Part shown: positions 1 to 64,000 of the stretch, in pieces
Layout of the letters: every line of letters begins with the position of its first letter
How positions within the stretch are numbered: the stretch's first letter is position 1
Assembly: GCA_019166125.1 (NCBI GenBank)
Contig: JAHTBO010000001.1
Location: forward strand, 39,066 to 103,065
Length of the DNA: 64,000 nt
Direction: 5' to 3'
DNA from: Alcaligenaceae bacterium CGII-47
Lineage (GTDB): Bacteria; Pseudomonadota; Gammaproteobacteria; Burkholderiales; Burkholderiaceae_B
Notes under the pieces: generated by a model
Database searches by the model: none
What the model was told of the DNA's origin: nothing
The model's input: only the letters and a program-made list of their open reading frames with translations
Made by a program: the position numbers and the translations under genes

Positions 1-106
1 CGTCCTGATCAGTGTGCCAGCCTGATAAATCGCATCCATCGCAGATACGAATACTTGATTCTCTTTGAAATCTCACATACCATACATCAAATACAAGAAT
101 ATACGA

Positions 107-116
107 ATGTGTACAA
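107..116. promoter_or_regulatory. Candidate GntR operator, copy 1
   Basis: ATGTGTACAA matches 8 of 10 bases of the perfect palindrome TTGTATACAA found at 3378. It lies about 77 bases before the FAD dehydrogenase start. The other copies lie before the first binding-protein gene, before the aldehyde dehydrogenase gene and before the gntR gene, so a shared regulator (the GntR/FCD protein at 11818-12495) is inferred. Confidence 0.4.
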
Positions 117-192
117 CGACTTTAAGTTCTGCAGCATTCGGATATTTGTAAATTGATTTGTGGTTAAAAACGGGCGCTCGGAGGGCCATGCA

Positions 193-1677
193 ATGTCAGA
201 TAACATGTACGACGTAATCGTTGTGGGAGCAGGTAACGCGGCACTATGTGCAGCGCTTTCGGCTCATGAGAACGGAGCTAAGGTGCTCGTGTTAGAGCGG
301 GCGCCGGAAGGCGAGATGGGTGGAAACTCGTTTTTCACGGCAGGCGGCTTTCGTTTTGCACACGATGGGCTCGAGGACGTCAGTCAGGACATCCTGATTG
401 ATCTAACTGAAGAAGAAAAGTCAAAAATCGTTTTGCCGTCGCATGATCGTCAGTTTTTCTTTGATCAGCTCATGGAAGTCACAAAAGGCCAATCACAAGA
501 AGACCTTGCTTGGGTGCTGATCGATAAATCTCGCGAGACCATGGGCTGGCTCAGGCGTCATGGCATCCGCTTTTTGCCGATGTATGGGCGACAGTCATTC
601 ATGGTGGACGGTATGCACCATTTCTATGGCGGTGTGAATATTGAGGCAGTGGGCGGGGGAGCGGGGCTCGTGACCTCTGAAGTCGAGCGACTCAATAAGT
701 TGGGTGTCGAAATACGTTATAGCACCGCTGCGATCGGTTTAATACAAGAACAAGATCGCTCCGTATCGGGTGTGCGTATCCGTACGAGCGATGGCTATAG
801 CGAGATCAACGCAAAAGCCGTCATTTTGGCGTGTGGTGGTTTTGAATCCAACCCAGAGATGCGGGTCCGTTACCTGGGTGCCGGTTGGGATCTGTGCCGG
901 GTACGAGGCACCCGTCACAATATGGGCGAAGGCATCAATATGGCGCTCGACATTGGCGCACGTCCCTATGGAAATTGGTCGGGCTGCCATTCCTGCGAGT
1001 GGGATATTTCAGCGCCCCCTTATGGTGATCGTTGGGTGCTGGATAATTTCCAAAAGCACTCATACCCACTCGGGATCATGGTGAATCTGGATGCGAAGCG
1101 ATTTGTAGATGAGGGCGAAAACTACCGTAACCTGACCTATGCAAAATTTGGCGCCGACATCATGAAGCAGCGCGAGCGCACAGCGATCCAGATATTTGAT
1201 CAGCAGACGGTGGGTATGTTGCGTGATGAGTACCGGATCAAACAGGTGACCAAGGCCGAGGCCAATACCATCGAAGAGCTCGCCGCGCAGTTGGAGCTGG
1301 ATCCCAAAGCCCTCGCATCCACGGTGGCGGAATATAACGCTGCGTGTGGCGATCAGCCCTATAACCCGGCCATCCTGGATGGCAAAGCGACCACGGGCAT
1401 CATGCCGCCTAAATCGAATTGGGCGCTTCCACTCGTTAAGCCGCCTTATGTCGCCTATGTGACGACGACCGGCATTACGTTCACGTTTGGTGGCCTGCAG
1501 ATCAATCTAAAAGGAGAGGTCCAGGACATGACGGATAACTCCATACCCGGCTTATATGCCGCGGGTGAGTTGGTCGGTGGACTCTTTTATGAGAATTACC
1601 CGGGTGGGACTGGCCTGATGTCCGGGTCGGTATTCGGAAAGTTAGCCGGTGAGAGCGCCGCTGCGTATATAGCGTGA
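193..1677 (+). CDS. FAD-dependent dehydrogenase, tricarballylate dehydrogenase (TcuA)-like
   Basis: This is a flavoprotein of the fumarate reductase/succinate dehydrogenase superfamily. It probably oxidises or reduces a C-C bond of a carboxylic acid. Residues 11-17 carry the Rossmann GAGNAA dinucleotide motif, followed by ERAP and a GGNS segment. The C-terminal part (about residues 453-485) has the second FAD motif with AAGE and ENYPGGTG. The overall shape, about 495 residues, is that of TcuA-like proteins. I chose the ATG at 193 over an in-frame GTG at 160 because a GGAGG lies at 180-184. It starts a likely operon with the MmgE/PrpD gene 62 bases downstream. The substrate is unknown; a polycarboxylate is inferred from the PrpD and PrpF neighbours. 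Confidence 0.8.
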   Translation: MSDNMYDVIVVGAGNAALCAALSAHENGAKVLVLERAPEGEMGGNSFFTAGGFRFAHDGLEDVSQDILIDLTEEEKSKIVLPSHDRQFFFDQLMEVTKGQSQEDLAWVLIDKSRETMGWLRRHGIRFLPMYGRQSFMVDGMHHFYGGVNIEAVGGGAGLVTSEVERLNKLGVEIRYSTAAIGLIQEQDRSVSGVRIRTSDGYSEINAKAVILACGGFESNPEMRVRYLGAGWDLCRVRGTRHNMGEGINMALDIGARPYGNWSGCHSCEWDISAPPYGDRWVLDNFQKHSYPLGIMVNLDAKRFVDEGENYRNLTYAKFGADIMKQRERTAIQIFDQQTVGMLRDEYRIKQVTKAEANTIEELAAQLELDPKALASTVAEYNAACGDQPYNPAILDGKATTGIMPPKSNWALPLVKPPYVAYVTTTGITFTFGGLQINLKGEVQDMTDNSIPGLYAAGELVGGLFYENYPGGTGLMSGSVFGKLAGESAAAYIA

Positions 1678-1739
1678 TGCAGATCGGGACATCGCAGACG
1701 CCTGGATGGGCGTGATGTCCCGAATGAATAGGAGCGAAT

Positions 1740-3152
1740 ATGCAAGCAGCCGCTGAGGTGCAAACCTTAATTACCCAACTCGCTGATCGGATATGTGGAT
1801 TTGCGATTGAGAATATTCCAGATGAGGCCATTCATCTGTCAAAACAGGCCATTATCGATACGATAGGCGTAACTTTGGCGGGTATGTCCGAGCCTGCCGT
1901 GACTAAGCTACTGCTCGTGCCGGGTGTTGCTCAGGCACCTGGAAGGTCGACGATATTCGGTTCGACTGTGGGGACATCAGCCCTGGATGCGGCGTTGGTG
2001 AATGGAACGAGCTCGCATGCGTTGGACTATGACGATTTCAGCCAATCCATGGGTGGCCATCAATCAGTCCCGTTGGTGGCACCGCTGTTTGCTTTGGCCG
2101 AGGAGCGTCAGGCTTCGGGGCGCAGCCTAATCCATGCGTATATTGTCGGCATCGAAACCGAAATAAAAATCGCTAAAGCGGTTAATTTTGTTCATTACGA
2201 TAAGGGATGGCATCCTACGGCGACGCTGGGGGTGTTCGGGGCAGCGGCAGCCTGCGGATATCTGATTGGGCTCGATAGGCAAAGAATGGCGATGGCCTTA
2301 GCGATCGCCTCGTCGATGGCTGCAGGCATCAAGGCAAATTTTGGAACGATGACCAAGCCATTGCATATTGGGAACTGTGGGCGCAGTGGTTTGTTTGCCG
2401 CGCTATTGGCCGAGCAAGACTATAGCGCCCATGCTGGGGCACTGGAGCACAAACAAGGATTCCTTAATGTCTACAACGGCACAGGCCTATTTGATGCTCA
2501 GCGCATGCTTGATGCTTGGGCCAGTCCGTTGGAGGTCCTCGGGATGGATATGGGCCTAAAACAGTTTCCATGTTGTGGGAGCACGCATCCGGCGCTGATG
2601 TTGCTGCTGCAGTTGCTCGGTGAGCATGATGTTTCTGCGGACAGTGTTCAGGAAGTTCTGGTGTTCCTGCACCGGCGACGACTGCCTCATACAAATAATC
2701 CGGATCCTGCCACGCCGCTGGCAGCCAAATTCTCTGTTCAGTACGTTGTCGCGCGAGCATTGATGAGTGGAGGTGTCCGCTTGTCTGACTTTATGGGCGA
2801 AACCTATCGTGATCCGGCCGTTCGACAGATCATGTCTCGTATTAAGGTACGCCCCAATCCTGAAATGGACGATGATGCACCTGGACAATTTGGAGCCAAA
2901 ATCAAACTGACCTTGAATAATGGTGCAACGATTGAGGGTGAGCTAGAGAGCATTGTTGGTCGGGGGCGAACCAATCCGATGTCTCGCACAGAAATGTTGT
3001 GTAAATTCCAGGATTGCGCAGAGAGAATTATTTCAAAATCCAACGCTGAAAAGGCATTTGATCTGCTAGACTCTCTCGAACAAATAGAGGATATTAATCA
3101 CCTCACTCATATATTCGCACAAAGGCAACTCTTAGCCACAACGAGTAACTGA
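1740..3152 (+). CDS. MmgE/PrpD family protein (first of two)
   Basis: A 470-residue member of the MmgE/PrpD family, whose characterised members include 2-methylcitrate dehydratase and cis-aconitate decarboxylase. The family fold is supported by HALDYDD at about residues 93-99, a central alanine-rich helical segment, and a C-terminal small domain (KIKLTLNNG region). An AGGAG lies just before the ATG. It follows the FAD dehydrogenase on the same strand. A second, clearly divergent paralogue lies at 10411. The reaction is probably dehydration or decarboxylation of a tricarboxylate-like acid, but the substrate cannot be assigned. Confidence 0.8.
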   Translation: MQAAAEVQTLITQLADRICGFAIENIPDEAIHLSKQAIIDTIGVTLAGMSEPAVTKLLLVPGVAQAPGRSTIFGSTVGTSALDAALVNGTSSHALDYDDFSQSMGGHQSVPLVAPLFALAEERQASGRSLIHAYIVGIETEIKIAKAVNFVHYDKGWHPTATLGVFGAAAACGYLIGLDRQRMAMALAIASSMAAGIKANFGTMTKPLHIGNCGRSGLFAALLAEQDYSAHAGALEHKQGFLNVYNGTGLFDAQRMLDAWASPLEVLGMDMGLKQFPCCGSTHPALMLLLQLLGEHDVSADSVQEVLVFLHRRRLPHTNNPDPATPLAAKFSVQYVVARALMSGGVRLSDFMGETYRDPAVRQIMSRIKVRPNPEMDDDAPGQFGAKIKLTLNNGATIEGELESIVGRGRTNPMSRTEMLCKFQDCAERIISKSNAEKAFDLLDSLEQIEDINHLTHIFAQRQLLATTSN

Positions 3153-3377
3153 TGTTGACAGCTTGATGGTTGGGTTAATGCCTGTCTATATATTCTAAAT
3201 AATAATCCTAGAGACAAATAAACTTGATTTGTTATATACACCCCAACTCGTGAGCATCCCTAACGTCTCGTGTGCTGATCTCGTTGTCGATCGGCCCGTA
3301 CGGATGCGATCTATCTTAATGCGCAATATAAGGGTAGTCCCTAGATCCGAGACATAAACTAATCATATAACATGCAG

Positions 3378-3387
3378 TTGTATACAA
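3378..3387. promoter_or_regulatory. Candidate GntR operator, copy 2 (perfect palindrome)
   Basis: TTGTATACAA is a perfect 10-base palindrome about 60 bases before the first binding-protein gene. Its left flank (ATGCAG) closely matches the flank of the copy at 12757 (ATGCAA). The surrounding 294-base gap (3153-3446) is AT-rich and holds no gene; it is the likely promoter of the transporter operon. Confidence 0.5.
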
Positions 3388-3446
3388 AGGCATCCATAGT
3401 GGATCTATGCCCATTTAACTTTTACCGATAGGACTGGAGACAAATA

Positions 3447-4631
3447 ATGGTGACTTATAAATTTCCCGCGACAATCAGTCTGGCCTGTGCTCTGATGGCT
3501 CTGGCTTTGGCTCCTGGGGCGGCATCCGCGCAAGAAACATTAAAGCTCGGCACGCTGGTGACCTTGTCGGGGCCAGGCGCCGCCTGGGGCCTGGCAATGA
3601 AAAATGGTGCTGAGCTTGCAGCAGATGAAGTCAACGCAAAGGGAGGCCTTGAGGTTGATGGGAAAAAATACAAGATCGAGATTGTTGCCTATGATGATAA
3701 ATATCAGGCAAATGAAGCCGTTACGGTCGCGAACAGGCTGATTTTTGAAGATAAGGTTAAGTACATGATCGGGCCGATGGGGTCTGCGCCTGCCGCTGCG
3801 GTACAACCGATTACAGAGAAAAATGGGGTCATCACCATTATGATGGCCTTTACCCCAAAGGCACTGGGTGCCGATAAGCCGTATAGCTTCCGTGTTGTCG
3901 CTACGACAATCGAAATTTCTCAGCCACAAATCAACTGGCTTGTTAAAAACAAAGATATAAAAGTAGTGGGCGGCCTGTTTCCTAATGATGAGACGGGGCA
4001 ATCCATTTCAGAAGACCTGAAAAATTCCTATAAACTGGCAGGGGCTGACCTGGCTGCAGTCGAGCTATTCGAACGAGATCGGGTGGACTTTATTCCGCTG
4101 CTCACCCGGATGTTTGCCAAAGGCATTGATGCGATTGAACTGGATGGCAACTCACCGGTGACTGCGGGTCTGATCGTCAAGCAGGCGCGTGAGCTCGGCT
4201 TTACAGGAAAGATCATTCGTACTGCGGGCCCCGCTACGGTCGATATCGTTAATGTGGCGGGTCAGGAAGCCGCAGAAGGCATGCTGGTTCACACACCGTT
4301 AAATCCAGAGAGGGCATCAACCAAGGCCTATATGGATAGCTACCAAGCTAAGTATAAGTCCGCAATGAATGGCTTCAGCCCTTCGTTCTACGATGGCGCA
4401 AATATGCTGTTTGAGGCCATGCGCCGCGCGGAAACGGTGACCGACTCTAAAAAAATCGCCGCCGAGATGGGCGCCCTTAAGAGTTTCGAAGGCGCACTAG
4501 GCACTCTGAACTGGACGGGTGAGAAGCGCTATGGCATCAATCATCAGCTGGATCTTCCATTTTATGTGGCTGAGGTTAAAAACGGTGCCGAAGTAATTAT
4601 TGCGACATGTACTGTAGAAAAGTGTGAGTAG
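3447..4631 (+). CDS. LIV-type ABC transporter substrate-binding protein, tandem copy 1
   Basis: Periplasmic binding protein of the branched-chain amino acid (HAAT) transporter class. The N-terminus is a signal peptide ending near ASA|QE (residue 28), followed by the typical LGTLVTLSGPGA opening and a two-lobed periplasmic-binding fold (GLFPNDETG, FSPSFYDGA). It is 394 residues long and ends with two cysteines. GGAG precedes the ATG in a leader that is also repeated before copy 2. Copy 2 (4723-5907) has the same length and is highly similar, so this is a tandem duplication. It should deliver the island's substrate to the permeases at 5944 and 6815; in this family the ligand is often an aromatic or aliphatic acid rather than leucine. 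Confidence 0.9.
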   Translation: MVTYKFPATISLACALMALALAPGAASAQETLKLGTLVTLSGPGAAWGLAMKNGAELAADEVNAKGGLEVDGKKYKIEIVAYDDKYQANEAVTVANRLIFEDKVKYMIGPMGSAPAAAVQPITEKNGVITIMMAFTPKALGADKPYSFRVVATTIEISQPQINWLVKNKDIKVVGGLFPNDETGQSISEDLKNSYKLAGADLAAVELFERDRVDFIPLLTRMFAKGIDAIELDGNSPVTAGLIVKQARELGFTGKIIRTAGPATVDIVNVAGQEAAEGMLVHTPLNPERASTKAYMDSYQAKYKSAMNGFSPSFYDGANMLFEAMRRAETVTDSKKIAAEMGALKSFEGALGTLNWTGEKRYGINHQLDLPFYVAEVKNGAEVIIATCTVEKCE

Positions 4632-4722
4632 GGGAGCTCCATTATTTGATTGGTATCGATAACTATATTTATGAGAAGTACTTCCTGTTAATTTTCTATC
4701 AAGATAAAACTGGAGACAAATC

Positions 4723-5907
4723 ATGGTGAGTCATAAAATTCCTGCAGCGATAGGCCTGGCCTGCACGCTCGCGGCATTCGCCTCGGCACCGAGCATGGCG
4801 CTGGCCCAAGACACGCTAAAGCTTGGTGCATTGGTGACCTTGTCTGGCCCGGGAGCCGCCTGGGGCCTTGCCATGAAAAATGGTGCTGAGCTCGCGGCAG
4901 ATGAAGTGAACGCAAAAGGCGGGCTCGAGGTTGATGGGAAAAAATACAAGGTAGAGATTGTTGCCTATGATGATAAATATCAGGCGAACGAGGCGGTTAC
5001 TGTTGCGAACAGATTGGTTTTTGAGGACAAGGTCAAATATATGATCGGCCCTCTGGGGTCGGCGCCTGCAGTCGCTGTTCAGCCCATTACTGAAAAAAAT
5101 GGGGTGATTACGATATTGATGGCGTTTACCCCTAAGGCGCTGGGCCCTGATAAGCCCTATAGCTTTCGCGTTGTCACCACCACGGCAGAGGTCTCACAGC
5201 CTCAGATCGACTGGGTGGTCAAGACCAAAGGCATAAAGAAAGTAGGTGGCTTATTCCCTAACGATGAGTCGGGCCAGACCATTGCAAAGGATCTCGAAAG
5301 TTCTTATAAGCACGCGGGTGCCGATTTGGCCGCCGTAGAATTATTTGAGCGAGACCGGGTCGATTTCATTCCTTTGTTGACCAGGATGTTTGCCCAAGGC
5401 ATCGATGCGATCGAGCTGGATGGTAATTCACCCTCCACTGCAGGTCTGATCGTCAAACAAGCGCGTGAACTCGGCTTTACCGGAACGATCATCCGTACGG
5501 GCGGTCCCGCAACCGCCGATATTGTCAATGTGGCAGGTAAGGAGGCCACGGAAGGCATGTTTGTTCATACGCCGCTCAATCCAGAGTTGCCTTCGACCAA
5601 GGCCTATATGGAAGAATACCAAGCTAAGTATAAGTCAGCAATGAATGGCTTCAGCCCCTCGTTTTATGACGGTACAAAGATGCTATTCGAAGCAATGCGC
5701 CGAGCGGGAACTGTCCAGGATTCCGCGAAGGTCAGCAAGGCAATGGGCGACCTTAAGGATTTCAAGGGCGCACTGGGCACACTGAACTGGACCGGCGAAA
5801 AGCTCTATGGCATCAATCACCAGTTAGACATCCCTTTTTATGTGGCTGAGGTCGTGAATGGCGCTGAGGTGATTCGTGCAACCTGCACGGTAGCCAAATG
5901 TGAATAG
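4723..5907 (+). CDS. LIV-type ABC transporter substrate-binding protein, tandem copy 2
   Basis: Paralogue of the preceding gene, also 394 residues, aligning without visible gaps. It has a signal peptide ending near ALA|QD, the LGALVTLSGPGA start, the same ELFERDRVDFIPL block and the same Cys-containing C-terminus. The ACTGGAGACAAAT leader just before the ATG is shared with copy 1, so the duplication included the ribosome-binding region. Differences cluster in the signal peptide and in surface stretches such as residues 150-185. Two binding proteins for one permease pair suggest a widened or tuned ligand range, but this could also be recent redundancy. Confidence 0.9.
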   Translation: MVSHKIPAAIGLACTLAAFASAPSMALAQDTLKLGALVTLSGPGAAWGLAMKNGAELAADEVNAKGGLEVDGKKYKVEIVAYDDKYQANEAVTVANRLVFEDKVKYMIGPLGSAPAVAVQPITEKNGVITILMAFTPKALGPDKPYSFRVVTTTAEVSQPQIDWVVKTKGIKKVGGLFPNDESGQTIAKDLESSYKHAGADLAAVELFERDRVDFIPLLTRMFAQGIDAIELDGNSPSTAGLIVKQARELGFTGTIIRTGGPATADIVNVAGKEATEGMFVHTPLNPELPSTKAYMEEYQAKYKSAMNGFSPSFYDGTKMLFEAMRRAGTVQDSAKVSKAMGDLKDFKGALGTLNWTGEKLYGINHQLDIPFYVAEVVNGAEVIRATCTVAKCE

Positions 5908-5943
5908 CATTGTTTTATTGCTTATCTAAATAGGGGCTTTATC

Positions 5944-6813
5944 TTGAATTTCACCATGTTAATTGCGCAAGCTACGATTAATGGGTTGGTTGTCGGCTTG
6001 CTTTATCTTTTGATGGCCGTCGGCTTTACCCTAGTGTTTGGTGTAATGCGCATGGTGAATTTTGCGCATGGTGAGTTTTATATGCTCGGGGCATTTGGTG
6101 CCTACGTATTTACCACGGCGCTCCATCTGCCTTTTCTTTTATCAGTTGTGCTGACCTTGATCTGCGCGATTGTAATTGGCGGGATACTAGAGTTTCTAAT
6201 ATTGAAGCCGCTACGCAGGGATGAACTGAATGGCATGATCGTAACGATTGGATTGGCAATGGTTTTGCAGAATGTGGCCTTGCTTATCTTTGGTCCCGAC
6301 CCGCTCTCTATGCCCGCAGTCATTACCGGGACCACCCGTTTTGCGAACATTGTCATACCTAACTCACGCATCTATGTTGTGGTTTTCGCTATTCTTGTGC
6401 TGTTGATGTTGTATGTGTTCCTCCGTTATTCACGGCTGGGGCGTGCGTTACGAGCGGTCGTCGAGGATTATCAAATCGCCTCAATACAGGGCATCCCGGC
6501 GCGTATATTTTATCCGCTGGGGTTTGGGATCGGGGTCGGGCTTGCTGCGGTCGCGGGTGCATTGATGGCCCCGCTATTTGTGGTCTCGGCCTTTATCGGC
6601 ACGACCCCGCTCCTCAAGGCGTTTATTGTGGTCATCCTGGGGGGGCTTGGCAGCATCCCGGGGGCGGTGGTGGCAGGTCTGGCATTAGGATTGACAGAGA
6701 GCTACGCGGGCTTGTTCTTTAAGAGTAGTACGGCGGATATGGTGATATTTTTAGTGGTCATAATCATGTTGGTGCTGATGCCCAAGGGTCTGCTTGGCAA
6801 GGGCGAGGTATGA
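5944..6813 (+). CDS. livH: LIV-type ABC transporter permease (LivH)
   Basis: Inner-membrane permease of 289 residues with the hydrophobic pattern of LivH, including GLLYLLMAVGFTLVFG near residue 20, NFAHGEFYMLGAF at about residues 39-51 and the conserved GGLGSIPGAVVAG loop near residue 234. It likely starts with the TTG at 5944 (no good ATG upstream); the in-frame ATG at 5956 is an alternative. It follows the two binding proteins and is one base from livM. It should form a heterodimeric channel with the 6815 product. Confidence 0.88.
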   Translation: MNFTMLIAQATINGLVVGLLYLLMAVGFTLVFGVMRMVNFAHGEFYMLGAFGAYVFTTALHLPFLLSVVLTLICAIVIGGILEFLILKPLRRDELNGMIVTIGLAMVLQNVALLIFGPDPLSMPAVITGTTRFANIVIPNSRIYVVVFAILVLLMLYVFLRYSRLGRALRAVVEDYQIASIQGIPARIFYPLGFGIGVGLAAVAGALMAPLFVVSAFIGTTPLLKAFIVVILGGLGSIPGAVVAGLALGLTESYAGLFFKSSTADMVIFLVVIIMLVLMPKGLLGKGEV

Positions 6814-6814
6814 C

Positions 6815-7780
6815 ATGGTAGATAGCTCTCGCGCATTGGTGTGTAAACGTACGAACTATTACGGCTTTACCTGGGCAATTTTGCTGCTGGGTTTGGCAGT
6901 GTGGCCGCTCTTCATGGGGCCTTATGTCCTGCATATTGCCGTATTGATTTGCCTGAATATTTTGATCGTCAATGGCCTGTCCATCATCGAGCGATCTGGC
7001 CAGCTCTCGTTTGGTCATTCTGCATTTGTTGCATTGGGCGCATACGGCTCAGTGTTGTTATCCAGTACTTTTGGGCTGGGGTCGATACTGGCGAGTCTGC
7101 TGGGCATTATGGTGGCGGCGTTGGTGGCCCTGGTGCTGGGTGCAGTCATACTGCGACTGAGGGGCGTTTACTTTGTGTTGGTCACGTTCGCATTTGCCGA
7201 GCTGACCCGATTGGCATTGCTGGACTGGTCAGATATCACAGGAGGCGCCAACGGGATTTCTGCAATTCCAGCCTTTGAGGTGCTGGGGTTTGCCTTCGAT
7301 ACCCGAACGAGCTTTTATGTTCTGGCGCTGTGTGTGGTTGTTTTGTCCATGATACTCATACATCAAATATTCAAACATCCTTTGGGTGAGGCGCTCACCG
7401 CTGTATCAAAGAACGCAGGGCTGGCGGAGTCGACTGGCTTGAATGTCTATCGATTGCAACTTATCGCCTTTGTGATGGGCTGTGCTTTGGCCGCCTTAGG
7501 TGGTGCGCTGATGGCTCGATACATAGGCTTCGTTTCGCCGGAATCATTTAATTTGAGTATTTCTGTCGCGCTGATAACCATGTTGGTGATTGGAGGGCGC
7601 GGTTCGCTCTGGGGGCCACTGATTGGCGCGATCGTGCTGACCTCGCTACCTGAGATATTTCGCGGGGCGCTACAGACACAACATATCTTTTATGGTGTCG
7701 CGCTGATATTGATCATCAGGTTTCTCCCGGGTGGACTGGTCAGCATTCCAAGCTGGTTCAAAAAGCACAAAAAGGTGTAA
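6815..7780 (+). CDS. livM: LIV-type ABC transporter permease (LivM)
   Basis: Second permease, 321 residues from the ATG at 6815. An in-frame TTG at 6794 lies inside livH and was rejected because AAGGGCGAGG sits just before this ATG. LivM hallmarks are SGQLSFGHSAFVALGAYG (about residues 59-76), the RLRGVYFVLVTFAFAEL block and GGRGSLWGPLIGA (about residue 260). It overlaps livG by one base (TAATG), which indicates translational coupling. Confidence 0.88.
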   Translation: MVDSSRALVCKRTNYYGFTWAILLLGLAVWPLFMGPYVLHIAVLICLNILIVNGLSIIERSGQLSFGHSAFVALGAYGSVLLSSTFGLGSILASLLGIMVAALVALVLGAVILRLRGVYFVLVTFAFAELTRLALLDWSDITGGANGISAIPAFEVLGFAFDTRTSFYVLALCVVVLSMILIHQIFKHPLGEALTAVSKNAGLAESTGLNVYRLQLIAFVMGCALAALGGALMARYIGFVSPESFNLSISVALITMLVIGGRGSLWGPLIGAIVLTSLPEIFRGALQTQHIFYGVALILIIRFLPGGLVSIPSWFKKHKKV

Positions 7781-8565
7781 TGATGAACAGCGATTATCTA
7801 ATTATTAAAAATTTACGTAAGCAATACGGCGGGCTTGTCGCTGTAGATGATCTGAGCTTTTCAGTTCAAAAGGGTAGGATCGTTGGCTTGATTGGCCCGA
7901 ATGGTGCGGGAAAGACGACTGCATTCAACCTGATCAGTGGTGCAGTGAAATGTACGTCTGGCAAAGTTATATTCAATCAGGTCGATATTACCAATCGCTT
8001 ACCAAGCCATATCGCCGTCGCGGGTCTGGCGAGAACTTTTCAGTCAACCTCAACCTACGCAGATATTTCGGTCGAGAGAAACATATATCGAGGGCTTCTG
8101 TCACGAATACAGAACTCTTCGGTGCGCCAGCTCGTGGGGCGTACCCAAGGCCTGGTGTCACGGGATGAAATCGATCAAGAAATAGAAAAGCTCTTGCAGA
8201 TGGTGGATATGCAGCGCTGGCGCGATGTGGCGGCTGGATCACTGGCGTATGGACTACAGAAAAAACTGGGTATTGCGATTGCGCTGGCCTCGCAGCCGTC
8301 GATGTTGCTGCTCGATGAGCCGGCTGCGGGACTCAACCATGAGGAATGTCGGGAGCTGACGGTGCTGTTACGTTCCTTACAAGAAGACTATGGGCTGACC
8401 TTGCTTTTGGTCGAGCATCATATGGCTATTGTTATGGAGCTTTGCGATCATATTATCGTCCTGGTCCAGGGGCAAAAGATCGCTGAGGGATCGCCAGCAC
8501 AGATTAGAGAGAACCCTGCGGTAATCGAAGCTTATTTGGGAGCGCCTGAATATGCGCATGCTTGA
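7780..8565 (+). CDS. livG: LIV-type ABC transporter ATP-binding protein (LivG)
   Basis: Cytoplasmic ATPase of 261 residues. The Walker A motif GPNGAGKTT is at about residues 38-46, the signature region reads LAYGLQKKLGIA near residue 155, and Walker [12 protein letters not shown] is near residue 173, followed by the H-loop VEHHM. The C-terminal NPAVIEAYLGA tail is typical of LivG. ATG at 7780 or 7783 would both work. It overlaps livF by 14 bases. The degenerate signature (AYGLQ) is usual for LivG proteins. Confidence 0.9.
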   Translation: MMNSDYLIIKNLRKQYGGLVAVDDLSFSVQKGRIVGLIGPNGAGKTTAFNLISGAVKCTSGKVIFNQVDITNRLPSHIAVAGLARTFQSTSTYADISVERNIYRGLLSRIQNSSVRQLVGRTQGLVSRDEIDQEIEKLLQMVDMQRWRDVAAGSLAYGLQKKLGIAIALASQPSMLLLDEPAAGLNHEECRELTVLLRSLQEDYGLTLLLVEHHMAIVMELCDHIIVLVQGQKIAEGSPAQIRENPAVIEAYLGAPEYAHA

Positions 8566-9265
8566 TGTTGAATCATTGACGGTAAAGTACGGCTCACTTG
8601 TTGCCGTTCGTGAGGTGAGCTTTAGTATGAATGAGGGTGAGGTCATCGCCCTCATCGGATCAAATGGCGCAGGTAAGAGCACGACATTGAATGCACTGAT
8701 GGGTTTAGTCCGTGCGAGCTCTGGAAAAATAAAAATCCGTGGTGCTGAAGTGCATCATGAACTTGCGGAAAACAGGGTGTTGCGCGGCGTGGCCTTGTCT
8801 CCAGAAGGCCGTCACCTGTTCGGCCGGATGACTGTGCTGGATAATTTACTCGTCGGTGCCTATGCGGTGAAATCGCGGGCGGATATCCGGCAATCCCTTG
8901 ACGAGGTCTATGAGCTGTTTCCTCGAGTTTACGAGAGGCGCGCTCAGTTGGCGGGTTCGTTATCTGGGGGAGAGCAACAGATGGTGGCCATCAGTCGGGC
9001 CCTGATGGCGCGGCCGTGGCTTCTGATGCTTGATGAGCCGTCGCTAGGTATTGCGCCAAAGGTGGTCGCAGAGATCGTGTTGGCCATTGAGCGCCTGAAT
9101 CGTGAGCGTGGCATCTCTATTATTTTAGTTGAACAAAATGCCAGGCTTGCCTTGCGTCTGGCGCATCACGCCTATGCCTTGGAGCATGGTGAGATCGTGG
9201 TCTCGGGTAAAGGCAGTGACTTGTTGGATGATCCGTTTGTTCGCAAGGCGTATCTTGGTATTTGA
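8552..9265 (+). CDS. livF: LIV-type ABC transporter ATP-binding protein (LivF)
   Basis: Second ATPase of the transporter, 237 residues. Walker A is GSNGAGKST (about residues 36-44), the signature is LSGGEQQMVAISRAL, and Walker B is LLMLDEPSLGIAP, with VEQNARLAL after it. The LivF-type end VRKAYLGI is present. It closes the transporter genes and is followed 47 bases later by the amidohydrolase, probably in the same operon. Confidence 0.9.
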   Translation: MRMLDVESLTVKYGSLVAVREVSFSMNEGEVIALIGSNGAGKSTTLNALMGLVRASSGKIKIRGAEVHHELAENRVLRGVALSPEGRHLFGRMTVLDNLLVGAYAVKSRADIRQSLDEVYELFPRVYERRAQLAGSLSGGEQQMVAISRALMARPWLLMLDEPSLGIAPKVVAEIVLAIERLNRERGISIILVEQNARLALRLAHHAYALEHGEIVVSGKGSDLLDDPFVRKAYLGI

Positions 9266-9312
9266 TCTTGTGATGGACGATATGATTAATATTGGAAATA
9301 GAGAGACAGATA

Positions 9313-10365
9313 ATGCCTGCTAAGGATCTGCTTACCATTACGCACGTTAGCCCCAGCCAGGAATGGCTAGAGAGTCGTAATGAGCCTATTATCGAACCCG
9401 ATCAGTCGATCATCGATCCTCATCACCATTTTTCAGAGCATTGGGGCGGCTATTTCTTAAAGGAATTGGTACGGGATCTGAAATCCGGGCATAAGCTCTG
9501 CGGTACGGTCTATGTGCAGTGCGGCTTAGCTTATCGTGAGTCCGGGCCTGACTACTTAAAGCCCGTAGGCGAGACCGAAGCGGTCATGTCCATTGTCGAG
9601 TCGATTCCTGCCGAATATCAGGAATTGAATATTGCTGCCGGCATTATCGGGCATGCGGATCTGTCTATGGGGGAATCTGTAGACGAGATACTCGAAGCTC
9701 ATATCAGGGTGGCCGGAGACCGATTCAAGGGAATTCGCGATTCAGGCGCGTGGAATAGTGATTTCAGACATGGCGTATTACCCAGACCCCAAAGGGGCCT
9801 ATTCCTCGATCGTCAGTTTCAGCTCGGGTTTTCTCGGTTGCATAAACAAGGCTTGTCTTTTGAGTCCTGGGTCTATCATCATCAGCTCGATGAACTTTTG
9901 GCGCTTGCTCGTGCATTTCCTGAAACACCGATCATGATCAATCATATTGGTGCGCCGCTAGGCGTTGGTCCATATAAGGATAAGCGTGCTGAGGTCATGG
10001 AGCAATGGAAGCCCATGATGAAGGCGCTTTCAGCCTGTCATAACGTCTATGTAAAGCTGGGTGGATTAGGAACCGCCGTATTTGGCTATCATTTTAATGA
10101 ACTGCCGGTTGCGCCGTCGTCTGAAGTATTAGCCGAAGCCTGGGGTCCTTACTTTAATACCTGCATCGATCTATTTGGAGCCGATCGCTGCATGTTCGAA
10201 AGTAATTTTCCAGTTGACCGCAGTATAAGCAGCTATCACGTGCTATGGAATGCATTCAAGCGTGTGGTGTCGTCGGCATCATCATCTGAAAAAGATGCGT
10301 TGTTTCACAATAACGCGGCCCGGTTCTATAAATTACCTGTGCCGCTCATCAAAAGCGCAGTGTAG
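9313..10365 (+). CDS. Amidohydrolase-family (COG3618-like) metal-dependent hydrolase
   Basis: TIM-barrel hydrolase of the amidohydrolase-2 group, which includes 2-pyrone-4,6-dicarboxylate lactonase and sugar lactonases. The metal-binding start IIDPHHHF is at about residues 33-40, NHIG near residue 209, and the C-terminal FESNFPVD (about 296-303) supplies the usual catalytic Asp. I placed the start at the ATG 9313, not at an upstream in-frame TTG (9292). It probably opens a lactone or cleaves a C-C bond in the island's pathway. The exact substrate is not readable from sequence. Confidence 0.78.
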   Translation: MPAKDLLTITHVSPSQEWLESRNEPIIEPDQSIIDPHHHFSEHWGGYFLKELVRDLKSGHKLCGTVYVQCGLAYRESGPDYLKPVGETEAVMSIVESIPAEYQELNIAAGIIGHADLSMGESVDEILEAHIRVAGDRFKGIRDSGAWNSDFRHGVLPRPQRGLFLDRQFQLGFSRLHKQGLSFESWVYHHQLDELLALARAFPETPIMINHIGAPLGVGPYKDKRAEVMEQWKPMMKALSACHNVYVKLGGLGTAVFGYHFNELPVAPSSEVLAEAWGPYFNTCIDLFGADRCMFESNFPVDRSISSYHVLWNAFKRVVSSASSSEKDALFHNNAARFYKLPVPLIKSAV

Positions 10366-10410
10366 CGTCATGCGTGCTTAATTATTGAGTTTTCGGTTGG
10401 AGAGTGCGTC

Positions 10411-11823
10411 GTGACGTCGTTGAAATTTGATGAGCAGCCTGTGCGGACGGCTAGAGAAAGCCTTGCTATGGGATTCGCGCGGATGGCCGTTTCCGTGGAC
10501 TACGATCGGCTCCCGGTAGCGGTACGCAACAAAGCCAAGGTTCATGTGCTCGATACCATCGGCCTTGCGTTCGCATCGCTGAGTCAGCCGTTCGCCGCGC
10601 CCTCATTGGCCGGTATCGTGGCCGCAGGCGGGCAGGGCCGATGCAGGGTCTTGGGCACGCCTTATCAACTCACTGCGCGTGATGCGGCGATGGCCAATGG
10701 CTTACTCATGCATGGGCTTGATTTTGATGATACGCATCTTGCCAGCATCATTCATGCTTCAGTCGCCAGTTTGCCAGTGGCGCTTTCCCTGGGCGAGTAT
10801 CTCGATATTTCCTGGAACAAAATGCTTGCAGCATACGTTTTGGGTATGGAGGTTGCGATACGGATTGGTGCATCCGTAAAAGGAGGCTTCCATGCAACGG
10901 GCTTTCATGCGACAGGTGTGGTTTCACATTTCAGCTCTGCCGTTGTCGCCGGTAAGCTCTTAGGCCTGAATATTGAGCAAATTTGCGCCGTGCAAGGTGT
11001 TGCTGCGAGTACCGCATCAGGGGTACAGGTGTTTCTCGAGGAGGGCGCCTGGACGAAGCGTATGCATCCGGGTTGGGGAGCATTGGCGGGTATTACCGCT
11101 GCCTATATGACTCAGGCTGGCTTTGTTGCACCCTCAAGGCCATACGAAGGTAAGTTCGGTTTGTATGACACCCACCTTGATGGGGCTGAGGTCGATGAGG
11201 CATTGATCAGAGCGGATTTAGGAACCCACTGGAGGATGCTGGAAACGGCCATCAAACCGTACCCGATCTGCCATTTCAGCCATGCCTGTGCCGAAGCCGC
11301 CGCTATACTGAGCCCGACAGTTCTGGGGCGTCTGGATGATATCGATGAGATCGTTGCGTATCTGCCGCAGCCCACCTTGCATATTGTGGCCGAGCCCGCC
11401 GAAAAGAAACAACGCGTGTTGACGGATTACGACGCTAAGTTTAGTGTGCAATATGTGGTTGCCGCGTCGCTGTTGCGCGGAGGATTTGGTATGAATGAGC
11501 TGTCGCCGGAATCTATTGCAAACCCGCAATTTACCCGACTCGCAACTCAGATCATTTGTAAGGCCGAGGAAAACACCGAGTTCCCTAAATATTTTTCTGG
11601 TCAGGTAACGGTAAAGTTCAAAAATGGTGAAATGGTCTCGGAGCATATCCCTATCAACAAAGGCGCGGGCGCGCGCGAAATGACTTGGGACCACGTTGCA
11701 GAAAAGTTTCTCGGTAATGTGGGAATGGTCGCCAGCGAGCAGAAAGCTGCTGCCATGCTGGATGCGATCAACCATGCCGAGGGAAAAAGCGTCAGAGATG
11801 TACTGAGTGCATTGACACTATAG
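10411..11823 (+). CDS. MmgE/PrpD family protein (second of two)
   Basis: Also 470 residues, starting with GTG 12 bases after a TTGGAGAG. It carries HGLDFDDTH (about residues 98-106), an ATGFHATGVVSHFSSA block and the C-terminal small domain. It is clearly divergent from the copy at 1740, so the two probably act on different intermediates or stereoisomers. It is the last gene of the transporter-amidohydrolase unit and overlaps the convergent gntR stop by six bases. Confidence 0.8.
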   Translation: MTSLKFDEQPVRTARESLAMGFARMAVSVDYDRLPVAVRNKAKVHVLDTIGLAFASLSQPFAAPSLAGIVAAGGQGRCRVLGTPYQLTARDAAMANGLLMHGLDFDDTHLASIIHASVASLPVALSLGEYLDISWNKMLAAYVLGMEVAIRIGASVKGGFHATGFHATGVVSHFSSAVVAGKLLGLNIEQICAVQGVAASTASGVQVFLEEGAWTKRMHPGWGALAGITAAYMTQAGFVAPSRPYEGKFGLYDTHLDGAEVDEALIRADLGTHWRMLETAIKPYPICHFSHACAEAAAILSPTVLGRLDDIDEIVAYLPQPTLHIVAEPAEKKQRVLTDYDAKFSVQYVVAASLLRGGFGMNELSPESIANPQFTRLATQIICKAEENTEFPKYFSGQVTVKFKNGEMVSEHIPINKGAGAREMTWDHVAEKFLGNVGMVASEQKAAAMLDAINHAEGKSVRDVLSALTL

Positions 11824-12495
11824 TTCTGTAGGCGTTGTAAATAGCTGTTTGAGGCGCAGCTTTTGGGCGCCATGGATGTGATTGCGTAGCGCGTCCTCGG
11901 CTTTGATCGGGTCGCGGTCCTTAATCGCCTGGACAACGGCCCGATGCTCCTTAAGTGTTTCCTTAGCGCGCTTGGGATCTCTAAGTGTCGTAGGGCCGAG
12001 CAGCATCAGTGTGTCATGCAATATTGTCAAACTATTAATCAAATATCGATTATGGCTGCACCGGTATAAGGTATCGTGAAATTGACGATTTCGCATCGAG
12101 AGGACGGATTCGTTTCCGATGGATGCCTCGTACTCATGGCATAAATCGTCGAGAATTGAAATCTCGACATTAGAGGCATGCTGTGCGGCCAAGCGGGCAG
12201 CCGTCCCCTCTAGAACCTCACGCATGAAATACAACTCGGTGATCATGCTGTAGTCTAATTCCGCGACCATAATGCCACGGATAGAATCGTGCATGACCAG
12301 GCCCTCAGCCTCTAGCCTTGCGAGGGCTTCTCGGATAGGGGTGCGACTGAGCCCGATCATTTTCGCCAAATCAACTTCGCGTAGCCGATCCCCAGGAGAA
12401 AGACTCCCTGCCTGAATGGCTTCTCTGATGTGGCGATAAGCCCGCTCGCCTAACGGCAAGGCATCATTATTTGCTGATTGAGGAGTTTTATTCAT
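11818..12495 (-). CDS. GntR-family transcriptional regulator, FCD (FadR) subfamily
   Basis: 225-residue regulator. The N-terminal winged helix-turn-helix (about residues 15-78) contains the family signature TPIREALARLEAEGL. The C-terminal FCD ligand-binding domain (about 90-210) has the usual metal-site residues spread over helices, for example FHDTLYRCSHN near residue 137. It is convergent with the PrpD gene and divergent from the aldehyde dehydrogenase gene. It is the obvious candidate to bind the TTGTATACAA-like sites at 107, 3378, 12566 and 12757; the effector is presumably a pathway acid. Confidence 0.88.
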   Translation of the reverse strand: MNKTPQSANNDALPLGERAYRHIREAIQAGSLSPGDRLREVDLAKMIGLSRTPIREALARLEAEGLVMHDSIRGIMVAELDYSMITELYFMREVLEGTAARLAAQHASNVEISILDDLCHEYEASIGNESVLSMRNRQFHDTLYRCSHNRYLINSLTILHDTLMLLGPTTLRDPKRAKETLKEHRAVVQAIKDRDPIKAEDALRNHIHGAQKLRLKQLFTTPTEL

Positions 12496-12565
12496 TTTTT
12501 AATTATGGCCTATAGAACAGTCGGTTTTCTCAAAAAACATCATTATTATAAACGCTAGCTCATAA

Positions 12566-12575
12566 ATCTATACAA
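12566..12575. promoter_or_regulatory. Candidate GntR operator, copy 3
   Basis: ATCTATACAA matches 8 of 10 bases of the palindrome at 3378 and lies 71 bases upstream of the gntR start, as expected for autoregulation. A weak match taken alone. Confidence 0.3.
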
Positions 12576-12756
12576 CGCTTGGGGCGTCGAAGCTATTAAC
12601 CTATCTATCCTTGTGGTGATTTGTTGACTTGGAAATATCGCTTCCTCAATCTAAACGTTCGAGCGATCGGCTTGAGCATAATAGCCGGAACTTAACGCAT
12701 CGCTTTGATCAGGGTAAATACTGACGCCAACTCAAAAAAATGCTTATATAATGCAA

Positions 12757-12766
12757 TTGTATACGT
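12757..12766. promoter_or_regulatory. Candidate GntR operator, copy 4
   Basis: TTGTATACGT matches 8 of 10 bases, and with its left flank shares ATGCARTTGTATAC with the 3378 copy. It lies about 118 bases before the aldehyde dehydrogenase start. Confidence 0.45.
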
Positions 12767-12883
12767 TGGGATTCAATAGTTTTATGTTGCGTCGTGTATA
12801 TAGCATAAGGGTCGGCGAGCAGCTCGCATGCCGACATGGTCACATAGTTGAGTGCTGAGTACATCAGCAAAAAGGTAGGGAAC

Positions 12884-14356
12884 ATGAAGTACAGTCTTTT
12901 CATCGGTGGTGAGTGGACAACTCAGCCTGATCAGCATTATTTTCCCGCGATCAATCCCTACAGTCAGGAGGTATGGGCTGAGATCCCGCAGGCATCAGAA
13001 GCACAGGTCATCGATGCAATCGACTCCGCCAGAGCCGCGTTTAACCAGGTCTGGTCAAAAACTTCCGGACTCGAACGCGGTAAGCTGATGAATCGGCTGG
13101 CGGACCTGCTCGATGCCGATGCTGAACGCATGAGCATCCTCGAGAGCACGGATAACGGCAAGGTTATTCGCGAAACCAGCACGCAGATGCATATGGCCGC
13201 GCGTGCCTACCGATTCTTTGCCGGGAGCGCAGATAAGCTATCTGGTAAGGTCTTTCCTCTGGATAAACCTAATATCCTCGACTTTGCACAAAAGCAGGCA
13301 TTGGGTGTGGCGGTTCTCATTACTGCCTGGAACTCTCCGATTGCGCTATTGAGCAATAAGCTCGCGCCCGCCTTGGCGGCGGGCTGTACCGTTATCATCA
13401 AACCATCAGAGCATGCTTCCGTATCGACACTCGAGTTTGCCAAATTTATTGAGCAGGCCGGCTTTCCAAAGGGCGTGGTCAATGTCGTAACGGGCGACTA
13501 TAAGGTCGGTAAATGGTTGATCAACTCGCGTCGCATCGACAAAATCAGTTTTACCGGCAGCCCGGGGGTCGGCAGAGAAATTGCGTCCGACGCAGGGCGC
13601 AATCTGACTCCCGTGACGCTTGAGCTTGGTGGCAAATCCCCAAATATCATATTTGAGGCCGCAGATATCAATAAGGCGGTCGTAGGCGCGCTCGCGGGTA
13701 TCTTTGGCGCGACTGGGCAGACATGTATTGCCGGCTCAAGGTTGCTCGTACAAAAGACGGTCTATGCGGATGTCGTGGATAAGCTGGTGGCCAGGGCAAA
13801 AAGCATCATCCTCGGAGACCCGCTCGATTTCAAAACCGAAATGGGTACGTTGGCTAACCAGCCACAGTTTGATCGGGTCATGGCTTTGATTAAAAAGGGC
13901 GGCGATGACGGAGCGGTACTGGCGGTGGGCGGTGAACGCGCCACCGGTGCCGGACTCTCAAAAGGGCTGTTCATACAGCCGACGATCTTTAAGGATGTCG
14001 ATAACTCGATGGCCTTGGCCAGAGAGGAGATCTTTGGTCCGGTCCTGTCCATCATACCGTTCGATACCGAAGACAGCGCCATCGAGATTGCCAACGACAA
14101 CGATTATGGTTTGGCAGCAGGTATCTGGACGAATGATTTAAATCAGGCGCTCAGGGTGTCTCAGGCGGTCCATGCGGGATGTGTTTGGGTCAATACGTAT
14201 CGTGCATCGGCCATGCAGGCCCCGTTTGGGGGCTTTAAGGATAGTGGGTTTGGCCGAGAGCGCAGCTTGTGGGCGCTGGATGAATACATGACCTACAAGA
14301 ACGTCATGATCGATTTCTCTGGCGAAGACAGAGATCCCTTTGCCGTCAAGGGATAG
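12884..14356 (+). CDS. NAD(P)-dependent aldehyde dehydrogenase
   Basis: 490-residue aldehyde dehydrogenase. It oxidises an aldehyde to an acid through a thiohemiacetal on the catalytic Cys. Visible motifs are the Rossmann-region FTGSPGVGR, the general-base Glu in LELGGKSPN (about residue 247), the nucleophile in GQTCIAGSR (about residue 281) and EEIFGPVLS near residue 384. The start is at the ATG 12884, preceded by AAGGTAGGGA; an in-frame TTG at 12848 lacks this. It begins the rightward operon with the SDR and the epimerase. The substrate is unknown. Confidence 0.9.
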   Translation: MKYSLFIGGEWTTQPDQHYFPAINPYSQEVWAEIPQASEAQVIDAIDSARAAFNQVWSKTSGLERGKLMNRLADLLDADAERMSILESTDNGKVIRETSTQMHMAARAYRFFAGSADKLSGKVFPLDKPNILDFAQKQALGVAVLITAWNSPIALLSNKLAPALAAGCTVIIKPSEHASVSTLEFAKFIEQAGFPKGVVNVVTGDYKVGKWLINSRRIDKISFTGSPGVGREIASDAGRNLTPVTLELGGKSPNIIFEAADINKAVVGALAGIFGATGQTCIAGSRLLVQKTVYADVVDKLVARAKSIILGDPLDFKTEMGTLANQPQFDRVMALIKKGGDDGAVLAVGGERATGAGLSKGLFIQPTIFKDVDNSMALAREEIFGPVLSIIPFDTEDSAIEIANDNDYGLAAGIWTNDLNQALRVSQAVHAGCVWVNTYRASAMQAPFGGFKDSGFGRERSLWALDEYMTYKNVMIDFSGEDRDPFAVKG

Positions 14357-14411
14357 CGGATACATTAATCATCGCAGATGGGTCAGTCCATCACACAAAA
14401 TAGGCAAAAAA

Positions 14412-15185
14412 ATGATCAAACGATATGGCGATTATTTTGACCAAAAAACGATAATCATTACCGGCGCAGCCAGCGGTATGGGTCGCGAAGCCGCTCTGCT
14501 CTTTGCTGGACAAGGTGCCAACGTGGTATGCGCTGACATCAACGAAAAGCTCGGGCAGGAAACAGTAGAAAAGATCAAAAGCGCAGGCGGTCAGGGTGTT
14601 TTTATAAAAACTGACGTCACAAAGAAATCGGGTGTGCAGGCTCTCGTAGCAGAAGCTGTCAGGAAATATGAAAATATTGATTTTTTGTTCAATTCTGCAG
14701 GCTCGGCATTGAGGCGGTCTAAGTTCCTGGATATCGATGAGGATTTGCTCGATACGGCCATTGATCTGAATTTCAAGAGTGTCTTTTATGCCATTCAGGA
14801 GGTCATGCCGCATATGCTGCGCAAAAAATCCGGTGTGATCGTGAGTATCTCTAGCATGTCGGTTAAGCGCGGTGGCCCGGGTGCCTCGATCCACTATGCC
14901 GCAGCGAAGGCTGCGGTCACGACCCTCACCCTGGGTGTGGCCCGTGAGTTTGCTAAGGACGGAATCCGCTGCCTCTCGATCTCTCCGGGACCGTTTGACA
15001 CCGCCTTTCAGTCGGCAGCCGGTACGACACCAGAATTAGCGCAGAAATTTCTGGCCGATGTGCCCATGAATCGCCTGGGCAGACCCTCAGAGATTGCCGA
15101 GCTGGTTCTATTTATGTGTTCGAATGTCTGCGAGTTCATGACTGCTGATACGGTCTATGTGAATGGCGGTGGCGGTTACAGATAG
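14412..15185 (+). CDS. Short-chain dehydrogenase/reductase
   Basis: 257-residue classical SDR. The NAD(P)-binding glycine motif TGAASGMG is at about residues 17-24, the acidic residue D after strand 2 (CADIN) favours NAD(H), NSAG is near residue 95, the catalytic Ser lies in SISSMS and YAAAK carries the Tyr and Lys. An ending of VNGGGGYR is typical. The start ATG 14412 has only a weak ribosome-binding site; longer in-frame starts would add a non-family extension. It probably interconverts an alcohol and a ketone in the same pathway as the aldehyde dehydrogenase. Confidence 0.88.
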   Translation: MIKRYGDYFDQKTIIITGAASGMGREAALLFAGQGANVVCADINEKLGQETVEKIKSAGGQGVFIKTDVTKKSGVQALVAEAVRKYENIDFLFNSAGSALRRSKFLDIDEDLLDTAIDLNFKSVFYAIQEVMPHMLRKKSGVIVSISSMSVKRGGPGASIHYAAAKAAVTTLTLGVAREFAKDGIRCLSISPGPFDTAFQSAAGTTPELAQKFLADVPMNRLGRPSEIAELVLFMCSNVCEFMTADTVYVNGGGGYR

Positions 15186-15246
15186 ATTGTCTGTGCTGCT
15201 GGCCAATCATGATAACGCTGCTTATATATCAATTTAGGAAATACGC

Positions 15247-16248
15247 ATGTCAATGACGATTGAAGGTAAGAGCTATTTAATTACCGGTGGCGCAAGCCTC
15301 GTGGGCTCACATATATGTGATAGCCTTTTACAGGCAGGGGCTAAGGAGGTCCGGCTCCTCGATAATTTTTCGCTGGGCACGCCCGCAACGATCGCTCATC
15401 TGGATGACGAGCCCAGGGTAAAGCGCATCCGTGGCGATGTGCTCAAGCTCGTGGACTTGCTGGAGGCCACGCAAGGCGTGGACGGGGTTTTCGCGCTTGC
15501 GGGCTATCTGACCTTGCCCATGTCGCAGGACCCATTCAATGGCTTGTCCGTCAACACCATCGGGATATTGAATACCCTGGAAGCCTGTCGCTTTAACAGC
15601 GTTCGGCGCCTTATCTTTTCATCATCGATTGCGGTCTACGGTATGCCTGGTGGCGGCGCGATCGACGAGACGACGGCTTATGCCTCCAGTGGTCTTCAGC
15701 CGGCTTCGAATCTTTATGGTGCGAGCAAATTGATTGGCGAGGCGCTATGCGCGCAGTATGCAAAAAAATACGATGTGGAATTCAACGTGCTGAGGTTTTC
15801 TTCGGTGTACGGCGCCCGGCAGCATGCCAGGGCGGTCAATGCGGTGTTTGTCGCCAATATCTGTGATCAGATCGTACGCAACGAGTCACCGGTCATCCAG
15901 GGCGACGGGCGCGAGGTCCATGATTACGTCTACGTGTCGGATGTCGCCCGGGCCTGCACGATGGCGATGATCAGCGACGCGCATGATCACGCCATTAATA
16001 TCGGTACAGGAGTAGATACAACATCTACACAGGTTGCGGAAATGGCGATTCGTCTTTCTGGTAACGCTGGGCTCAAACCGGTCTATCAGGCGGACAACCG
16101 GGCGGTCAAGTCGGCTGCAGCCTCTGAGCTACAGATCAATGTCGATAAGGCCCTGAGTACGATCGGCTGGAAGGCCGAGATATCCCTCGAAGAAGGTATG
16201 CGCCGATTGATGGCATGGCAAAAGACCAACGCCTCCCATGCTCGTTAG
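15247..16248 (+). CDS. NAD-dependent epimerase/dehydratase family protein
   Basis: 333-residue extended SDR. The nucleotide motif TGGASLVGSH is at residues 13-22, the DNFS and RGDV segments follow, and the active site has SSSIAVYG and YGASK (Tyr-xxx-Lys near residue 159). HDYVYVSDVA and the GTGVDT region match sugar-nucleotide epimerases. In a catabolic context it may act on an open acid or lactone rather than a nucleotide sugar. It is 61 bases after the SDR and 34 bases before the PrpF-like gene. Confidence 0.82.
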   Translation: MSMTIEGKSYLITGGASLVGSHICDSLLQAGAKEVRLLDNFSLGTPATIAHLDDEPRVKRIRGDVLKLVDLLEATQGVDGVFALAGYLTLPMSQDPFNGLSVNTIGILNTLEACRFNSVRRLIFSSSIAVYGMPGGGAIDETTAYASSGLQPASNLYGASKLIGEALCAQYAKKYDVEFNVLRFSSVYGARQHARAVNAVFVANICDQIVRNESPVIQGDGREVHDYVYVSDVARACTMAMISDAHDHAINIGTGVDTTSTQVAEMAIRLSGNAGLKPVYQADNRAVKSAAASELQINVDKALSTIGWKAEISLEEGMRRLMAWQKTNASHAR

Positions 16249-16282
16249 GTTTTGTGCCTGAGGCGAGAGAGGTCAATGAGCC

Positions 16283-17434
16283 ATGACGCAAACTGACATG
16301 ATGCGGCGTATACCGGCCGTATTTATGCGTGGCGGTACCAGCAAAGGCCTGATCCTGCATGTGCATGATCTGCCCTTGCAGCGCGAACAGTGGGATCCAC
16401 TTTTTCTGGCTCTGATGGGTAGCCCGGATGTCCACGGGCGTCAGCTAAACGGCATGGGGGGGGGCGTGTCATCGCTGTCCAAGATCTGTGTGGTTGGCCC
16501 GTCCACCCGGTCGGATGCGGATATTGATTACACCTTTGCACAAGTCATGGTTGACGAGATGCGCGTTGATTACAGTGGGAACTGTGGCAATATGTCCTCG
16601 GCGATCGGCCCATTCGCGGTCGATGAAAAGCTCGTGCAGGCCGATGATGGGGACGCGCTCGTTCGTATCCATAATACCAATACCGGAAAGGTCATTCATG
16701 CCGTGTTCCCCGTCACGAACGGGCGTGCTCGGGTGGGCGGCGAGCTGGAAATTCCAGGCGTTTCGGGTAAGGGCGCCAGCGTTCAACTGACGTTCCTCGA
16801 TCCGGGCGGCGCCACCACGGGTCGGCTGCTCCCCACAGGGCAGGCGGCCCAGATACTCGAAGTGCCAGGTTTGGGCGGAATCAGGGTCTCTATGGTTGAT
16901 GCGGCCAATGCCTGTGTATTTGTCGATGCTCGGGATTTGGGTTTGAGCGGAACCGAGCTGCCAGCGGCGATTAATGGATGCCCTGATCTACTCGGTAAGC
17001 TCAATAATATTCGTATTCACGCATCGCTTGCCATGGGGATTACCTCCAATTTAGAGCAGGCACGTGCTAAACGCGTCGTGCCGTTTGTGGGGTTTGTCTC
17101 ACCCCCGCAGGCCGCGACAACGCTGTCCGGGGCTACGACGAACGCTGGCGATATTGATCTGACCGTCCGAATGATTTCCAGCGGCCAGCCTCATATGGCG
17201 TTGCAGTTGACCGTATCGCTGTGCTTGGCTGCGGCGGCGGGAATCAAAGGGACGGTGGTCAATACCGTCGCGCGTCCCTCTACTGATGGATCCTTACGTA
17301 TTGGCATGCCATCAGGCATCCTGACGGCAGGGGCTGATGTCGAATGTGTAAACCTAAATTGGAATGTGCGGCGAGGCTATTTTTATCGCACTGCGCGCCG
17401 TCTGTTCGATGGCCATGTCTATCCGGCGGAGTGA
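16283..17434 (+). CDS. PrpF-family isomerase (4-oxalomesaconate tautomerase/2-methylaconitate isomerase-like)
   Basis: 383-residue member of the PrpF family, cofactor-independent isomerases with a doubled diaminopimelate-epimerase fold that shift a double bond in an unsaturated polycarboxylic acid. The N-terminal FMRGGTSKG (about residues 14-22) and YSGNCGNMSSAIGPFAV (about 96-112, with the conserved Cys) are clear. The presence of PrpF beside two PrpD proteins supports an aconitate-like or oxalomesaconate-like intermediate. Overlap with 2-methylcitrate metabolism is possible, but prpB and prpC are not seen here. Confidence 0.82.
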   Translation: MTQTDMMRRIPAVFMRGGTSKGLILHVHDLPLQREQWDPLFLALMGSPDVHGRQLNGMGGGVSSLSKICVVGPSTRSDADIDYTFAQVMVDEMRVDYSGNCGNMSSAIGPFAVDEKLVQADDGDALVRIHNTNTGKVIHAVFPVTNGRARVGGELEIPGVSGKGASVQLTFLDPGGATTGRLLPTGQAAQILEVPGLGGIRVSMVDAANACVFVDARDLGLSGTELPAAINGCPDLLGKLNNIRIHASLAMGITSNLEQARAKRVVPFVGFVSPPQAATTLSGATTNAGDIDLTVRMISSGQPHMALQLTVSLCLAAAAGIKGTVVNTVARPSTDGSLRIGMPSGILTAGADVECVNLNWNVRRGYFYRTARRLFDGHVYPAE

Positions 17435-17442
17435 TGTAAGCA

Positions 17443-17847
17443 ATGAAACAGATACCGACAGAACTTGCCGAGGCTGAACTCTGCGATCGGTTTGAACGCG
17501 CGTTGTGTTCCGAGGTGATCACCGAGGTGCGCACTTTTGGGAGTACGCGCGTCTTGAGCGCAGATTGGGTGGTGCGCATCGGCGATACACCGTTTTTGCT
17601 CAATACCCGTTCCGGACAACTAGACGGATATCGGCGAGGACTGCCCTTGCTGTGCTCGAGTGATTTTTCAATCAATGGTTCGATAGACGCCTGGGCTGCG
17701 TTATGGACCTTATTGCCCCCCGCAGGATGGCATGATGTATTTGCGCTATCAAAGCGCGGAGAAATGTATTTTGAAGGCGATATGTCGCTGCTCATGGCGC
17801 ATCTTCAGTACGTAAAAGATTTTCTGACTATTCCCAGGTACCGGTGA
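17443..17847 (+). CDS. Small hypothetical protein, possible SCP2-like fold
   Basis: 134 residues, no clear family assignment by eye. It lies 8 bases after the PrpF-like gene and 7 before the hydrolase, so it is almost certainly translated in the operon. The pattern VVRIGDTPFLLNTRSG, then a tryptophan-rich SIDAWAALWTLLPPAGWHD and EMYFEGDMSLLMAHLQYVKD, recalls small SCP2 sterol-carrier-like proteins that bind hydrophobic acids or CoA esters. This resemblance is weak; treat the function as unknown. Confidence 0.6.
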   Translation: MKQIPTELAEAELCDRFERALCSEVITEVRTFGSTRVLSADWVVRIGDTPFLLNTRSGQLDGYRRGLPLLCSSDFSINGSIDAWAALWTLLPPAGWHDVFALSKRGEMYFEGDMSLLMAHLQYVKDFLTIPRYR

Positions 17848-17854
17848 GCGTGAC

Positions 17855-18724
17855 ATGACGACTATACCTTTTGAACCGATTGTCGGCCGCTACCTGAGCG
17901 TCAATATCCAGGAACGGGACTGCCGCGTCTATATCGAAGAAAGCGGATCGGGCATACCCTTGGTGTGCCTGCATACCGCCGGGGCGGATAGTCGCCAGTT
18001 TCGACACCTCATGTGTGACCAGGCGATCACGGACCAATACCGGGTGATCGCGTTTGATATGCCGTGGCACGGAAAATCCTATCCCCCTGAAGGTTGGCAG
18101 ACACAAGACTACCAACTGAGCACACCGCTATACCTGGATACGGTTCGATCCATATGTCAGGCCATGCAGCTTGAAAAGCCTGTGGTCATGGGCTGCTCAA
18201 TTGGCGGTCGGATTGTGCTGGAACTCGCAAATAATCATGGTGATGAGTTCTCTGCCTTAATCGGGCTGTCATCCGCTGATTATCAGTTGCCGTGGTATGA
18301 CACGAGCTGGTTACATCGGGCGGATATTCATGGTGGGGAAGTTTCAGCCGCATTGATCTCGGGCTTGGTGGCCCCTCAGAGCCCGGATAAATTCCGCCAC
18401 GAGACGCTCTGGCAATATATGCAAAGCGGCCCGGGTGTCTTTCGCGGTGATCTTCATTTCTACCGTGTGGATGCTGACCTGCGGGGTAAGTTAGGCCGTA
18501 TAGATGCCCGTCGCACGCCCCTATATTTATTGACGGGCGAGTATGATTTTTCGTGCACGCCCGAGGATACACGCAGGACGGCTCAGGGCATTCCTGATGC
18601 GCAGGTCTATGAGATGGCAGAGCTGGGTCATTTTCCGATGAGCGAAAACCCGGCTCAATTTCGTCAATATATTTTGCCCGTGCTAGAGGAAATTGCCCAG
18701 CGCCACGCCAGCGACGCGACTTAA
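17855..18724 (+). CDS. Alpha/beta hydrolase
   Basis: 289 residues with the alpha/beta-hydrolase fold. The oxyanion segment LVCLHTAGADSR is near residues 33-44, the nucleophile elbow GCSIGGR near residues 111-117, the acid probably the Asp in LLTGEYDF near residue 230, and the catalytic His in ELGHFPMSENP near residue 260. This is the layout of enol-lactonases, C-C hydrolases and esterases. As the last plus-strand gene before an opposite-strand reductase, it probably ends the operon. Confidence 0.85.
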   Translation: MTTIPFEPIVGRYLSVNIQERDCRVYIEESGSGIPLVCLHTAGADSRQFRHLMCDQAITDQYRVIAFDMPWHGKSYPPEGWQTQDYQLSTPLYLDTVRSICQAMQLEKPVVMGCSIGGRIVLELANNHGDEFSALIGLSSADYQLPWYDTSWLHRADIHGGEVSAALISGLVAPQSPDKFRHETLWQYMQSGPGVFRGDLHFYRVDADLRGKLGRIDARRTPLYLLTGEYDFSCTPEDTRRTAQGIPDAQVYEMAELGHFPMSENPAQFRQYILPVLEEIAQRHASDAT

Positions 18725-18750
18725 GGGCTTGGGCTGAGATTCGGTTCTGG

Positions 18751-19749
18751 CTAGGCTGAGGCACGCAGGTCCAGCACGGATTTTCCTATTTGACGCCGCT
18801 CCTCAAGGGCGGCATGGGCGAGTGCGACATTATTCAGTGTGTGGTGTGAGCCCATCTGAATGCGGATCGATCCATCGCATAGCGCTGCGAAGACATCATC
18901 AGCCCGGCGTTGCACCGTTGCGGTATCAGCCAGATAATCCGCAAGGCGTGGGCGCGTCAAAAACAGCGATCCGGCCTCGCCTAACTCGATGGGATCCAGA
19001 TCACTGACTGAACCGGACACCGAGCCGTAATTCACGACAAGGCCTCGGGTGCGCACCGTGCGCAAGCTATCACGCAGCGTTGTCTTGCCGACCGCATCGA
19101 AGACCACATCAACCCCTGCGCCACCGCTGGCATCTCGGACGGCATCAGCAAAACGCCCCTCGTCATAGTGCATCACATGATCCGCACCGCAGCACTTTGC
19201 AATCGCGGCTTTTTCAGGCGTGCTCGTGACCGCAAAAACGGTGGCTCCGGCGCGTTTGGCAAACTGGATGAGCAGTTGCCCGATGCCTCCCGATGCGGCG
19301 AGAATTAGACAGCTGCGCCCGGGCCCGAGCTGACCGACATCATGGCTCAGATAGTGGGCAGTGCATCCCTGGAACATGACTGCTGCCGCGAGCTCAAAGT
19401 CAATCGCATCAGGGATTTTTGCCAGACGCGTGACTGGGACAATCGCAAACTCGGCATAGCTGCCCCACGCCAGGCACCATGCCACGCGGTCCCCGGCTTT
19501 TAGTGCGCTAAGCCCCTCGCCAAGCTCTACAATATCCCCTGCACCCTCCATGCCCAGCGTCAAGGGCAAGCGCACAGGGTATGTTCTGGAGGTAGCGTAT
19601 TTTCCCTGACGCGTATGGACATCCATGAAATTAATACCGGCGAATGCCACGCGAACCAATACCTCTCCAGGCCCGGGTTTCGGGGTGGGAAGGTCCCGAT
19701 GTAATAAAACCTCCGGGCCTCCATACTGTTCGATGCGTATTGCTCTCAA
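18751..19749 (-). CDS. Quinone-oxidoreductase-like zinc-independent MDR family protein
   Basis: 332 residues of the medium-chain dehydrogenase/reductase superfamily, NADPH:quinone reductase branch. The N-terminal IEQYGGPEVL and GINFMDVHTRQG, the cofactor motif ILAASGGIGQLLIQFAKRAGA (shortened here: AASGGIGQ near residue 132) and the absence of catalytic zinc Cys residues support this. The start appears to be a TTG at 19749, giving the usual MRAIRIEQYG opening; the next in-frame ATG would truncate the domain. It lies antiparallel to the neighbouring catabolic genes. Confidence 0.82.
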   Translation of the reverse strand: MRAIRIEQYGGPEVLLHRDLPTPKPGPGEVLVRVAFAGINFMDVHTRQGKYATSRTYPVRLPLTLGMEGAGDIVELGEGLSALKAGDRVAWCLAWGSYAEFAIVPVTRLAKIPDAIDFELAAAVMFQGCTAHYLSHDVGQLGPGRSCLILAASGGIGQLLIQFAKRAGATVFAVTSTPEKAAIAKCCGADHVMHYDEGRFADAVRDASGGAGVDVVFDAVGKTTLRDSLRTVRTRGLVVNYGSVSGSVSDLDPIELGEAGSLFLTRPRLADYLADTATVQRRADDVFAALCDGSIRIQMGSHHTLNNVALAHAALEERRQIGKSVLDLRASA

Positions 19750-19847
19750 TTTTTGGCCCTATTATTACAATGCTCCGCAGAGTATCCAGGGAGCCGGATA
19801 CTGGATTATATGCGTGCGCAGGATCATCCAACCAAAAGGCAAACCCC

Positions 19848-20291
19848 ATGAGCCAAGTCTCTAATCTACCTTTCGCTGAACGCACCCACGCCAGTTTTGC
19901 TCGACAGCGTGCGATGCGGCTGATCCAGGCAACACTCTCCAATGTGGCGCATGGACGGGCCGAAATTGAGCTGCCGCATTGGCAAGGCATCGAGCAGCAG
20001 CATGGCTTTGTGCATGGAGGGGTGATTGGCATGATCGCGGACTCAGCAGCCGGCTATGCCGCGATGACGATGGTGCCGGAAGGTGACTCCGTGCTTACTG
20101 TGGAATACAAGATCAATATCCTCGCACCGGCTAACGGAGAGAAGCTTATTGCACGCGGCGAGGTCATTCGTGCGGGTCGCACGCTGATTATCACCAAGGC
20201 AGAGGTATTCTCTATTAAGGATGGACAGGAAACGCTTTGCGCCTTGATGCAGCAGACCATTATGGTTGTCAAGGACAGAGTAGAGAAATAA
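19848..20291 (+). CDS. PaaI-family thioesterase (hotdog fold)
   Basis: 147-residue hotdog thioesterase, predicted to hydrolyse acyl-CoA or aromatic acyl-CoA. The motif HGFVHGGVIGMIADSAAGYAA is represented here by HGGVIGMIADS at about residues 53-63, followed by TVEYKINILAPA. The start is the ATG at 19848; a longer frame opens at 19644 but overlaps the divergent reductase gene and lacks family similarity. It is divergently transcribed from the MDR gene. Confidence 0.85.
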   Translation: MSQVSNLPFAERTHASFARQRAMRLIQATLSNVAHGRAEIELPHWQGIEQQHGFVHGGVIGMIADSAAGYAAMTMVPEGDSVLTVEYKINILAPANGEKLIARGEVIRAGRTLIITKAEVFSIKDGQETLCALMQQTIMVVKDRVEK

Positions 20292-20391
20292 GGTCTGGCA
20301 CGACACATTACGGAGGGCTCTGGGCTGACGCCGTCGGACTGGTTGAGGCGCATATAGGTTGCGAAATCATTGTCTCGTCTCGAGTGACTCG

Positions 20392-21081
20392 TTAAACAGA
20401 CGCACCGATGAAAGCACCGATTATGGCGGTCAAGGCCATTGCCAACGCACCCCAGCACGAGACACGAGTTACAGACGGGAGCACAGGTGCGCCGCCAACG
20501 CGCGCCGCCAGAAGGCCCAAGAGAGCAAGAAATAGGAGTGAGCTACTCGCAACGCCCCACATGAGCGCCGCATTTGGAAGTAATAGAACGACCAATAGTG
20601 GAAAAGCAGCGCCTGCGGCGAAAGTGGCGGCGGAGGCGAATGCAGCTTGAACTGGTTTTGCGGCCAGAGTATCGGATATACCAAGCTCGTCTCTGGCATG
20701 TGCACTGAGCGCATCACGGGTCATAAGTTGAGTGGCAACACTTGATGCCAACGGTTCATCCAGACCACGCTTGACATAGATCGACATCAATTCCGCATGC
20801 TCCTGTTCGGGATTTGTAGCTAATTCTTTACTTTCGCGAGCCAAATCAGCACGCTCAGTGTCAGCTTGAGAGCTTACTGAGACGTACTCGCCAGCGGCCA
20901 TGGACATTGCGCCTGATACGAGGCCGGCAACACCAGCAATGATAATGGCACCTGTACTTGCACCAGCCGCCGCCACACCCAATAAAAGGCTCGCTGTAGA
21001 AACAATTCCATCGTTCGCCCCAAGAACGGCGGCGCGAAGCCAGCCTGTTCGATGCGTTCTATGATGTTCGCTGTGTCTCAT
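20392..21081 (-). CDS. VIT1/CCC1-family membrane protein (putative Fe/Mn transporter)
   Basis: 229 residues. The N-terminus after a charged leader reads AAVLGANDGIVSTASLLLGVAAA, a diagnostic VIT-family stretch (GANDGIVST near residues 20-28), followed by MSMAAGEYVSVSSQ and an acidic cytoplasmic loop (ELATNPEQEHAEL) that binds metals in the family. Three hydrophobic C-terminal segments complete the usual five-helix plan. It probably exports or stores Fe2+ or Mn2+. It is a single gene with no functional link to its neighbours. Confidence 0.87.
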   Translation of the reverse strand: MRHSEHHRTHRTGWLRAAVLGANDGIVSTASLLLGVAAAGASTGAIIIAGVAGLVSGAMSMAAGEYVSVSSQADTERADLARESKELATNPEQEHAELMSIYVKRGLDEPLASSVATQLMTRDALSAHARDELGISDTLAAKPVQAAFASAATFAAGAAFPLLVVLLLPNAALMWGVASSSLLFLALLGLLAARVGGAPVLPSVTRVSCWGALAMALTAIIGAFIGASV

Positions 21082-21147
21082 ATATTCCGATGGGTCTGCT
21101 GACGCCGCTCAATATTGCTGGATTTGCTCTACACTAGAAATTAGTCA

Positions 21148-21323
21148 GGGTAGTCCCCCCCATTTTTAGTGGTCTCTAAGAGTAGAGATTAGGCCGCAAG
21201 GGCCAGTTTTTGCTTCGGGGTAATGCCACCTAAGCCCATATTGGGCCGTTCGTGATTGTACGACCATCGCCACCGCCACCGCGTGGCGTAATCTAGCACC
21301 TCTTCGACCGTGTTAAACAGGTA
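21148..21323 (-). pseudogene. IS3-family transposase (OrfB) 3' remnant
   Basis: Reading leftwards from about 21323 to the stop at 21189, the frame encodes VEEVLDYATRW, YNHERPNMGLGG and TPKQKLALAA, the C-terminal end of an IS3-family integrase-type transposase. Nothing of the catalytic DDE core remains: to the right the sequence switches abruptly to a fragment matching the livF 3' end. The C-rich stretch near 21153-21160 could be the old right end of the element. It is a dead fragment left by a rearrangement. Confidence 0.7.
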
Positions 21324-21348
21324 GTGCGCCAGGCCTATCTGGGCTTGT
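21324..21348 (+). repeat. 25-base inverted copy of the livF 3' end
   Basis: These 25 bases are identical, in inverted orientation, to 21769-21793, which encodes the last residues (VRQAYLGL) and the final base of the stop codon complement of the livF gene at 21767. The copy abuts the transposase remnant. The two arms are about 420 bases apart and flank the small gene at 21368. Confidence 0.85.
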
Positions 21349-21367
21349 GGTCGGCTGGGGCGCCTAG

Positions 21368-21697
21368 CTAGTGAGGTGCACTTGGCACAATCTCGGACAG
21401 CAACTCGACGGACACCAGCCTTTGAGGTGAGTCGGGTTGCTCGGCGAATAGCGCTCTCCACTTGAAATTATTGTTCTCGAAGTCGGTTCTCTGACCATAA
21501 GCGGTCATGTCCGGATACTCGATAAACAATTGGATGATGTGAGTGTCTGGTCCCGGAACGACGCATCGGAATAGACGCACAGAACTTGGCAGCACCGGAC
21601 TGTCGAACTCGGGGCCTGCCGCTTGGCCTAAGATTGACATGAAGTCGTCAAAACGCCCCGGCTTTATTTCGTATACGAACTTCGCTAATACCGTCAT
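21368..21697 (-). CDS. Small Dabb/NIPSNAP-like protein of unknown function
   Basis: 109 residues with a strong ribosome-binding site (GAAGGAGAAA) before the ATG, so it is probably real. The sequence MTVLAKFVYEIKPGRFDDFM, then a central strand-rich stretch (HIIQLFIEYPDMTAYGQRTDF), resembles dimeric alpha+beta barrel proteins of the Dabb, NIPSNAP or antibiotic-monooxygenase type. No catalytic residues are recognisable. It lies between the IS remnant and livF, bounded by the inverted 25-base repeat, and could have moved with the rearrangement. Confidence 0.6.
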   Translation of the reverse strand: MTVLAKFVYEIKPGRFDDFMSILGQAAGPEFDSPVLPSSVRLFRCVVPGPDTHIIQLFIEYPDMTAYGQRTDFENNNFKWRALFAEQPDSPQRLVSVELLSEIVPSAPH

Positions 21698-21766
21698 ATT
21701 TTCTCCTTCTAGCTATTGAATATACAGGCTCGTGGGTCCGTATATCTATTTAACACTGACTCCGGC

Positions 21767-22510
21767 CTACAAGCCCAGATAGGCCTGGCGCACCGCTTCG
21801 TTCGCGGTCAGCTCAGCCATCGATCCGCTATAACGGATCGCTCCCTTCTCCAGCACATAGACACGATCCGCCACCAGTTGAGCAAAATAGATGTTTTGCT
21901 CGGCAAGCAATATGCTCGCGCCGTGCGCCTTGAGTGCCAGGATCATGGCGATCATTTGCTCGACGATGACCGGGGCGATGCCCTCGGAGGGTTCGTCAAG
22001 CAGGATCAAAAATGGGTTGCCCATCAGGGTGCGCGCGACGGTCAACATTTGCTGTTCGCCCCCGCTCATCGCGCTTGCGGGGCGCTGGCCCATAGTCGCC
22101 AGATTAGGGAATAGCTCGTACAGCTTGTCGGCTGTCCAGGTGGTCACAGCCTGGCCATCGGGCCAGTATCGCGATGGCTGGCGGCCGACGTCCAGGTTTT
22201 CCGCGACCGTCAGATCGGTAAAGATACGTCGATCCTCGGGCACGTAACCCAGGCCCAGACGGGCAATCTGATAAGGTTGGTACCCGATAATCGATTGACC
22301 CATAAAGACAATCTGCCCGGTACGCTTGGGGGCGAGCCCCATGATGGATTTCAGGGTGGTTGATTTACCCGCACCGTTGCGCCCCATCAGGGCGACGACC
22401 TCGCCTTGTCCGACGTGTAGATCGATGTGGTGCAACACGTGCGCTGCACCATACCAGGCATTGACCTCAGAGAGCGTCAGTAGCGCTGAAGTGGGTGCCT
22501 GCGCCGTCAT
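21767..22510 (-). CDS. livF: LIV-type ABC transporter ATP-binding protein (LivF), system 2
   Basis: 247 residues. Walker A GRNGAGKST (about residues 41-49), LGYVPEDRRIF (Q-loop region), signature MSGGEQQMLTVARTL and Walker B LILLDEPSEGIAP identify LivF; it ends VRQAYLGL. It overlaps livG by four bases (ATGA) and is the last gene of a four-gene minus-strand operon (binding protein, fused permease, livG, livF). Confidence 0.9.
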   Translation of the reverse strand: MTAQAPTSALLTLSEVNAWYGAAHVLHHIDLHVGQGEVVALMGRNGAGKSTTLKSIMGLAPKRTGQIVFMGQSIIGYQPYQIARLGLGYVPEDRRIFTDLTVAENLDVGRQPSRYWPDGQAVTTWTADKLYELFPNLATMGQRPASAMSGGEQQMLTVARTLMGNPFLILLDEPSEGIAPVIVEQMIAMILALKAHGASILLAEQNIYFAQLVADRVYVLEKGAIRYSGSMAELTANEAVRQAYLGL

Positions 22511-23283
22511 GACCTCACCTCATCGTTACTGCGCTCAAATGTCCTGCCGGTGCCAAAGTAGGCCTCCTGGGCGCGCGGGTCATGGCGTACCTGATCGGCG
22601 TTGCCTTGGGCAATAACCTGGCCGCGGGCCAGCACGATAATCCGATCAGCATAGGTAAATACGACGTCCATGCTGTGCTCGGTAAATAACACGGCCAGAT
22701 GATGCTGGCGCACTAATTGCTGGACTAAGGCAATTAAGGCATTGCGCTCGGCGGCAGCCATCCCCGCCGTCGGCTCGTCCATCAGCAGCAATCGCGGCTC
22801 GCATGCCAACGCGATAGCCAGTTCAACGCGCTTGACGTCACCATAGGCCAGCTCGTTGCACGGGCGGTGTGCCTGCTCGCGCATACCGACTTGGCTAAGC
22901 AGCTCCAGTGCGCGCTCAGGGGCCATGCTGGGCACGGGTCGCCAAAACGAATAGATTTTCCGGCGATGCGCCAATAATGAAATCTGAATGTTCTCGAGCA
23001 CGGTCAGCGACGAAAAAACGGCTGCGATCTGGAATGTGCGCGCCACCCCGAGGCGTGCGATTTTGCGTGATGGAGCGCCGAGTATTTCGGTGCCATTCAG
23101 CAGAACCGATCCCGCGCTTGCCGATAATTGGCCACCGATCATATTAAATACCGTGGATTTACCTGCGCCGTTCGGGCCGATCAGTGCCAGCATCTCACCT
23201 GCCGCCAGCGTAAAGCTCACGCCATCGACAGCGAGGTTGCCGCCGAATTGCTTTTTCAGACCCTGGACCTGTAACAGGCTCAT
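22507..23283 (-). CDS. livG: LIV-type ABC transporter ATP-binding protein (LivG), system 2
   Basis: 258 residues. Walker [10 protein letters not shown] is at about residues 36-44, the signature region LAYGDVKRVELAIAL near residue 150, and Walker B LLLMDEPTAGM near residue 168, with TEHSMDVV after it. It overlaps both neighbours by four bases (ATGA), indicating coupled translation with the fused permease upstream. Confidence 0.9.
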   Translation of the reverse strand: MSLLQVQGLKKQFGGNLAVDGVSFTLAAGEMLALIGPNGAGKSTVFNMIGGQLSASAGSVLLNGTEILGAPSRKIARLGVARTFQIAAVFSSLTVLENIQISLLAHRRKIYSFWRPVPSMAPERALELLSQVGMREQAHRPCNELAYGDVKRVELAIALACEPRLLLMDEPTAGMAAAERNALIALVQQLVRQHHLAVLFTEHSMDVVFTYADRIIVLARGQVIAQGNADQVRHDPRAQEAYFGTGRTFERSNDEVRS

Positions 23284-25190
23284 GCGCCCTCCCGTGGCTC
23301 GGGGTGGCGCATGATCTGGATGCGTGCGCCAATCTGCTCGACAAAACCGGCGATGCCTTGCGGGAAGGCCATCACCAGCAGCAGGATCACGCCACCCAGC
23401 ACGGCATGCCAGTACTGGGTAATGCCAATAAAAGCGTTCTGCAACAGGGTGAAGGTCGCTGCGCCAACGAGTGGCCCCACCACGGTCTGCACGCCACCTA
23501 ACAGGACCATAATCAGACCATCTACAGATTTTCCGACGGTGATAAGTTCAGGCGAGGCACTGCCTTTGGAGAACACGAATAGCGCACCTGCCAGTCCCGC
23601 AAATAGGCCTGCGATAGCGAACGCCAATAACTGAACGCCTTTGATATCGATACCGATCGCCTGGGCACGCAGGGCTGAATCGCGCCCAGCGCGCAGTGCA
23701 TAGCCAAATGGCGAAAATATCAGACGTCGTAAGGCATATACGGACAGGGTGACGGCAGTTAGCGCCAAATAATAATAGCCGTTCGCAGGTAGCCATGATG
23801 CGGGCCACACACCGATAATGCCATTTGATCCCCCAGTGACAGCATCCCACTGGTAGACGATAGACCACACGATCTGTGCGAATGCCAGTGTGAGCATCGC
23901 CAGATAGATGCCCGTCAGGCGCACGCAAAACCAGCCAAAAACCACAGCACCGATACCCGCCAATAATGGGGCGGTGATGATCGCCGGCGCCATCGGCCAG
24001 GACGCGCTCGTCAAAAGTAGCGCTGCGCCGTAAGCGCCCAAACCGAAATAGGCGGCATGTCCAAATGAGGGCATACCCCCTGGCCCCATGATGAAGTGCA
24101 GGCTCGCGGCAAATAGCGCTGCAATAATGATATCCAGCGCCAGAACCGGTGCATACGGGAAGGTGTCTGAGAAGGCGGGGAGGGTGATGAGCACCGCCAG
24201 AACCACCAGTATCAGTCCCTTATACCCAGGCGTGGCCAAGCGCAGGGGCGCGTCCTGAGCGCCCGCGCTGCGCACAGATGCCATCGGTTTTCCCAGCAGA
24301 CCCCATGGTCTGATCACGAGGACCAGCGCCATAAAGATAAACTCAATCACGAGGGTCAGTTTGGGAAACGCGATATTGATATCGCCAAACGACACGACAC
24401 CCAGCGCGATACAAAAGGCTTTGAGCTGGGCAATGATGAGCGCTGCAAGATAAGCGCCCGGTATCGAGCCCATGCCGCCCACGACCACCACGACAAAGGC
24501 ATCGCCAATGACGCTTAGATCCAGTCCGAGGCTGGCGGGCTGACGCGGGATCTGGATGGCGCCGCCCAAAGCGGCCAGGAAAGCGCCCAATGCAAAAACA
24601 CTGGTAAATAACCATGCCTGATTCACGCCTAATGCACCCAGCATGGTGCGGTCCTGGGTGGCTGCCCGGATTAAAGCGCCCCACCGGGTCCGGGTCAGAA
24701 GTAGCCACAGACATGCAAGCAAAATGGGGCCAACGACGATCAGCATCAAATCGTAGGCAGGGATGTAGCGACCAAATATTTGAATCGCGCCACTCAAGCC
24801 CGGTGCCAAAGGGCCGAGCAAGTCGTCCGGTCCCCAAATCCAGAGGGCCACATCGTTGATGATCAAGACCAGCGCAAAGGTCGCCAGCAACTGCAGCATC
24901 TCGGGTGCCCGGTAGATGCGGCGTAATAAAATGATTTCGAGCAAGGCGCCCAGAGCGCCGACCGCTAACGATGCGGCCAGCAAACTGAACCAAAAACCCG
25001 CCGGGCTGTGGCCCCATTGCTGCACAGCCGAATACGCCAGGTAGATGCCCAGCATATAAAGGGATCCATGCGCAAAGTTGACGATGCGCGTCACCCCAAA
25101 AATCAGCGACAGGCCAGCCGCCACCAGAAATAGCGAAGAAGCCTGCGCCATGCCGTTCAGGAACTGAACGGCTACACCGCCAAAGTCCAT
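23280..25190 (-). CDS. Fused LIV-type permease (LivH-LivM in one chain), system 2
   Basis: 636 residues, about twice the usual permease length. The first half (about 1-290) has LivH features: RIVNFAHGSLYMLGIYL near residue 35 and GGMGSIPGAYLAALI near residue 235. After a linker (about 291-325) the second half has LivM features: MPSFGHAAYFGLGAYG near residue 373, RLTGIYLAMLTLAFAQI near residue 420 and GGVQTVVGPLVGA near residue 565. The reading frame is continuous without any sign of a frameshift. One polypeptide could thus form the whole membrane channel. Its partners are the livG and livF genes after it and the binding protein before it. Confidence 0.9.
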   Translation of the reverse strand: MDFGGVAVQFLNGMAQASSLFLVAAGLSLIFGVTRIVNFAHGSLYMLGIYLAYSAVQQWGHSPAGFWFSLLAASLAVGALGALLEIILLRRIYRAPEMLQLLATFALVLIINDVALWIWGPDDLLGPLAPGLSGAIQIFGRYIPAYDLMLIVVGPILLACLWLLLTRTRWGALIRAATQDRTMLGALGVNQAWLFTSVFALGAFLAALGGAIQIPRQPASLGLDLSVIGDAFVVVVVGGMGSIPGAYLAALIIAQLKAFCIALGVVSFGDINIAFPKLTLVIEFIFMALVLVIRPWGLLGKPMASVRSAGAQDAPLRLATPGYKGLILVVLAVLITLPAFSDTFPYAPVLALDIIIAALFAASLHFIMGPGGMPSFGHAAYFGLGAYGAALLLTSASWPMAPAIITAPLLAGIGAVVFGWFCVRLTGIYLAMLTLAFAQIVWSIVYQWDAVTGGSNGIIGVWPASWLPANGYYYLALTAVTLSVYALRRLIFSPFGYALRAGRDSALRAQAIGIDIKGVQLLAFAIAGLFAGLAGALFVFSKGSASPELITVGKSVDGLIMVLLGGVQTVVGPLVGAATFTLLQNAFIGITQYWHAVLGGVILLLVMAFPQGIAGFVEQIGARIQIMRHPEPREGA

Positions 25191-25225
25191 AAGATTGCCT
25201 TGCGCACCGGTGTGCGCTGCCGCCT

Positions 25226-26431
25226 TTAATCAGCCTGTGCGCGACGCCATTGTTTGACCTGCTCGTCGCTCGGCTGAACCTGGGCGCCATCGACATACTT
25301 AAAGTCCGTCATGATACCTTGACCATCCTGCAATGCCAGCACCCCCACATAAGCCCCCATCGTCGACTGATGATCAATGCTTCGATAGATGATAGGACCA
25401 AACGGCGTATCGAGCTCTAGCCCTTTGAATGCAGAAATCAATGCTTCTGTATCGGTGGAGCCAGCCTTCTTGATGCCGGCAGCCAGGGACAAAATGGTGT
25501 TGTACCCCACCACAGAGCCCAAGCGTGGATGGTCGTCGAATCTAGCCTGGTAGGCCTGCAGAAACTGGGTGTGCTCGGGGGTGTCGATGGCATACCACGG
25601 ATAGCCGGTAACCACCCATCCCACTGGGGTCTCGGAGCCTAATGGATCCAGGTATTCGGGCTCGCCCGTCAGCATGCTCACAACGGGTAGGGCCTCAAAG
25701 AAATTGCGTTGCGTCCCCGCGCGCACAAACTTGCTTAGATCACTGGCGAACAGCACGTTGAATAAGGCCTCGGGCTTCGCATCGGCGAGCGCCTGCACGA
25801 CATTGCTGGCGTCGATTTTACCCAGTGGCGTGGCTTGTTCGGCGACGAATTCCACATTGGGTTGGGCGGCTTGGAGGAGCGCCTTAAAGGTTGCAACGGC
25901 CGATTGCCCGTACTCGTAATTGGGGTAGACGATCGCCCAGCGCTTTTTATTCATGGCAATGGCGGCAGGAATCAACATGGCCACTTGCATATAGGTCGAA
26001 TTGCGTAGCCTGAATGTGTAGCGATTGCCATCGGCCCAAACGATCTTGTCGGTCAAGGGTTCGCTGGCGAGGTAGAACACCTTTTTATGCTTGGCAAAAT
26101 CTGTGATCGCCAAGCCGATATTCGACAAAAATGCCCCAGTCAGAACATCCACCTTGTCGCGTGTCAGCAGCTCCTGTGCAGCGCGTACCGCATCACCTGG
26201 GTTTGAGTTGTCGTCACGGGTGATCAGTTCTAGCTGCTTGCCATTAACACCGCCCGCAGCATTGATCTGCTCGAGCGCGAGTTCCATGCCTTTTTTGTAA
26301 GGTCCGAGGAACGCTGGCTGCGTTTTATAGCTATTGAGTTCGCCGATTTTGATGGTATCTGCCGCCCACGCGGGTGCGATAGCAAAGCTCAGGGTGGCGA
26401 TGGCCAGTAAGGCGGTCAGGGATCGGGTCAT
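25226..26431 (-). CDS. LIV-type ABC transporter substrate-binding protein, system 2
   Basis: 401 residues with a signal peptide ending near AWA|AD. The mature start DTIKIGELNSYKTQPAFLGPYKKG is the family pattern (IGELNSY near residue 27), with GVNGKQLELITRDD and the type-1 periplasmic fold continuing. It is the first gene of the operon, with the permease 35 bases downstream. murI starts the same-strand series upstream; its stop is 14 bases from this start, so both could share a transcript. The ligand is unknown. Confidence 0.88.
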   Translation of the reverse strand: MTRSLTALLAIATLSFAIAPAWAADTIKIGELNSYKTQPAFLGPYKKGMELALEQINAAGGVNGKQLELITRDDNSNPGDAVRAAQELLTRDKVDVLTGAFLSNIGLAITDFAKHKKVFYLASEPLTDKIVWADGNRYTFRLRNSTYMQVAMLIPAAIAMNKKRWAIVYPNYEYGQSAVATFKALLQAAQPNVEFVAEQATPLGKIDASNVVQALADAKPEALFNVLFASDLSKFVRAGTQRNFFEALPVVSMLTGEPEYLDPLGSETPVGWVVTGYPWYAIDTPEHTQFLQAYQARFDDHPRLGSVVGYNTILSLAAGIKKAGSTDTEALISAFKGLELDTPFGPIIYRSIDHQSTMGAYVGVLALQDGQGIMTDFKYVDGAQVQPSDEQVKQWRRAQAD

Positions 26432-26445
26432 AAGTCAAAAAACTA

Positions 26446-27405
26446 CTACTGTACCCCATCGGAGTGCAGTTTTTGGTTACGGGTGAATATCTGTGGGGCT
26501 GTGTCGCATTGATGAGCGCTCAAAATGCCAGGCACTTGTATTGCTGGAGAGGCACCATGCGGTGGCGGTAACTGCTCAAAACGAATTTTATCGTCACCAA
26601 AGAAGCGCTTTGCTCGTGCCGTTATATTGTCTGGATTGCTCGAGGAATAAAATAAAATTCCTGATTCTTTTGTGTCCGAAAATTCCGGGTGGCGAGATAG
26701 GTAGGTGACGAGGCTGTCAGCCGTGATTTTTGGCTGCGAAAAAATTTCGACATGATCGGGCAAGGCTTCGGCAAAAATATCTTCGATCAAGGGATAGTGC
26801 GTGCAGCCGAGCAACGCCGCCGAGAGGTGTGCGCCATTCAGGCTGTGCTGCAACTGAGCGACATAGTGCTGTACCGAGTGCCGTAAATCAGGTAACCGGG
26901 CATCTTCCTCGATAAGTTGCACGAGATCCGGGCAAGCTTGTTGGACAACGTGGATTCCCGGTGCGCGTCTTTGTGTCTCTTCGACAAATATCTGGCTGTG
27001 CACGGTGTACTGTGTCGCAAAGACCCCAACGGTTTTTTGAATTGATCTATGCGCATCCGTTTGATGTTTTGTTAGCCAGGGTACACCCGTCAGTGCTTCG
27101 ACCATCGGCACAATCACGCCGATGACACGTTTGTGGGGAAAATGAACAGGTAGCCAAGTTTGCTGAAGTCTGCGCAGGCCCGTCGCCGACGCGGTATTGC
27201 ACGCAATGACGACCAAAGAGCAGCCCAAGCCAAAGAGCTGCGTCAAGCACGAGAGTGTCAGGTTGTAGATCGAGTCCGCATCACGATCGCCGTAGGGCGC
27301 GTGGATGTGGTCCCCGTAATAAATAAAGCGTTGATCAGGTAGCGCGGCACGAAGCGCCTTGAGAACGGTCAGTCCGCCACTGCCTGAATCAAAAACCCCT
27401 ATCAT
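26446..27405 (-). CDS. murI: Glutamate racemase
   Basis: 319 residues. It makes D-glutamate for peptidoglycan. DSGSGG is at residues 6-11, with the first catalytic Cys in ACNTAS at residue 69 and the second in GCTHYPL near residue 200. YGDHIHAPYG matches the family loop. It is longer than typical MurI (about 265-285) because of a C-terminal extension and an extra stretch after residue 270. It sits directly before the binding protein of system 2. Confidence 0.9.
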   Translation of the reverse strand: MIGVFDSGSGGLTVLKALRAALPDQRFIYYGDHIHAPYGDRDADSIYNLTLSCLTQLFGLGCSLVVIACNTASATGLRRLQQTWLPVHFPHKRVIGVIVPMVEALTGVPWLTKHQTDAHRSIQKTVGVFATQYTVHSQIFVEETQRRAPGIHVVQQACPDLVQLIEEDARLPDLRHSVQHYVAQLQHSLNGAHLSAALLGCTHYPLIEDIFAEALPDHVEIFSQPKITADSLVTYLSRHPEFSDTKESGILFYSSSNPDNITARAKRFFGDDKIRFEQLPPPHGASPAIQVPGILSAHQCDTAPQIFTRNQKLHSDGVQ

Positions 27406-27652
27406 CGTGCCTCCCAGGGCCGAGCGAGAATCGTCAAATTTTACCCGACCTGCGGCGAGGTTTTACGTCTGGGCCTGGCCAATCGTAATCGTTGCGCGAA
27501 ACTGGCCAGGTAATCATGCCCATGAAGTTTTTAAGCCGGTCGATTCGCGTTGAAGCGGCTGCGCTGGAATTGGCACAGAAAGTGCAGGGAATTCGCTGAT
27601 TCCAGGTCATGTGCCTGATATCATCAATTGCTTGCATTATCGGGAGAATTCG

Positions 27653-28153
27653 ATGAGAGAAGAAGGTTTCGAACCAGGCCGTATCCAGCGTCTTGAGGAC
27701 TGTTTTCAGGGGCGGCTAGAGCGATTTTTTGAACATGACCAGGATGCCGTCTGGCGTATGCTGACGGAACCGCAGGCGTTTGCGCAGTGGCTGGCGCCCG
27801 GTACGATTGAACAACGCAGCGGCGGGCTCGTTCATATCGACTTCGAAGACAGTGGAATAACAATTCACAGTACCCTTATCGATTGGGATCCGCCTAGACG
27901 CTTGCAGTATTCATGGAGCAGCGGGGATGAACCCAATCGCCCCTTGTGTTGGGAGCTGAGCTCTTCGGGAAACGGTACACAACTGATCCTGACCGTTGGC
28001 ATACCCGTCGAAGAGGATGTCGCCAAAGCCTGCGCCGGCTTCGATGCGCATCTCGATATGCTTGCGGCTGCGCTCGAGGGCGTCCCCATCCGCTTTCCTT
28101 TAGATCGATATCTGCAGGCTCGGCGTAGCTATCAGGCCTTGCTCTCGCATTAA
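27653..28153 (+). CDS. SRPBCC (AHSA1-like) domain protein
   Basis: 166 residues of the START/Bet v1-like fold. The pattern FFEHDQDAVWRMLTEPQAFAQWLAPG, given here as VWRMLTEPQAFAQWL near residues 33-47, then LQYSWSSG near residue 85 and the C-terminal helix DAHLDMLAAALEG are typical of AHSA1-type ligand-binding domains. The start is the ATG at 27653 behind CGGGAGAA; an in-frame upstream start at 27611 is weaker. It may act as a binding or chaperone-like domain. It precedes the haem block by about 250 bases, without an evident functional link. Confidence 0.75.
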   Translation: MREEGFEPGRIQRLEDCFQGRLERFFEHDQDAVWRMLTEPQAFAQWLAPGTIEQRSGGLVHIDFEDSGITIHSTLIDWDPPRRLQYSWSSGDEPNRPLCWELSSSGNGTQLILTVGIPVEEDVAKACAGFDAHLDMLAAALEGVPIRFPLDRYLQARRSYQALLSH

Positions 28154-28399
28154 CCAGGGGCCAGATTCAGGAACGACCCGCACCGAACCGCCACGAACAG
28201 ATTAAGAAATCAGTTCAATTAATCGCATGTGCATTGCCGCATGCTTTGATAGGTTCGGTTTGCCTCTATTTTTATTATCTCCAGCAGAAACTTCCTGGCT
28301 TGTTGATGTTTGATAAGATCGAGCCAGTTTCTTCGGTTCGAGTTTATAAAAACCGATTACATTGGAAACATTGATTCTCAGAAACAAGTAATCGGGAAT

Positions 28400-29347
28400 A
28401 TGTCACAAGAAACAATCGGTATATTAATAATGGCGTACGGCACGCCGCGCAATATCGCAGATCTGACTGCCTATTACACCCATATACGTCGTGGTAATCC
28501 GCCAACTGAAGACCTGTTGCAGGAACTAAGCAAGCGCTATCGGGCGATTGGTGGATTATCTCCGCTTGGGCGCATTACCCAAGAACAAGCAGATAAGCTT
28601 GCCCAAAATATGAATACGCGGCTACCGGGCACAAGCTTCAAATCTTATGTCGGGTTCAAGCATATTCATCCCTTTATCGAGGATGCTGTTGAGTCTATGC
28701 ATGCCGATGGTATCGAGAAGGCAATCTCGATAATCATGGCGCCTCATTACTCTGCCCTCAGTACACAGTCTTACAGCGATCGTGCGACCAAGGCGGCAGA
28801 AAACCTGGGCATGCCCACGCTCGTTACCATATCAAGCTGGTATCGCCAACCCAAGTTTATCGCGTACTGGGCACAGCGCATCCGCGCAATGCTGTCCTTA
28901 ATGTCCGCAGCGGAAAGACAACAAACGATCGTCCTGTTTTCGGCGCATAGCCTACCAAGACAGACACTGGTCGCAGACCCTTATCCCCAGCAGGTGCTAG
29001 AGAGCGCGCGTCTTATCGCAGCTGCCGCAGGCCTGGACAATTACGAGCTTGCCTGGCAAAGCGCTGGCAGGACATCTCAATCCTGGCTTGGGCCCGACAT
29101 CCTGAGCGTCACCAGAGAATTATCAAAAAGCGGCAATTATAAAAAATTTATCTATTGTCCCATTGGATTTGTGTCTGACCACCTAGAGATCCTCTACGAC
29201 AATGATATTGAATGTCGTGCTGTAACGGATGAGTTAGGTGCGCAATATCTTCGTCCCGCGATGCCAAACACAGATGATTTATTCATCGCTGGCCTGGGTG
29301 ATGCGCTTATCCAAGCATTAGTTATGATGGAGCCAGCCCAGACATGA
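28400..29347 (+). CDS. cpfC: Coproporphyrin III ferrochelatase (CpfC, Gram-positive-type HemH)
   Basis: Inserts Fe2+ into coproporphyrin III (coproporphyrin-dependent pathway) or protoporphyrin. It has 315 residues, closely matching the monomeric Bacillus-type enzyme in length and sequence: MAYGTP with Tyr13, YYTHIRRG, AIGGLSPL, SAHSLP with His183 and VSDHLEILYDND with Glu263. Tyr13 and the catalytic His/Glu fall at the Bacillus positions. Proteobacterial HemH is usually longer and differs in the first motif. The start is the ATG at 28400; the frame is open upstream. It overlaps the next gene by four bases. Confidence 0.88.
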   Translation: MSQETIGILIMAYGTPRNIADLTAYYTHIRRGNPPTEDLLQELSKRYRAIGGLSPLGRITQEQADKLAQNMNTRLPGTSFKSYVGFKHIHPFIEDAVESMHADGIEKAISIIMAPHYSALSTQSYSDRATKAAENLGMPTLVTISSWYRQPKFIAYWAQRIRAMLSLMSAAERQQTIVLFSAHSLPRQTLVADPYPQQVLESARLIAAAAGLDNYELAWQSAGRTSQSWLGPDILSVTRELSKSGNYKKFIYCPIGFVSDHLEILYDNDIECRAVTDELGAQYLRPAMPNTDDLFIAGLGDALIQALVMMEPAQT

Positions 29348-30798
29348 AGAGCGAAGCGCGACGTGTGGCGATTATCGGCGGAGGTATAACGGGGCTTTCC
29401 ACAGCATTTCATCTTCATCAGCAAAAGAACAAAGGCCAACTGCCGTTAGAGTTTTCACTGCTGGAATCAGAGCCCCGACTTGGTGGCAAGATCAAGACGC
29501 TGCGACATGGCGCATTTCTGATTGAAGCGGGCCCAGATTCCTTTCATATAAAAGGCAAAAGCCTTCTTGATCTCATCCAGGCTGCCGGGCTGGGCCACAC
29601 ACTTATTCGTAGTAATACGGGGCAAGCTTTTGTCTTTGCCAAAGATGCGCTTTACCCTATTCCTGCGGGGATGGTGATGGGGGTGCCAACGAAGCTTATG
29701 CCGTTTTTAAAATCCGGACTCTTCTCGCCGGCCGGTAAGCTGAGGGCTGCCCTTGAGCTATTGTATAAACACAACGTGGCGGTTGATGACGAGTCGGTTG
29801 ACAGTTTTTTTAGACGACATTTCGGCAGCGAGCTCGTGGACCGCTTGATCGAACCTTTGTTTTCAGCGATCTACGCCGAAAGCACCGAACGTCTCAGTGC
29901 TCATGCGACCATGCCCCACATGGTTGCTCTGCAAAAGAGCCATCAGAGTCTGATTTTAGGGATGCGCAGATCCCAGGCCGGTCCCGAGCAAAATAAGCGT
30001 GCACCTCGTCGTGATAAGACCCCGGGCCCGTTTACGAGTCTCGACCGGGGGCTTGAATCGCTCGTCGCCGCGATCGAAGACCTTCTACCGCCGTCGTCTG
30101 TGATGAGGAATACGACAGTGACGCGTATCCAGGAAATTGCGGGACGGTATCGGCTTACCCTGCGCGGGAACGATACGCTGGATGTCGATGCGGTGGTCTT
30201 AACTGCACCTGGCGAGTCCGCAGCAAGCTTGCTGGGTATGCCCGCTAGCTTTAGCCCCTTGCAAGAAAGCCCGCCTGCCTCGGTCGCCAACGTCGTGCTG
30301 GCCTTTCGGCAAGACGCGATAAAAATTCACAATCCTGGAACGGGTTTCATCGTGCCACGAAACGCTGGCTGCGCAATCACTGCGTGTACATGGAGCCACC
30401 TCAAATGGCCGCACACCACCCCGAAGGGCTATGCGCTTTTGCGTTGCTACGTGGGCCGGCCAGGCGACGATGCGATTGTGAACGCCGATGATCACCTTAT
30501 CGTGCAAACCGTGTTGCATGATCTTAAACGCGTCATGGCCATCAATGATGCACCCGAGTTTCACGTAGTTACACGCTGGCGCAATGCGATGCCTCGATAC
30601 GCGGTAGGGCATTTGGTGCATATGGCCAAGCTCACCGAAAGTGTCGCCACGCGTTTTCCAGGTGTCGTGCTGGCGGGAGCGTCATATGGTGGCATTGGGC
30701 TCTCCGAATGTGTGCGTCAAGGCGAGGACGCTGCGCACGCGACGCTTGCGCATATCTTTGCAAGACCATCCCTTTTAAAGAAGTCAAGACAATGTTGA
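29344..30798 (+). CDS. cgoX: Coproporphyrinogen III oxidase (CgoX/HemY-type)
   Basis: 484-residue FAD enzyme that oxidises coproporphyrinogen (or protoporphyrinogen) to the porphyrin. The N-terminal dinucleotide motif IGGGITGLSTAF is at residues 11-22, EAGPDSFH near residues 61-68, and a C-terminal VLAGASYGGIGLSECV closes the FAD site. It overlaps cpfC (ATGA) and the next gene by seven bases, a tightly coupled order. Many betaproteobacteria use HemJ or HemG for this step, so a HemY/CgoX type next to CpfC is notable. Confidence 0.85.
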   Translation: MKSEARRVAIIGGGITGLSTAFHLHQQKNKGQLPLEFSLLESEPRLGGKIKTLRHGAFLIEAGPDSFHIKGKSLLDLIQAAGLGHTLIRSNTGQAFVFAKDALYPIPAGMVMGVPTKLMPFLKSGLFSPAGKLRAALELLYKHNVAVDDESVDSFFRRHFGSELVDRLIEPLFSAIYAESTERLSAHATMPHMVALQKSHQSLILGMRRSQAGPEQNKRAPRRDKTPGPFTSLDRGLESLVAAIEDLLPPSSVMRNTTVTRIQEIAGRYRLTLRGNDTLDVDAVVLTAPGESAASLLGMPASFSPLQESPPASVANVVLAFRQDAIKIHNPGTGFIVPRNAGCAITACTWSHLKWPHTTPKGYALLRCYVGRPGDDAIVNADDHLIVQTVLHDLKRVMAINDAPEFHVVTRWRNAMPRYAVGHLVHMAKLTESVATRFPGVVLAGASYGGIGLSECVRQGEDAAHATLAHIFARPSLLKKSRQC

Positions 30799-31316
30799 TT
30801 ACCAATCTCGGTCGAACTCGAATCCGACTTTTAGCAAGCTTCGGAACATTGACAGACGAACAGTTGAATACAAAATATTATCCATGCGAATGGACGGTCA
30901 GCCAAATCGTTCACCATCTTTATATAGTGGAAAAGAACATCGCAACCGATGTCTTGAGTGCCTTGGGCGGTACAAGCGAAAAAGTTGCTGAAAAGGACCT
31001 TTCCTATCTACGCACGGATGACAGCCTACTCCATATTGAGCTCGAGTCACATAGCGGTTTTATGACGAAGCAGGAATTGATCCGGATGCTTGAAGAATCC
31101 CGCTTTCGATATCTGCAACGCGTATTTAATGAAACACACGAGCGTATTCTGGTTGATAAATCCACGGCGCATCCACTATTTGGCAAAATAAGTTTAAAGA
31201 ATCTGGTCGATTGCGTATGGCTGCATGAGCAGTATCACACGATTCAAATAGAAAACATGAGCGCCTCGTTTAAAGATGTGGTCGATAGTACTGATATAAG
31301 CAATGTAGCTTTGTGA
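30792..31316 (+). CDS. DinB/YfiT-like putative metal-dependent protein
   Basis: 174 residues of the DinB four-helix-bundle family. The metal-binding histidines appear as WTVSQIVHHLYIVE (near residues 33-46) and WLHEQYHTIQIE (about 144-155). It starts at the ATG 30792 inside the 3' end of cgoX. It lies 18 bases before chdC, so it is part of the haem operon. Known DinB-family enzymes include mycothiol- or bacillithiol-dependent transferases. The role here is unknown; it might protect or deliver an intermediate. Confidence 0.78.
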   Translation: MLITNLGRTRIRLLASFGTLTDEQLNTKYYPCEWTVSQIVHHLYIVEKNIATDVLSALGGTSEKVAEKDLSYLRTDDSLLHIELESHSGFMTKQELIRMLEESRFRYLQRVFNETHERILVDKSTAHPLFGKISLKNLVDCVWLHEQYHTIQIENMSASFKDVVDSTDISNVAL

Positions 31317-31334
31317 TCTTAAAGGGAATGCATT

Positions 31335-32003
31335 ATGCAAGAACAATTCACTGCTCAACTAGCCATTAAATTCACCTCGCAGTGGAATCAGTTGGGAAAA
31401 AAAGAGCGCTTAGAGGCGGTAGAAGCTGTTGCGGCGATCTTCAAACAATATGAGGATCGAGTGGGCTTGCGCGGAACCTATATAGTGCAAGGCTTTCAGG
31501 GTCATACAGACATCCTGTTCTGGATGTTTAGTGAGCACTTTGACGACATTCAGAATCTTCAGCTGGAAGTCCGTAGATCAACGTTAGGCGCTTATATTGA
31601 TACGCCACACGCATTTGTGGGAATTACCAAGCCATTCGAATTTTCCGAACACCCGACATCTTTTGCCATCGGCATGACGCCCAGAAAATATCTGTGCTTC
31701 TATCCATTTATCAGAAAGCCCGAATATTATCTGCTTCCTGCTTGGGAGAGAAAGGCCGTAATCGGAAATCATGGAGAGATCGGTCATGAGTTCGTGCCGG
31801 ATATCTTGACCAATGGTGTTTATGGATTCGGCCTTGGAGACTATGAATGGCTGCTGACTTTCGAGACAGACAAGCTCAGTCATCTTGTGGACTGCGTGAG
31901 AAAACTAAGGGAGTCAAAATCCAGGCTTTACATGCAGGATGAACATCCTTTTATTGTGGGGCGTTATTTTGATTTGAAGGACGGCCTGCTCCAGTACGTC
32001 TGA
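31335..32003 (+). CDS. chdC: Coprohaem decarboxylase (ChdC/HemQ), chlorite dismutase family
   Basis: 222 residues. Converts coprohaem III to haem b with H2O2, the last step of the coproporphyrin-dependent pathway. The family core is well conserved: CFYPFIRKPEYYLLP with the probable catalytic Tyr123, GNHGEIGHEF with the proximal His146 and GFGLGDYEWLLTFE near residues 164-177. These match HemQ better than true chlorite dismutases, which carry a distal Arg in the same fold. AAAGGGA lies ahead of the ATG. It completes the cpfC-cgoX-dinB-chdC set. Confidence 0.87.
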   Translation: MQEQFTAQLAIKFTSQWNQLGKKERLEAVEAVAAIFKQYEDRVGLRGTYIVQGFQGHTDILFWMFSEHFDDIQNLQLEVRRSTLGAYIDTPHAFVGITKPFEFSEHPTSFAIGMTPRKYLCFYPFIRKPEYYLLPAWERKAVIGNHGEIGHEFVPDILTNGVYGFGLGDYEWLLTFETDKLSHLVDCVRKLRESKSRLYMQDEHPFIVGRYFDLKDGLLQYV

Positions 32004-32271
32004 CGCGGGATCGATGACAGTCGTCAGTAATTTATGCTGGCTGATCGATCATCGCACAATAATTTGTGCTCTCTTGATGGAAATCATATGCGCTGGCAGC
32101 GTCGAGTGCTAAGTTTGAGCCAGGATTTATTCAGGCCAAGCAGTTGATGGCTATCTCGGTTCGCCCGTCTAGTGCTGCCGAACAAAATCGTCTGGAAATG
32201 TTCACCATGCACGACATTAGTCAATCAAGAATTTAATCATGCACTTTTTACAGTCGATGGTATAGAAACCC

Positions 32272-33531
32272 ATGGGTGCAATTCAACTTAGCTACAGCAC
32301 GTTCGGCTTGACTAATCTGGATTTTCTGGATGCCATCGACGCGGTGGGTCAGGCGGGCTATGAGGGGATCGAGATCGCTTTTCATCGGCGTCAGTTCAAC
32401 CCCTACGATATTAGCGATGAATATTTGGCGACTGTGCGCAGACAGCTGAATGCTGCCCGAATCAAGCCGGCGTGCGTCGCGACCGCCTCACACTTCTTTA
32501 CGCCGTCAAGACCGCATGAGCCTTCATTGATGACGCCAGACCTGGCGGGCCGCAAACGTCGGATTGACCTGGTCAAGCGTGGCATTGATATCGCTCGTCG
32601 CTTAGGCGTCTCGTTGGTGACGTTTGGCAGTGGATTCATTCGTGACGAACACATCCTTAACCCCTCGGTGAATCCGCGCGCGCTGCTCGTCGAAAGTATC
32701 CACGAGTGCCTTCGCGCAATTCACGATGATGAGGACATCACACTGCTGATCGAGCCGGAACCAGGTATGTTCATCGAGACCCTGGAGCAAGGGCTATCGC
32801 TGATCAACGAGATCAATTCGCCGCGATTTCAGTTGCACATCGATATTTGCCATGCCTATTGCTCTGAGCAGGATTACATTGCTGCGTTGGGACGTGCGGC
32901 GCCCTTCGCCCGGTATTTGCATATCTCGGACGCGCGCGAAGGTTATAACCTGAAAATTGTGAAGGATAGCGAGCACCTTTCCTTTGATCTGGGGTTTGCC
33001 AGCACACTCGTCTACTTTCCCGACACGGCTGACTACTTGCTGGTGGATCGCACGCATTCGCTGTATTTCTGCAACCAAAGGCCGGGACACCAGCGTCGAC
33101 AACGACTTGATGCCATCCTGGCGCAGGCTGGCGTCGCAAGGGCGCCGACCTGTGTGGATTATTCGCGACTGTACGCAGGCGCTTCACCGCTAGATGATGA
33201 GATCTTCACTTATCTGATCTCTATTCCCGGACTGAGCTACGACGTGCTCGAGCGTGCCAAACCCATTCTCGCCTACTTGCGCGGTGCCAGGAACCCGCCG
33301 CTGGTAAACAAGATGGTCGCCAATACGCTCACTGGCATCGTTCACTTTCACGAGATTCCCGGCGAGGGGACTCTTGATTTGGGTGCCAGCTTCAAGGCAT
33401 TGATCGATAACGGCTTCTCGGGCTTTGGCTCAGTCGAGCTGTATCACCATGTAGAGTCATGGCAGAGCGCCCTGACAGACAGTTACCATCATTTGGCGCA
33501 ACTCATCGATAAGGGGGCCCAGTCGGCCTGA
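32272..33531 (+). CDS. TIM-barrel sugar-phosphate isomerase/epimerase-like protein with large insertion
   Basis: 419-residue xylose-isomerase-like TIM barrel. It begins IQLSYSTFGLTNLDFLDAI; presumed metal ligands are the Glu in IEPEPG (near 161-163), LHIDICHAY (Asp191, His194), HISD (His217) and VELYHH (Glu389). Typical family members have about 270-300 residues. The extra length is an insertion of about 130 residues (roughly 224-355) between HISD and the HEIPGEGTLD strand, which are normally adjacent. It opens a five-gene operon with 31 bases to the LuxS homologue. It probably isomerises or epimerises a sugar or cyclitol. Confidence 0.8.
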   Translation: MGAIQLSYSTFGLTNLDFLDAIDAVGQAGYEGIEIAFHRRQFNPYDISDEYLATVRRQLNAARIKPACVATASHFFTPSRPHEPSLMTPDLAGRKRRIDLVKRGIDIARRLGVSLVTFGSGFIRDEHILNPSVNPRALLVESIHECLRAIHDDEDITLLIEPEPGMFIETLEQGLSLINEINSPRFQLHIDICHAYCSEQDYIAALGRAAPFARYLHISDAREGYNLKIVKDSEHLSFDLGFASTLVYFPDTADYLLVDRTHSLYFCNQRPGHQRRQRLDAILAQAGVARAPTCVDYSRLYAGASPLDDEIFTYLISIPGLSYDVLERAKPILAYLRGARNPPLVNKMVANTLTGIVHFHEIPGEGTLDLGASFKALIDNGFSGFGSVELYHHVESWQSALTDSYHHLAQLIDKGAQSA

Positions 33532-33562
33532 GATTCGCTGCCCGTTTTACTGAAGAATCATT

Positions 33563-34045
33563 ATGATGAATATCGAGGATCTGGGTTGGGATACCCGTAC
33601 TGTGGGGGAACTTGACCATCGTCGCTTGAAGGCGCCAAGTATCAAACTGCGTAGCGCCAGGTGTGGCGAAAATGGGGACATAATCTATTGCGTCGATCTG
33701 CGTGTGCGACGCCCGAACGTCGGTGCATGTCTTTCCTCCACCGAGCTGCACTCGATTGAGCATTTCTTGCTGGCGGGTTTTCAGCATCACCTGCCGTCCC
33801 ACTTTGTGTCTGTAGGCGTGATGGGCTGCCAAACAGGCTTTTATCTGGTTTTCCTGAACGAAGGTCGTAGTAAAGCGATCTGTGACGTTCTGGAAAGCAT
33901 CCTGGCCGACATACTGAAGGCAAGCATGGTGCCCTATGCAAGCATTGAGCAGTGCGGTAATTATATGGATCATGATCTTGGCAAAGCGCAGGATATCGCT
34001 CGCGCTATCCTGGCGGCAAGGACAGATTGGCTGGATGCGGCATGA
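33563..34045 (+). CDS. luxS: LuxS-family protein (S-ribosylhomocysteine lyase homologue)
   Basis: 160 residues, the usual LuxS size. LuxS cleaves S-ribosylhomocysteine to homocysteine and DPD through metal-assisted carbonyl shifts. Metal ligands are intact: His63 and His67 in HSIEH and Cys131 in EQCGNY. Glu66, Cys89 in MGCQTGFY, ELDH at 16-19 and Arg47 are also kept. Two substrate-contact stretches differ: the canonical DISP before MGC is SVGV here, and the serine two residues before the E-L-D-H segment (SFELDH in Bacillus) is replaced by V. It sits inside a cyclase/methyltransferase/prenyltransferase operon, so another substrate is likely. Overlaps the cyclase start (ATGA). Confidence 0.85.
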   Translation: MMNIEDLGWDTRTVGELDHRRLKAPSIKLRSARCGENGDIIYCVDLRVRRPNVGACLSSTELHSIEHFLLAGFQHHLPSHFVSVGVMGCQTGFYLVFLNEGRSKAICDVLESILADILKASMVPYASIEQCGNYMDHDLGKAQDIARAILAARTDWLDAA

Positions 34046-35190
34046 GCAATGGCATCACCCGCTGGCGGGTCAGCTATCAACGCCCAGTTGAATACGACAT
34101 CGTTGAGGCGCCGCATTTGTTTCTCCCACAAAACCAGGCCTTGTTATCGGCTGGCAGGATCGAAGGCGGCCGTCGGTTCGTCGTGGTTGACGAAAACGTT
34201 GATTGCTACCACGGCGAGCGGATTCGTGCTTACTTCGCGCAGCATCAGATCGAAGCCAGAATCGTCGTTTTTCCCGGCGGCGAGGAAAACAAGACGGTGG
34301 ATGCGTATCTAGGTATCCTGCATGAGCTGGATGCCTTTCCGATTCATCGCCGCGATGAACCCATTATCGCTATTGGTGGCGGGGTACTGACTGATGTGGT
34401 CGGTTTCATCGCCGGCAGTTATCGCCGCGGTGTCCCGCACATCAAGGTGCCAACCACATTGATGGGCTACGTGGACGCTTCAGTAGGGATCAAAACCGGC
34501 ATCAACTTCAACGGTCACAAGAATCGGCTGGGCAGCTTTGAGCCACCGCAGCGGGTGCTGCTCGATCGTACCTTGCTGAGCACCTTGCCACGACGCCATC
34601 TTCTGAATGGGGTGTGCGAAATTATTAAGTTGGCGATCATCAAGGATGCCGAACTATTCCTTGAGCTCGAGCGTGATGGCGCACAAAGCATTGCCGCCAG
34701 CTTCCAGAATCCCAGCGGCGAGGACATACTCGGTCGCGCGATAGCCGGAATGCTGGAGGAACTCGAACCGAATCTGTTCGAGAACGACTTATCGCGCAAG
34801 GTGGATTTTGGACATACTTTCAGCTACGGACTTGAAATCCGCCATGAAGCGCTCTTGCTGCACGGTGAGGCTGTACTGCTCGATATCATGGTCTCGACCT
34901 TGATTGCCTGCAAAAGGGGCCTGCTGTCCGACGAGGATACGAGCCGGATTTTGCGCTTGGTGGGCCGACTGGGGATCAAGCCACAGACGCGCCTGCTCGA
35001 TGCCAGTCTGATGTGGCAATCCCTACAGGAGCGCGTCGAGCACCGTAACGGGCTGCAACGGGTACCTATGCCCAATGCTCTTGGCAGCTGTGTTTTTGTC
35101 AATGATATTACCGAGCAGGAAATCAGATCCTCTATACAAATGCTCAATGACTGGAAGATTCCCGAAAATGACCGAATTCTCGAATGCTGA
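34042..35190 (+). CDS. Sedoheptulose-7-phosphate cyclase-like protein (EEVS/DHQ-synthase superfamily)
   Basis: 382 residues. Sugar phosphate cyclases make carbocycles by an intramolecular aldol reaction. Visible features: GGGVLTDVVGF at about residues 112-122, KVPTTLMGYVDASVG near 135-149, KTGINFNGHKNRLG near 151-164 and the metal ligands Glu193 (CEIIK), His258 (DFGHTF) and His274 (LHGEA). KNRLGSF and DFGHT are closer to 2-epi-5-epi-valiolone synthases and EboD-type proteins than to 3-dehydroquinate synthase (which has GKNMIGAF and NLGHT). The start is the ATG at 34042 overlapping luxS. The product is probably a C7 cyclitol, but the exact cyclase class cannot be fixed by eye. Confidence 0.82.
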   Translation: MSNGITRWRVSYQRPVEYDIVEAPHLFLPQNQALLSAGRIEGGRRFVVVDENVDCYHGERIRAYFAQHQIEARIVVFPGGEENKTVDAYLGILHELDAFPIHRRDEPIIAIGGGVLTDVVGFIAGSYRRGVPHIKVPTTLMGYVDASVGIKTGINFNGHKNRLGSFEPPQRVLLDRTLLSTLPRRHLLNGVCEIIKLAIIKDAELFLELERDGAQSIAASFQNPSGEDILGRAIAGMLEELEPNLFENDLSRKVDFGHTFSYGLEIRHEALLLHGEAVLLDIMVSTLIACKRGLLSDEDTSRILRLVGRLGIKPQTRLLDASLMWQSLQERVEHRNGLQRVPMPNALGSCVFVNDITEQEIRSSIQMLNDWKIPENDRILEC

Positions 35191-35872
35191 TAATCAGGAA
35201 ATTACCAAGTTCGATAGGGTGGCACAACTTTGGTGGGACCCTGAAGGCAAGATGGGCAATCTGCATGCCATCAATCCGCTACGCTTGAGATACATTATGG
35301 ATAGGATGGGCATCGCGCAGCCTAGAGTGCTGGATGTTGGCTGTGGTGGCGGAATTCTGACCGAAGCGCTCGCTAAGACTGGCGCACGGGTCACCGGCAT
35401 TGATCTGTCTCAGATGTCGCTGGATATCGCTCGCCAGCACGCGGATCAGCATGGTTTGGATATCGACTATCGCTACGAAAGTGCAGAGCAGCTCGCCCAG
35501 GAGCAGCCGGGTAGTTTCGATGTCGTGACTTGCATGGAGATGCTCGAGCATGTGCCCGACCCAGGCAAAGTAATCAAAGCCTGCGCTCAGTTGCTCAAGC
35601 CTGGCGGTCAGGCTTTTTTCTCCACGATCAACCGCACGCCAAAGGCGTTTCTGTTTGCGATCATTGCTGGTGAATACATTTTGCGCCTATTGCCGCGTGG
35701 TACCCACAGCTACCGCAAACTCATACGCCCACACGAGTTGTATGACTGGGCGAACGTCGGTGGCTTGACGTTCATGGGGGTGTCCAGCCTGATGTACAAC
35801 CCATTTCGCAAGACGTTCACGCTTGCCTCGGACAAGGCGGATGTCAACTACATGGCCTGTTTCGTCAAGTAA
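35168..35872 (+). CDS. ubiG: UbiG-like SAM-dependent O-methyltransferase
   Basis: 234 residues from the ATG at 35168. UbiG methylates hydroxyls of ubiquinone precursors. The family opening NADNQEITKFDRVAQLWWDP is present in short form at residues 6-24, SAM motif I VLDVGCGGGILTE at 54-66, DLSQ and the MEMLEHVPDP motif near 127-136, followed by FSTINRT and a C-terminal FVK. It overlaps the cyclase by 23 bases. A separate housekeeping ubiG would be expected elsewhere in a ubiquinone-making genome, so this copy may methylate the operon's own product. Confidence 0.85.
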   Translation: MTEFSNADNQEITKFDRVAQLWWDPEGKMGNLHAINPLRLRYIMDRMGIAQPRVLDVGCGGGILTEALAKTGARVTGIDLSQMSLDIARQHADQHGLDIDYRYESAEQLAQEQPGSFDVVTCMEMLEHVPDPGKVIKACAQLLKPGGQAFFSTINRTPKAFLFAIIAGEYILRLLPRGTHSYRKLIRPHELYDWANVGGLTFMGVSSLMYNPFRKTFTLASDKADVNYMACFVK

Positions 35873-35878
35873 GGGTGA

Positions 35879-36781
35879 ATGCTTATGAAACGTTTTCTTG
35901 CCCTGTCCAGATCGACCCACGGCATCTTGGACATTGCAATGCCAGGTTTCGTCGCTTTGCTCTGGCTGGGTGGTTTTCCACCCTGGCCGGTGCTACTGCT
36001 TTGTCTGCTCACTGCGGTGGCCGGTTATACCGCCATATACGCGTTGAACGACCTTGTTGGCGTTAAGGTCGATCAAGAAAAATTTGCGGGTCAAGGCATC
36101 AATCGTGGCTATTCGGTTGAAGCTTCCGACATGCGTTATCCCCTGGCGCAGAATTTGATCAGCATGCGCGGTGGTATCGCCTGGTTCTTGTTCTGGTATG
36201 GGTTGACGCTAGTCGGCGCTTATCAGCTCAACCCGGCTATTGTGATCATTGTCATTGCGGTCGCGGTGCTTGAGGCCATTTACTGCTTGCTGCTAAAGGT
36301 GACCTACTGGCGCACGCTTGTCAGTGGCCTGGTCAAGTCTGCCGGACCGATCGCCGCAGTCTATGTCGTGGCCCCAGACCCCTCCTTGCCACAGTTGCTA
36401 CTGCTGTTGGTCTGGCTGATGCTCTGGGAGATCGGCGGGCAAAATATCCCGGCTGACTGGAACGATATCGACGAAGACCGACGCGTCGGGGCCAAGACCA
36501 TTCCTTTGGTTTTTGGCCCAAGACGCGCTGGTATGGTTGTTGTTGTCACGCTGACGCTGACGGTCGTCATCAGTGCTTTTCTGCCGTTTATGTCCCCTCT
36601 GCCTTTAGGTTGGCCGTACCTGGTGGCTAGCATCACGGCTGGGTTTCTTCTATTGCTGTTGCCAGGCTTTAGGCTCCATCGGTCGCATGGCGCAGGCCAG
36701 GCTGCGGCGTTGTTCGACCGCGCCAGTCTCTACCCTTTGGCCCAATTGGTGATTATTTTGGTGGCGGTCGTGCTTACCTGA
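35879..36781 (+). CDS. UbiA-family prenyltransferase
   Basis: 300-residue integral membrane prenyltransferase, attaching a polyprenyl or isoprenoid chain to an acceptor. The first Asp-rich motif is NDLVGVKVD (residues 57-65, Asn57, Asp58, Asp65) and the second is DWNDIDED (193-200), both used to bind Mg-diphosphate. Several hydrophobic helices are visible throughout. The ATG may be 35879 or the in-frame 35885. It closes the operon 6 bases after the ubiG-like gene. The acceptor is probably the cyclitol or aromatic product of the preceding enzymes; ordinary 4-hydroxybenzoate use is less likely here. Confidence 0.82.
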   Translation: MLMKRFLALSRSTHGILDIAMPGFVALLWLGGFPPWPVLLLCLLTAVAGYTAIYALNDLVGVKVDQEKFAGQGINRGYSVEASDMRYPLAQNLISMRGGIAWFLFWYGLTLVGAYQLNPAIVIIVIAVAVLEAIYCLLLKVTYWRTLVSGLVKSAGPIAAVYVVAPDPSLPQLLLLLVWLMLWEIGGQNIPADWNDIDEDRRVGAKTIPLVFGPRRAGMVVVVTLTLTVVISAFLPFMSPLPLGWPYLVASITAGFLLLLLPGFRLHRSHGAGQAAALFDRASLYPLAQLVIILVAVVLT

Positions 36782-36818
36782 GCTGACCGCTGTATGTTTT
36801 ACATACTACGCCCCAAAT

Positions 36819-37523
36819 TCAAATGCCCAGATACGCTTTACGCAGCCGGTCGTCTTTCAGCAGTTCTGCACCCGTGCCAGACATCACGATCTGTCCATGT
36901 TCCAGCACATAAGCCCGGCTGGCGATGCTCAGCGAGCGATGTACGTCTTGCTCGACAAGGAAAATCGTGATGCCGCGTGCGTTGATTTCCGGTAGCTTTT
37001 CAAACACGGTTTCGACCATGATCGGCGCAAGTCCAATGGATGGCTCGTCTAATAACAATAGTTTCGGCCCAGTCATCAGCGCGCGGCCGATGGCCAGCAT
37101 CTGTTGTTCGCCGCCACTGAAAGAGCGGGCCAGTTGTTTTCGCCTGGACTCCAGCTTGGGGAACAGGGAATACACCCATGTCAGATTTTCACTACTGCGC
37201 TGTTTATCACACAGAATGTCACCCCCTATCAGCAGGTTGTCTTCCACTGTCATGTGGTTAAACAACCGTCGTCCTTCCATCACCTGTGCGATACCCAGTT
37301 TTGCTATTTGATGCGTTGGCAATTTGGTGATGTCTTGGCCGTTGAGCCAGACGTGGCCTTCGCGCGCAGGCAAGGTACCCATGATTGTGCGCACCAGAGT
37401 GGACTTGCCCGCACCATTGGCGCCGACGATACTGATGATCTCGCCTTGTTGGATAGACAGGGAAATGCTGCTGAGCACCTGGATGTCGCCATAGCCTGAA
37501 CTCAGGTTGTTAATTTCAAGCAT
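36819..37523 (-). CDS. livF: LIV-type ABC transporter ATP-binding protein (LivF), system 3
   Basis: 234 residues. Walker A GANGAGKST near residues 34-42, signature FSGGEQQMLAIGRAL and Walker B LLLLDEPSIGLAP; ends LRKAYLGI. Its stop lies 38 bases from the convergent UbiA stop. It is the last gene of a long minus-strand operon that begins near 46123. Overlaps livG by eight bases. Confidence 0.9.
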   Translation of the reverse strand: MLEINNLSSGYGDIQVLSSISLSIQQGEIISIVGANGAGKSTLVRTIMGTLPAREGHVWLNGQDITKLPTHQIAKLGIAQVMEGRRLFNHMTVEDNLLIGGDILCDKQRSSENLTWVYSLFPKLESRRKQLARSFSGGEQQMLAIGRALMTGPKLLLLDEPSIGLAPIMVETVFEKLPEINARGITIFLVEQDVHRSLSIASRAYVLEHGQIVMSGTGAELLKDDRLRKAYLGI

Positions 37524-38253
37524 GGGCGTGATGTCCTTTATATTGATCGCCTAGGTAGGCCGCGATGACTTCGGCACTGGAAGCTACCTGTTCTGGTTCG
37601 CCATCGGCGATTTTCTGCCCGTGATGGACGACGATGATGCGATCAGACAAGCGCATGATGGCCTGCATATTGTGTTCGATTACCAACACGCTCACGCCAT
37701 CGTCGCGCAGGCTTCTAACCAGATCCAGCATTTCTGTAATTTCGACTACATTCAGACCCGCCATGACCTCATCGAGCAGCAACAGCTTGGGCTGGGTCGC
37801 TAGCGCCTTGGCCACCTCTAGCCGTTTACGGCCAGCCAGCGTCAGGGTGTGCGCGACTTGTGCGGCACGGGGGCCGAGCCCAACGCGTTCAACCACACGC
37901 ATGGCTTGTTCTCGAGCCCGTCCAGTCGATCGGCAATGCAAAAAGGCACCGATCATGACGTTTTCCAGCACGGTCATCTCGCCAAAGGGGCGCACAATCT
38001 GATAAGTCCGTACCAGACCCGCTTCGCATATATCAGGCGCGGTAAGGCGATCGATGCGTTTATCGCGGAACCAGATCTGGCCATGAGTTGGGCTAAGGAA
38101 ACCCGACGCCATGGCAAATAAAGTCGTTTTGCCCGCACCGTTTGGGCCGATTAAGCCCACGATCTCGTTTTCTTTTACCTCAAAACTGACATTGTCAGTT
38201 GCGCGCAATCCACCGAAATGCATGGATACGTTCTTGTACTGGAGCAGGCTCAT
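37516..38253 (-). CDS. livG: LIV-type ABC transporter ATP-binding protein (LivG), system 3
   Basis: 245 residues. Walker A GPNGAGKTT (about residues 36-44), TYQIVRPFGEMTVLENV (Q-loop area), signature LTLAGRKRLEVAKAL and Walker B LLLLDEVMAGL, with IEHNM after it. The Walker B Pro is replaced by Val (DEVMAGL), a common LivG variant. Overlaps livM by four bases. Confidence 0.88.
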   Translation of the reverse strand: MSLLQYKNVSMHFGGLRATDNVSFEVKENEIVGLIGPNGAGKTTLFAMASGFLSPTHGQIWFRDKRIDRLTAPDICEAGLVRTYQIVRPFGEMTVLENVMIGAFLHCRSTGRAREQAMRVVERVGLGPRAAQVAHTLTLAGRKRLEVAKALATQPKLLLLDEVMAGLNVVEITEMLDLVRSLRDDGVSVLVIEHNMQAIMRLSDRIIVVHHGQKIADGEPEQVASSAEVIAAYLGDQYKGHHAHA

Positions 38254-39239
38254 GGTTTGGCCTCCGCGAGGGGCGAGGTGGGCTTGCGTTTGCTGCTGAA
38301 CAACCAGCCCAAGATGGCAAGCAAGCCTTGTGGTTGCAGGCGAATGACCAGCATCAGCAGCAAGCCATAAAGCAACATGTCAGCGCCCACCAAGCCGCCG
38401 GTCATGCGACGGGCAATGTCTTCTGCGGGCAGAAGCAGGGCCGCACCCAGGATGGGGCCCCAAAGTGTGCCTCGCCCACCTATGATGCAGATGACGGCAA
38501 TCACAATACTGGTATTCGCACCGAAGACCTTGTCGGGGCTGATGAATAGTACATACTGAGCATAAAACGTACCGCCCAGGGCTGTCAGGCCAGCGCTAAG
38601 CATTGCGGCATACAGTTTGTAGCGCGTCACGCGTACGCCCAGGGCTTCAGCCGCTTCCTGGTCGTTGCGAATGGCGGTTAGATAGAAGCCCATACGGCTG
38701 CCCAGAATGGCATGATTCAAATACGCGGCAATCAGTACAAACGCTAGAGCGACGAGATAATAAAAATATTTGCTGGTGTGTTGGAAGTACAGTATGGCAT
38801 CACCAAGCAAAGGCACTTCCATGCCGCGTGAGCCTTCCAGTAGGGTGTCTGCGTTTTCCACCAAGGTTTTAAGCACCATGCTGGCTGCCAGGGTTGCCAG
38901 TGCGTAATATGCGCCGCGCAGGCGAAAGCTGGCAGCGCCAATTAAAATAGCCGCCAATATTGCAAAGGCCGCGCCGGCAAACATCCCCAGCCATGGTGTC
39001 AGGCCCAATTTGGAAAATAGCCAGGTTGAGGTGTAAGCGCCGATGCCGAAGTACGCGGCATGGCCAAGGGATAACTGGCCGGCTATACCGCCAAGGATGT
39101 TCCAGGAAAGCGCCAGATAAGCGTACAGCAGCGCCAAAATACCCACAGACAAGAAATAGGTGTCTCCGTACGCCATGGGAAACAGCACGAGCGCCACAAG
39201 CGCTAATTTTCCAATGCGTGCAACAGATACAGAATTCAT
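38250..39239 (-). CDS. livM: LIV-type ABC transporter permease (LivM), system 3
   Basis: 329 residues. LivM hallmarks are GQLSLGHAAYFGIGAYTS near residue 54, FRLRGAYYALATLA near residue 105 and GGRGTLWGPILGA near residue 254, with a hydrophobic helix pattern throughout. It overlaps livH by one base. The C-terminus is positively charged (SSKRKP), consistent with a cytoplasmic end. Confidence 0.88.
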   Translation of the reverse strand: MNSVSVARIGKLALVALVLFPMAYGDTYFLSVGILALLYAYLALSWNILGGIAGQLSLGHAAYFGIGAYTSTWLFSKLGLTPWLGMFAGAAFAILAAILIGAASFRLRGAYYALATLAASMVLKTLVENADTLLEGSRGMEVPLLGDAILYFQHTSKYFYYLVALAFVLIAAYLNHAILGSRMGFYLTAIRNDQEAAEALGVRVTRYKLYAAMLSAGLTALGGTFYAQYVLFISPDKVFGANTSIVIAVICIIGGRGTLWGPILGAALLLPAEDIARRMTGGLVGADMLLYGLLLMLVIRLQPQGLLAILGWLFSSKRKPTSPLAEAKP

Positions 39240-40120
39240 TATTCTTTCTCCACGCCGAATAGACCAGAGGGGCGAAAATACAGGACAGCGAGGAAGAGTG
39301 CAAAAATCAACGCTTCGGTATAGGTGACGGGCATGAGCTGTCCGCCAACCGACTCAATAACCCCGACCATGATGCCTGCCCAGAATGCGCTGCCTACCGA
39401 GCCGATTCCGCCAAGCACGACGATGACGAAGGCGCGCAGACCAAATATGTCGCCCACGAAGGGGTTGACTGGATACAAGGGCAGCAGCAGTGCGCCAGCA
39501 ATGCCCAGCACAGCCAGGCCAAGTGCAAAAGAAACGCGGTAAATTGAGAAGGTATTGATGCCCAGTACGCTGGCGGCCTCGCGGTCCTGGCCTGTCGCGC
39601 GAATAGCGCGGCCGGTGCGCGTGTAGCGTAAAAATGCGACTAAGGCGAGCGTAGTGAGGCATGAAAATACAAAGCCAGCGATTTGCGGGTAGGTCAAGAG
39701 ATAATCATAGAAAAACAATATGTCATCATTCCACGAGCTGGCAACGGACTGATTCTCAGGTCCGACAGCAATCAGCATCAGGTGATCCAGCATGATCCAC
39801 AAGCCGGTGGTGAAAATCAATACGCTGATCGGTTCGCGTGCGGATTCGCGTTGATAGATGGGATCGATCAGCCATTTCTGGGTCAGGTAGCCCACGACAA
39901 ACAGTACGACAGCGGTAAATGGGATGGTTACCAGCGGATGAAAGCCCAGGTAATTGGACAGCCAAAGCGAGACGAACATCGATATCATCAAAAACGAGCC
40001 ATGAGCGAAGTTGATGATCTTCATGACACCGAACTGCAGGCTCAGCCCCAAGGCGATCAGTCCGTACAAGGCGCCGCTGGCAATACCGCTGAGCAAGGCT
40101 TGTATGAGTGTTGTGGTCAC
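39239..40120 (-). CDS. livH: LIV-type ABC transporter permease (LivH), system 3
   Basis: 293 residues beginning with GTG at 40120, which gives the expected N-terminus TLIQALLSGIASGALYGLIALG. KIINFAHGSFLMISMFV lies near residue 34 and GGIGSVGSAFWAGI near residue 238. The ribosome-binding site is weak. It follows the binding protein by about 100 bases and forms the channel with livM. Confidence 0.87.
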   Translation of the reverse strand: MTTTLIQALLSGIASGALYGLIALGLSLQFGVMKIINFAHGSFLMISMFVSLWLSNYLGFHPLVTIPFTAVVLFVVGYLTQKWLIDPIYQRESAREPISVLIFTTGLWIMLDHLMLIAVGPENQSVASSWNDDILFFYDYLLTYPQIAGFVFSCLTTLALVAFLRYTRTGRAIRATGQDREAASVLGINTFSIYRVSFALGLAVLGIAGALLLPLYPVNPFVGDIFGLRAFVIVVLGGIGSVGSAFWAGIMVGVIESVGGQLMPVTYTEALIFALFLAVLYFRPSGLFGVEKE

Positions 40121-40222
40121 TATAGGAGTCTCGGGTTGATGGCCATGCTGTGTGTGACAGCATGGCTGTAAATGAGTACCGCCTCGCGCTCACACGCGAG
40201 GCAGGGTTAAGCGTTGGCGGTA

Positions 40223-41485
40223 CTACTCGCTGGTGTCGGCCGGCCACACGATCTTGTAGTCTTTGGCCGCCAGATTTTCCGGCCATACCGTGCGGTATTC
40301 TTTGCCGTCGATCTGCTGCATTACATAGCGCTTTTCAGTGTTCTGGCCCGTTGCATCGATGACGATGTCGTAACCCAGCAGTTTGGTCACGTCTGTGCCT
40401 ACGATTTTGGTCGTCGCCAGTGCGTCGCGAATTGCCTTGGGATCAGCAGAGGCAGCACGCTCCAGTGCGTCTTTCAAGACCCACATGGCGCCATAGGCAC
40501 TGACGGACAATTCATTCGGATCAACCTTGTAAGTGGCTACAAATTCGTCCCAAAAACGCTGGGCAAACGGTGTGTTGATGGTCGAGGCATAGCCAGCCCA
40601 CCCATTTGTAGTGAATACCGTATTGGCTGTTTTTTCGCCAACCAGGGGAATAAAGCCACTATCGATCTGACCGGCAGCGCTGCCGATGTAGGCCATGCCG
40701 CCAACGCGCATTTGCGCGAGCAGCTTATGCAGCTGAACAGCATCCGCAGCATAGGAGGTCACTGTTACGACGTCAGGCTTGCGTCCTTTTACCTTCAGAA
40801 CAAGCGGGCGCAGGTCAGCGGTATTGGGCGGGTAGGCTTCATCCAGTACGATTTCCAGGCCCTGCTTTTTAAAACCTTCGCGCAATGTGTTGGCCATATC
40901 CTGACCCCAGTCTGTATTTTCATACAGCATGGCCACGGTTTTAGCCTGCTTGTCGGTTTTGCCGTTCATGTATTTAACGAACTCGACCATGCTATTCGCG
41001 TTATATGAGGCAGGCACCTGTGTCGGACGGAATACGTACTGGTAGCCTCGCTCGGTGATCTCCTTTTTAGCAGCCAGGTCGACGACCCAAGGCACCTTAT
41101 GTTTCTCTGCTACGGCGGTAGCGGGGAAGGTGACGGAGCTTTGGAATGCACCGATCAGGGCGGATACTTTGGCATTGGTGATCAGGCGCTCGGCTTCGGT
41201 AATGGCTACCTGAGGATCGCCCCGAGAGTCAGCTTCCAGTAGTTCGATTTTTGCGCCATCCAGGGATTTGATGCCGCCGTTCTCATTGATGTGCTTGACA
41301 GCAAGATGCGTCGCCCGGCTCATGTCACGGCCAATTGATGAGGCCGCGCTGGAGGACAGGGGGATCAGATAGCCTACCTTGACTGGGTCGGCCGCATGAG
41401 CGGAGAAACTAGAGCACACAGCAAGGGCAGTGGTTGTCAGACCTGCTGCCAGGGCTTTTAGGTTGAATCGCTTATGTCTTTTCAT
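40223..41485 (-). CDS. LIV-type ABC transporter substrate-binding protein, system 3
   Basis: 420 residues from the ATG at 41485, which has GAAGGAGATAAA upstream; an in-frame upstream codon at 41536 lacks this. The signal peptide (KRHKRFNLKALAAGLTT and a cleavage near SAHA|AD) is followed by VKVGYLIPLSSSAASSIG. Typical type-1 fold blocks follow. The gene is directly downstream of the beta-lactamase-family hydrolase, suggesting that the transporter's ligand is processed by the hydrolase, oxygenases and ligase of the same operon. Confidence 0.88.
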   Translation of the reverse strand: MKRHKRFNLKALAAGLTTTALAVCSSFSAHAADPVKVGYLIPLSSSAASSIGRDMSRATHLAVKHINENGGIKSLDGAKIELLEADSRGDPQVAITEAERLITNAKVSALIGAFQSSVTFPATAVAEKHKVPWVVDLAAKKEITERGYQYVFRPTQVPASYNANSMVEFVKYMNGKTDKQAKTVAMLYENTDWGQDMANTLREGFKKQGLEIVLDEAYPPNTADLRPLVLKVKGRKPDVVTVTSYAADAVQLHKLLAQMRVGGMAYIGSAAGQIDSGFIPLVGEKTANTVFTTNGWAGYASTINTPFAQRFWDEFVATYKVDPNELSVSAYGAMWVLKDALERAASADPKAIRDALATTKIVGTDVTKLLGYDIVIDATGQNTEKRYVMQQIDGKEYRTVWPENLAAKDYKIVWPADTSE

Positions 41486-41540
41486 GAGGTTTATCTCCTT
41501 CCTTGTTGACGTTAGGTGATGCTTTGTGGTGGACAAAAAT

Positions 41541-42746
41541 TCAAAGTGCTTGTTTCAGCACTTGGTAAGTAGCGGAAATCAGTCGGTCGGCGCGTTTGTT
41601 CAGTAACACACCCGGGCCCATGCCGTTCATGGTGTAAGCGAAGCCCATGCGGTATTGCGGGGATGCGAAGGCGACCGAGCCGCCTGCCCCGACATGCCCA
41701 AAGGCATCTTCGCCGATGCAGGCGCTATCAACGCCCAAGGCACGGTTATCCATTTCGCGCATAAACCCCGCGGCGAAACGCGTGGGCACTCGCAAGCAGG
41801 CGTCCTTATGCGTTGCTGAACTGATGCGTACGGCTTGGTCAAGCAAGTCGGCACGCAGTACTTCAACGCCGTTTCGCGTACCCCCGAGGGCGAGTGCACT
41901 GTACAAGCGTGCAAGGCTGCGGGCATTGGTGATGCCGCCGGCCGCACCGAGTTGTGCTGCGTGCCCGGCACGGCTATTAAAGCCAGCGGGGCGCCAGCCC
42001 CCAGTGTTGGTGAAGTACTTGGCCGTGACGCTGTCTGGCTCGTTGATCAGCGCAGCTTCGAACGCGTTGCGTGGGGTGTCAGAGGGGGCGGGCGGTACGA
42101 TAGTTGCGACCCGATGCTCCTGCGACTCGGGCAGGCCGATCCAGAAATCCAGCCCCAGGGGTGCAGCGATCTCACGAGAAAAAAACTCCCCTAAAGACAT
42201 GCCTGATTGTCGACGGACGATCTCGCCCACGAGCCAGCCAAAGGTTAGGCCGTGGTAACCCACTTGCGTGCCGGGTTCCCAGAACGGCGCCTCGCGCTCT
42301 AGGCAAGCAACCATATAGTCCCAGTCAAAGGCCGCATCATGCGGCAGCTTGTGACGAATAGCGGGTAGTCCTGCGCTGTGGTCCAGAAACATGCGGGGTG
42401 TGATCTCACGACGCAAGCTGTCGCCAAACGCAGGCCAATAATGTGCAACGGGGGTATCCAGGTCGAGCAGGCCGTGTTGCACGAGTCGGTGTGCGCACAG
42501 CGCAGTCGCTGGCTTGGTATTAGAGAATACGATCGCTATCGTATCTTCAGACCAAGGTGTCCGCGCGATTGGATCCGCGATGCCACCCCACAGATCAACC
42601 ACACTGCACCCGTTGACTTCAATTGCGATCGACGCGCCGATTTCGCCGTCCTCCAGAAAATTGGCCTCAAAGGCTTGGCGCACGGCGAAGTAGCTTTCGT
42701 GGCAGTAGCCTTCCACCGGTGATTGCGCTTGTGCTCTCGTCGTCAT
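41541..42746 (-). CDS. Beta-lactamase-family serine hydrolase (EstB-like esterase)
   Basis: 401 residues of the class C beta-lactamase/penicillin-binding fold. The catalytic SxxK is SNTK in AIVFSNTKPATALCAH (near residue 79); the YxN-like position is Tyr in QVGYHGLTFGWLVGE (near residue 165); and the C-terminal HVGAGGSVAF takes the KTG-like place. No signal peptide is evident, so a cytoplasmic esterase or amidase role is likelier than antibiotic resistance. It overlaps the PhyH gene upstream by four bases. Confidence 0.83.
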   Translation of the reverse strand: MTTRAQAQSPVEGYCHESYFAVRQAFEANFLEDGEIGASIAIEVNGCSVVDLWGGIADPIARTPWSEDTIAIVFSNTKPATALCAHRLVQHGLLDLDTPVAHYWPAFGDSLRREITPRMFLDHSAGLPAIRHKLPHDAAFDWDYMVACLEREAPFWEPGTQVGYHGLTFGWLVGEIVRRQSGMSLGEFFSREIAAPLGLDFWIGLPESQEHRVATIVPPAPSDTPRNAFEAALINEPDSVTAKYFTNTGGWRPAGFNSRAGHAAQLGAAGGITNARSLARLYSALALGGTRNGVEVLRADLLDQAVRISSATHKDACLRVPTRFAAGFMREMDNRALGVDSACIGEDAFGHVGAGGSVAFASPQYRMGFAYTMNGMGPGVLLNKRADRLISATYQVLKQAL

Positions 42747-43678
42747 CGGATGCGGGGCGCGCGCGCCGAAAAACCCAATAGATAACGCAGGTCATTGCTG
42801 AACCCAGCAGCGACTTCGGGGGGCATGGTCGATATAAAATCAGTAAATGGACGCAACCAGGACAGGTTGTAATTACACAGAATCGCACGGCGCGGCTTAT
42901 CCGTGTTGTTCGGCCCCGAGCGATGCCAAGTGTTAGAGAGCCACATGGCAACAGAGCCAGCCGGTCCGGTCAAAATCACCTCGTCATCGATCGGATCATT
43001 GCCCCAAGGGGGGGCTTTGCGTAGCTTATGGCTATATGGTTTGACCCGGGTCGCCCCGTTGTGCTCAGTGAAATCGTCCAGCAGCCAGACATTCTGCAAG
43101 GTCAGCGGGAATTCTGGCAGGGGTTCGGCAATCTGCCCTAACGGTGCGTCAACATGCCAGGAGCCGCCGCCGGTATGCGGCCCAATACTGGTTGACTGGA
43201 AGTCATGCAGATTGCAATCCTGACCGAGAATATTGCGCACTGCAGGCAGAATCAACGGGTTTTCGATCAGGGGCGCCAATTCGGGTGCCTTGCTGATCAG
43301 GTTCCACACGCGTTGCGATTTTCCGTAATCGAACATGGTCGGCAGGAATAGAAAGTTCTTGGATACCTTGCCGATTGCTTGCGGCCAAAGCGTATTGGCA
43401 TTCTGCCGACGGTAGTCCTGGATGCGGGCCACCAGACGATCCAGCTCAGCATCGTCAACCGTGTAGGCATTGCGGTAGTAGGTACGGATTTCCTCTTCGT
43501 CGGGAGCGGGATCTACGTCCTGTGGATAGTAGGGATTAGCCCGCTCTTGTGCCATCGTGCGTTCGGCGGCTGTTCTCGCCTTTTCAAGCATCTGGGCCGA
43601 TAGTACATTTTCTACGACGACATAGCCTTTATCGCTTAATTCTTTGCTGATGAACTCAATATCGTGGGGTGCTTTCAT
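42743..43678 (-). CDS. Phytanoyl-CoA dioxygenase (PhyH) family protein, copy A
   Basis: 311-residue Fe(II)/2-oxoglutarate-type dioxygenase. The metal triad is HVD in SWHVDAPLG (about residues 172-178) with the distal His in WHRSGPNN (about 251-258) followed by the 2-oxoglutarate-binding Arg in KPRRAILCNY. It lies between the ligase and the hydrolase in the operon. The family hydroxylates unactivated C-H bonds of small molecules; the substrate is unknown. The other PhyH gene, at 45269, is clearly different in sequence. Confidence 0.82.
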   Translation of the reverse strand: MKAPHDIEFISKELSDKGYVVVENVLSAQMLEKARTAAERTMAQERANPYYPQDVDPAPDEEEIRTYYRNAYTVDDAELDRLVARIQDYRRQNANTLWPQAIGKVSKNFLFLPTMFDYGKSQRVWNLISKAPELAPLIENPLILPAVRNILGQDCNLHDFQSTSIGPHTGGGSWHVDAPLGQIAEPLPEFPLTLQNVWLLDDFTEHNGATRVKPYSHKLRKAPPWGNDPIDDEVILTGPAGSVAMWLSNTWHRSGPNNTDKPRRAILCNYNLSWLRPFTDFISTMPPEVAAGFSNDLRYLLGFSARAPRIR

Positions 43679-43703
43679 GTGAATATATCCTCGCTCTAAA
43701 GAC

Positions 43704-45272
43704 TCAGGCAGCGTGCGGTTGCACCGGCAGCAATTTGCTGCGCTGCAGCTTGCCTGTACTGTTGATCGGTAGTTTGGTCGTCAAGCCGATGGCCCGCGGC
43801 ACCTTGTAGTTCACCAAGTTATTTGCGCAAAATGCCTGGATAGCCTGAAGGTCAGGAACTGATCCTTGGCGGCCAACCACCCAGGCCTGTACGACTTGAC
43901 CATAATGCGGTTGTGCTACCGCAAACGCTGCCGCTTGCACCACGTCCGGGTGCATTAGCAGCACCTCTTCGATCTCACGTGGATGCACTGTAAATCCACC
44001 AACATTGATAGCGTCATGCTTGCGGCCGCGTACATATACGTACCCGTCAGCGTCCTGGCGGGCAATGTCGCCGGTATATAGCCAACCATCTCGCAAAGTG
44101 TATTGCGTCGCCTCGGGTAGATTGCGATAGCTATGCATGATGTGCGGGCCACGCACGCGCAACTCACCTTCTTCGCCTTGCTGCAGGACTTGGGTGCCCG
44201 TAGCGAGATCTACAATCTGCACTTCGCTAAAGGGCACCGGCAGCCCAACCGAGCCTGCCTTATGTACGCCCAGCGCCGGATTATAAGTTAGGCATGGCCC
44301 AGCTTCGCTGAGTCCGTAGCCCTCGATAATGGGGCGGCCAGTCAATTTGAGCCAACTTGTCAATACGCTTTCAGGCAAGGGGGCCGCGCCAGAATAGCAA
44401 TGGCGCAACTGGCTGAAGTTGGTCTGCTCGACCAAGGGGTGCGCCAAAAGCGAGCGGAACACCGTGGGTACCGCCGAGAACAGCGTAATACCCTGATTTC
44501 CTACAGCCCGTAGCGTTGCTTCAGCATCAAAATTGCGGTGGATGATGAGCTCCGAAGCGGCGTAACAGGATAAATGCAGGGCCATCGCCACAGCGGAGAC
44601 GTGGAACAGAGGCGTCACGCACAGTATGCGCTCTTGGCCGCGCCGGGTGGGTAGCAAGGCTTCGCGCTGGGCGAGGTTATAGGCGAGATGCCGATGGGTG
44701 ATATTGACACCCTTGGGCCGCCCACTTGTGCCGCTGGTGTACTGCAGTGATGCGAAATCACTTGGCTTTGGCAAGTCGGTAATCGTCTTGACGTCACCTC
44801 TGCAGCTTGCAAAGCAGTCGCCCGCCACAATGCCGATACAGCGCTCTACAGGCAGGCTGTTGGCGATATTCTCTACATGGGTGCCACTGGCCGTATCGAT
44901 CACTAACAAGGCTGGATCAGCATCGTCCACCACCTTACGCAACTCACGTTCGGTATAGCGTGGATTCAGCGCTACCACCTGTGCTCTCAATGCATGGACA
45001 GCATAGGTGGCCACAACCAGATCCAAAGAGTTGGGGAGTATCAGTATGACGCGTTCACCTGGGCGCACCAGTGCCCGCCATTGGCAGGCCAGTCCCGCTA
45101 CGGCGGATGCATATTCGCGATAGGTGAGCCGTGTTTGGCCGAACCGCAAAGCAGGCGCGTTGGGGTAGGCCAGCGCAGTCTCCAGCAACATATGCACGAT
45201 CGACAAAGGCACCGTCGGTAGGGTTTCTGCATTGATAGATCGCATGGTGGAGGATGGCACGCTACCGCTCAT
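43704..45272 (-). CDS. AMP-dependent acyl-CoA synthetase/ligase
   Basis: 522-residue adenylate-forming enzyme. The phosphate-binding loop YTSGTSGRPKGV is near residues 179-190, GYGLSEAGP near residue 319, LYTGDIARQDADGYVYVRGR near residue 397 (split by family motifs) and the C-terminal PINSTGKLQR near residue 503 carries the catalytic Lys. It forms an acyl-CoA from an acid using ATP. It overlaps the upstream PhyH gene by four bases. The substrate is an unidentified carboxylic acid from the transporter. Confidence 0.87.
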   Translation of the reverse strand: MSGSVPSSTMRSINAETLPTVPLSIVHMLLETALAYPNAPALRFGQTRLTYREYASAVAGLACQWRALVRPGERVILILPNSLDLVVATYAVHALRAQVVALNPRYTERELRKVVDDADPALLVIDTASGTHVENIANSLPVERCIGIVAGDCFASCRGDVKTITDLPKPSDFASLQYTSGTSGRPKGVNITHRHLAYNLAQREALLPTRRGQERILCVTPLFHVSAVAMALHLSCYAASELIIHRNFDAEATLRAVGNQGITLFSAVPTVFRSLLAHPLVEQTNFSQLRHCYSGAAPLPESVLTSWLKLTGRPIIEGYGLSEAGPCLTYNPALGVHKAGSVGLPVPFSEVQIVDLATGTQVLQQGEEGELRVRGPHIMHSYRNLPEATQYTLRDGWLYTGDIARQDADGYVYVRGRKHDAINVGGFTVHPREIEEVLLMHPDVVQAAAFAVAQPHYGQVVQAWVVGRQGSVPDLQAIQAFCANNLVNYKVPRAIGLTTKLPINSTGKLQRSKLLPVQPHAA

Positions 45273-46123
45273 GCGTGCGTCTCCTTCGTCGATGCGTGCG
45301 TCGCCAGGGCGCGGTCGGTGGCTTCCCAGACCGTGGTGCGTTGCGGTTCGCGCCCTAACTGGGTAATAGGGTCCTGGTTGTCGATATGGCCATACTGGCC
45401 TTTATAGATGCTATACCCACACAGCTCTTGCAAGCGCAGCGGAAAGCGGCGTGCCAAATCCTGGGGAATGCCCAATTGCAGGTTTTCTTGTTGGCGCATC
45501 CAGCCCGCGCAGTAGTAGCACGAAATCGCGTAACGCCGCTCGTCTGTCTGATTGGCGCCGCCATGATGCCACAGCGCACCATCGAAGAGCATCACGCTGC
45601 CGGCTGGCATCGTGGCTGCAACGGTCTGGACTTGACCGCCATACGACGGAGAGCGGTCCAGGCGATGGCTACCGGGCACGACCTGGGTTGCGCCGTTGGC
45701 AGTAGTGAAGTCTGATAGTGCCCAGACGGCATTGACAGCCATCGTAGGCTGGGGCCGTGGCAGCTTCAGTTGCTGCATATCGTCGTGTAAGGGCTGCGCC
45801 TCTTGACCTGGCCCAAGCGTCAGCGTGCATAACGAAGACAGTAGCAATTCTTTGTCCAGTATTGCTTCGGATAACTGAAGCACCTCGGGTTGCAGTGGTA
45901 CCTGCCAAAATGCCTCATCGTAGGTCAATAGATTATTGATGCGAACGGTCTTGTAGCCTTCGAATGAGGTTTTTGCATACGAATAGCCGCGGGCGGCTTC
46001 AGCTGCCCGCATGGCCGCAAGTAACGACTGTACCTGGTCGTCGGCAATGAGACGTTCAAGCACGACAAAGCCTTGGGTCTTGAAGGTCTCCAGTTGGGTC
46101 TGTAACTGTTCAGCGGTGAACAT
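45269..46123 (-). CDS. Phytanoyl-CoA dioxygenase (PhyH) family protein, copy B
   Basis: 284 residues from the ATG at 46123, which has GGAGGGAAG upstream (an in-frame upstream codon at 46186 was rejected). The iron ligands are the His and Asp in PLHDDMQ (near residue 118) and the His in LWHHGGANQTDERR (near residue 190); the Arg at the end binds 2-oxoglutarate. It is the first gene of the operon, divergent from the AraC regulator at 46337. It probably works with copy A on successive positions or on different substrates. Confidence 0.82.
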   Translation of the reverse strand: MFTAEQLQTQLETFKTQGFVVLERLIADDQVQSLLAAMRAAEAARGYSYAKTSFEGYKTVRINNLLTYDEAFWQVPLQPEVLQLSEAILDKELLLSSLCTLTLGPGQEAQPLHDDMQQLKLPRPQPTMAVNAVWALSDFTTANGATQVVPGSHRLDRSPSYGGQVQTVAATMPAGSVMLFDGALWHHGGANQTDERRYAISCYYCAGWMRQQENLQLGIPQDLARRFPLRLQELCGYSIYKGQYGHIDNQDPITQLGREPQRTTVWEATDRALATHASTKETHA

Positions 46124-46289
46124 GCTTCCCTCCTTGCCTGGCAGAACGTTCACACTTAAACTCTTGGGTGGAACAAAGTTTGGCAATGTAAATCTTGATT
46201 TAGATTAAGTTTTGCATGCATGGATGCTAGCAAGGTGCGGCGGGATTATGTTTGCAAATCGTCCACAGCAACATCGCAATCAGTACACA

Positions 46290-46306
46290 CTAGGGAATCT
46301 CCCTAG
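46290..46306. promoter_or_regulatory. 7-base inverted repeat before the AraC gene
   Basis: CTAGGGA and TCCCTAG flank ATC, a perfect hairpin or operator-like repeat 31 bases before the araC start, in the 213-base divergent gap. It may be a protein-binding site; no binding protein is implied by sequence alone. Confidence 0.3.
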
Positions 46307-46336
46307 CCGAAAATATCATCCACTTCTGGAGTTAGC

Positions 46337-47341
46337 ATGAATCGTCAGTGGTCAACCTCAGAAATTGATTTCTGCGAGCGTTTCGATTACTGGCGCGATG
46401 CCCTCTCTAATGCGTTTGTGCCGTTAGAGCCCGTACCGTTCAGGAGCCAAGTGGCGTTGCCCTGCTTTAATGGTGCAATCCAAGGTATCCATCTTCCATC
46501 GCTGCGCATGTCCGTCATCTCCGCTGATGGTCACGAAGTGAGCCTGACCCGTAGCGGCATTGCGCGCCAAAAGAGCGCGCCTTTTTTCGTCAACTTGCTG
46601 CGTCGCGGTAGTGCGCACATCAGCCAGCATGGAGAGTACGCGACTGCCGCACCCGGAGACATCTATGTTGTTGACTCCGCCGCGCCATGGTGGGTGTCGT
46701 TCAACGAGCCGTTTGAAATGCTTTGCATTGAGATTGGTGAGGATGTCTTGCGGCCGCGGCTGGGCGCATTGGGTCGCCTGCCCGCGCCAGTTCTCTCTGG
46801 TGAAGGTAATCAAGTGCTGCGCAACTATCTATCCATGTTGCGGGAACAGCCCATCGAAGAGCTGTGCCAGCTGCAAGATCTGATATTCGAGCACTGTGTA
46901 TCATTGGTGGCGCGTTCAGGCGCTGGTGCTGCGGGGCAGACCCCTGCGGTGCGCGATAGCGTCCTGATGCGCCAACAGGTTCTTAGTTTTATAGACAGAC
47001 ATCTGACGGACCCGGACTTGAGTCCCGAGGCTGTCTGTAATTCTCTGCGCATCTCCCGTAGCTACTTGTTTAAGCTACTGGCCAACGGTGAACATTCCTT
47101 TTCCAGCTATGTGCGCGAAGCCCGAATGCAAGGTTGCCGCCAGGTGCTGCTGCGTCACCCCAATCGCCCTGTTTCGCAAGTGGCGTCCAGTTGGGGCTTT
47201 AACCAGATAGCCACGTTTAATCGCCTATATCGCCAACGATTTGGCGAGACGCCCAGCCAAAGCCGGGGTGTCAGCAAGCGACGTGATGCTGATTCAACGC
47301 TGTCTGATAAAAAAACCCTGCCGCAGCAGGGTCTTTCGTAG
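46337..47341 (+). CDS. AraC-family transcriptional regulator
   Basis: 334 residues. The N-terminal part (about 10-190) is the AraC-binding-like domain of regulators such as OruR or FeaR types (FCERFDYWRDAL at the start). The C-terminal HTH (about 215-320) has DPDLSPEAVCNSLRISRSYLFKLL (first helix-turn-helix; motif in RISRSYLFKLL) and QVASSWGFNQIATFNRLYRQRFGETPSQSR in the second. It is divergent from the oxygenase operon and is its probable activator. The last dozen codons overlap a hairpin that also terminates the parvulin gene. Confidence 0.88.
   Translation: MNRQWSTSEIDFCERFDYWRDALSNAFVPLEPVPFRSQVALPCFNGAIQGIHLPSLRMSVISADGHEVSLTRSGIARQKSAPFFVNLLRRGSAHISQHGEYATAAPGDIYVVDSAAPWWVSFNEPFEMLCIEIGEDVLRPRLGALGRLPAPVLSGEGNQVLRNYLSMLREQPIEELCQLQDLIFEHCVSLVARSGAGAAGQTPAVRDSVLMRQQVLSFIDRHLTDPDLSPEAVCNSLRISRSYLFKLLANGEHSFSSYVREARMQGCRQVLLRHPNRPVSQVASSWGFNQIATFNRLYRQRFGETPSQSRGVSKRRDADSTLSDKKTLPQQGLS
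47315..47336. terminator. Bidirectional rho-independent terminator
   Basis: ACCCTGC, loop CGCA, GCAGGGT followed by CTTT on the plus strand. On the minus strand the hairpin is followed by seven T, so it terminates the parvulin gene better than the AraC gene. It lies within the final codons of the AraC gene and 25 bases after the parvulin stop. Confidence 0.7.
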
Positions 47342-47360
47342 CCATCAAATCAAACCAGTT

Positions 47361-48146
47361 TTACTTGTCGTCTTCGATCTTGGCTGCCTTCATCAGGTTA
47401 TCCTGATAGGTTGCCAAGGTCTGCTGGCGCAGCATTTCCTCTATCTGAGGCTTAACCTCATCAAACCCGGGAAAGGTAACTGGGCGCACGTCCTCGACCT
47501 GGATGATATGCCAGCCAAATTGAGTTTGCACCGGCGCTGTTGTTGTCTCGCCTTTTTTCATGCTCTGGACGGCCTGCGCGAACTCGGGCACATAGTTGCT
47601 CGCCGGGCCCCATCCTAGCTCGCCGCCGTTCTTGCCGCTACCCGTATCGATTGAATCTTTTTTGGCTGCTGCTTCGAACTTTACCTTGCCTGACTTGATT
47701 GACTTTATCAGTGTCTTGGCGGTGTCTTCATCCTTCACCAGGATGTGACGCAGCTTGTACTCCTGATTACTGCCTTGCTGAGCCTTGATCGTTTCGTATT
47801 CCTTTTTCAAGTCGGCATCGCTGATCGGGTGCTCTTTAAGGTGGTTGGTCATCAGCGAACGTACCAAAATGCTCTGGTTCGCTAATTCCATCTCTTGTTT
47901 GACTGCCGGATCCTTATCCAGGCCTGCTTTCTTGGCGGCCTGAACGGCGACCAGGCGATTGATCATTTCTTTCTTGACCTGCTCGCGCAGCTGTGGTGAG
48001 TCCTGGGCGCCCTGGGCGACAAGGAGCGTCACGAACTGATCGAAGTGTTCTTGAGTGATAGCCTGACCATTGACTTTGGCGATATTTTGGGCGGCAACCG
48101 GCAGCGCCAGGCTGCAGGCAAGGGCCAGTACGGCGAGTTGTTTCAT
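47361..48146 (-). CDS. Peptidyl-prolyl cis-trans isomerase, parvulin (PpiC/SurA-like)
   Basis: 261 residues from the ATG at 48146 (an in-frame codon at 48221 was rejected as it lacks the signal peptide start). The signal peptide runs to LPVAAQ|NI near residue 20. An N-terminal chaperone-like helical region follows (to about residue 130), then a rotamase domain with YKLRHILVKDEDTAK, GGELGWGPASNYVPEFAQAV and FGWHIIQVEDVRP. It assists folding of outer-membrane or exported proteins. The bolA gene lies upstream by 8 bases. Confidence 0.87.
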   Translation of the reverse strand: MKQLAVLALACSLALPVAAQNIAKVNGQAITQEHFDQFVTLLVAQGAQDSPQLREQVKKEMINRLVAVQAAKKAGLDKDPAVKQEMELANQSILVRSLMTNHLKEHPISDADLKKEYETIKAQQGSNQEYKLRHILVKDEDTAKTLIKSIKSGKVKFEAAAKKDSIDTGSGKNGGELGWGPASNYVPEFAQAVQSMKKGETTTAPVQTQFGWHIIQVEDVRPVTFPGFDEVKPQIEEMLRQQTLATYQDNLMKAAKIEDDK

Positions 48147-48154
48147 GTGTGTCC

Positions 48155-48421
48155 TTAGGGGTGGGTGCTGGCTGTAATGGCCAACGCGTGAATAGGATGG
48201 GGCATCAGATCGCGGACGCAATCATAGACGAGACGGTGGCGCGCGAGTGTCGAGAGGCCTTCAAATCTGGCAGAGACGATGTGCACGCTGTAATGGCGTG
48301 CGCCGCCCTGGGCGCCAGCATGTCCGGCGTGCAGATGGGAGTCATCGATCACATCAAGCGTGATGGGGCCGAGTGCTGCCATGCGCTCGGTGATCAGGGT
48401 TTTGAGTGTTATTGCATCCAT
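48155..48421 (-). CDS. BolA-family protein
   Basis: 88 residues. BolA proteins help iron-sulfur cluster handling with monothiol glutaredoxins. The family segment DDSHLHAGHAGAQGG (about residues 26-40) and HYSVHIVSARFEGLSTLARHRLVYD, given here in part, is clear, with the conserved His in LMPHPIHALAI. It overlaps yciB by one base. The genome probably has a second BolA elsewhere. Confidence 0.87.
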   Translation of the reverse strand: MDAITLKTLITERMAALGPITLDVIDDSHLHAGHAGAQGGARHYSVHIVSARFEGLSTLARHRLVYDCVRDLMPHPIHALAITASTHP

Positions 48422-48990
48422 CAGGATTTATCCTGTACGTCCAGCGGTGGAGTGTCGGTCTGGATATGGCGACCTAGCCATAGTGACTGTGCCACGACGA
48501 ACACCAGCAGTAGGATCATCAGCCCAAAGACCTTGAAGTTCACCCATTGCGCCTCGGTAAATCGTCCTGAAAATGCGACATAGAGGTTCAGTGCGCCCGA
48601 GGCAAGGAAAAAAGCTGACCAGCTGTAATTGAGGCGATCCCAGATATGCTCTGGCATGATGATTTTCTCGCCCATTATTTTGCGCATGAGGTTGCGCTTG
48701 AACAGCAGACGCCCGCCGGTCAGGATCACAGCAAACATCCAGTATAGGACGGTAGGCTTCCATTTGATGAAGGTGTCATCGTGCAACAGCAGCGTCGCGC
48801 CGCCAAATACCACGATGATGGTCACATTGATCCAGTGCGTTGCCTCGATAGCCCGGCCTGTGAACTTGAGCCAGAGAATTTGCAGGATTGCAGCAGCCAC
48901 GGCCACGGCGGTCGCCGTAAAGATGTCCGAGAACTTGAAGGCCACAAAAAACAGGATCAGCGGAAACAGGTCAAACAGGAACTTTTTCAT
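48421..48990 (-). CDS. yciB: Septation protein A / inner membrane protein YciB (IspZ)
   Basis: 189-residue integral membrane protein linked to cell-envelope integrity and septation. It begins [20 protein letters not shown], followed by five or so hydrophobic helices with the family's [16 protein letters not shown] (about residues 112-127) and VNFKVFGLM. It overlaps msrB by four bases and bolA by one. This yciB-bolA-parvulin order is frequent in the Alcaligenaceae. Confidence 0.88.
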
Positions 48991-49412
48991 TTGGCCGGTT
49001 CAAATCTCATGGACAGGGAGTTCATGCAGTAGCGCAGGCCTGTAGGCGGTGGGCCATCTGGAAAGACATGGCCCAAGTGCGCGTCACAGACATTACACAG
49101 GACCTCAGTGCGCACCATGCCATGGCTTGTATCACGCACCTCGCGGACATGCTCAGGGTCGATGGGCTCGAAATAGCTTGGCCAGCCACATCCCGCATCG
49201 AATTTGGTGTCTGATGCAAACAAAGGGGTGCCACAGCACACGCAATAGTAGGTGCCCGCCTCAGTGGTATCCCAGTAGCGTCCAGTAAACGGTCGCTCGG
49301 TGTGCTTGAGTCGAGTGACGGCAAATGCCTCGGGGCTAAGGGCCTCGCGCCATTGTGCGTCGCTACGGGTGAGGGGGGCCACGCCCGAATCGGGATAAAG
49401 TTTCTGTGTCAT
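48987..49412 (-). CDS. msrB: Peptide-methionine (R)-S-oxide reductase
   Basis: 141 residues from the ATG at 49412. It reduces methionine-R-sulfoxide with thioredoxin. Zinc site CVCC (Cys57, Cys60) and CNVC (Cys106, Cys109), GCGWPSYF near residues 74-81, [10 protein letters not shown] near 112-121 and the catalytic Cys129 in [11 protein letters not shown] are all in place. A longer in-frame start at 49541 would add a non-family extension. The gene has 153 bases to the next, divergent gene. Confidence 0.9.
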
Positions 49413-49565
49413 ACCCGTATATCTTAATCGACTTTGGGTCATGATGGCGCAGGTGCTTGTATCAGAATGCACACTGCCGCGCGTGTCTGCGTTAACATTA
49501 CGCGCGGTTATTGTAATCCGGATGCGCGCCAGACCAAACACGACAGAGACACTACGGAGACTTCG

Positions 49566-50735
49566 ATGAAACTTGTAAAAATATTTAAATTTACCCTTTG
49601 CGCCGGAGCGCTCGCCATGGCGTTGCCAATGACGGCCTCTGCACAGATCAAGGTGGGCGTGACGGTCTCGGCGACCGGTCCGGCCGCCTCACTGGGCATT
49701 CCCGAGCGCAACACTGTGGCCTTGCTACCTAAAGAGATCGGTGGTGAATCGATCCAGTACATTGTGCTCGATGACGCAACCGACACCACACAGGCCGTTA
49801 AGAACATCCGTAAATTTACGGCAGACGATGGTGTTGACGTGGTGCTGGGCACCTCGGTGACGCCGGCCTCGCTGGCGATGTCGGACGTAGCGGCCGAAAC
49901 CGGTACGCCCATGGTGAGCGTGGCCGCTAATGCCAAGCTGGTCGAGCCTGTTGATGGTGTGCGTAAGTGGGTGTTCAAAACCCCCCAGAATGACGGCCTG
50001 ATGGCGCGTGCCTTGGCAGATGCCATGGTCAAGCAAAACATCAAGACGCTGGGCTTTATTGGCTTTAGTGATGCCTATGGCGATGGTTGGTTGCAAGAGA
50101 TGACCAAGGCAGCAGACGCCAAGGGGATTAAGGTCGTGAGCGACGAGCGTTGGGCACGCCCCGATACCAGTGTGACCGGCCAGGTGCTCAAGCTGCTGGC
50201 AAGCAAGCCCGACGGTATTTTGATTGCAGGCTCTGGCACGCCGGTCGCACTGCCTCAGCGTGAGCTCGTCAGCCGAGGCTATAAGGGTCAAATCTATCAG
50301 ACTCACGGCGCAGCGAATAATGATGTCTTGCGTGTCTGCGGTAAGGACTGTGAAGGCATGATCCTACCTGCGGGTCCACTCTTGGTGGCGGATCAATTGC
50401 CCGATAGCAATCCGGTTAAAAAGAGTGCTCTGGTCTACCAGGCGGCTTATGATGCCAAATACGGTGCCGGTACGATGAATACGTTCGGTGGCCATATGTG
50501 GGACGCCGGTCAACTGATCAATAGCGCGATTCCGGTCGCACTCAAAACCGGTGCCAAGCCGGGGACGCCCGAGTTTCGCTCGGCCTTGCGCGATGCGCTC
50601 GAGCAGGTGAAGGATCTGGCCGCTTCGCAGGGTATATTCAATATGAGTCCAACGGATCATGCTGGCTTGGATGAGCGCGGTCGCGTGATCGTCAAAGTCG
50701 TCGATGGCAAATGGACTTTTCAACCTGAGCTTTAA
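49566..50735 (+). CDS. LIV-type ABC transporter substrate-binding protein, system 4
   Basis: 389 residues. The ATG 49566 follows CGGAGA; a longer in-frame start at 49434 was rejected because the signal peptide begins here. The signal peptide ends near ASA|QI, followed by [20 protein letters not shown]. Blocks such as [14 protein letters not shown] and [12 protein letters not shown] are family-like. The first gene of an operon with a permease 24 bases downstream. The ligand is unknown. Confidence 0.88.
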
Positions 50736-50759
50736 ACAGCTGTCTGGCACGCCATATAG

Positions 50760-51800
50760 ATGGATTTCACAATTGCTTTGATTTTGCTGCAGGATGGCGT
50801 CATGAATGGCGCCATCTATGCATTGCTGGGTTTGGCCCTGGTTCTTGTCTTTGTAGTGACTCGGGTCATTTTTATTCCTCAGGGCGAATTTGTCACTTAT
50901 GGCGCGCTAACGCTGGCATTTCTGGCTAATGGTCGGATGCCAGGGACTGTCTACCTGCTTTTGCTGCTGGGTGTCACGACCTTTATTGTTGAATTGGTCG
51001 CCGCCTGGCGGTCGCGGCATTGGTCGGGCATGGGACGCATGGTGGCCATCAACCTGGTTTTGCCCACTATTTTGTACTTATTGGCGCCTTATGTTGCCGT
51101 TCAGGGGACAGCCTTATGGGTTCAGGTGCTGTTTGCGCTTGCTCTGGTGATCCCGCTGGGACCCATGCTCTACAGGCTGGTGTATCAGCCCGTCGAGCAG
51201 GCGAGTGTACTGGTGCTCTTGATTATTTCTGTCGCGCTGCATTTTGCGTTGACAGGCCTAGGCCTGGTGTTTTTTGGCGCAGAAGGGTGGCGCACACCGC
51301 CTCTGGTGGACGGTAGCGTACAGATGGGGCCAGTGGTCTGGACAGCTCAGACCTTTGCGGTGCTGGGCACCTGTGCCGTATTGATCGTGGGTCTATGGTT
51401 ATTTTTCAGTCGAACGCTCTATGGTCGTGCCTTGCGCGCGACAGCTGTCAATCGGCGCGGGGCGCGCTTGGTGGGTATTAGCACCCGCGTCTCGGGTAGC
51501 CTGACCTTTACGCTGGCGGCTGCGATCGGTGCGCTCTCTGGCATGCTGATTGCCGCGATGACAACGATTTATTACGATACCGGATTTTTAATTGGCCTTA
51601 AGGGCTTTGTGGCGGCGATTTTTGGCGGCATGGCAAGCTATCCGATTGCCGCGGTCGGCGCAATGTTCATCGGTATTCTAGAGGCATTTTTCTCATTCTG
51701 GGCCAGTCCCTTTAAGGAAGCCATTGTGTTTGCCCTGATTATCCCTGTGTTGCTGTGGCGCTCGTTTGGCAGCACGCATGTGGATGATGAGGAGGAATAG
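50760..51800 (+). CDS. livH: LIV-type ABC transporter permease (LivH), system 4
   Basis: 346 residues. The N-terminus MDFTIALILLQDGVMNGAIYALLGLALVLVF is in short form IALILLQDGVMNGAIYALLG. Family blocks VTRVIFIPQGEFVTYGALT (about residues 34-52) and GGMASYPIAAVGAMFIGILE near residue 293 identify LivH. It is longer than the standard 290 residues, with an additional hydrophobic stretch at about 75-120. It is four bases from the LivM-LivG fusion. Confidence 0.83.
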   Translation: MDFTIALILLQDGVMNGAIYALLGLALVLVFVVTRVIFIPQGEFVTYGALTLAFLANGRMPGTVYLLLLLGVTTFIVELVAAWRSRHWSGMGRMVAINLVLPTILYLLAPYVAVQGTALWVQVLFALALVIPLGPMLYRLVYQPVEQASVLVLLIISVALHFALTGLGLVFFGAEGWRTPPLVDGSVQMGPVVWTAQTFAVLGTCAVLIVGLWLFFSRTLYGRALRATAVNRRGARLVGISTRVSGSLTFTLAAAIGALSGMLIAAMTTIYYDTGFLIGLKGFVAAIFGGMASYPIAAVGAMFIGILEAFFSFWASPFKEAIVFALIIPVLLWRSFGSTHVDDEEE

Positions 51801-51803
51801 GCC

Positions 51804-53633
51804 ATGAAGCGTATTCCTCGTTTACTTCTGGTCGTCATTGTTTTTCTGGTAGCGCTGCCATTGATCCCCGGCTTGCCGGTGTTTTGGATCACGCAGATGA
51901 ACTATATCGGGCTCTATAGTCTGGTCGTGCTGGGCTTGGTCTTGTTGACGGGTGTGGGGGGGCTTACCTCATTTGGTCAATCAGCGTTTGTTGGCTTGGG
52001 TGCCTATTCCACGGCATGGCTGGCGACTGCGCTGGGCATGTCTCCCTGGTTGGGGCTGCTATGTGGTCTGGCCCTGACCTTTGTCGTGTCCTATGCACTG
52101 GGTGCGATTACCTTGCGCCTGTCAGGTCATTATCTGCCTCTATGCACGCTTGCCTGGTGCTTGTCTCTGTATTATTTATACGGCAATCTGGATTTTCTGG
52201 GACGCTATGACGGGATTGCGGGGATCCCGCCTATTGAGTTGTTCGGCTGGTCATTGGGCCCCGGTGAGCGAATGTACTACTTGATCTGGCTGGTGCTATT
52301 GCTGGCGATGTGGGCGACGCATAATCTGCTGCACTCCCGCTCGGGGCGTGCGATTCGTGCCTTGCGAAGCCGAACAATGGCTGAATCCTTTGGCGTAGAT
52401 CTGGCGCGTTACAAGGTGGTTATTTTTGTCTATGCGGCGTTACTGGGTAGTGTGTCGGGTTGGCTCTATGCACATATGCAGCGTGCAGTCAGTCCGAGTC
52501 CTTTTGGCTTGGGCTATGGGATCGAATATCTGTTTATGGCGGTCGTGGGCGGTGTGGGCAGTGTCTGGGGCGCTGTATTGGGTGCAGGGGCGATTCTGAC
52601 CCTCAAGGATCAATTGCAGAACGTAATGCCCCACATAGTCGGACAGAATGTGAATGTGGAATTACTGGTGTTCGGCGTATTGATGGTGCTGGTGCTCCAG
52701 TACGCCCGCAATGGATTGTGGCCGGTTGTCGCGGCGGCATGGGGGCGGCTAAGCGGTGGTGTGCGGTGCGCGGCAATACCAGAGGTCGTGATGGCCTCAA
52801 TGGTTGGTCACCCGCTCCCCGTGCGAGATCGCCCGCCGGTGGGCTCGTTGGTATTGAAGGTGAATCAGGTGCGCAAGGAGTTTGGCGGCCTAGTGGCAGT
52901 CAACGATATCAGCTTTGAGCTGCGTGCCGGAGAGATCATGGGCTTGATTGGTCCGAATGGTGCCGGTAAGAGCACGACCTTTGATCTTATCAGCGGGGTC
53001 ACCCCACTTACGGCTGGGACCGTGCAGTTCATGGGTCAGCGTATCGATGGCAAGGTGGCGCATGATATTGCCCGCCTGGGAGTCGGGCGGACCTTCCAGC
53101 ACGTGCAATTGCTTGGCGACATGACAGTGCTCGAGAACGTCGCGTTGGGCGCGCATCTGCGTAGTCGTGCGGGGGTCATCGCAGCCGCTTTGAATATCGA
53201 GCGCGACAGCGAGGCTTCACTGATGCGCGAAGCAGCTGTGCAGTTGCGCCGGGTGGGCCTGGGGGATGTGCTGGGTGAGCAGGCCGGTAATCTGCCCTTG
53301 GGCAGCCAACGGCTGCTAGAGATCGCGCGCGCGCTGGCGAGCGATCCTCTTTTATTGTTGCTTGATGAGCCTGCAGCCGGCCTGCGTTATTTGGAAAAAC
53401 AGGAACTCGCCCGCGTGCTGGGTCAGTTGCGTAGCGAAGGCCTGAGCTTGCTATTGGTCGAGCACGATATGGATTTTGTGATGAATCTGACCGATCATCT
53501 GGTGGTGATGGATTTTGGCACCAAGATCGCCGAGGGCACGCCTGAGGAGATTCAGCGTCATCCAGCCGTACTGGAGGCCTATCTAGGTGGTTTGGACGAG
53601 GACGATATGCTGCAGGAGGCGACGCTGGCATGA
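51804..53633 (+). CDS. LivM-LivG fusion protein (permease joined to ATPase), system 4
   Basis: 609 residues. The first part (about 1-305) is a LivM permease: [18 protein letters not shown] near residue 51, [17 protein letters not shown] near residue 100 and [17 protein letters not shown] near residue 249. A linker (about 306-348) leads to a LivG ATPase: Walker [10 protein letters not shown] near residue 381, signature region [15 protein letters not shown] near residue 495 and Walker [12 protein letters not shown] near residue 513, ending LEAYLGG. The reading frame is continuous. The LivH permease is separate and livF follows with a four-base overlap, so one ATPase is tethered to one permease. 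Fusion of a HAAT permease to its own ATPase is uncommon. Confidence 0.9.
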
Positions 53634-54400
53634 CGCGCGAAACAGCCACAACAGGTGCTTCAGACATTCTGCTTGTTGAGGGATTATCTGCCCACTATGG
53701 TAAGGTTGCCGCGCTCGCACCCATTGCGATTCGCGTGGGTCGCGGTCAGATCGTGACCGTGATCGGCGGCAATGGCGCAGGCAAATCGACTTTATTGAAT
53801 GCAATCATGGGCGCTTTGCCTATGGGTGGGCATAGTCAGGGTTCAGTGCGCTATCTAGGTCGTGCCGTGCAGGATTGGGAGATCGAGCGTCGAGTGGGGC
53901 AGGGCATGTCTCTGGTGCCTGAGCGTCGTGAGTTGTTTGGCAGCATGTCGGTTGAGGATAATCTACTTCTGGGCGGCTTCCGGCTCTACCGAGCGGGGGT
54001 GGCTGGTTGGCGTGACATGCTCAATGAGATCTATGCCTTATTTCCGCGCCTCCACGAGCGTCGCTCTCAGCAGGCGGGCACGCTGTCGGGGGGCGAGCGC
54101 CAGATGTTGGCCGTGGGGCGCGCCTTGATGGCACAGCCGCAGTTGCTCATGCTCGATGAGCCCAGCCTGGGATTGGCGCCACGTATCGTGCGAGAGATCT
54201 TCCAGATCATTGCACGTTTGCGCAGCACGGGTGTTGCCATCTTGCTGGTCGAGCAAAATGCGCGTGCTGCGTTGCAGGTCGCCGACTACGGCTATGTGCT
54301 GGAGACGGGGGACCTGGTGCTCGAGGGTGAGGCGAGTATGTTGGCTGGACACCCTCGTATCGTCGAGAGCTATCTTGGTCTGGGTAAGAAAAAGGACTGA
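53630..54400 (+). CDS. livF: LIV-type ABC transporter ATP-binding protein (LivF), system 4
   Basis: 256 residues. Walker A GGNGAGKST near residues 44-52, MSLVPERRELFGSMSVEDN, signature LSGGERQMLAVGRAL and Walker B LLMLDEPSLGLAP; the end is RIVESYLGLG. An extra N-terminal stretch of about 16 residues precedes the usual start. It overlaps the fusion gene by four bases and converges on system 5. Confidence 0.9.
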   Translation: MTRETATTGASDILLVEGLSAHYGKVAALAPIAIRVGRGQIVTVIGGNGAGKSTLLNAIMGALPMGGHSQGSVRYLGRAVQDWEIERRVGQGMSLVPERRELFGSMSVEDNLLLGGFRLYRAGVAGWRDMLNEIYALFPRLHERRSQQAGTLSGGERQMLAVGRALMAQPQLLMLDEPSLGLAPRIVREIFQIIARLRSTGVAILLVEQNARAALQVADYGYVLETGDLVLEGEASMLAGHPRIVESYLGLGKKKD

Positions 54401-54474
54401 GCAGCGGCGTGCAGCACGGTAGGCCCAAGGCGTTACGCGATCCCGAGCAGCGTGCCGCGACACGGACGAAGTGG

Positions 54475-55458
54475 CTAGCGAGCTGACGTACTGCGCCGCA
54501 TACGCCTATAGTGCAGGAACTCGCCCACAATTCCGCGCCTGAACGCCATCACGCAGAGAATGAAGATCAGGCCGATCACGATTGTGACGGACTCACCTAG
54601 GATGCGGAACCACTCGATGCCGGTCTCTTGCACGAGAAAGCGGCCGAACTCACCGACCTTGTTCTCGAGCATGACAACGATAATGGCGCCCAGCACCGGC
54701 CCGGTGAGTGTGCCCATGCCGCCAATCAGCGTCATGAGGATCACCATGCCCGACATCTGCCAGGTCGCATCCGAGAGCGTTGCCGAGACAAAGACCAGGG
54801 ACTTCGTGGCGCCCGCCAAGCCGGCGAGCGCTGCCGAGAGCACAAAAGCGAGCAGCTTGAAGCGATCCACGTTATAGCCCAGCGAGATCATGCGCGGCTC
54901 GTTCTCGCGGATCGCCTTTAAGGCCTGACCAAAGGGCGAGTGCACGGCACGCCAGATGATGGCATACCCGATAAAGAACACCCCCATCACCACGTAGTAC
55001 AGATTGATGTCCTCCGAGAGATCCAGGCCAAACATGCTGCCGCGCGGGATCCCCTGTAAGCCGTCCTCGCCGCCAGTGAATTTGGCCTGCAGGAAGTAAA
55101 AGAACAACATCTGCGAGAGCGCCAGGGTGATCATGGCAAAGTAGATGCCGCTGCGCCGAATCGAGAGCAAGCCGAATATGAGGCCCAGGAGTGCCGCCGA
55201 GGCGGTGCCGAACAGCAGGCCGCCCGCAGTGGGCCAGCCCCACACGGCGAGCGATTGGCCGCAGGCATAGGCGGCCAGCCCGAGGAAGGCCGCGTGCCCG
55301 AAGGAGAGCAGCCCGGTGTAGCCCAGCAGCAGGTTGAAGGCACAGGCGAACAGTGCATAGCACATCACCTTCATGAGAAAGATCGGGTAACCCCCCATCG
55401 CGGGCAAGAAGGCGATGATGACGGCCAGGACGATATAGAGAAGCAGTTGGCGATTCAT
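54475..55458 (-). CDS. livM: LIV-type ABC transporter permease (LivM), system 5
   Basis: 327 residues. LivM blocks TGLLSFGHAAFLGLAAYA (near residue 48), LLSIRRSGIYFAMITLALSQ (near residue 98) and GGMGTLTGPVLGAIIV (near residue 242). An Arg-rich C-terminus (YRRMRR) points to the cytoplasm. It overlaps livH by four bases; its stop is 74 bases from the convergent livF of system 4. Confidence 0.88.
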   Translation of the reverse strand: MNRQLLLYIVLAVIIAFLPAMGGYPIFLMKVMCYALFACAFNLLLGYTGLLSFGHAAFLGLAAYACGQSLAVWGWPTAGGLLFGTASAALLGLIFGLLSIRRSGIYFAMITLALSQMLFFYFLQAKFTGGEDGLQGIPRGSMFGLDLSEDINLYYVVMGVFFIGYAIIWRAVHSPFGQALKAIRENEPRMISLGYNVDRFKLLAFVLSAALAGLAGATKSLVFVSATLSDATWQMSGMVILMTLIGGMGTLTGPVLGAIIVVMLENKVGEFGRFLVQETGIEWFRILGESVTIVIGLIFILCVMAFRRGIVGEFLHYRRMRRSTSAR

Positions 55459-56342
55459 TTTTCTTTCCCGAACAGGCCTGCCGGGCGCAGCAGTAGCACG
55501 ATGACCATGATGATAAAGACGACGGTGCTTGAGGCCTCAGGCCAGAACACCTTGGTAAAGCCCTCGATGACGCCCAGGCCCAGGCCCGTGACAATCGAGC
55601 CCATGATCGAGCCCATGCCCCCGATCACCACCACGGCAAACACCACGATGATGAGGTTCGAGCCCATAAGCGGCGAGACCTGAAAGATCGGGGCGGCAAG
55701 TACGCCGGCAAAGCCGGCCAGGCCCACCCCAAAGCCGAAGGTCAGTGAGATCATGAGGGGTACATTCACGCCAAAGGCCTCGACCAGCTTCGGGTTCTCG
55801 GTGCCCGCGCGCAAGAGCGCCCCCAGGCGGGTCTTCTCGATGACCACCCAGGTGGCCAGACAGGCCAGCACCGAGGCGAGCACGACCCAGGCGCGATAGA
55901 TCGGCAGGTACATAAAGCCCAGATTCACCCCCCCTTGCAGCAGCGTTGGGGTGGCGTAGGGCTGACCAGAGACGCCAAAGAAGCTGCGAAACACGCCTTC
56001 GATGGTGAGGGTCAGCCCAAAGGTGAGCAGCAGGCCGTAGAGATTGTCCAGCTTATACAGACGGCGCAGGAACAAGCGCTCGAGGATGATGCCGAATAGG
56101 CCCACAACAATGGGGGCGATCAGCAGCATCAGCCAGTAGTTCAGGCCCAGGTACTGCAGGCCGATCCACGCCACAAAGGCCCCGAGCATATAGAGTGCGC
56201 CGTGGGCGAAGTTGATGATATTGAGCAAGCCAAAGATCACCGCCAGGCCCAGCGAGAGCACGGCATAGAACGAGCCGTTCACCAGACCCAGTAGAAGCTG
56301 CCCGAGCAAAGCCTGTATGGGAATGCCAAATAATTCTGTCAT
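55455..56342 (-). CDS. livH: LIV-type ABC transporter permease (LivH), system 5
   Basis: 295 residues from the ATG at 56342; an in-frame start at 56393 would add a Cys/His-rich non-family leader. IINFAHGALYMLGAFVAW is near residue 38 and GGMGSIMGSIVTGLGLG near residue 241. The ribosome-binding site is weak. Downstream of the binding protein by about 100 bases. Confidence 0.87.
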   Translation of the reverse strand: MTELFGIPIQALLGQLLLGLVNGSFYAVLSLGLAVIFGLLNIINFAHGALYMLGAFVAWIGLQYLGLNYWLMLLIAPIVVGLFGIILERLFLRRLYKLDNLYGLLLTFGLTLTIEGVFRSFFGVSGQPYATPTLLQGGVNLGFMYLPIYRAWVVLASVLACLATWVVIEKTRLGALLRAGTENPKLVEAFGVNVPLMISLTFGFGVGLAGFAGVLAAPIFQVSPLMGSNLIIVVFAVVVIGGMGSIMGSIVTGLGLGVIEGFTKVFWPEASSTVVFIIMVIVLLLRPAGLFGKEK

Positions 56343-56445
56343 AGGGATGCAACAGTCGTGATCACAGGCGTGGTGCGCCTGCTTGTTGTGCACAGGCCTG
56401 CTCGCCCCCGTTCAGGGAGGCAGGCAGGGAAGTTGCGTAAAAAAA

Positions 56446-57657
56446 TTATTTCTTGACGAATGAACAAGTTGACTCAGACAGCGGGCCAAAGACTTCTTCT
56501 GCAGGCAGGGTATTGACGATATTGTAATAATCCCAAGGCGCCTTGGATTGCTCTGGGGTCTTGACCTGTGCGAGATACATATCATGCATCATCAGGCCGT
56601 CCTCGCGTATTTGGCCGTTTTTAACGAACATGTCATTGATTTTGTTGGATTTGATCCACTGCATGATGGTGTCGCCATCATCGGTGCCCGTCGCCTTGAC
56701 GGCCTTCAGATAGGTAGACGCAACAGAGTAATCGCCTGCCTGGAGAAAGGACGGTGCGCGTTTGTGTTGGTCAAAAAATCGTTTGGACCAGGCGCGTGAG
56801 GCGTCGTCCTGATTCCAGTACCAGGCCGTCGTCAGGTATAGACCAGCGGTATTATCCAGGCCGAGCGAGTGAACATCGTTGATGAATACCAGCAGACCAG
56901 CAAGCTTCATCGTCTTGGTTATGCCGAACTCTTTGGCTGCCTTGACTGAGTTGATAAAGTCGCCCCCAGCGTTGGCCAGGCCTAGGACCTCAGCGCGTGA
57001 GCTTTGGGCCTGAAGCAGGAAGGATGAAAAGTCTGTCGTGGAAATAGGCGCGCGTACCTCGCCAAGAACCTGGCCGCCATTGGCTTTAACCACGGCCGCC
57101 GTATCCTTTTCGAGCGAATGGCCAAAAGCATAGTCCGCAGTAAGGAAGAACCAGGTCTTGCCGCCGTTCTTGATGACGGCAGAGCCGGTGCCTCGAGCAA
57201 GGGCAATCGTGTTGTAAGCGTAGTGAACCGTGTAGGGCGTGCACTGGGCATTAGTCAGGGCCGACGAGCCGGGGCCAACAGCCAGAAAAGGCTTTTTCTT
57301 TTCAGCAGCGACAGCGGCCATGGCGAGTGCTGTGGCAGAGTTGGTGCCACCGATCAACATATCCAGGTTTTGTTGGTCAAACCATTCACGTGCGCGTGCG
57401 GAGGCGATGTCCGCCTTATTTTGGTGGTCGGCGGTGAGCAGTTCAATTTTTTTACCGTTGATTTCGCCTCCCATATCGGCAATCGCCATCCGGATGGCAT
57501 CTGCCCCCGCATTGCCGTCAATGTCAGCATAAACGCCAGACATATCGGCAATAAAGCCGATACGAATGACATCATCAGAAATACCCGCTGCCTGGGCGGT
57601 CATCGTCAGGCCTAGGCCGACGGTGGCCAACGCGATCGATAGCTTACGCAATTTCAT
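56446..57657 (-). CDS. LIV-type ABC transporter substrate-binding protein, system 5
   Basis: 403 residues. The signal peptide ends near AQA|AG, followed by VIRIGFIADMSGVYADIDGN, a pattern seen in the family's aromatic-acid or amide-binding relatives. The C-terminal part has KNGQIREDGLMMHDMYLAQVK. It precedes the permeases; livF and livG of the same system lie upstream on the same strand (57706-59186). The gene order livG-livF-binding protein-livH-livM is complete. Confidence 0.88.
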   Translation of the reverse strand: MKLRKLSIALATVGLGLTMTAQAAGISDDVIRIGFIADMSGVYADIDGNAGADAIRMAIADMGGEINGKKIELLTADHQNKADIASARAREWFDQQNLDMLIGGTNSATALAMAAVAAEKKKPFLAVGPGSSALTNAQCTPYTVHYAYNTIALARGTGSAVIKNGGKTWFFLTADYAFGHSLEKDTAAVVKANGGQVLGEVRAPISTTDFSSFLLQAQSSRAEVLGLANAGGDFINSVKAAKEFGITKTMKLAGLLVFINDVHSLGLDNTAGLYLTTAWYWNQDDASRAWSKRFFDQHKRAPSFLQAGDYSVASTYLKAVKATGTDDGDTIMQWIKSNKINDMFVKNGQIREDGLMMHDMYLAQVKTPEQSKAPWDYYNIVNTLPAEEVFGPLSESTCSFVKK

Positions 57658-57705
57658 GGGAAAGTCTCCTGTGTGTTACCGGCATTCCGGTTAAATGTAT
57701 AGGTC

Positions 57706-58416
57706 TTAGACGCCCAGCAGCGTGTTGAGGGTCTGCTGTTTTTCGGCAAGCTGGGCGGCCTCGAACTGCTCGACGATCTGGCCATGCTCCATGACGTAGA
57801 AGTGATCAGCCAGCGGGGCAGCAAAGCGAAAATTCTGTTCCACCATGACGATGGTGTAGCCCTTGGCCTTAAGGGTCATGATCATGCGTGCAAGTGCCTG
57901 AACAATCACCGGAGCCAGACCCTCGGAAATCTCGTCAAGCAGCAACAGATCGGCGCCCGTGCGCAGGATGCGTGCCACAGCGAGCATCTGCTGCTCACCG
58001 CCCGAGAGGCGGGTCCCGGGCGAGGTTCTACGCTCTGCCAGGTTGGGGAACATCTCGTAGATCTCGGCGAGCGACATCCCCCCGCCCAGCGTCTCTCCGA
58101 CGACGGGTGGCAGCAACAGGTTTTCCTCACAAGTCAGTGAAGCAAAAATCCCGCGCTCTTCGGGGCAATAGCCAATGCCCAAATGCGCAATCCGATAAGT
58201 CGGCAGGTGAATCGATTCCGTGCCGTGGATGCGGATCGAGCCCTTGCGGGTGTCGATCAGCCCAAGGATGGCGCGTAGTGTGCTCGTGCGCCCTGCGCCG
58301 TTGCGCCCGAGCAGGGTGACGACCTCGCCCGCATTGACCTCCATATTTACGCCATGCAAGACGTGGGATTCGCCATACCAGGCGTGAAGATCAGAAATTT
58401 TGAGTGCGATCGCCAT
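57706..58416 (-). CDS. livF: LIV-type ABC transporter ATP-binding protein (LivF), system 5
   Basis: 236 residues from the ATG 58416; a GTG three bases earlier is an alternative. Walker A GRNGAGRTST contains an Arg in place of the usual Lys (GAGRTS instead of GAGKTS), which normally would cripple ATP binding, near residues 36-44. Signature LSGGEQQMLAVARIL and Walker B LLLLDEISEGLAP are present; the Pro of DEP is Ile. It starts inside the TGATG overlap with livG. Confidence 0.87.
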   Translation of the reverse strand: MAIALKISDLHAWYGESHVLHGVNMEVNAGEVVTLLGRNGAGRTSTLRAILGLIDTRKGSIRIHGTESIHLPTYRIAHLGIGYCPEERGIFASLTCEENLLLPPVVGETLGGGMSLAEIYEMFPNLAERRTSPGTRLSGGEQQMLAVARILRTGADLLLLDEISEGLAPVIVQALARMIMTLKAKGYTIVMVEQNFRFAAPLADHFYVMEHGQIVEQFEAAQLAEKQQTLNTLLGV

Positions 58417-59186
58417 CACTGGACTCCTTCGAGTTCACCCTGCGCGGTACCCATATAGGCTTCCATGACGTCGGGATTGTGCGCCACCGTTTCGTAGTCA
58501 CCCTCGGCGAGGACCGCCCCACGGGCCAGGACTGTAATGCGATCAGCAATCGAGGCGACGACGTTCATATTGTGCTCGACCATCAGGATGGTGCGTCCCG
58601 TGCTGACTTGTTTGATGAGTTGGGTGACGCGATCCACGTCCTCGTGCCCCATGCCCTGGGTGGGCTCGTCGAGCAGCATCAGACTGGGCGCCATCGCCAG
58701 CGTGGTGGCGATCTCTAGGGCGCGTTTGCGGCCATAAGGCAGGTTGACCGTGAGCTCGTCGGCAAAATCCGACAGGCCGACCTCGGCGAGCAATTCCATT
58801 GCCCGGTCATTTAAGCGACTCAGGTTGCGGTCGCTGCGCCAAAAGTGAAAAGATTGTCCCGTGGCGCGTTGCAAACCGATGCGTACGTTCTCGAGCACCG
58901 ACAGCTGGGGGAACACCGCAGAGATCTGAAAGGATCGGATCACGCCCTTGCGCGCAATTTGAACGGGGGTGTCGTGCGTGATCTCGGTGTTGTTGAAAAA
59001 GATCTGCCCGGCACTGGGCTCCAGGAACTTGGTGAGCAGGTTAAAACACGTGGTCTTGCCCGCGCCATTGGGGCCAATCAATGCATGGATATGACCCTGG
59101 CGCACCTGGAGGCTGACATTGTCTACCGCTACGAACCCGCGAAAAGCTTTAGTTAGATTGCGGGTCTCGAGTATGAATTCACTCAT
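58416..59186 (-). CDS. livG: LIV-type ABC transporter ATP-binding protein (LivG), system 5
   Basis: 256 residues from the ATG at 59186 (the frame is open to 59372, but that stretch is not family sequence). Walker A GPNGAGKTT near residues 36-44, signature region LPYGRKRALEIATTL and Walker B LMLLDEPTQGM, with VEHNMNV afterwards. It is the first gene of system 5. The gap to nth is 82 bases on the other side. Confidence 0.89.
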   Translation of the reverse strand: MSEFILETRNLTKAFRGFVAVDNVSLQVRQGHIHALIGPNGAGKTTCFNLLTKFLEPSAGQIFFNNTEITHDTPVQIARKGVIRSFQISAVFPQLSVLENVRIGLQRATGQSFHFWRSDRNLSRLNDRAMELLAEVGLSDFADELTVNLPYGRKRALEIATTLAMAPSLMLLDEPTQGMGHEDVDRVTQLIKQVSTGRTILMVEHNMNVVASIADRITVLARGAVLAEGDYETVAHNPDVMEAYMGTAQGELEGVQ

Positions 59187-59268
59187 GCCAGTGCGATGTC
59201 CAGTGGTTATTTCAGATTCCAGTATGAAACTTTGAACTATGAATAACCATTGGGGTTTTTCATGGTAC

Positions 59269-59916
59269 TTAAGGTATCCCGCTGGCTGGGGTTTTGTGTC
59301 TATATTCGCACAGATCAGCGATGCCGCATTCTGGGCATTTTGGCTTTCTGGCCACGCATAGGTAGCGTCCATGCAGGATTAGCCAGTGGTGAGCGTTAAG
59401 CAGATATTCGGGCGGCACGCGCTTCATTAGTGCTCGTTCGACAGCTAGCACGGTTTTTCCAGGCGCCAGGCCTGTGCGGTTGGAGACGCGAAAGATATGT
59501 GTGTCGACCGCCATGACGGGCTGGGCAAAGGCGGTATTAAGAATGACATTAGCGGTCTTGCGCCCTACACCAGGTAGTGCTTCCAGGGCCTCGCGGCTCT
59601 CGGGGACCTGGCCGCCATGGCTCTCGATCAATATGGCACAGGTTTTTATAATATTACGTGCTTTGGTCTTATAGAGTCCGATCGTGCGGATCGCTTGCGC
59701 GAGGCCTTCTTCACCTAGGTCGAGGAGCCCCTGCGGGGTTCCGTGCTCAGGGAAAAACTGCCGGGTTGCCAGGTTCACGGATCGATCGGTCGCTTGTGCG
59801 GACAGGATCACAGCAATCAGAAGCTGAAAGGTGTCGCCGTATTCCAATTCGGTACGAGGTTGTGGGTTGGCGGCTTGCAGACGCCTGAAGATTTCCTTGC
59901 GGGTATCCAGATTCAT
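59269..59916 (-). CDS. nth: Endonuclease III
   Basis: 215 residues. A base-excision-repair glycosylase/AP lyase for oxidised pyrimidines. The helix-hairpin-helix [13 protein letters not shown] is near residues 110-122 (with catalytic Lys in GVGRKTAN), Asp in [14 protein letters not shown] near residue 139, and the C-terminal [4Fe-4S] Cys set in [17 protein letters not shown]. It overlaps rsxB by four bases. Confidence 0.92.
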
Positions 59917-60521
59917 TGTCGTTTGGCCCGTGCGCGGGCGAGAGCCAGGGCGATGCGTGCCTGTTTGTCTTCTGGATTGGCCGGGGTGCTCACTGCAGGT
60001 TTATTGGCCAGGGTGCGTGCGACCGGTCCTGCTGTCTCTTCATGGCGACGTTGTAGCCGTGTATTGCGTTGATTAAAGTGCGTGCGGCCACGCTGTGCAT
60101 CTTCGAGGGTCCAGTCACGTCCCGTAGGCACCATCGTGATGCAATCTACAGGGCAGGGCGCAACGCAACGCTCACAGCCCGTGCATTGGTCCGTGAGCAC
60201 GGTGTGCATGAGTTGATTGGCTCCGATGATTGCATCTACGGGACAGGCTTGTATGCACAACGTGCAGCCGATACAGTGTTCCTCGTCAATCAGGGCGATC
60301 TTGAACGGCTGGTGTATGCCACAGCTTGGATCCAGATCGAGCACCGGCGTATTAAGCAATTCGGCCAAGGCACGGATGACCGGCTTGCCGCCAGGTGGGC
60401 AACGGTTGATGGCAGCCTGCCCCGAGGCAAGTGCTTGTGCATAGGGGCGACAACCATCGTACCCGCATTGCGTGCATTGGGTTTGTGGAAGGAGGGCGTC
60501 AATAGAATCGGTCAGGCTCAT
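59913..60521 (-). CDS. rsxB: Electron transport complex protein RnfB/RsxB
   Basis: 202 residues from the ATG at 60521. The N-terminal cluster has Cys16, Cys19, Cys24 and Cys41 (CTQCGYDGC and RCPPGG). Two [4Fe-4S] ferredoxin motifs follow: [15 protein letters not shown] and [15 protein letters not shown]. The long C-terminal tail is Arg-rich. An N-terminal membrane anchor, typical of full RnfB, is absent here, as in the betaproteobacterial orphan RsxB next to nth. It probably transfers electrons between soluble partners. Confidence 0.87.
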
Positions 60522-60565
60522 GGGTACTGCTGCAGGCGGGCTGTTTGGGGCTCGCCTGCGCAGAA

Positions 60566-61783
60566 TCAGGCGTGCCGACGTATAAATGAGGCAATTTCCG
60601 GATAGATCAATGAGCGCCAACGGCTACCCGAGAAAATGCCGTAGTGGCCACATTCCTTGGCAGTCATGGATTGCCTCTTGTCCTGAGACAGATTGTGGCA
60701 CAAGTCGTGTGCGACATGGGTTTGGCCCTCGCCCGAGATATCGTCGAGTTCGCCTTCAATGGTCAGTAAGGCAGTCTGGCTGATAGCGGCAGGATTGACT
60801 GTTTGATCGTCAATTACCCAGGTACCACGCGGGAGGCTGAACTCTTGAAAGACCGTGTGAATGGTGTCCAGATAGAACTGCGCGGGCATATCCATCACTG
60901 CATTGTACTCATCGTAAAAGCGACGGTGGCCTTCTGCGTCACTCTCGTCGCCCTTGAGCAAATGTAGGTAAAAATCGTAATGTGAGCGCAGGTGACGATC
61001 AGGGTTCATTGCAATAAAGCCCGCATGCTGCAAGAAACCAGGGTAGACGTGGCGTCCCGCGCCAGGGTAGCGGCCAGGCACACGGTGGATCAGATTGTTC
61101 TCGAACCATGAGTAAGGCTTGGTTGTTGCCAGCCGGTTAACCTGGGTCGGTGACTTGCGTGCATCAATTGGCCCACCCATCATGGTCATGGTGCGCGGTT
61201 GACAGGGCTCATTGGAAGCTGCCAAGAGAGAGATGGCAGCTAATACCGGCACGGTGGGCTGACAGACTGATACCACATGTACGTCCGAGCCCAGATGGCG
61301 GATGAACGCCTGTATGGTGCGCACATAATCATCCAGGCCAAAGGTCCCATCGGATGCGGGCACCATGCGTGCGTCAATCCAATCGGTCACATATACATCG
61401 TGTTCGGGTAACAGTGTGCGCACGGTGTCGCGCAACAAGGTGGCGTGATGCCCCGAGACAGGGGCCACCAATAGGATGCGTGGGTCTTGTCGATTCGTCT
61501 CTCGTTGAAAATGGACGAGATTACAGAAGGGCTGAGACAGGGTGGTCTCTTCAGTTACAGCCACTTCCTCGGTGCCGATGCGCGTAGTGTTTAGCCCCCA
61601 TGCTGGCTTTTGGTAGTCCTTGCCCAGGCGATGAACCAACTCGTAGGTTGCTGAGAGCTGACGAGATAAAGGGGTATATGCGAGCGGGCTGTAGGGGTTG
61701 GAGAAAAGTTGGGATCCTGTGTCGGTAAAGGCCGCGAGCGGAGCTAGAAATGAACGTTGCAGTTCGTGTAGGTCATACAGCAT
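60566..61783 (-). CDS. phaZ: Intracellular polyhydroxyalkanoate (PHB) depolymerase
   Basis: 405 residues. It degrades stored native PHB granules. The nucleophile is Cys174 in [12 protein letters not shown], which replaces the usual Ser in the elbow, as in the PhaZ1 type of Ralstonia. The acid and base are presumably the Asp in [15 protein letters not shown] region (near residue 353) and the His in [10 protein letters not shown] (near residue 387). No signal peptide is seen. It is a single gene. Confidence 0.88.
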
Positions 61784-61848
61784 AAGATTGTGCCTTCCGA
61801 TCGTTATATACAGAATGGTATGTATAAATACATTTTAAAAATAAGGTA

Positions 61849-61916
61849 CTGTATATCCGTACACTTGAACAGGAGGAATTGCCCTAAGACGGCGTTAGGA
61901 TCGACATACTGTATGT
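61849..61916. promoter_or_regulatory. Palindromic sites between fdxA and phaZ
   Basis: CTGTATATCCGTACAC (61849-61864) resembles a LexA-like CTGT-N8-ACAG box with one mismatch in the last base. A perfect 13-base palindrome, ACATACTGTATGT, lies at 61904-61916. The gap between fdxA (stop 61953) and phaZ (start 61783) is 169 bases. The binding proteins are not known. Confidence 0.3.
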
Positions 61917-61952
61917 TTTACGCAAAAATAAACGTTGATGCGCAAAATGCCA

Positions 61953-62279
61953 CTATGGGCGTTCAAGGTATTTTAGTTTGTCAGCGATGCCATTCCAGTC
62001 GTCGGCGCCGGGCAGTGCTCCGACGGACCGGTTAATTGTCTTGAACGTGGGTGAGAGTTCTGCGTTCAGCGGAATGTAGTCGAGTTGATCCTGCGGGACG
62101 TCTTCTTCGGCAAAGATCGCATTTGCGGGGCACTCGGGCACACATACCGCGCAATCGATGCACTCATCAGGGTCAATAACCAAGAAATTCGGGCCTTCAC
62201 GAAAGCAATCCACTGGGCAGACATCGACACAGTCGGTGTATTTGCATTTGATACAGTTTTCGGTGACGACGTGTGTCAT
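61953..62279 (-). CDS. fdxA: 7Fe-8S ferredoxin FdxA
   Basis: 108 residues. Typical FdxA start [22 protein letters not shown] (in parts: [11 protein letters not shown] near residues 7-17), then [10 protein letters not shown], and [12 protein letters not shown] near residues 40-51, which give one [3Fe-4S] and one [4Fe-4S] cluster. The C-terminal stretch with [10 protein letters not shown] is conserved in the family. Housekeeping electron carrier. Confidence 0.93.
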
Positions 62280-62377
62280 TTTGGTTGCTCCAGCAATAAA
62301 ACGGGGCCGTGTAGTGGCACCTGCTGGGATTTTACCGAATTTATTGGTATTAGCCCCTATTGCCCTATCTGGACGTA

Positions 62378-62413
62378 GGGCCGCTACATAATTTACCTGA
62401 AATGTAGCGGCCC
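62378..62413. terminator. 12-base inverted repeat between fdxA and pobA
   Basis: GGGCCGCTACAT and ATGTAGCGGCCC are perfect arms around a 12-base AT-rich loop. It lies after the pobA stop (53 bases downstream on the minus strand) and before fdxA. There is no clear T-run, so it may be a factor-dependent terminator or mRNA-stabilising hairpin. Confidence 0.5.
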
Positions 62414-62465
62414 AATGGGCCCGCCGAGGTGACCAAGGTCGGCACGGGTATGCAGGATGGCGGGT

Positions 62466-64000
<1,535 letters not shown>

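Follow-up and report, generated by a model that had tools for sequence, protein, structure and literature searches.

We find that five plus-strand genes at positions 32272-36781 of the window (the whole 64-kb stretch of DNA analysed here) run in the order TIM-barrel enzyme, LuxS homologue, sugar phosphate cyclase, UbiG-type methyltransferase and UbiA-type prenyltransferase (Table 1), and that this arrangement recurs across three phyla. The best-supported reading is that they start from a sugar phosphate and build either a cyclitol that is prenylated and O-methylated or a lipid resembling a quinone, with the LuxS homologue and the isomerase acting on intermediates. A sequence-only reading of this DNA had proposed as much, and the proposal holds this standing because the synteny is conserved, the cyclase is not a plain 3-dehydroquinate synthase and the operon's UbiG and UbiA are not the sole copies in the genome. 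More specifically, we regard it as an even call that the genes form a self-contained, horizontally moving operon whose product is a C7-ring lipid carrying prenyl and O-methyl groups, made by way of LuxS-type chemistry on the carbocycle; the C7 ring is perhaps aromatised. If this holds, all three phyla would have an isoprenoid C7 lipid that is so far undescribed and might be a redox quinone.

Layout and spread of the five-gene unit

The genes overlap or nearly so. The TIM-barrel and LuxS genes are separated by 31 bases, LuxS and the cyclase overlap by 4 bases, the cyclase and UbiG overlap by about 23 bases when UbiG starts at 35168, and the gap between UbiG and UbiA is 6 or 12 bases, depending on the UbiA start chosen. 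The operon had been described from the letters as five plus-strand genes with overlaps or gaps of at most 31 bases; all five are present, and family matches and spacing agree. Rfam and tRNA searches of the 64-kb window found no structured RNAs or tRNAs, and promoter and terminator matches occurred at no more than the shuffled expectation.

Table 1. Genes of the operon, with positions in the window and family matches.
Gene product	Position	Strand	Match
Xylose-isomerase-like TIM-barrel enzyme, 419 aa	32272..33531	+	PF01261, E 2.7e-35
LuxS homologue, 160 aa	33563..34045	+	PF02664, E 1.2e-32
Sugar phosphate cyclase, EEVS-like, 382 aa	ATG 34042, stop 35190	+	PF01761, E 2.6e-36
UbiG-type SAM O-methyltransferase, 234 aa	most likely ATG 35168 to 35872	+	TIGR01983, 269 bits
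UbiA-superfamily membrane prenyltransferase, 300 aa (298 from ATG 35885)	35879 or 35885 to 36781	+	PF01040, E 1.2e-28

One collection of species genomes was scanned with the TIM-barrel protein as query, using two exact peptide patterns. The scan matched 105 stretches, 64 of which were confirmed as loci, so that at least 64 exist outside the window genome; they fall in Pseudomonadota, Chloroflexota and Mycobacterium. By tblastn, the TIM-barrel gene is present at all 64, LuxS at 63, the cyclase at 61, and UbiA and UbiG at 59 each (the raw UbiG count was 60, from which the match at L050, an unrelated 30% hit upstream of the TIM-barrel gene, was left out). All five genes lie in one order on one strand at 58 of the 64 loci, where some matches are partial (the TIM-barrel gene in L068 and L072, UbiA in L071). 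Five incomplete loci (L047, L050, L052, L059 and L063) run out at a contig end, and at L067 the cyclase adjoins UbiA and UbiG is absent. The conserved neighbourhood that had been sought in other genomes is thus found in three phyla, and chance adjacency is excluded because the five-gene synteny is kept across genomes.

The limits of the unit were drawn from an all-against-all comparison of neighbours in 67 stretches, namely the 64 loci, two congeners and the window (L008 and L069 lie on the same contig). With alternative-frame ORFs over the five genes set aside, the most widespread outside family is a generic ABC ATPase found in 14 of the 67 stretches; since no outside family exceeds this count, the five genes are the unit. 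At none of the 64 loci did the upstream sequence covered, 9 kb at most and in many cases shorter, contain the heme genes that precede the window operon. We further note that the same upstream heme genes are present in the congener G002. The operon is uncommon: among 398 Pseudomonadota genomes drawn evenly, a score like that of an operon copy was reached by the window genome alone. No plasmid origin was seen among 72,556 plasmid records, of which 30 matched the LuxS homologue and 57 the TIM-barrel protein, all below 60% identity (34-37% for LuxS and about 28% for the TIM-barrel protein among the matches listed).

Cyclase, tailoring enzymes and a candidate route

The best solved relatives of the cyclase are 4p53 (E 2.5e-94), 5tpr (3.4e-72), which we take to be DDGS, and 3zok (2e-38). 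At the two positions that are presumably the ValA-type sites, Asp and His are kept in 62 of 62 operon cyclases. That two such sites exist is stated in an eLife legend (PMC4426668), and the same paper identifies 4P53 as ValA. The window cyclase is 44% identical to ValA over the matched 4p53 stretch, 37% to 5tpr, 28-30% to EboD, 27-28% to DHQS and 27% to the AroB of the host. It differs from ValA in having Tyr143, found in 60 of 62 operon cyclases, where ValA has Met, and in its setting beside LuxS, UbiG and UbiA homologues. EboD carries the same two ValA-type residues, which therefore do not prove EEVS activity. A plain 3-dehydroquinate synthase, an outcome that the sequence-only reading had named as refuting it, is ruled out by the nearness to ValA over the host AroB and by the presence of that AroB as a separate gene elsewhere.

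The UbiG-type methyltransferase exceeds the TIGR01983 cut-off of 103 bits and shares 49-56% identity with a set of 28 stand-alone UbiGs and 52% with the UbiG of the host. Operon copies nevertheless differ from UbiG in forming a clade apart from the stand-alone proteins and in occurring in lineages without ubiquinone; Mycobacterium and Chloroflexota do not make it. Only six positions are fixed differently between operon and stand-alone UbiG at the thresholds used. This small number, together with the overall closeness to UbiG, favours a prenylated phenol as the likely acceptor. The UbiA-type protein exceeds the PF01040 cut-off (100.5 bits against 34.2), falls under the cut-offs of all named NCBIfam subfamilies (60 bits at best, against 181), and belongs to a set of 60 operon copies at least 98% of which have the motifs YALND and PADWND..ED. 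The host genome has separate AroB, UbiG and UbiA genes outside the operon. The operon's UbiG and UbiA are accordingly not the only ones of the genome, and the separate UbiG and UbiA were taken to speak against membership of the ubiquinone pathway.

The TIM-barrel protein is probably a metal-dependent epimerase, isomerase or dehydratase, with E161, E163, D191, H194, H217 and E389 invariant in an alignment of 32 sequences. The fold neighbours of its predicted model (AF2 pLDDT 90) are mostly ketose 3-epimerases (Z about 28-31) and xylose isomerases, and aromatising dehydratases are not favoured among them. An AsbF-like aromatising dehydratase was considered, given a weak sequence match to AsbF (E 1.6e-4), and the fold neighbours do not favour this type over epimerases.

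Taken together, these families can be arranged into a candidate route. To judge from its sequence, the cyclase would cyclise sedoheptulose 7-phosphate, giving 2-epi-5-epi-valiolone or a closely related isomer. The LuxS homologue would then act on that cyclitol, with S-ribosylhomocysteine not being the substrate, by a metal-assisted carbonyl walk from C1 to C2 to C3 followed by beta-elimination at C5. The rationale would be that the ring ketone with its C2-C5 hydroxyls has the functional-group spacing of open S-ribosylhomocysteine, the C5 hydroxyl replacing the thioether. The TIM-barrel enzyme would epimerise or dehydrate the intermediate, which might conceivably allow aromatisation to a hydroxylated benzyl alcohol. 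UbiA would put on a polyprenyl chain, and the UbiG-type enzyme would O-methylate a phenol- or catechol-like hydroxyl. Only tentatively do we offer the fullest version, in which sedoheptulose 7-phosphate would be converted, independently of shikimate, into an aromatic membrane lipid of catechol- or quinone-like type bearing methoxy and polyprenyl groups. A LuxS-fold metalloenzyme would walk the carbonyl round the carbocycle and eliminate water, and the pathway would have been passed horizontally between Proteobacteria, Anaerolineae and some mycobacteria.

Alternatively, the product could be a non-aromatic prenylated cyclitol, with the LuxS homologue and the TIM-barrel enzyme only isomerising and epimerising. 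We find this somewhat doubtful, as the methyltransferase stays close to UbiG, an enzyme of prenylated phenols, and LuxS chemistry normally ends in elimination. Support for it comes from the epimerases among the TIM-barrel fold neighbours and from the precedent of UbiA with a sugar phosphate cyclase discussed in PMC5133447 for the ebo and BE-40644 isoprenoid-cyclitols.

The LuxS homologue and the methyl cycle

The predicted model of the LuxS homologue (AF2 pLDDT 93) has the LuxS fold (Z 18-22, up to 22.1 to 1j6x), and the protein resembles canonical LuxS in its metal ligands and in Cys, Glu and Arg. All 63 operon copies retain the metal and catalytic residues H19, R47, H63, E66, H67, C89 and C131 (Bacillus numbering). 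The Pfam PF02664 cut-off is exceeded, while the best score against the NCBIfam LuxS equivalog is 117 bits, below its cut-off of 158. Operon and canonical LuxS form two clades (SH-aLRT 99; 63 versus 30 proteins), the canonical set being drawn entirely from Pseudomonadota, with 29 loci from the 398-genome draw (51 matched, 30 gave loci) and one other.

Besides this separate placement, operon copies differ from canonical LuxS in a longer N-terminal segment and in the loss of Asp78. All 30 canonical proteins carry Asp at the equivalent position, as do the aligned 1j6x and 1inn, versus none of 63 operon copies, which have Ser (49), Gly (9) or Cys (5). According to PMC2656534 and PMC4618692, substrate is bound by Asp78, at its amino-acid end, and by the equivalent residue in S. 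suis. At Arg65, also named for substrate binding, operon copies have Arg (43/63) or Lys (17/63), with His in the window protein; since the position is largely Arg or Lys, not every substrate contact has been lost. The N-terminal Ser-Phe of canonical LuxS is replaced in the operon proteins, a comparison that covers 14 valid canonical rows, the N-terminus being trimmed off in 22 of the 30-row set. The operon LuxS seems to have taken on a new job relative to signalling LuxS.

The competing explanation is that the LuxS homologue works as a normal S-ribosylhomocysteinase and recycles the S-adenosylhomocysteine derived from UbiG, the other four genes making the product. The intact fold and catalytic residues and the methyltransferase within the same operon argue for it, as does the nucleosidase MTAN (TIGR01704), the partner that makes the usual substrate of LuxS, which is over cut-off in 6 of 28 operon genomes and, as a protein, in the window's own. 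In favour of the C7-ring reading, each of the 28 genomes has exactly one LuxS match, and MTAN is weak in 15 of them and unmatched in 7, including the single-contig G002 and the complete HdN1 genome, with completeness stated for only 3 of the 28. Divergent nucleosidases could be among the weak matches. The MTAN-like protein of the window genome, which carries an apparent signal peptide, scores 63.2 in the genome search, under the cut-off, and 93.5 against 73.8 as a protein, over it. An S-ribosylhomocysteine role is therefore conceivable in some hosts, given the six genomes over cut-off, the 15 weak matches and the few statements of completeness. SahH is present separately in the window genome, and a single methyltransferase would rarely need its own recycling enzyme. 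We consider an ordinary LuxS unlikely, and it was set aside as the best explanation with Asp78 absent from 63 of 63 copies and MTAN under cut-off or unmatched in 22 of 28 genomes.

The LuxS fold is familiar from the making of AI-2 for quorum sensing and from recycling in the methyl cycle. If LuxS-type chemistry on a carbocycle is true, the fold would have a second, biosynthetic job outside the activated methyl cycle, and a LuxS annotation would not be evidence of AI-2 in some Chloroflexota, Rhodanobacter, Lysobacter, Mycobacterium szulgai and kin.

Comparison with ebo and earlier descriptions

Like the ebo operon (eboA-F/EDB), the window operon is a conserved cluster that brings together genes for TIM-barrel, sugar phosphate cyclase and UbiA prenyltransferase proteins, and EboD shares both ValA-type residues. 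An isoprenoid-cyclitol product is proposed for ebo in PMC5133447. It is very improbable that the window operon is an ebo variant with the same product. LuxS and UbiG homologues stand in place of EboA, EboB and EboF, none of which is found among the five genes by Pfam, and the cyclase is nearer ValA than EboD. The TIM-barrel protein scores 12.3 bits against the EboE model NF035939, whose cut-off is 250. In five genuine ebo stretches, the cyclase is the only window protein matched at 1e-3; neither the TIM-barrel protein nor UbiA gave a blastp match at this threshold to ORFs of at least 150 aa, a comparison in which EboC was not identified by a model. Ebo membership was rejected on the EboE score, the lone cyclase match and the nearness to ValA, so that the comparison drawn in the sequence-only reading survives only as an analogy. 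That ordinary shikimate and ubiquinone genes are adjacent by chance, as automatic names reading AroB, UbiG and UbiA would have it, is refuted by the separate AroB, UbiG and UbiA of the host and by synteny repeated in Mycobacterium and Chloroflexota.

In the open-access literature, LuxS, EEVS, UbiG and UbiA were found together only in PMC8756737. Its appendix gene table for the surroundings of a chimeric NirS in the Chloroflexi SURF MAG 42 lists a xylose isomerase-like protein, LuxS, EEVS, UbiG and UbiA, the same five in the same order with consecutive protein numbers. The table includes them solely for lying less than 20 kb from nirS and gives no function or pathway. Host names and this entry hint at a link with denitrification.

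The operon and its distribution

The window's five plus-strand genes encode a xylose-isomerase-like TIM-barrel protein, a LuxS homologue, a sugar phosphate cyclase, a UbiG-type methyltransferase and a UbiA-type prenyltransferase, and the sequence-only reading described them correctly as an operon (see table for coordinates). Their junctions are, in gene order, 31 bases, a 4-base ATGA overlap, an overlap of about 23 bases that presupposes a methyltransferase start at 35168, and 6 or 12 bases. The operon itself and the non-standard nature of its LuxS are well supported; strongly conserved, mobile and biosynthetic, the operon is uncharacterised as far as our searches reach.

A scan of 84,980 species, each represented by a single genome, with an alignment of the TIM-barrel protein gave 64 loci. 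The window proteins matched these loci by tblastn at 64 (TIM), 63 (LuxS), 61 (cyclase), 60 (UbiG, including an unrelated upstream match of 30% at L050) and 59 (UbiA). The synteny that the sequence-only reading proposed to look for in other genomes is indeed conserved, with all five genes in the same order and strand at 58 of the 64 loci. Five of the six incomplete loci break off at a contig end. In the sixth, the Chloroflexi locus L067, the cyclase gene adjoins that of UbiA without a UbiG homologue between them, so that the methyl group is either optional there or added by another enzyme. Locus L070, from a Rhodanobacter MAG, holds all five genes in a strongly diverged version (TIM 55%), perhaps a second subtype. 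The hosts are Chloroflexota (Anaerolineae and other Chloroflexi), proteobacteria (Lysobacteraceae, Rhodanobacteraceae, Comamonas, Castellaniella, Candidimonas and gamma proteobacterium HdN1) and mycobacteria (Mycobacterium szulgai, angelicum and simulans).

The operon is rare. An even draw of 398 Pseudomonadota genomes held 51 with a LuxS-family match, and of these the window's own genome alone reached the score of an operon copy (314 bits; the runner-up had 126). A search of 81 genomes, made up of the window's own and 80 relatives, found the operon-type LuxS in four, the window's included (60-100% identity), and a canonical LuxS in a fifth (36%). Copies of the operon lie in one genome of the host genus (G006) and one of the same family (G036). 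Within the genus the operon is patchy, as three of ten genomes have its LuxS homologue.

A quick tree of the five concatenated proteins, with SH-aLRT support only, covers the 58 rows with all five proteins nearly complete, of which 37 are from Pseudomonadota, 18 from Chloroflexota and 3 from Actinomycetota. It places the mycobacteria among Chloroflexota and groups the congener G002 with Luteimonas (98), not with the window. These placements indicate that the operon moves horizontally. Searches of plasmid records with the LuxS and TIM proteins found no copy on a plasmid.

The LuxS homologue

The LuxS homologue has a confidently predicted LuxS fold (pLDDT 93; Z 22.1 to 1j6x and 20.5 to 1jqw). 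Its catalytic and metal positions show no variation across 63 operon copies. Operon and canonical LuxS form separate clades (99). Glu57, Arg65 and Asp78 are reported as substrate-binding residues of LuxS (PMC2656534), and S. suis Asp76 is reported to form a hydrogen bond with the carboxyl group of the substrate (PMC4618692). At the Asp78 position (Bacillus numbering; six residues ahead of the catalytic Cys), each of the 30 canonical sequences, all from Pseudomonadota, has Asp, and none of the 63 operon copies does; these have Ser (49), Gly (9) or Cys (5). The Ser-Pro that follows it is replaced by Gly/Ala and mostly Val/Ile/Leu, with Pro left in seven copies. Position 65 is Arg in 43 copies and Lys in 17, and His in the window. 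At the N-terminus, canonical LuxS has Ser-Phe (in 14 valid rows); the operon proteins instead have a longer segment in which Gly-Trp and Gly-Glu are invariant. Loss of the residue that contacts the amino-acid end, alongside conserved catalysis, suggests a new substrate lacking that end, and the homologue is probably neofunctionalised.

We further surveyed the MTA/SAH nucleosidase MTAN, which supplies S-ribosylhomocysteine, in 28 of about 66 operon genomes, each with exactly one LuxS match. Completeness is known for three of the 28. MTAN exceeds its cut-off in six (three Mycobacterium, one Chloroflexi OLB14, two Comamonas) and gives a weak match in 15; the other seven, among them G002 (a single contig) and HdN1 (a complete genome), have no match. 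As a control, the same search matched 12 of 14 well-known genomes, seven over cut-off. The window's genome (3.45 Mb, 99.99% complete) is a mixed case, with an MTAN-like protein scoring 63.2 bits in the genome search and 93.5 as a protein (cut-off 73.8); it also encodes SahH. By reading, the MTAN-like protein has an apparent signal peptide, and its family match falls into two separate parts, as would be unusual in a cytosolic enzyme.

Partner enzymes and a proposed pathway

The closest solved relative of the cyclase is ValA (4p53; E 2.5e-94), followed by 5tpr (3.4e-72), which we take to be a desmethyl-4-deoxygadusol synthase although its depositors name it 3-dehydroquinate synthase, and by other dehydroquinate synthases (2e-38 and weaker). 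Identities are 44% to ValA, 37% to 5tpr, 28-30% to four EboD proteins and 27-28% to two dehydroquinate synthases, and the host's real AroB lies elsewhere in the genome (393 bits versus a cut-off of 305). The cyclase is thus not the plain 3-dehydroquinate synthase that the sequence-only reading had allowed for. All 62 operon copies keep the ValA-type Asp and His at what are presumably the two positions separating EEVS from DDGS; EboD has both too, so the pair by itself is no proof of EEVS activity.

The operon UbiG and UbiA are likewise not the only ones of the genome, which also encodes another UbiG (52% identical) and a true UbiA, along with two heme o synthases; the operon UbiA reaches no NCBIfam cut-off. 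Sixty operon UbiGs split from 28 stand-alone Burkholderiales UbiGs at SH-aLRT 100, but the window copy is 49-56% identical to the latter and the two sets show just six fixed differences at the thresholds applied. Such similarity suggests that the acceptor resembles that of UbiG, as a prenylated phenol or catechol would, and hence that the ring is aromatised. Mycobacteria and Chloroflexota are not known to make ubiquinone, so the operon genes there are not ubiquinone genes.

The TIM-barrel protein, confidently predicted (pLDDT 90), is closest in fold to ketose 3-epimerases and xylose isomerases (Z about 28-31); 2-hydroxy-3-keto-glucal hydratase (8ro4) is sixth in the Foldseek list, and AsbF shows weak sequence similarity. 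Glu161, Asp191, His217 and Glu389, which we take from the epimerases as candidate metal ligands, are invariant in 32 sequences. The enzyme may epimerise or dehydrate.

As a testable proposal, sedoheptulose 7-phosphate would be closed to 2-epi-5-epi-valiolone, on which LuxS chemistry could act because the hydroxyls at C2, C3, C4 and C5 are spaced as in open S-ribosylhomocysteine. On general chemical grounds, moving the carbonyl from C1 to C3 and eliminating at C5 would give a C7H10O5 product, and another loss of water, possibly catalysed by the TIM enzyme, would lead to a trihydroxybenzyl alcohol, which UbiA would prenylate and the UbiG homologue methylate.

The nearest published idea is the ebo operon, for which an isoprenoid-cyclitol from a sugar phosphate cyclase and UbiA has been proposed (PMC5133447). 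The window operon differs in that its TIM protein falls outside the EboE model, its TIM and UbiA proteins have no match in five ebo stretches, and its cyclase is nearer ValA than EboD. The sequence-only reading knew of no described pathway with this combination, and the open-access literature searched yielded one gene listing and no other paper joining the five genes. That listing, appendix Table A1 of PMC8756737, has the same five genes near a chimeric nirS in a Chloroflexi MAG, with no function proposed in the table. Operon records often come from groundwater or reactor organisms; host habitats and this nirS neighbourhood make a link to denitrification a lead only.

Flanking genes

No gene beyond the five generally adjoins the operon. 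In Mycobacterium szulgai (L054), the genes on either side are possibly an export system and a prenyl supply; five other loci also have polyprenyl synthetase genes close to the operon.

Coordinates of the operon and of features noted around it
Feature	Sequence	Coordinates	Remark
Five-gene operon	window	32272-36781	plus strand
Ferrochelatase, HemY-type oxidase, DinB-like protein, HemQ-like chlorite-dismutase-family protein	window	28310-32003	directly upstream of operon
Same four genes	L009 (congener G002)	11449-15042	precede operon
Cyclase adjoining UbiA	L067 (Chloroflexi)	10875-12942	
Diverged operon	L070 (Rhodanobacter MAG)	9001-13500	
ABC ATPase, FtsX-type permease, CrtC/lipocalin-like protein	L054 (M. 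szulgai)	4510-8978	precede operon
Polyprenyl synthetase	L054 (M. szulgai)	13505-14368	after operon, opposite strand
MTAN-like protein	L011 (window genome)	1489-2415	
Branched-chain-amino-acid type ABC transporter gene set	window	3447-9265	ORF reading
Branched-chain-amino-acid type ABC transporter gene set	window	21767-26431	ORF reading
Branched-chain-amino-acid type ABC transporter gene set	window	36819-41536	ORF reading
Branched-chain-amino-acid type ABC transporter gene set	window	49434-54400	ORF reading
Branched-chain-amino-acid type ABC transporter gene set	window	54475-59372	ORF reading

The four-gene row upstream of the window operon resembles a coproporphyrin-dependent set of heme genes, here in a betaproteobacterium; it recurs in G002, and no copy turned up in the stretches from 64 other loci. 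The window also holds a dense collection of at least five branched-chain-amino-acid type ABC transporter gene sets, recognised by reading the ORFs and not by a family scan.
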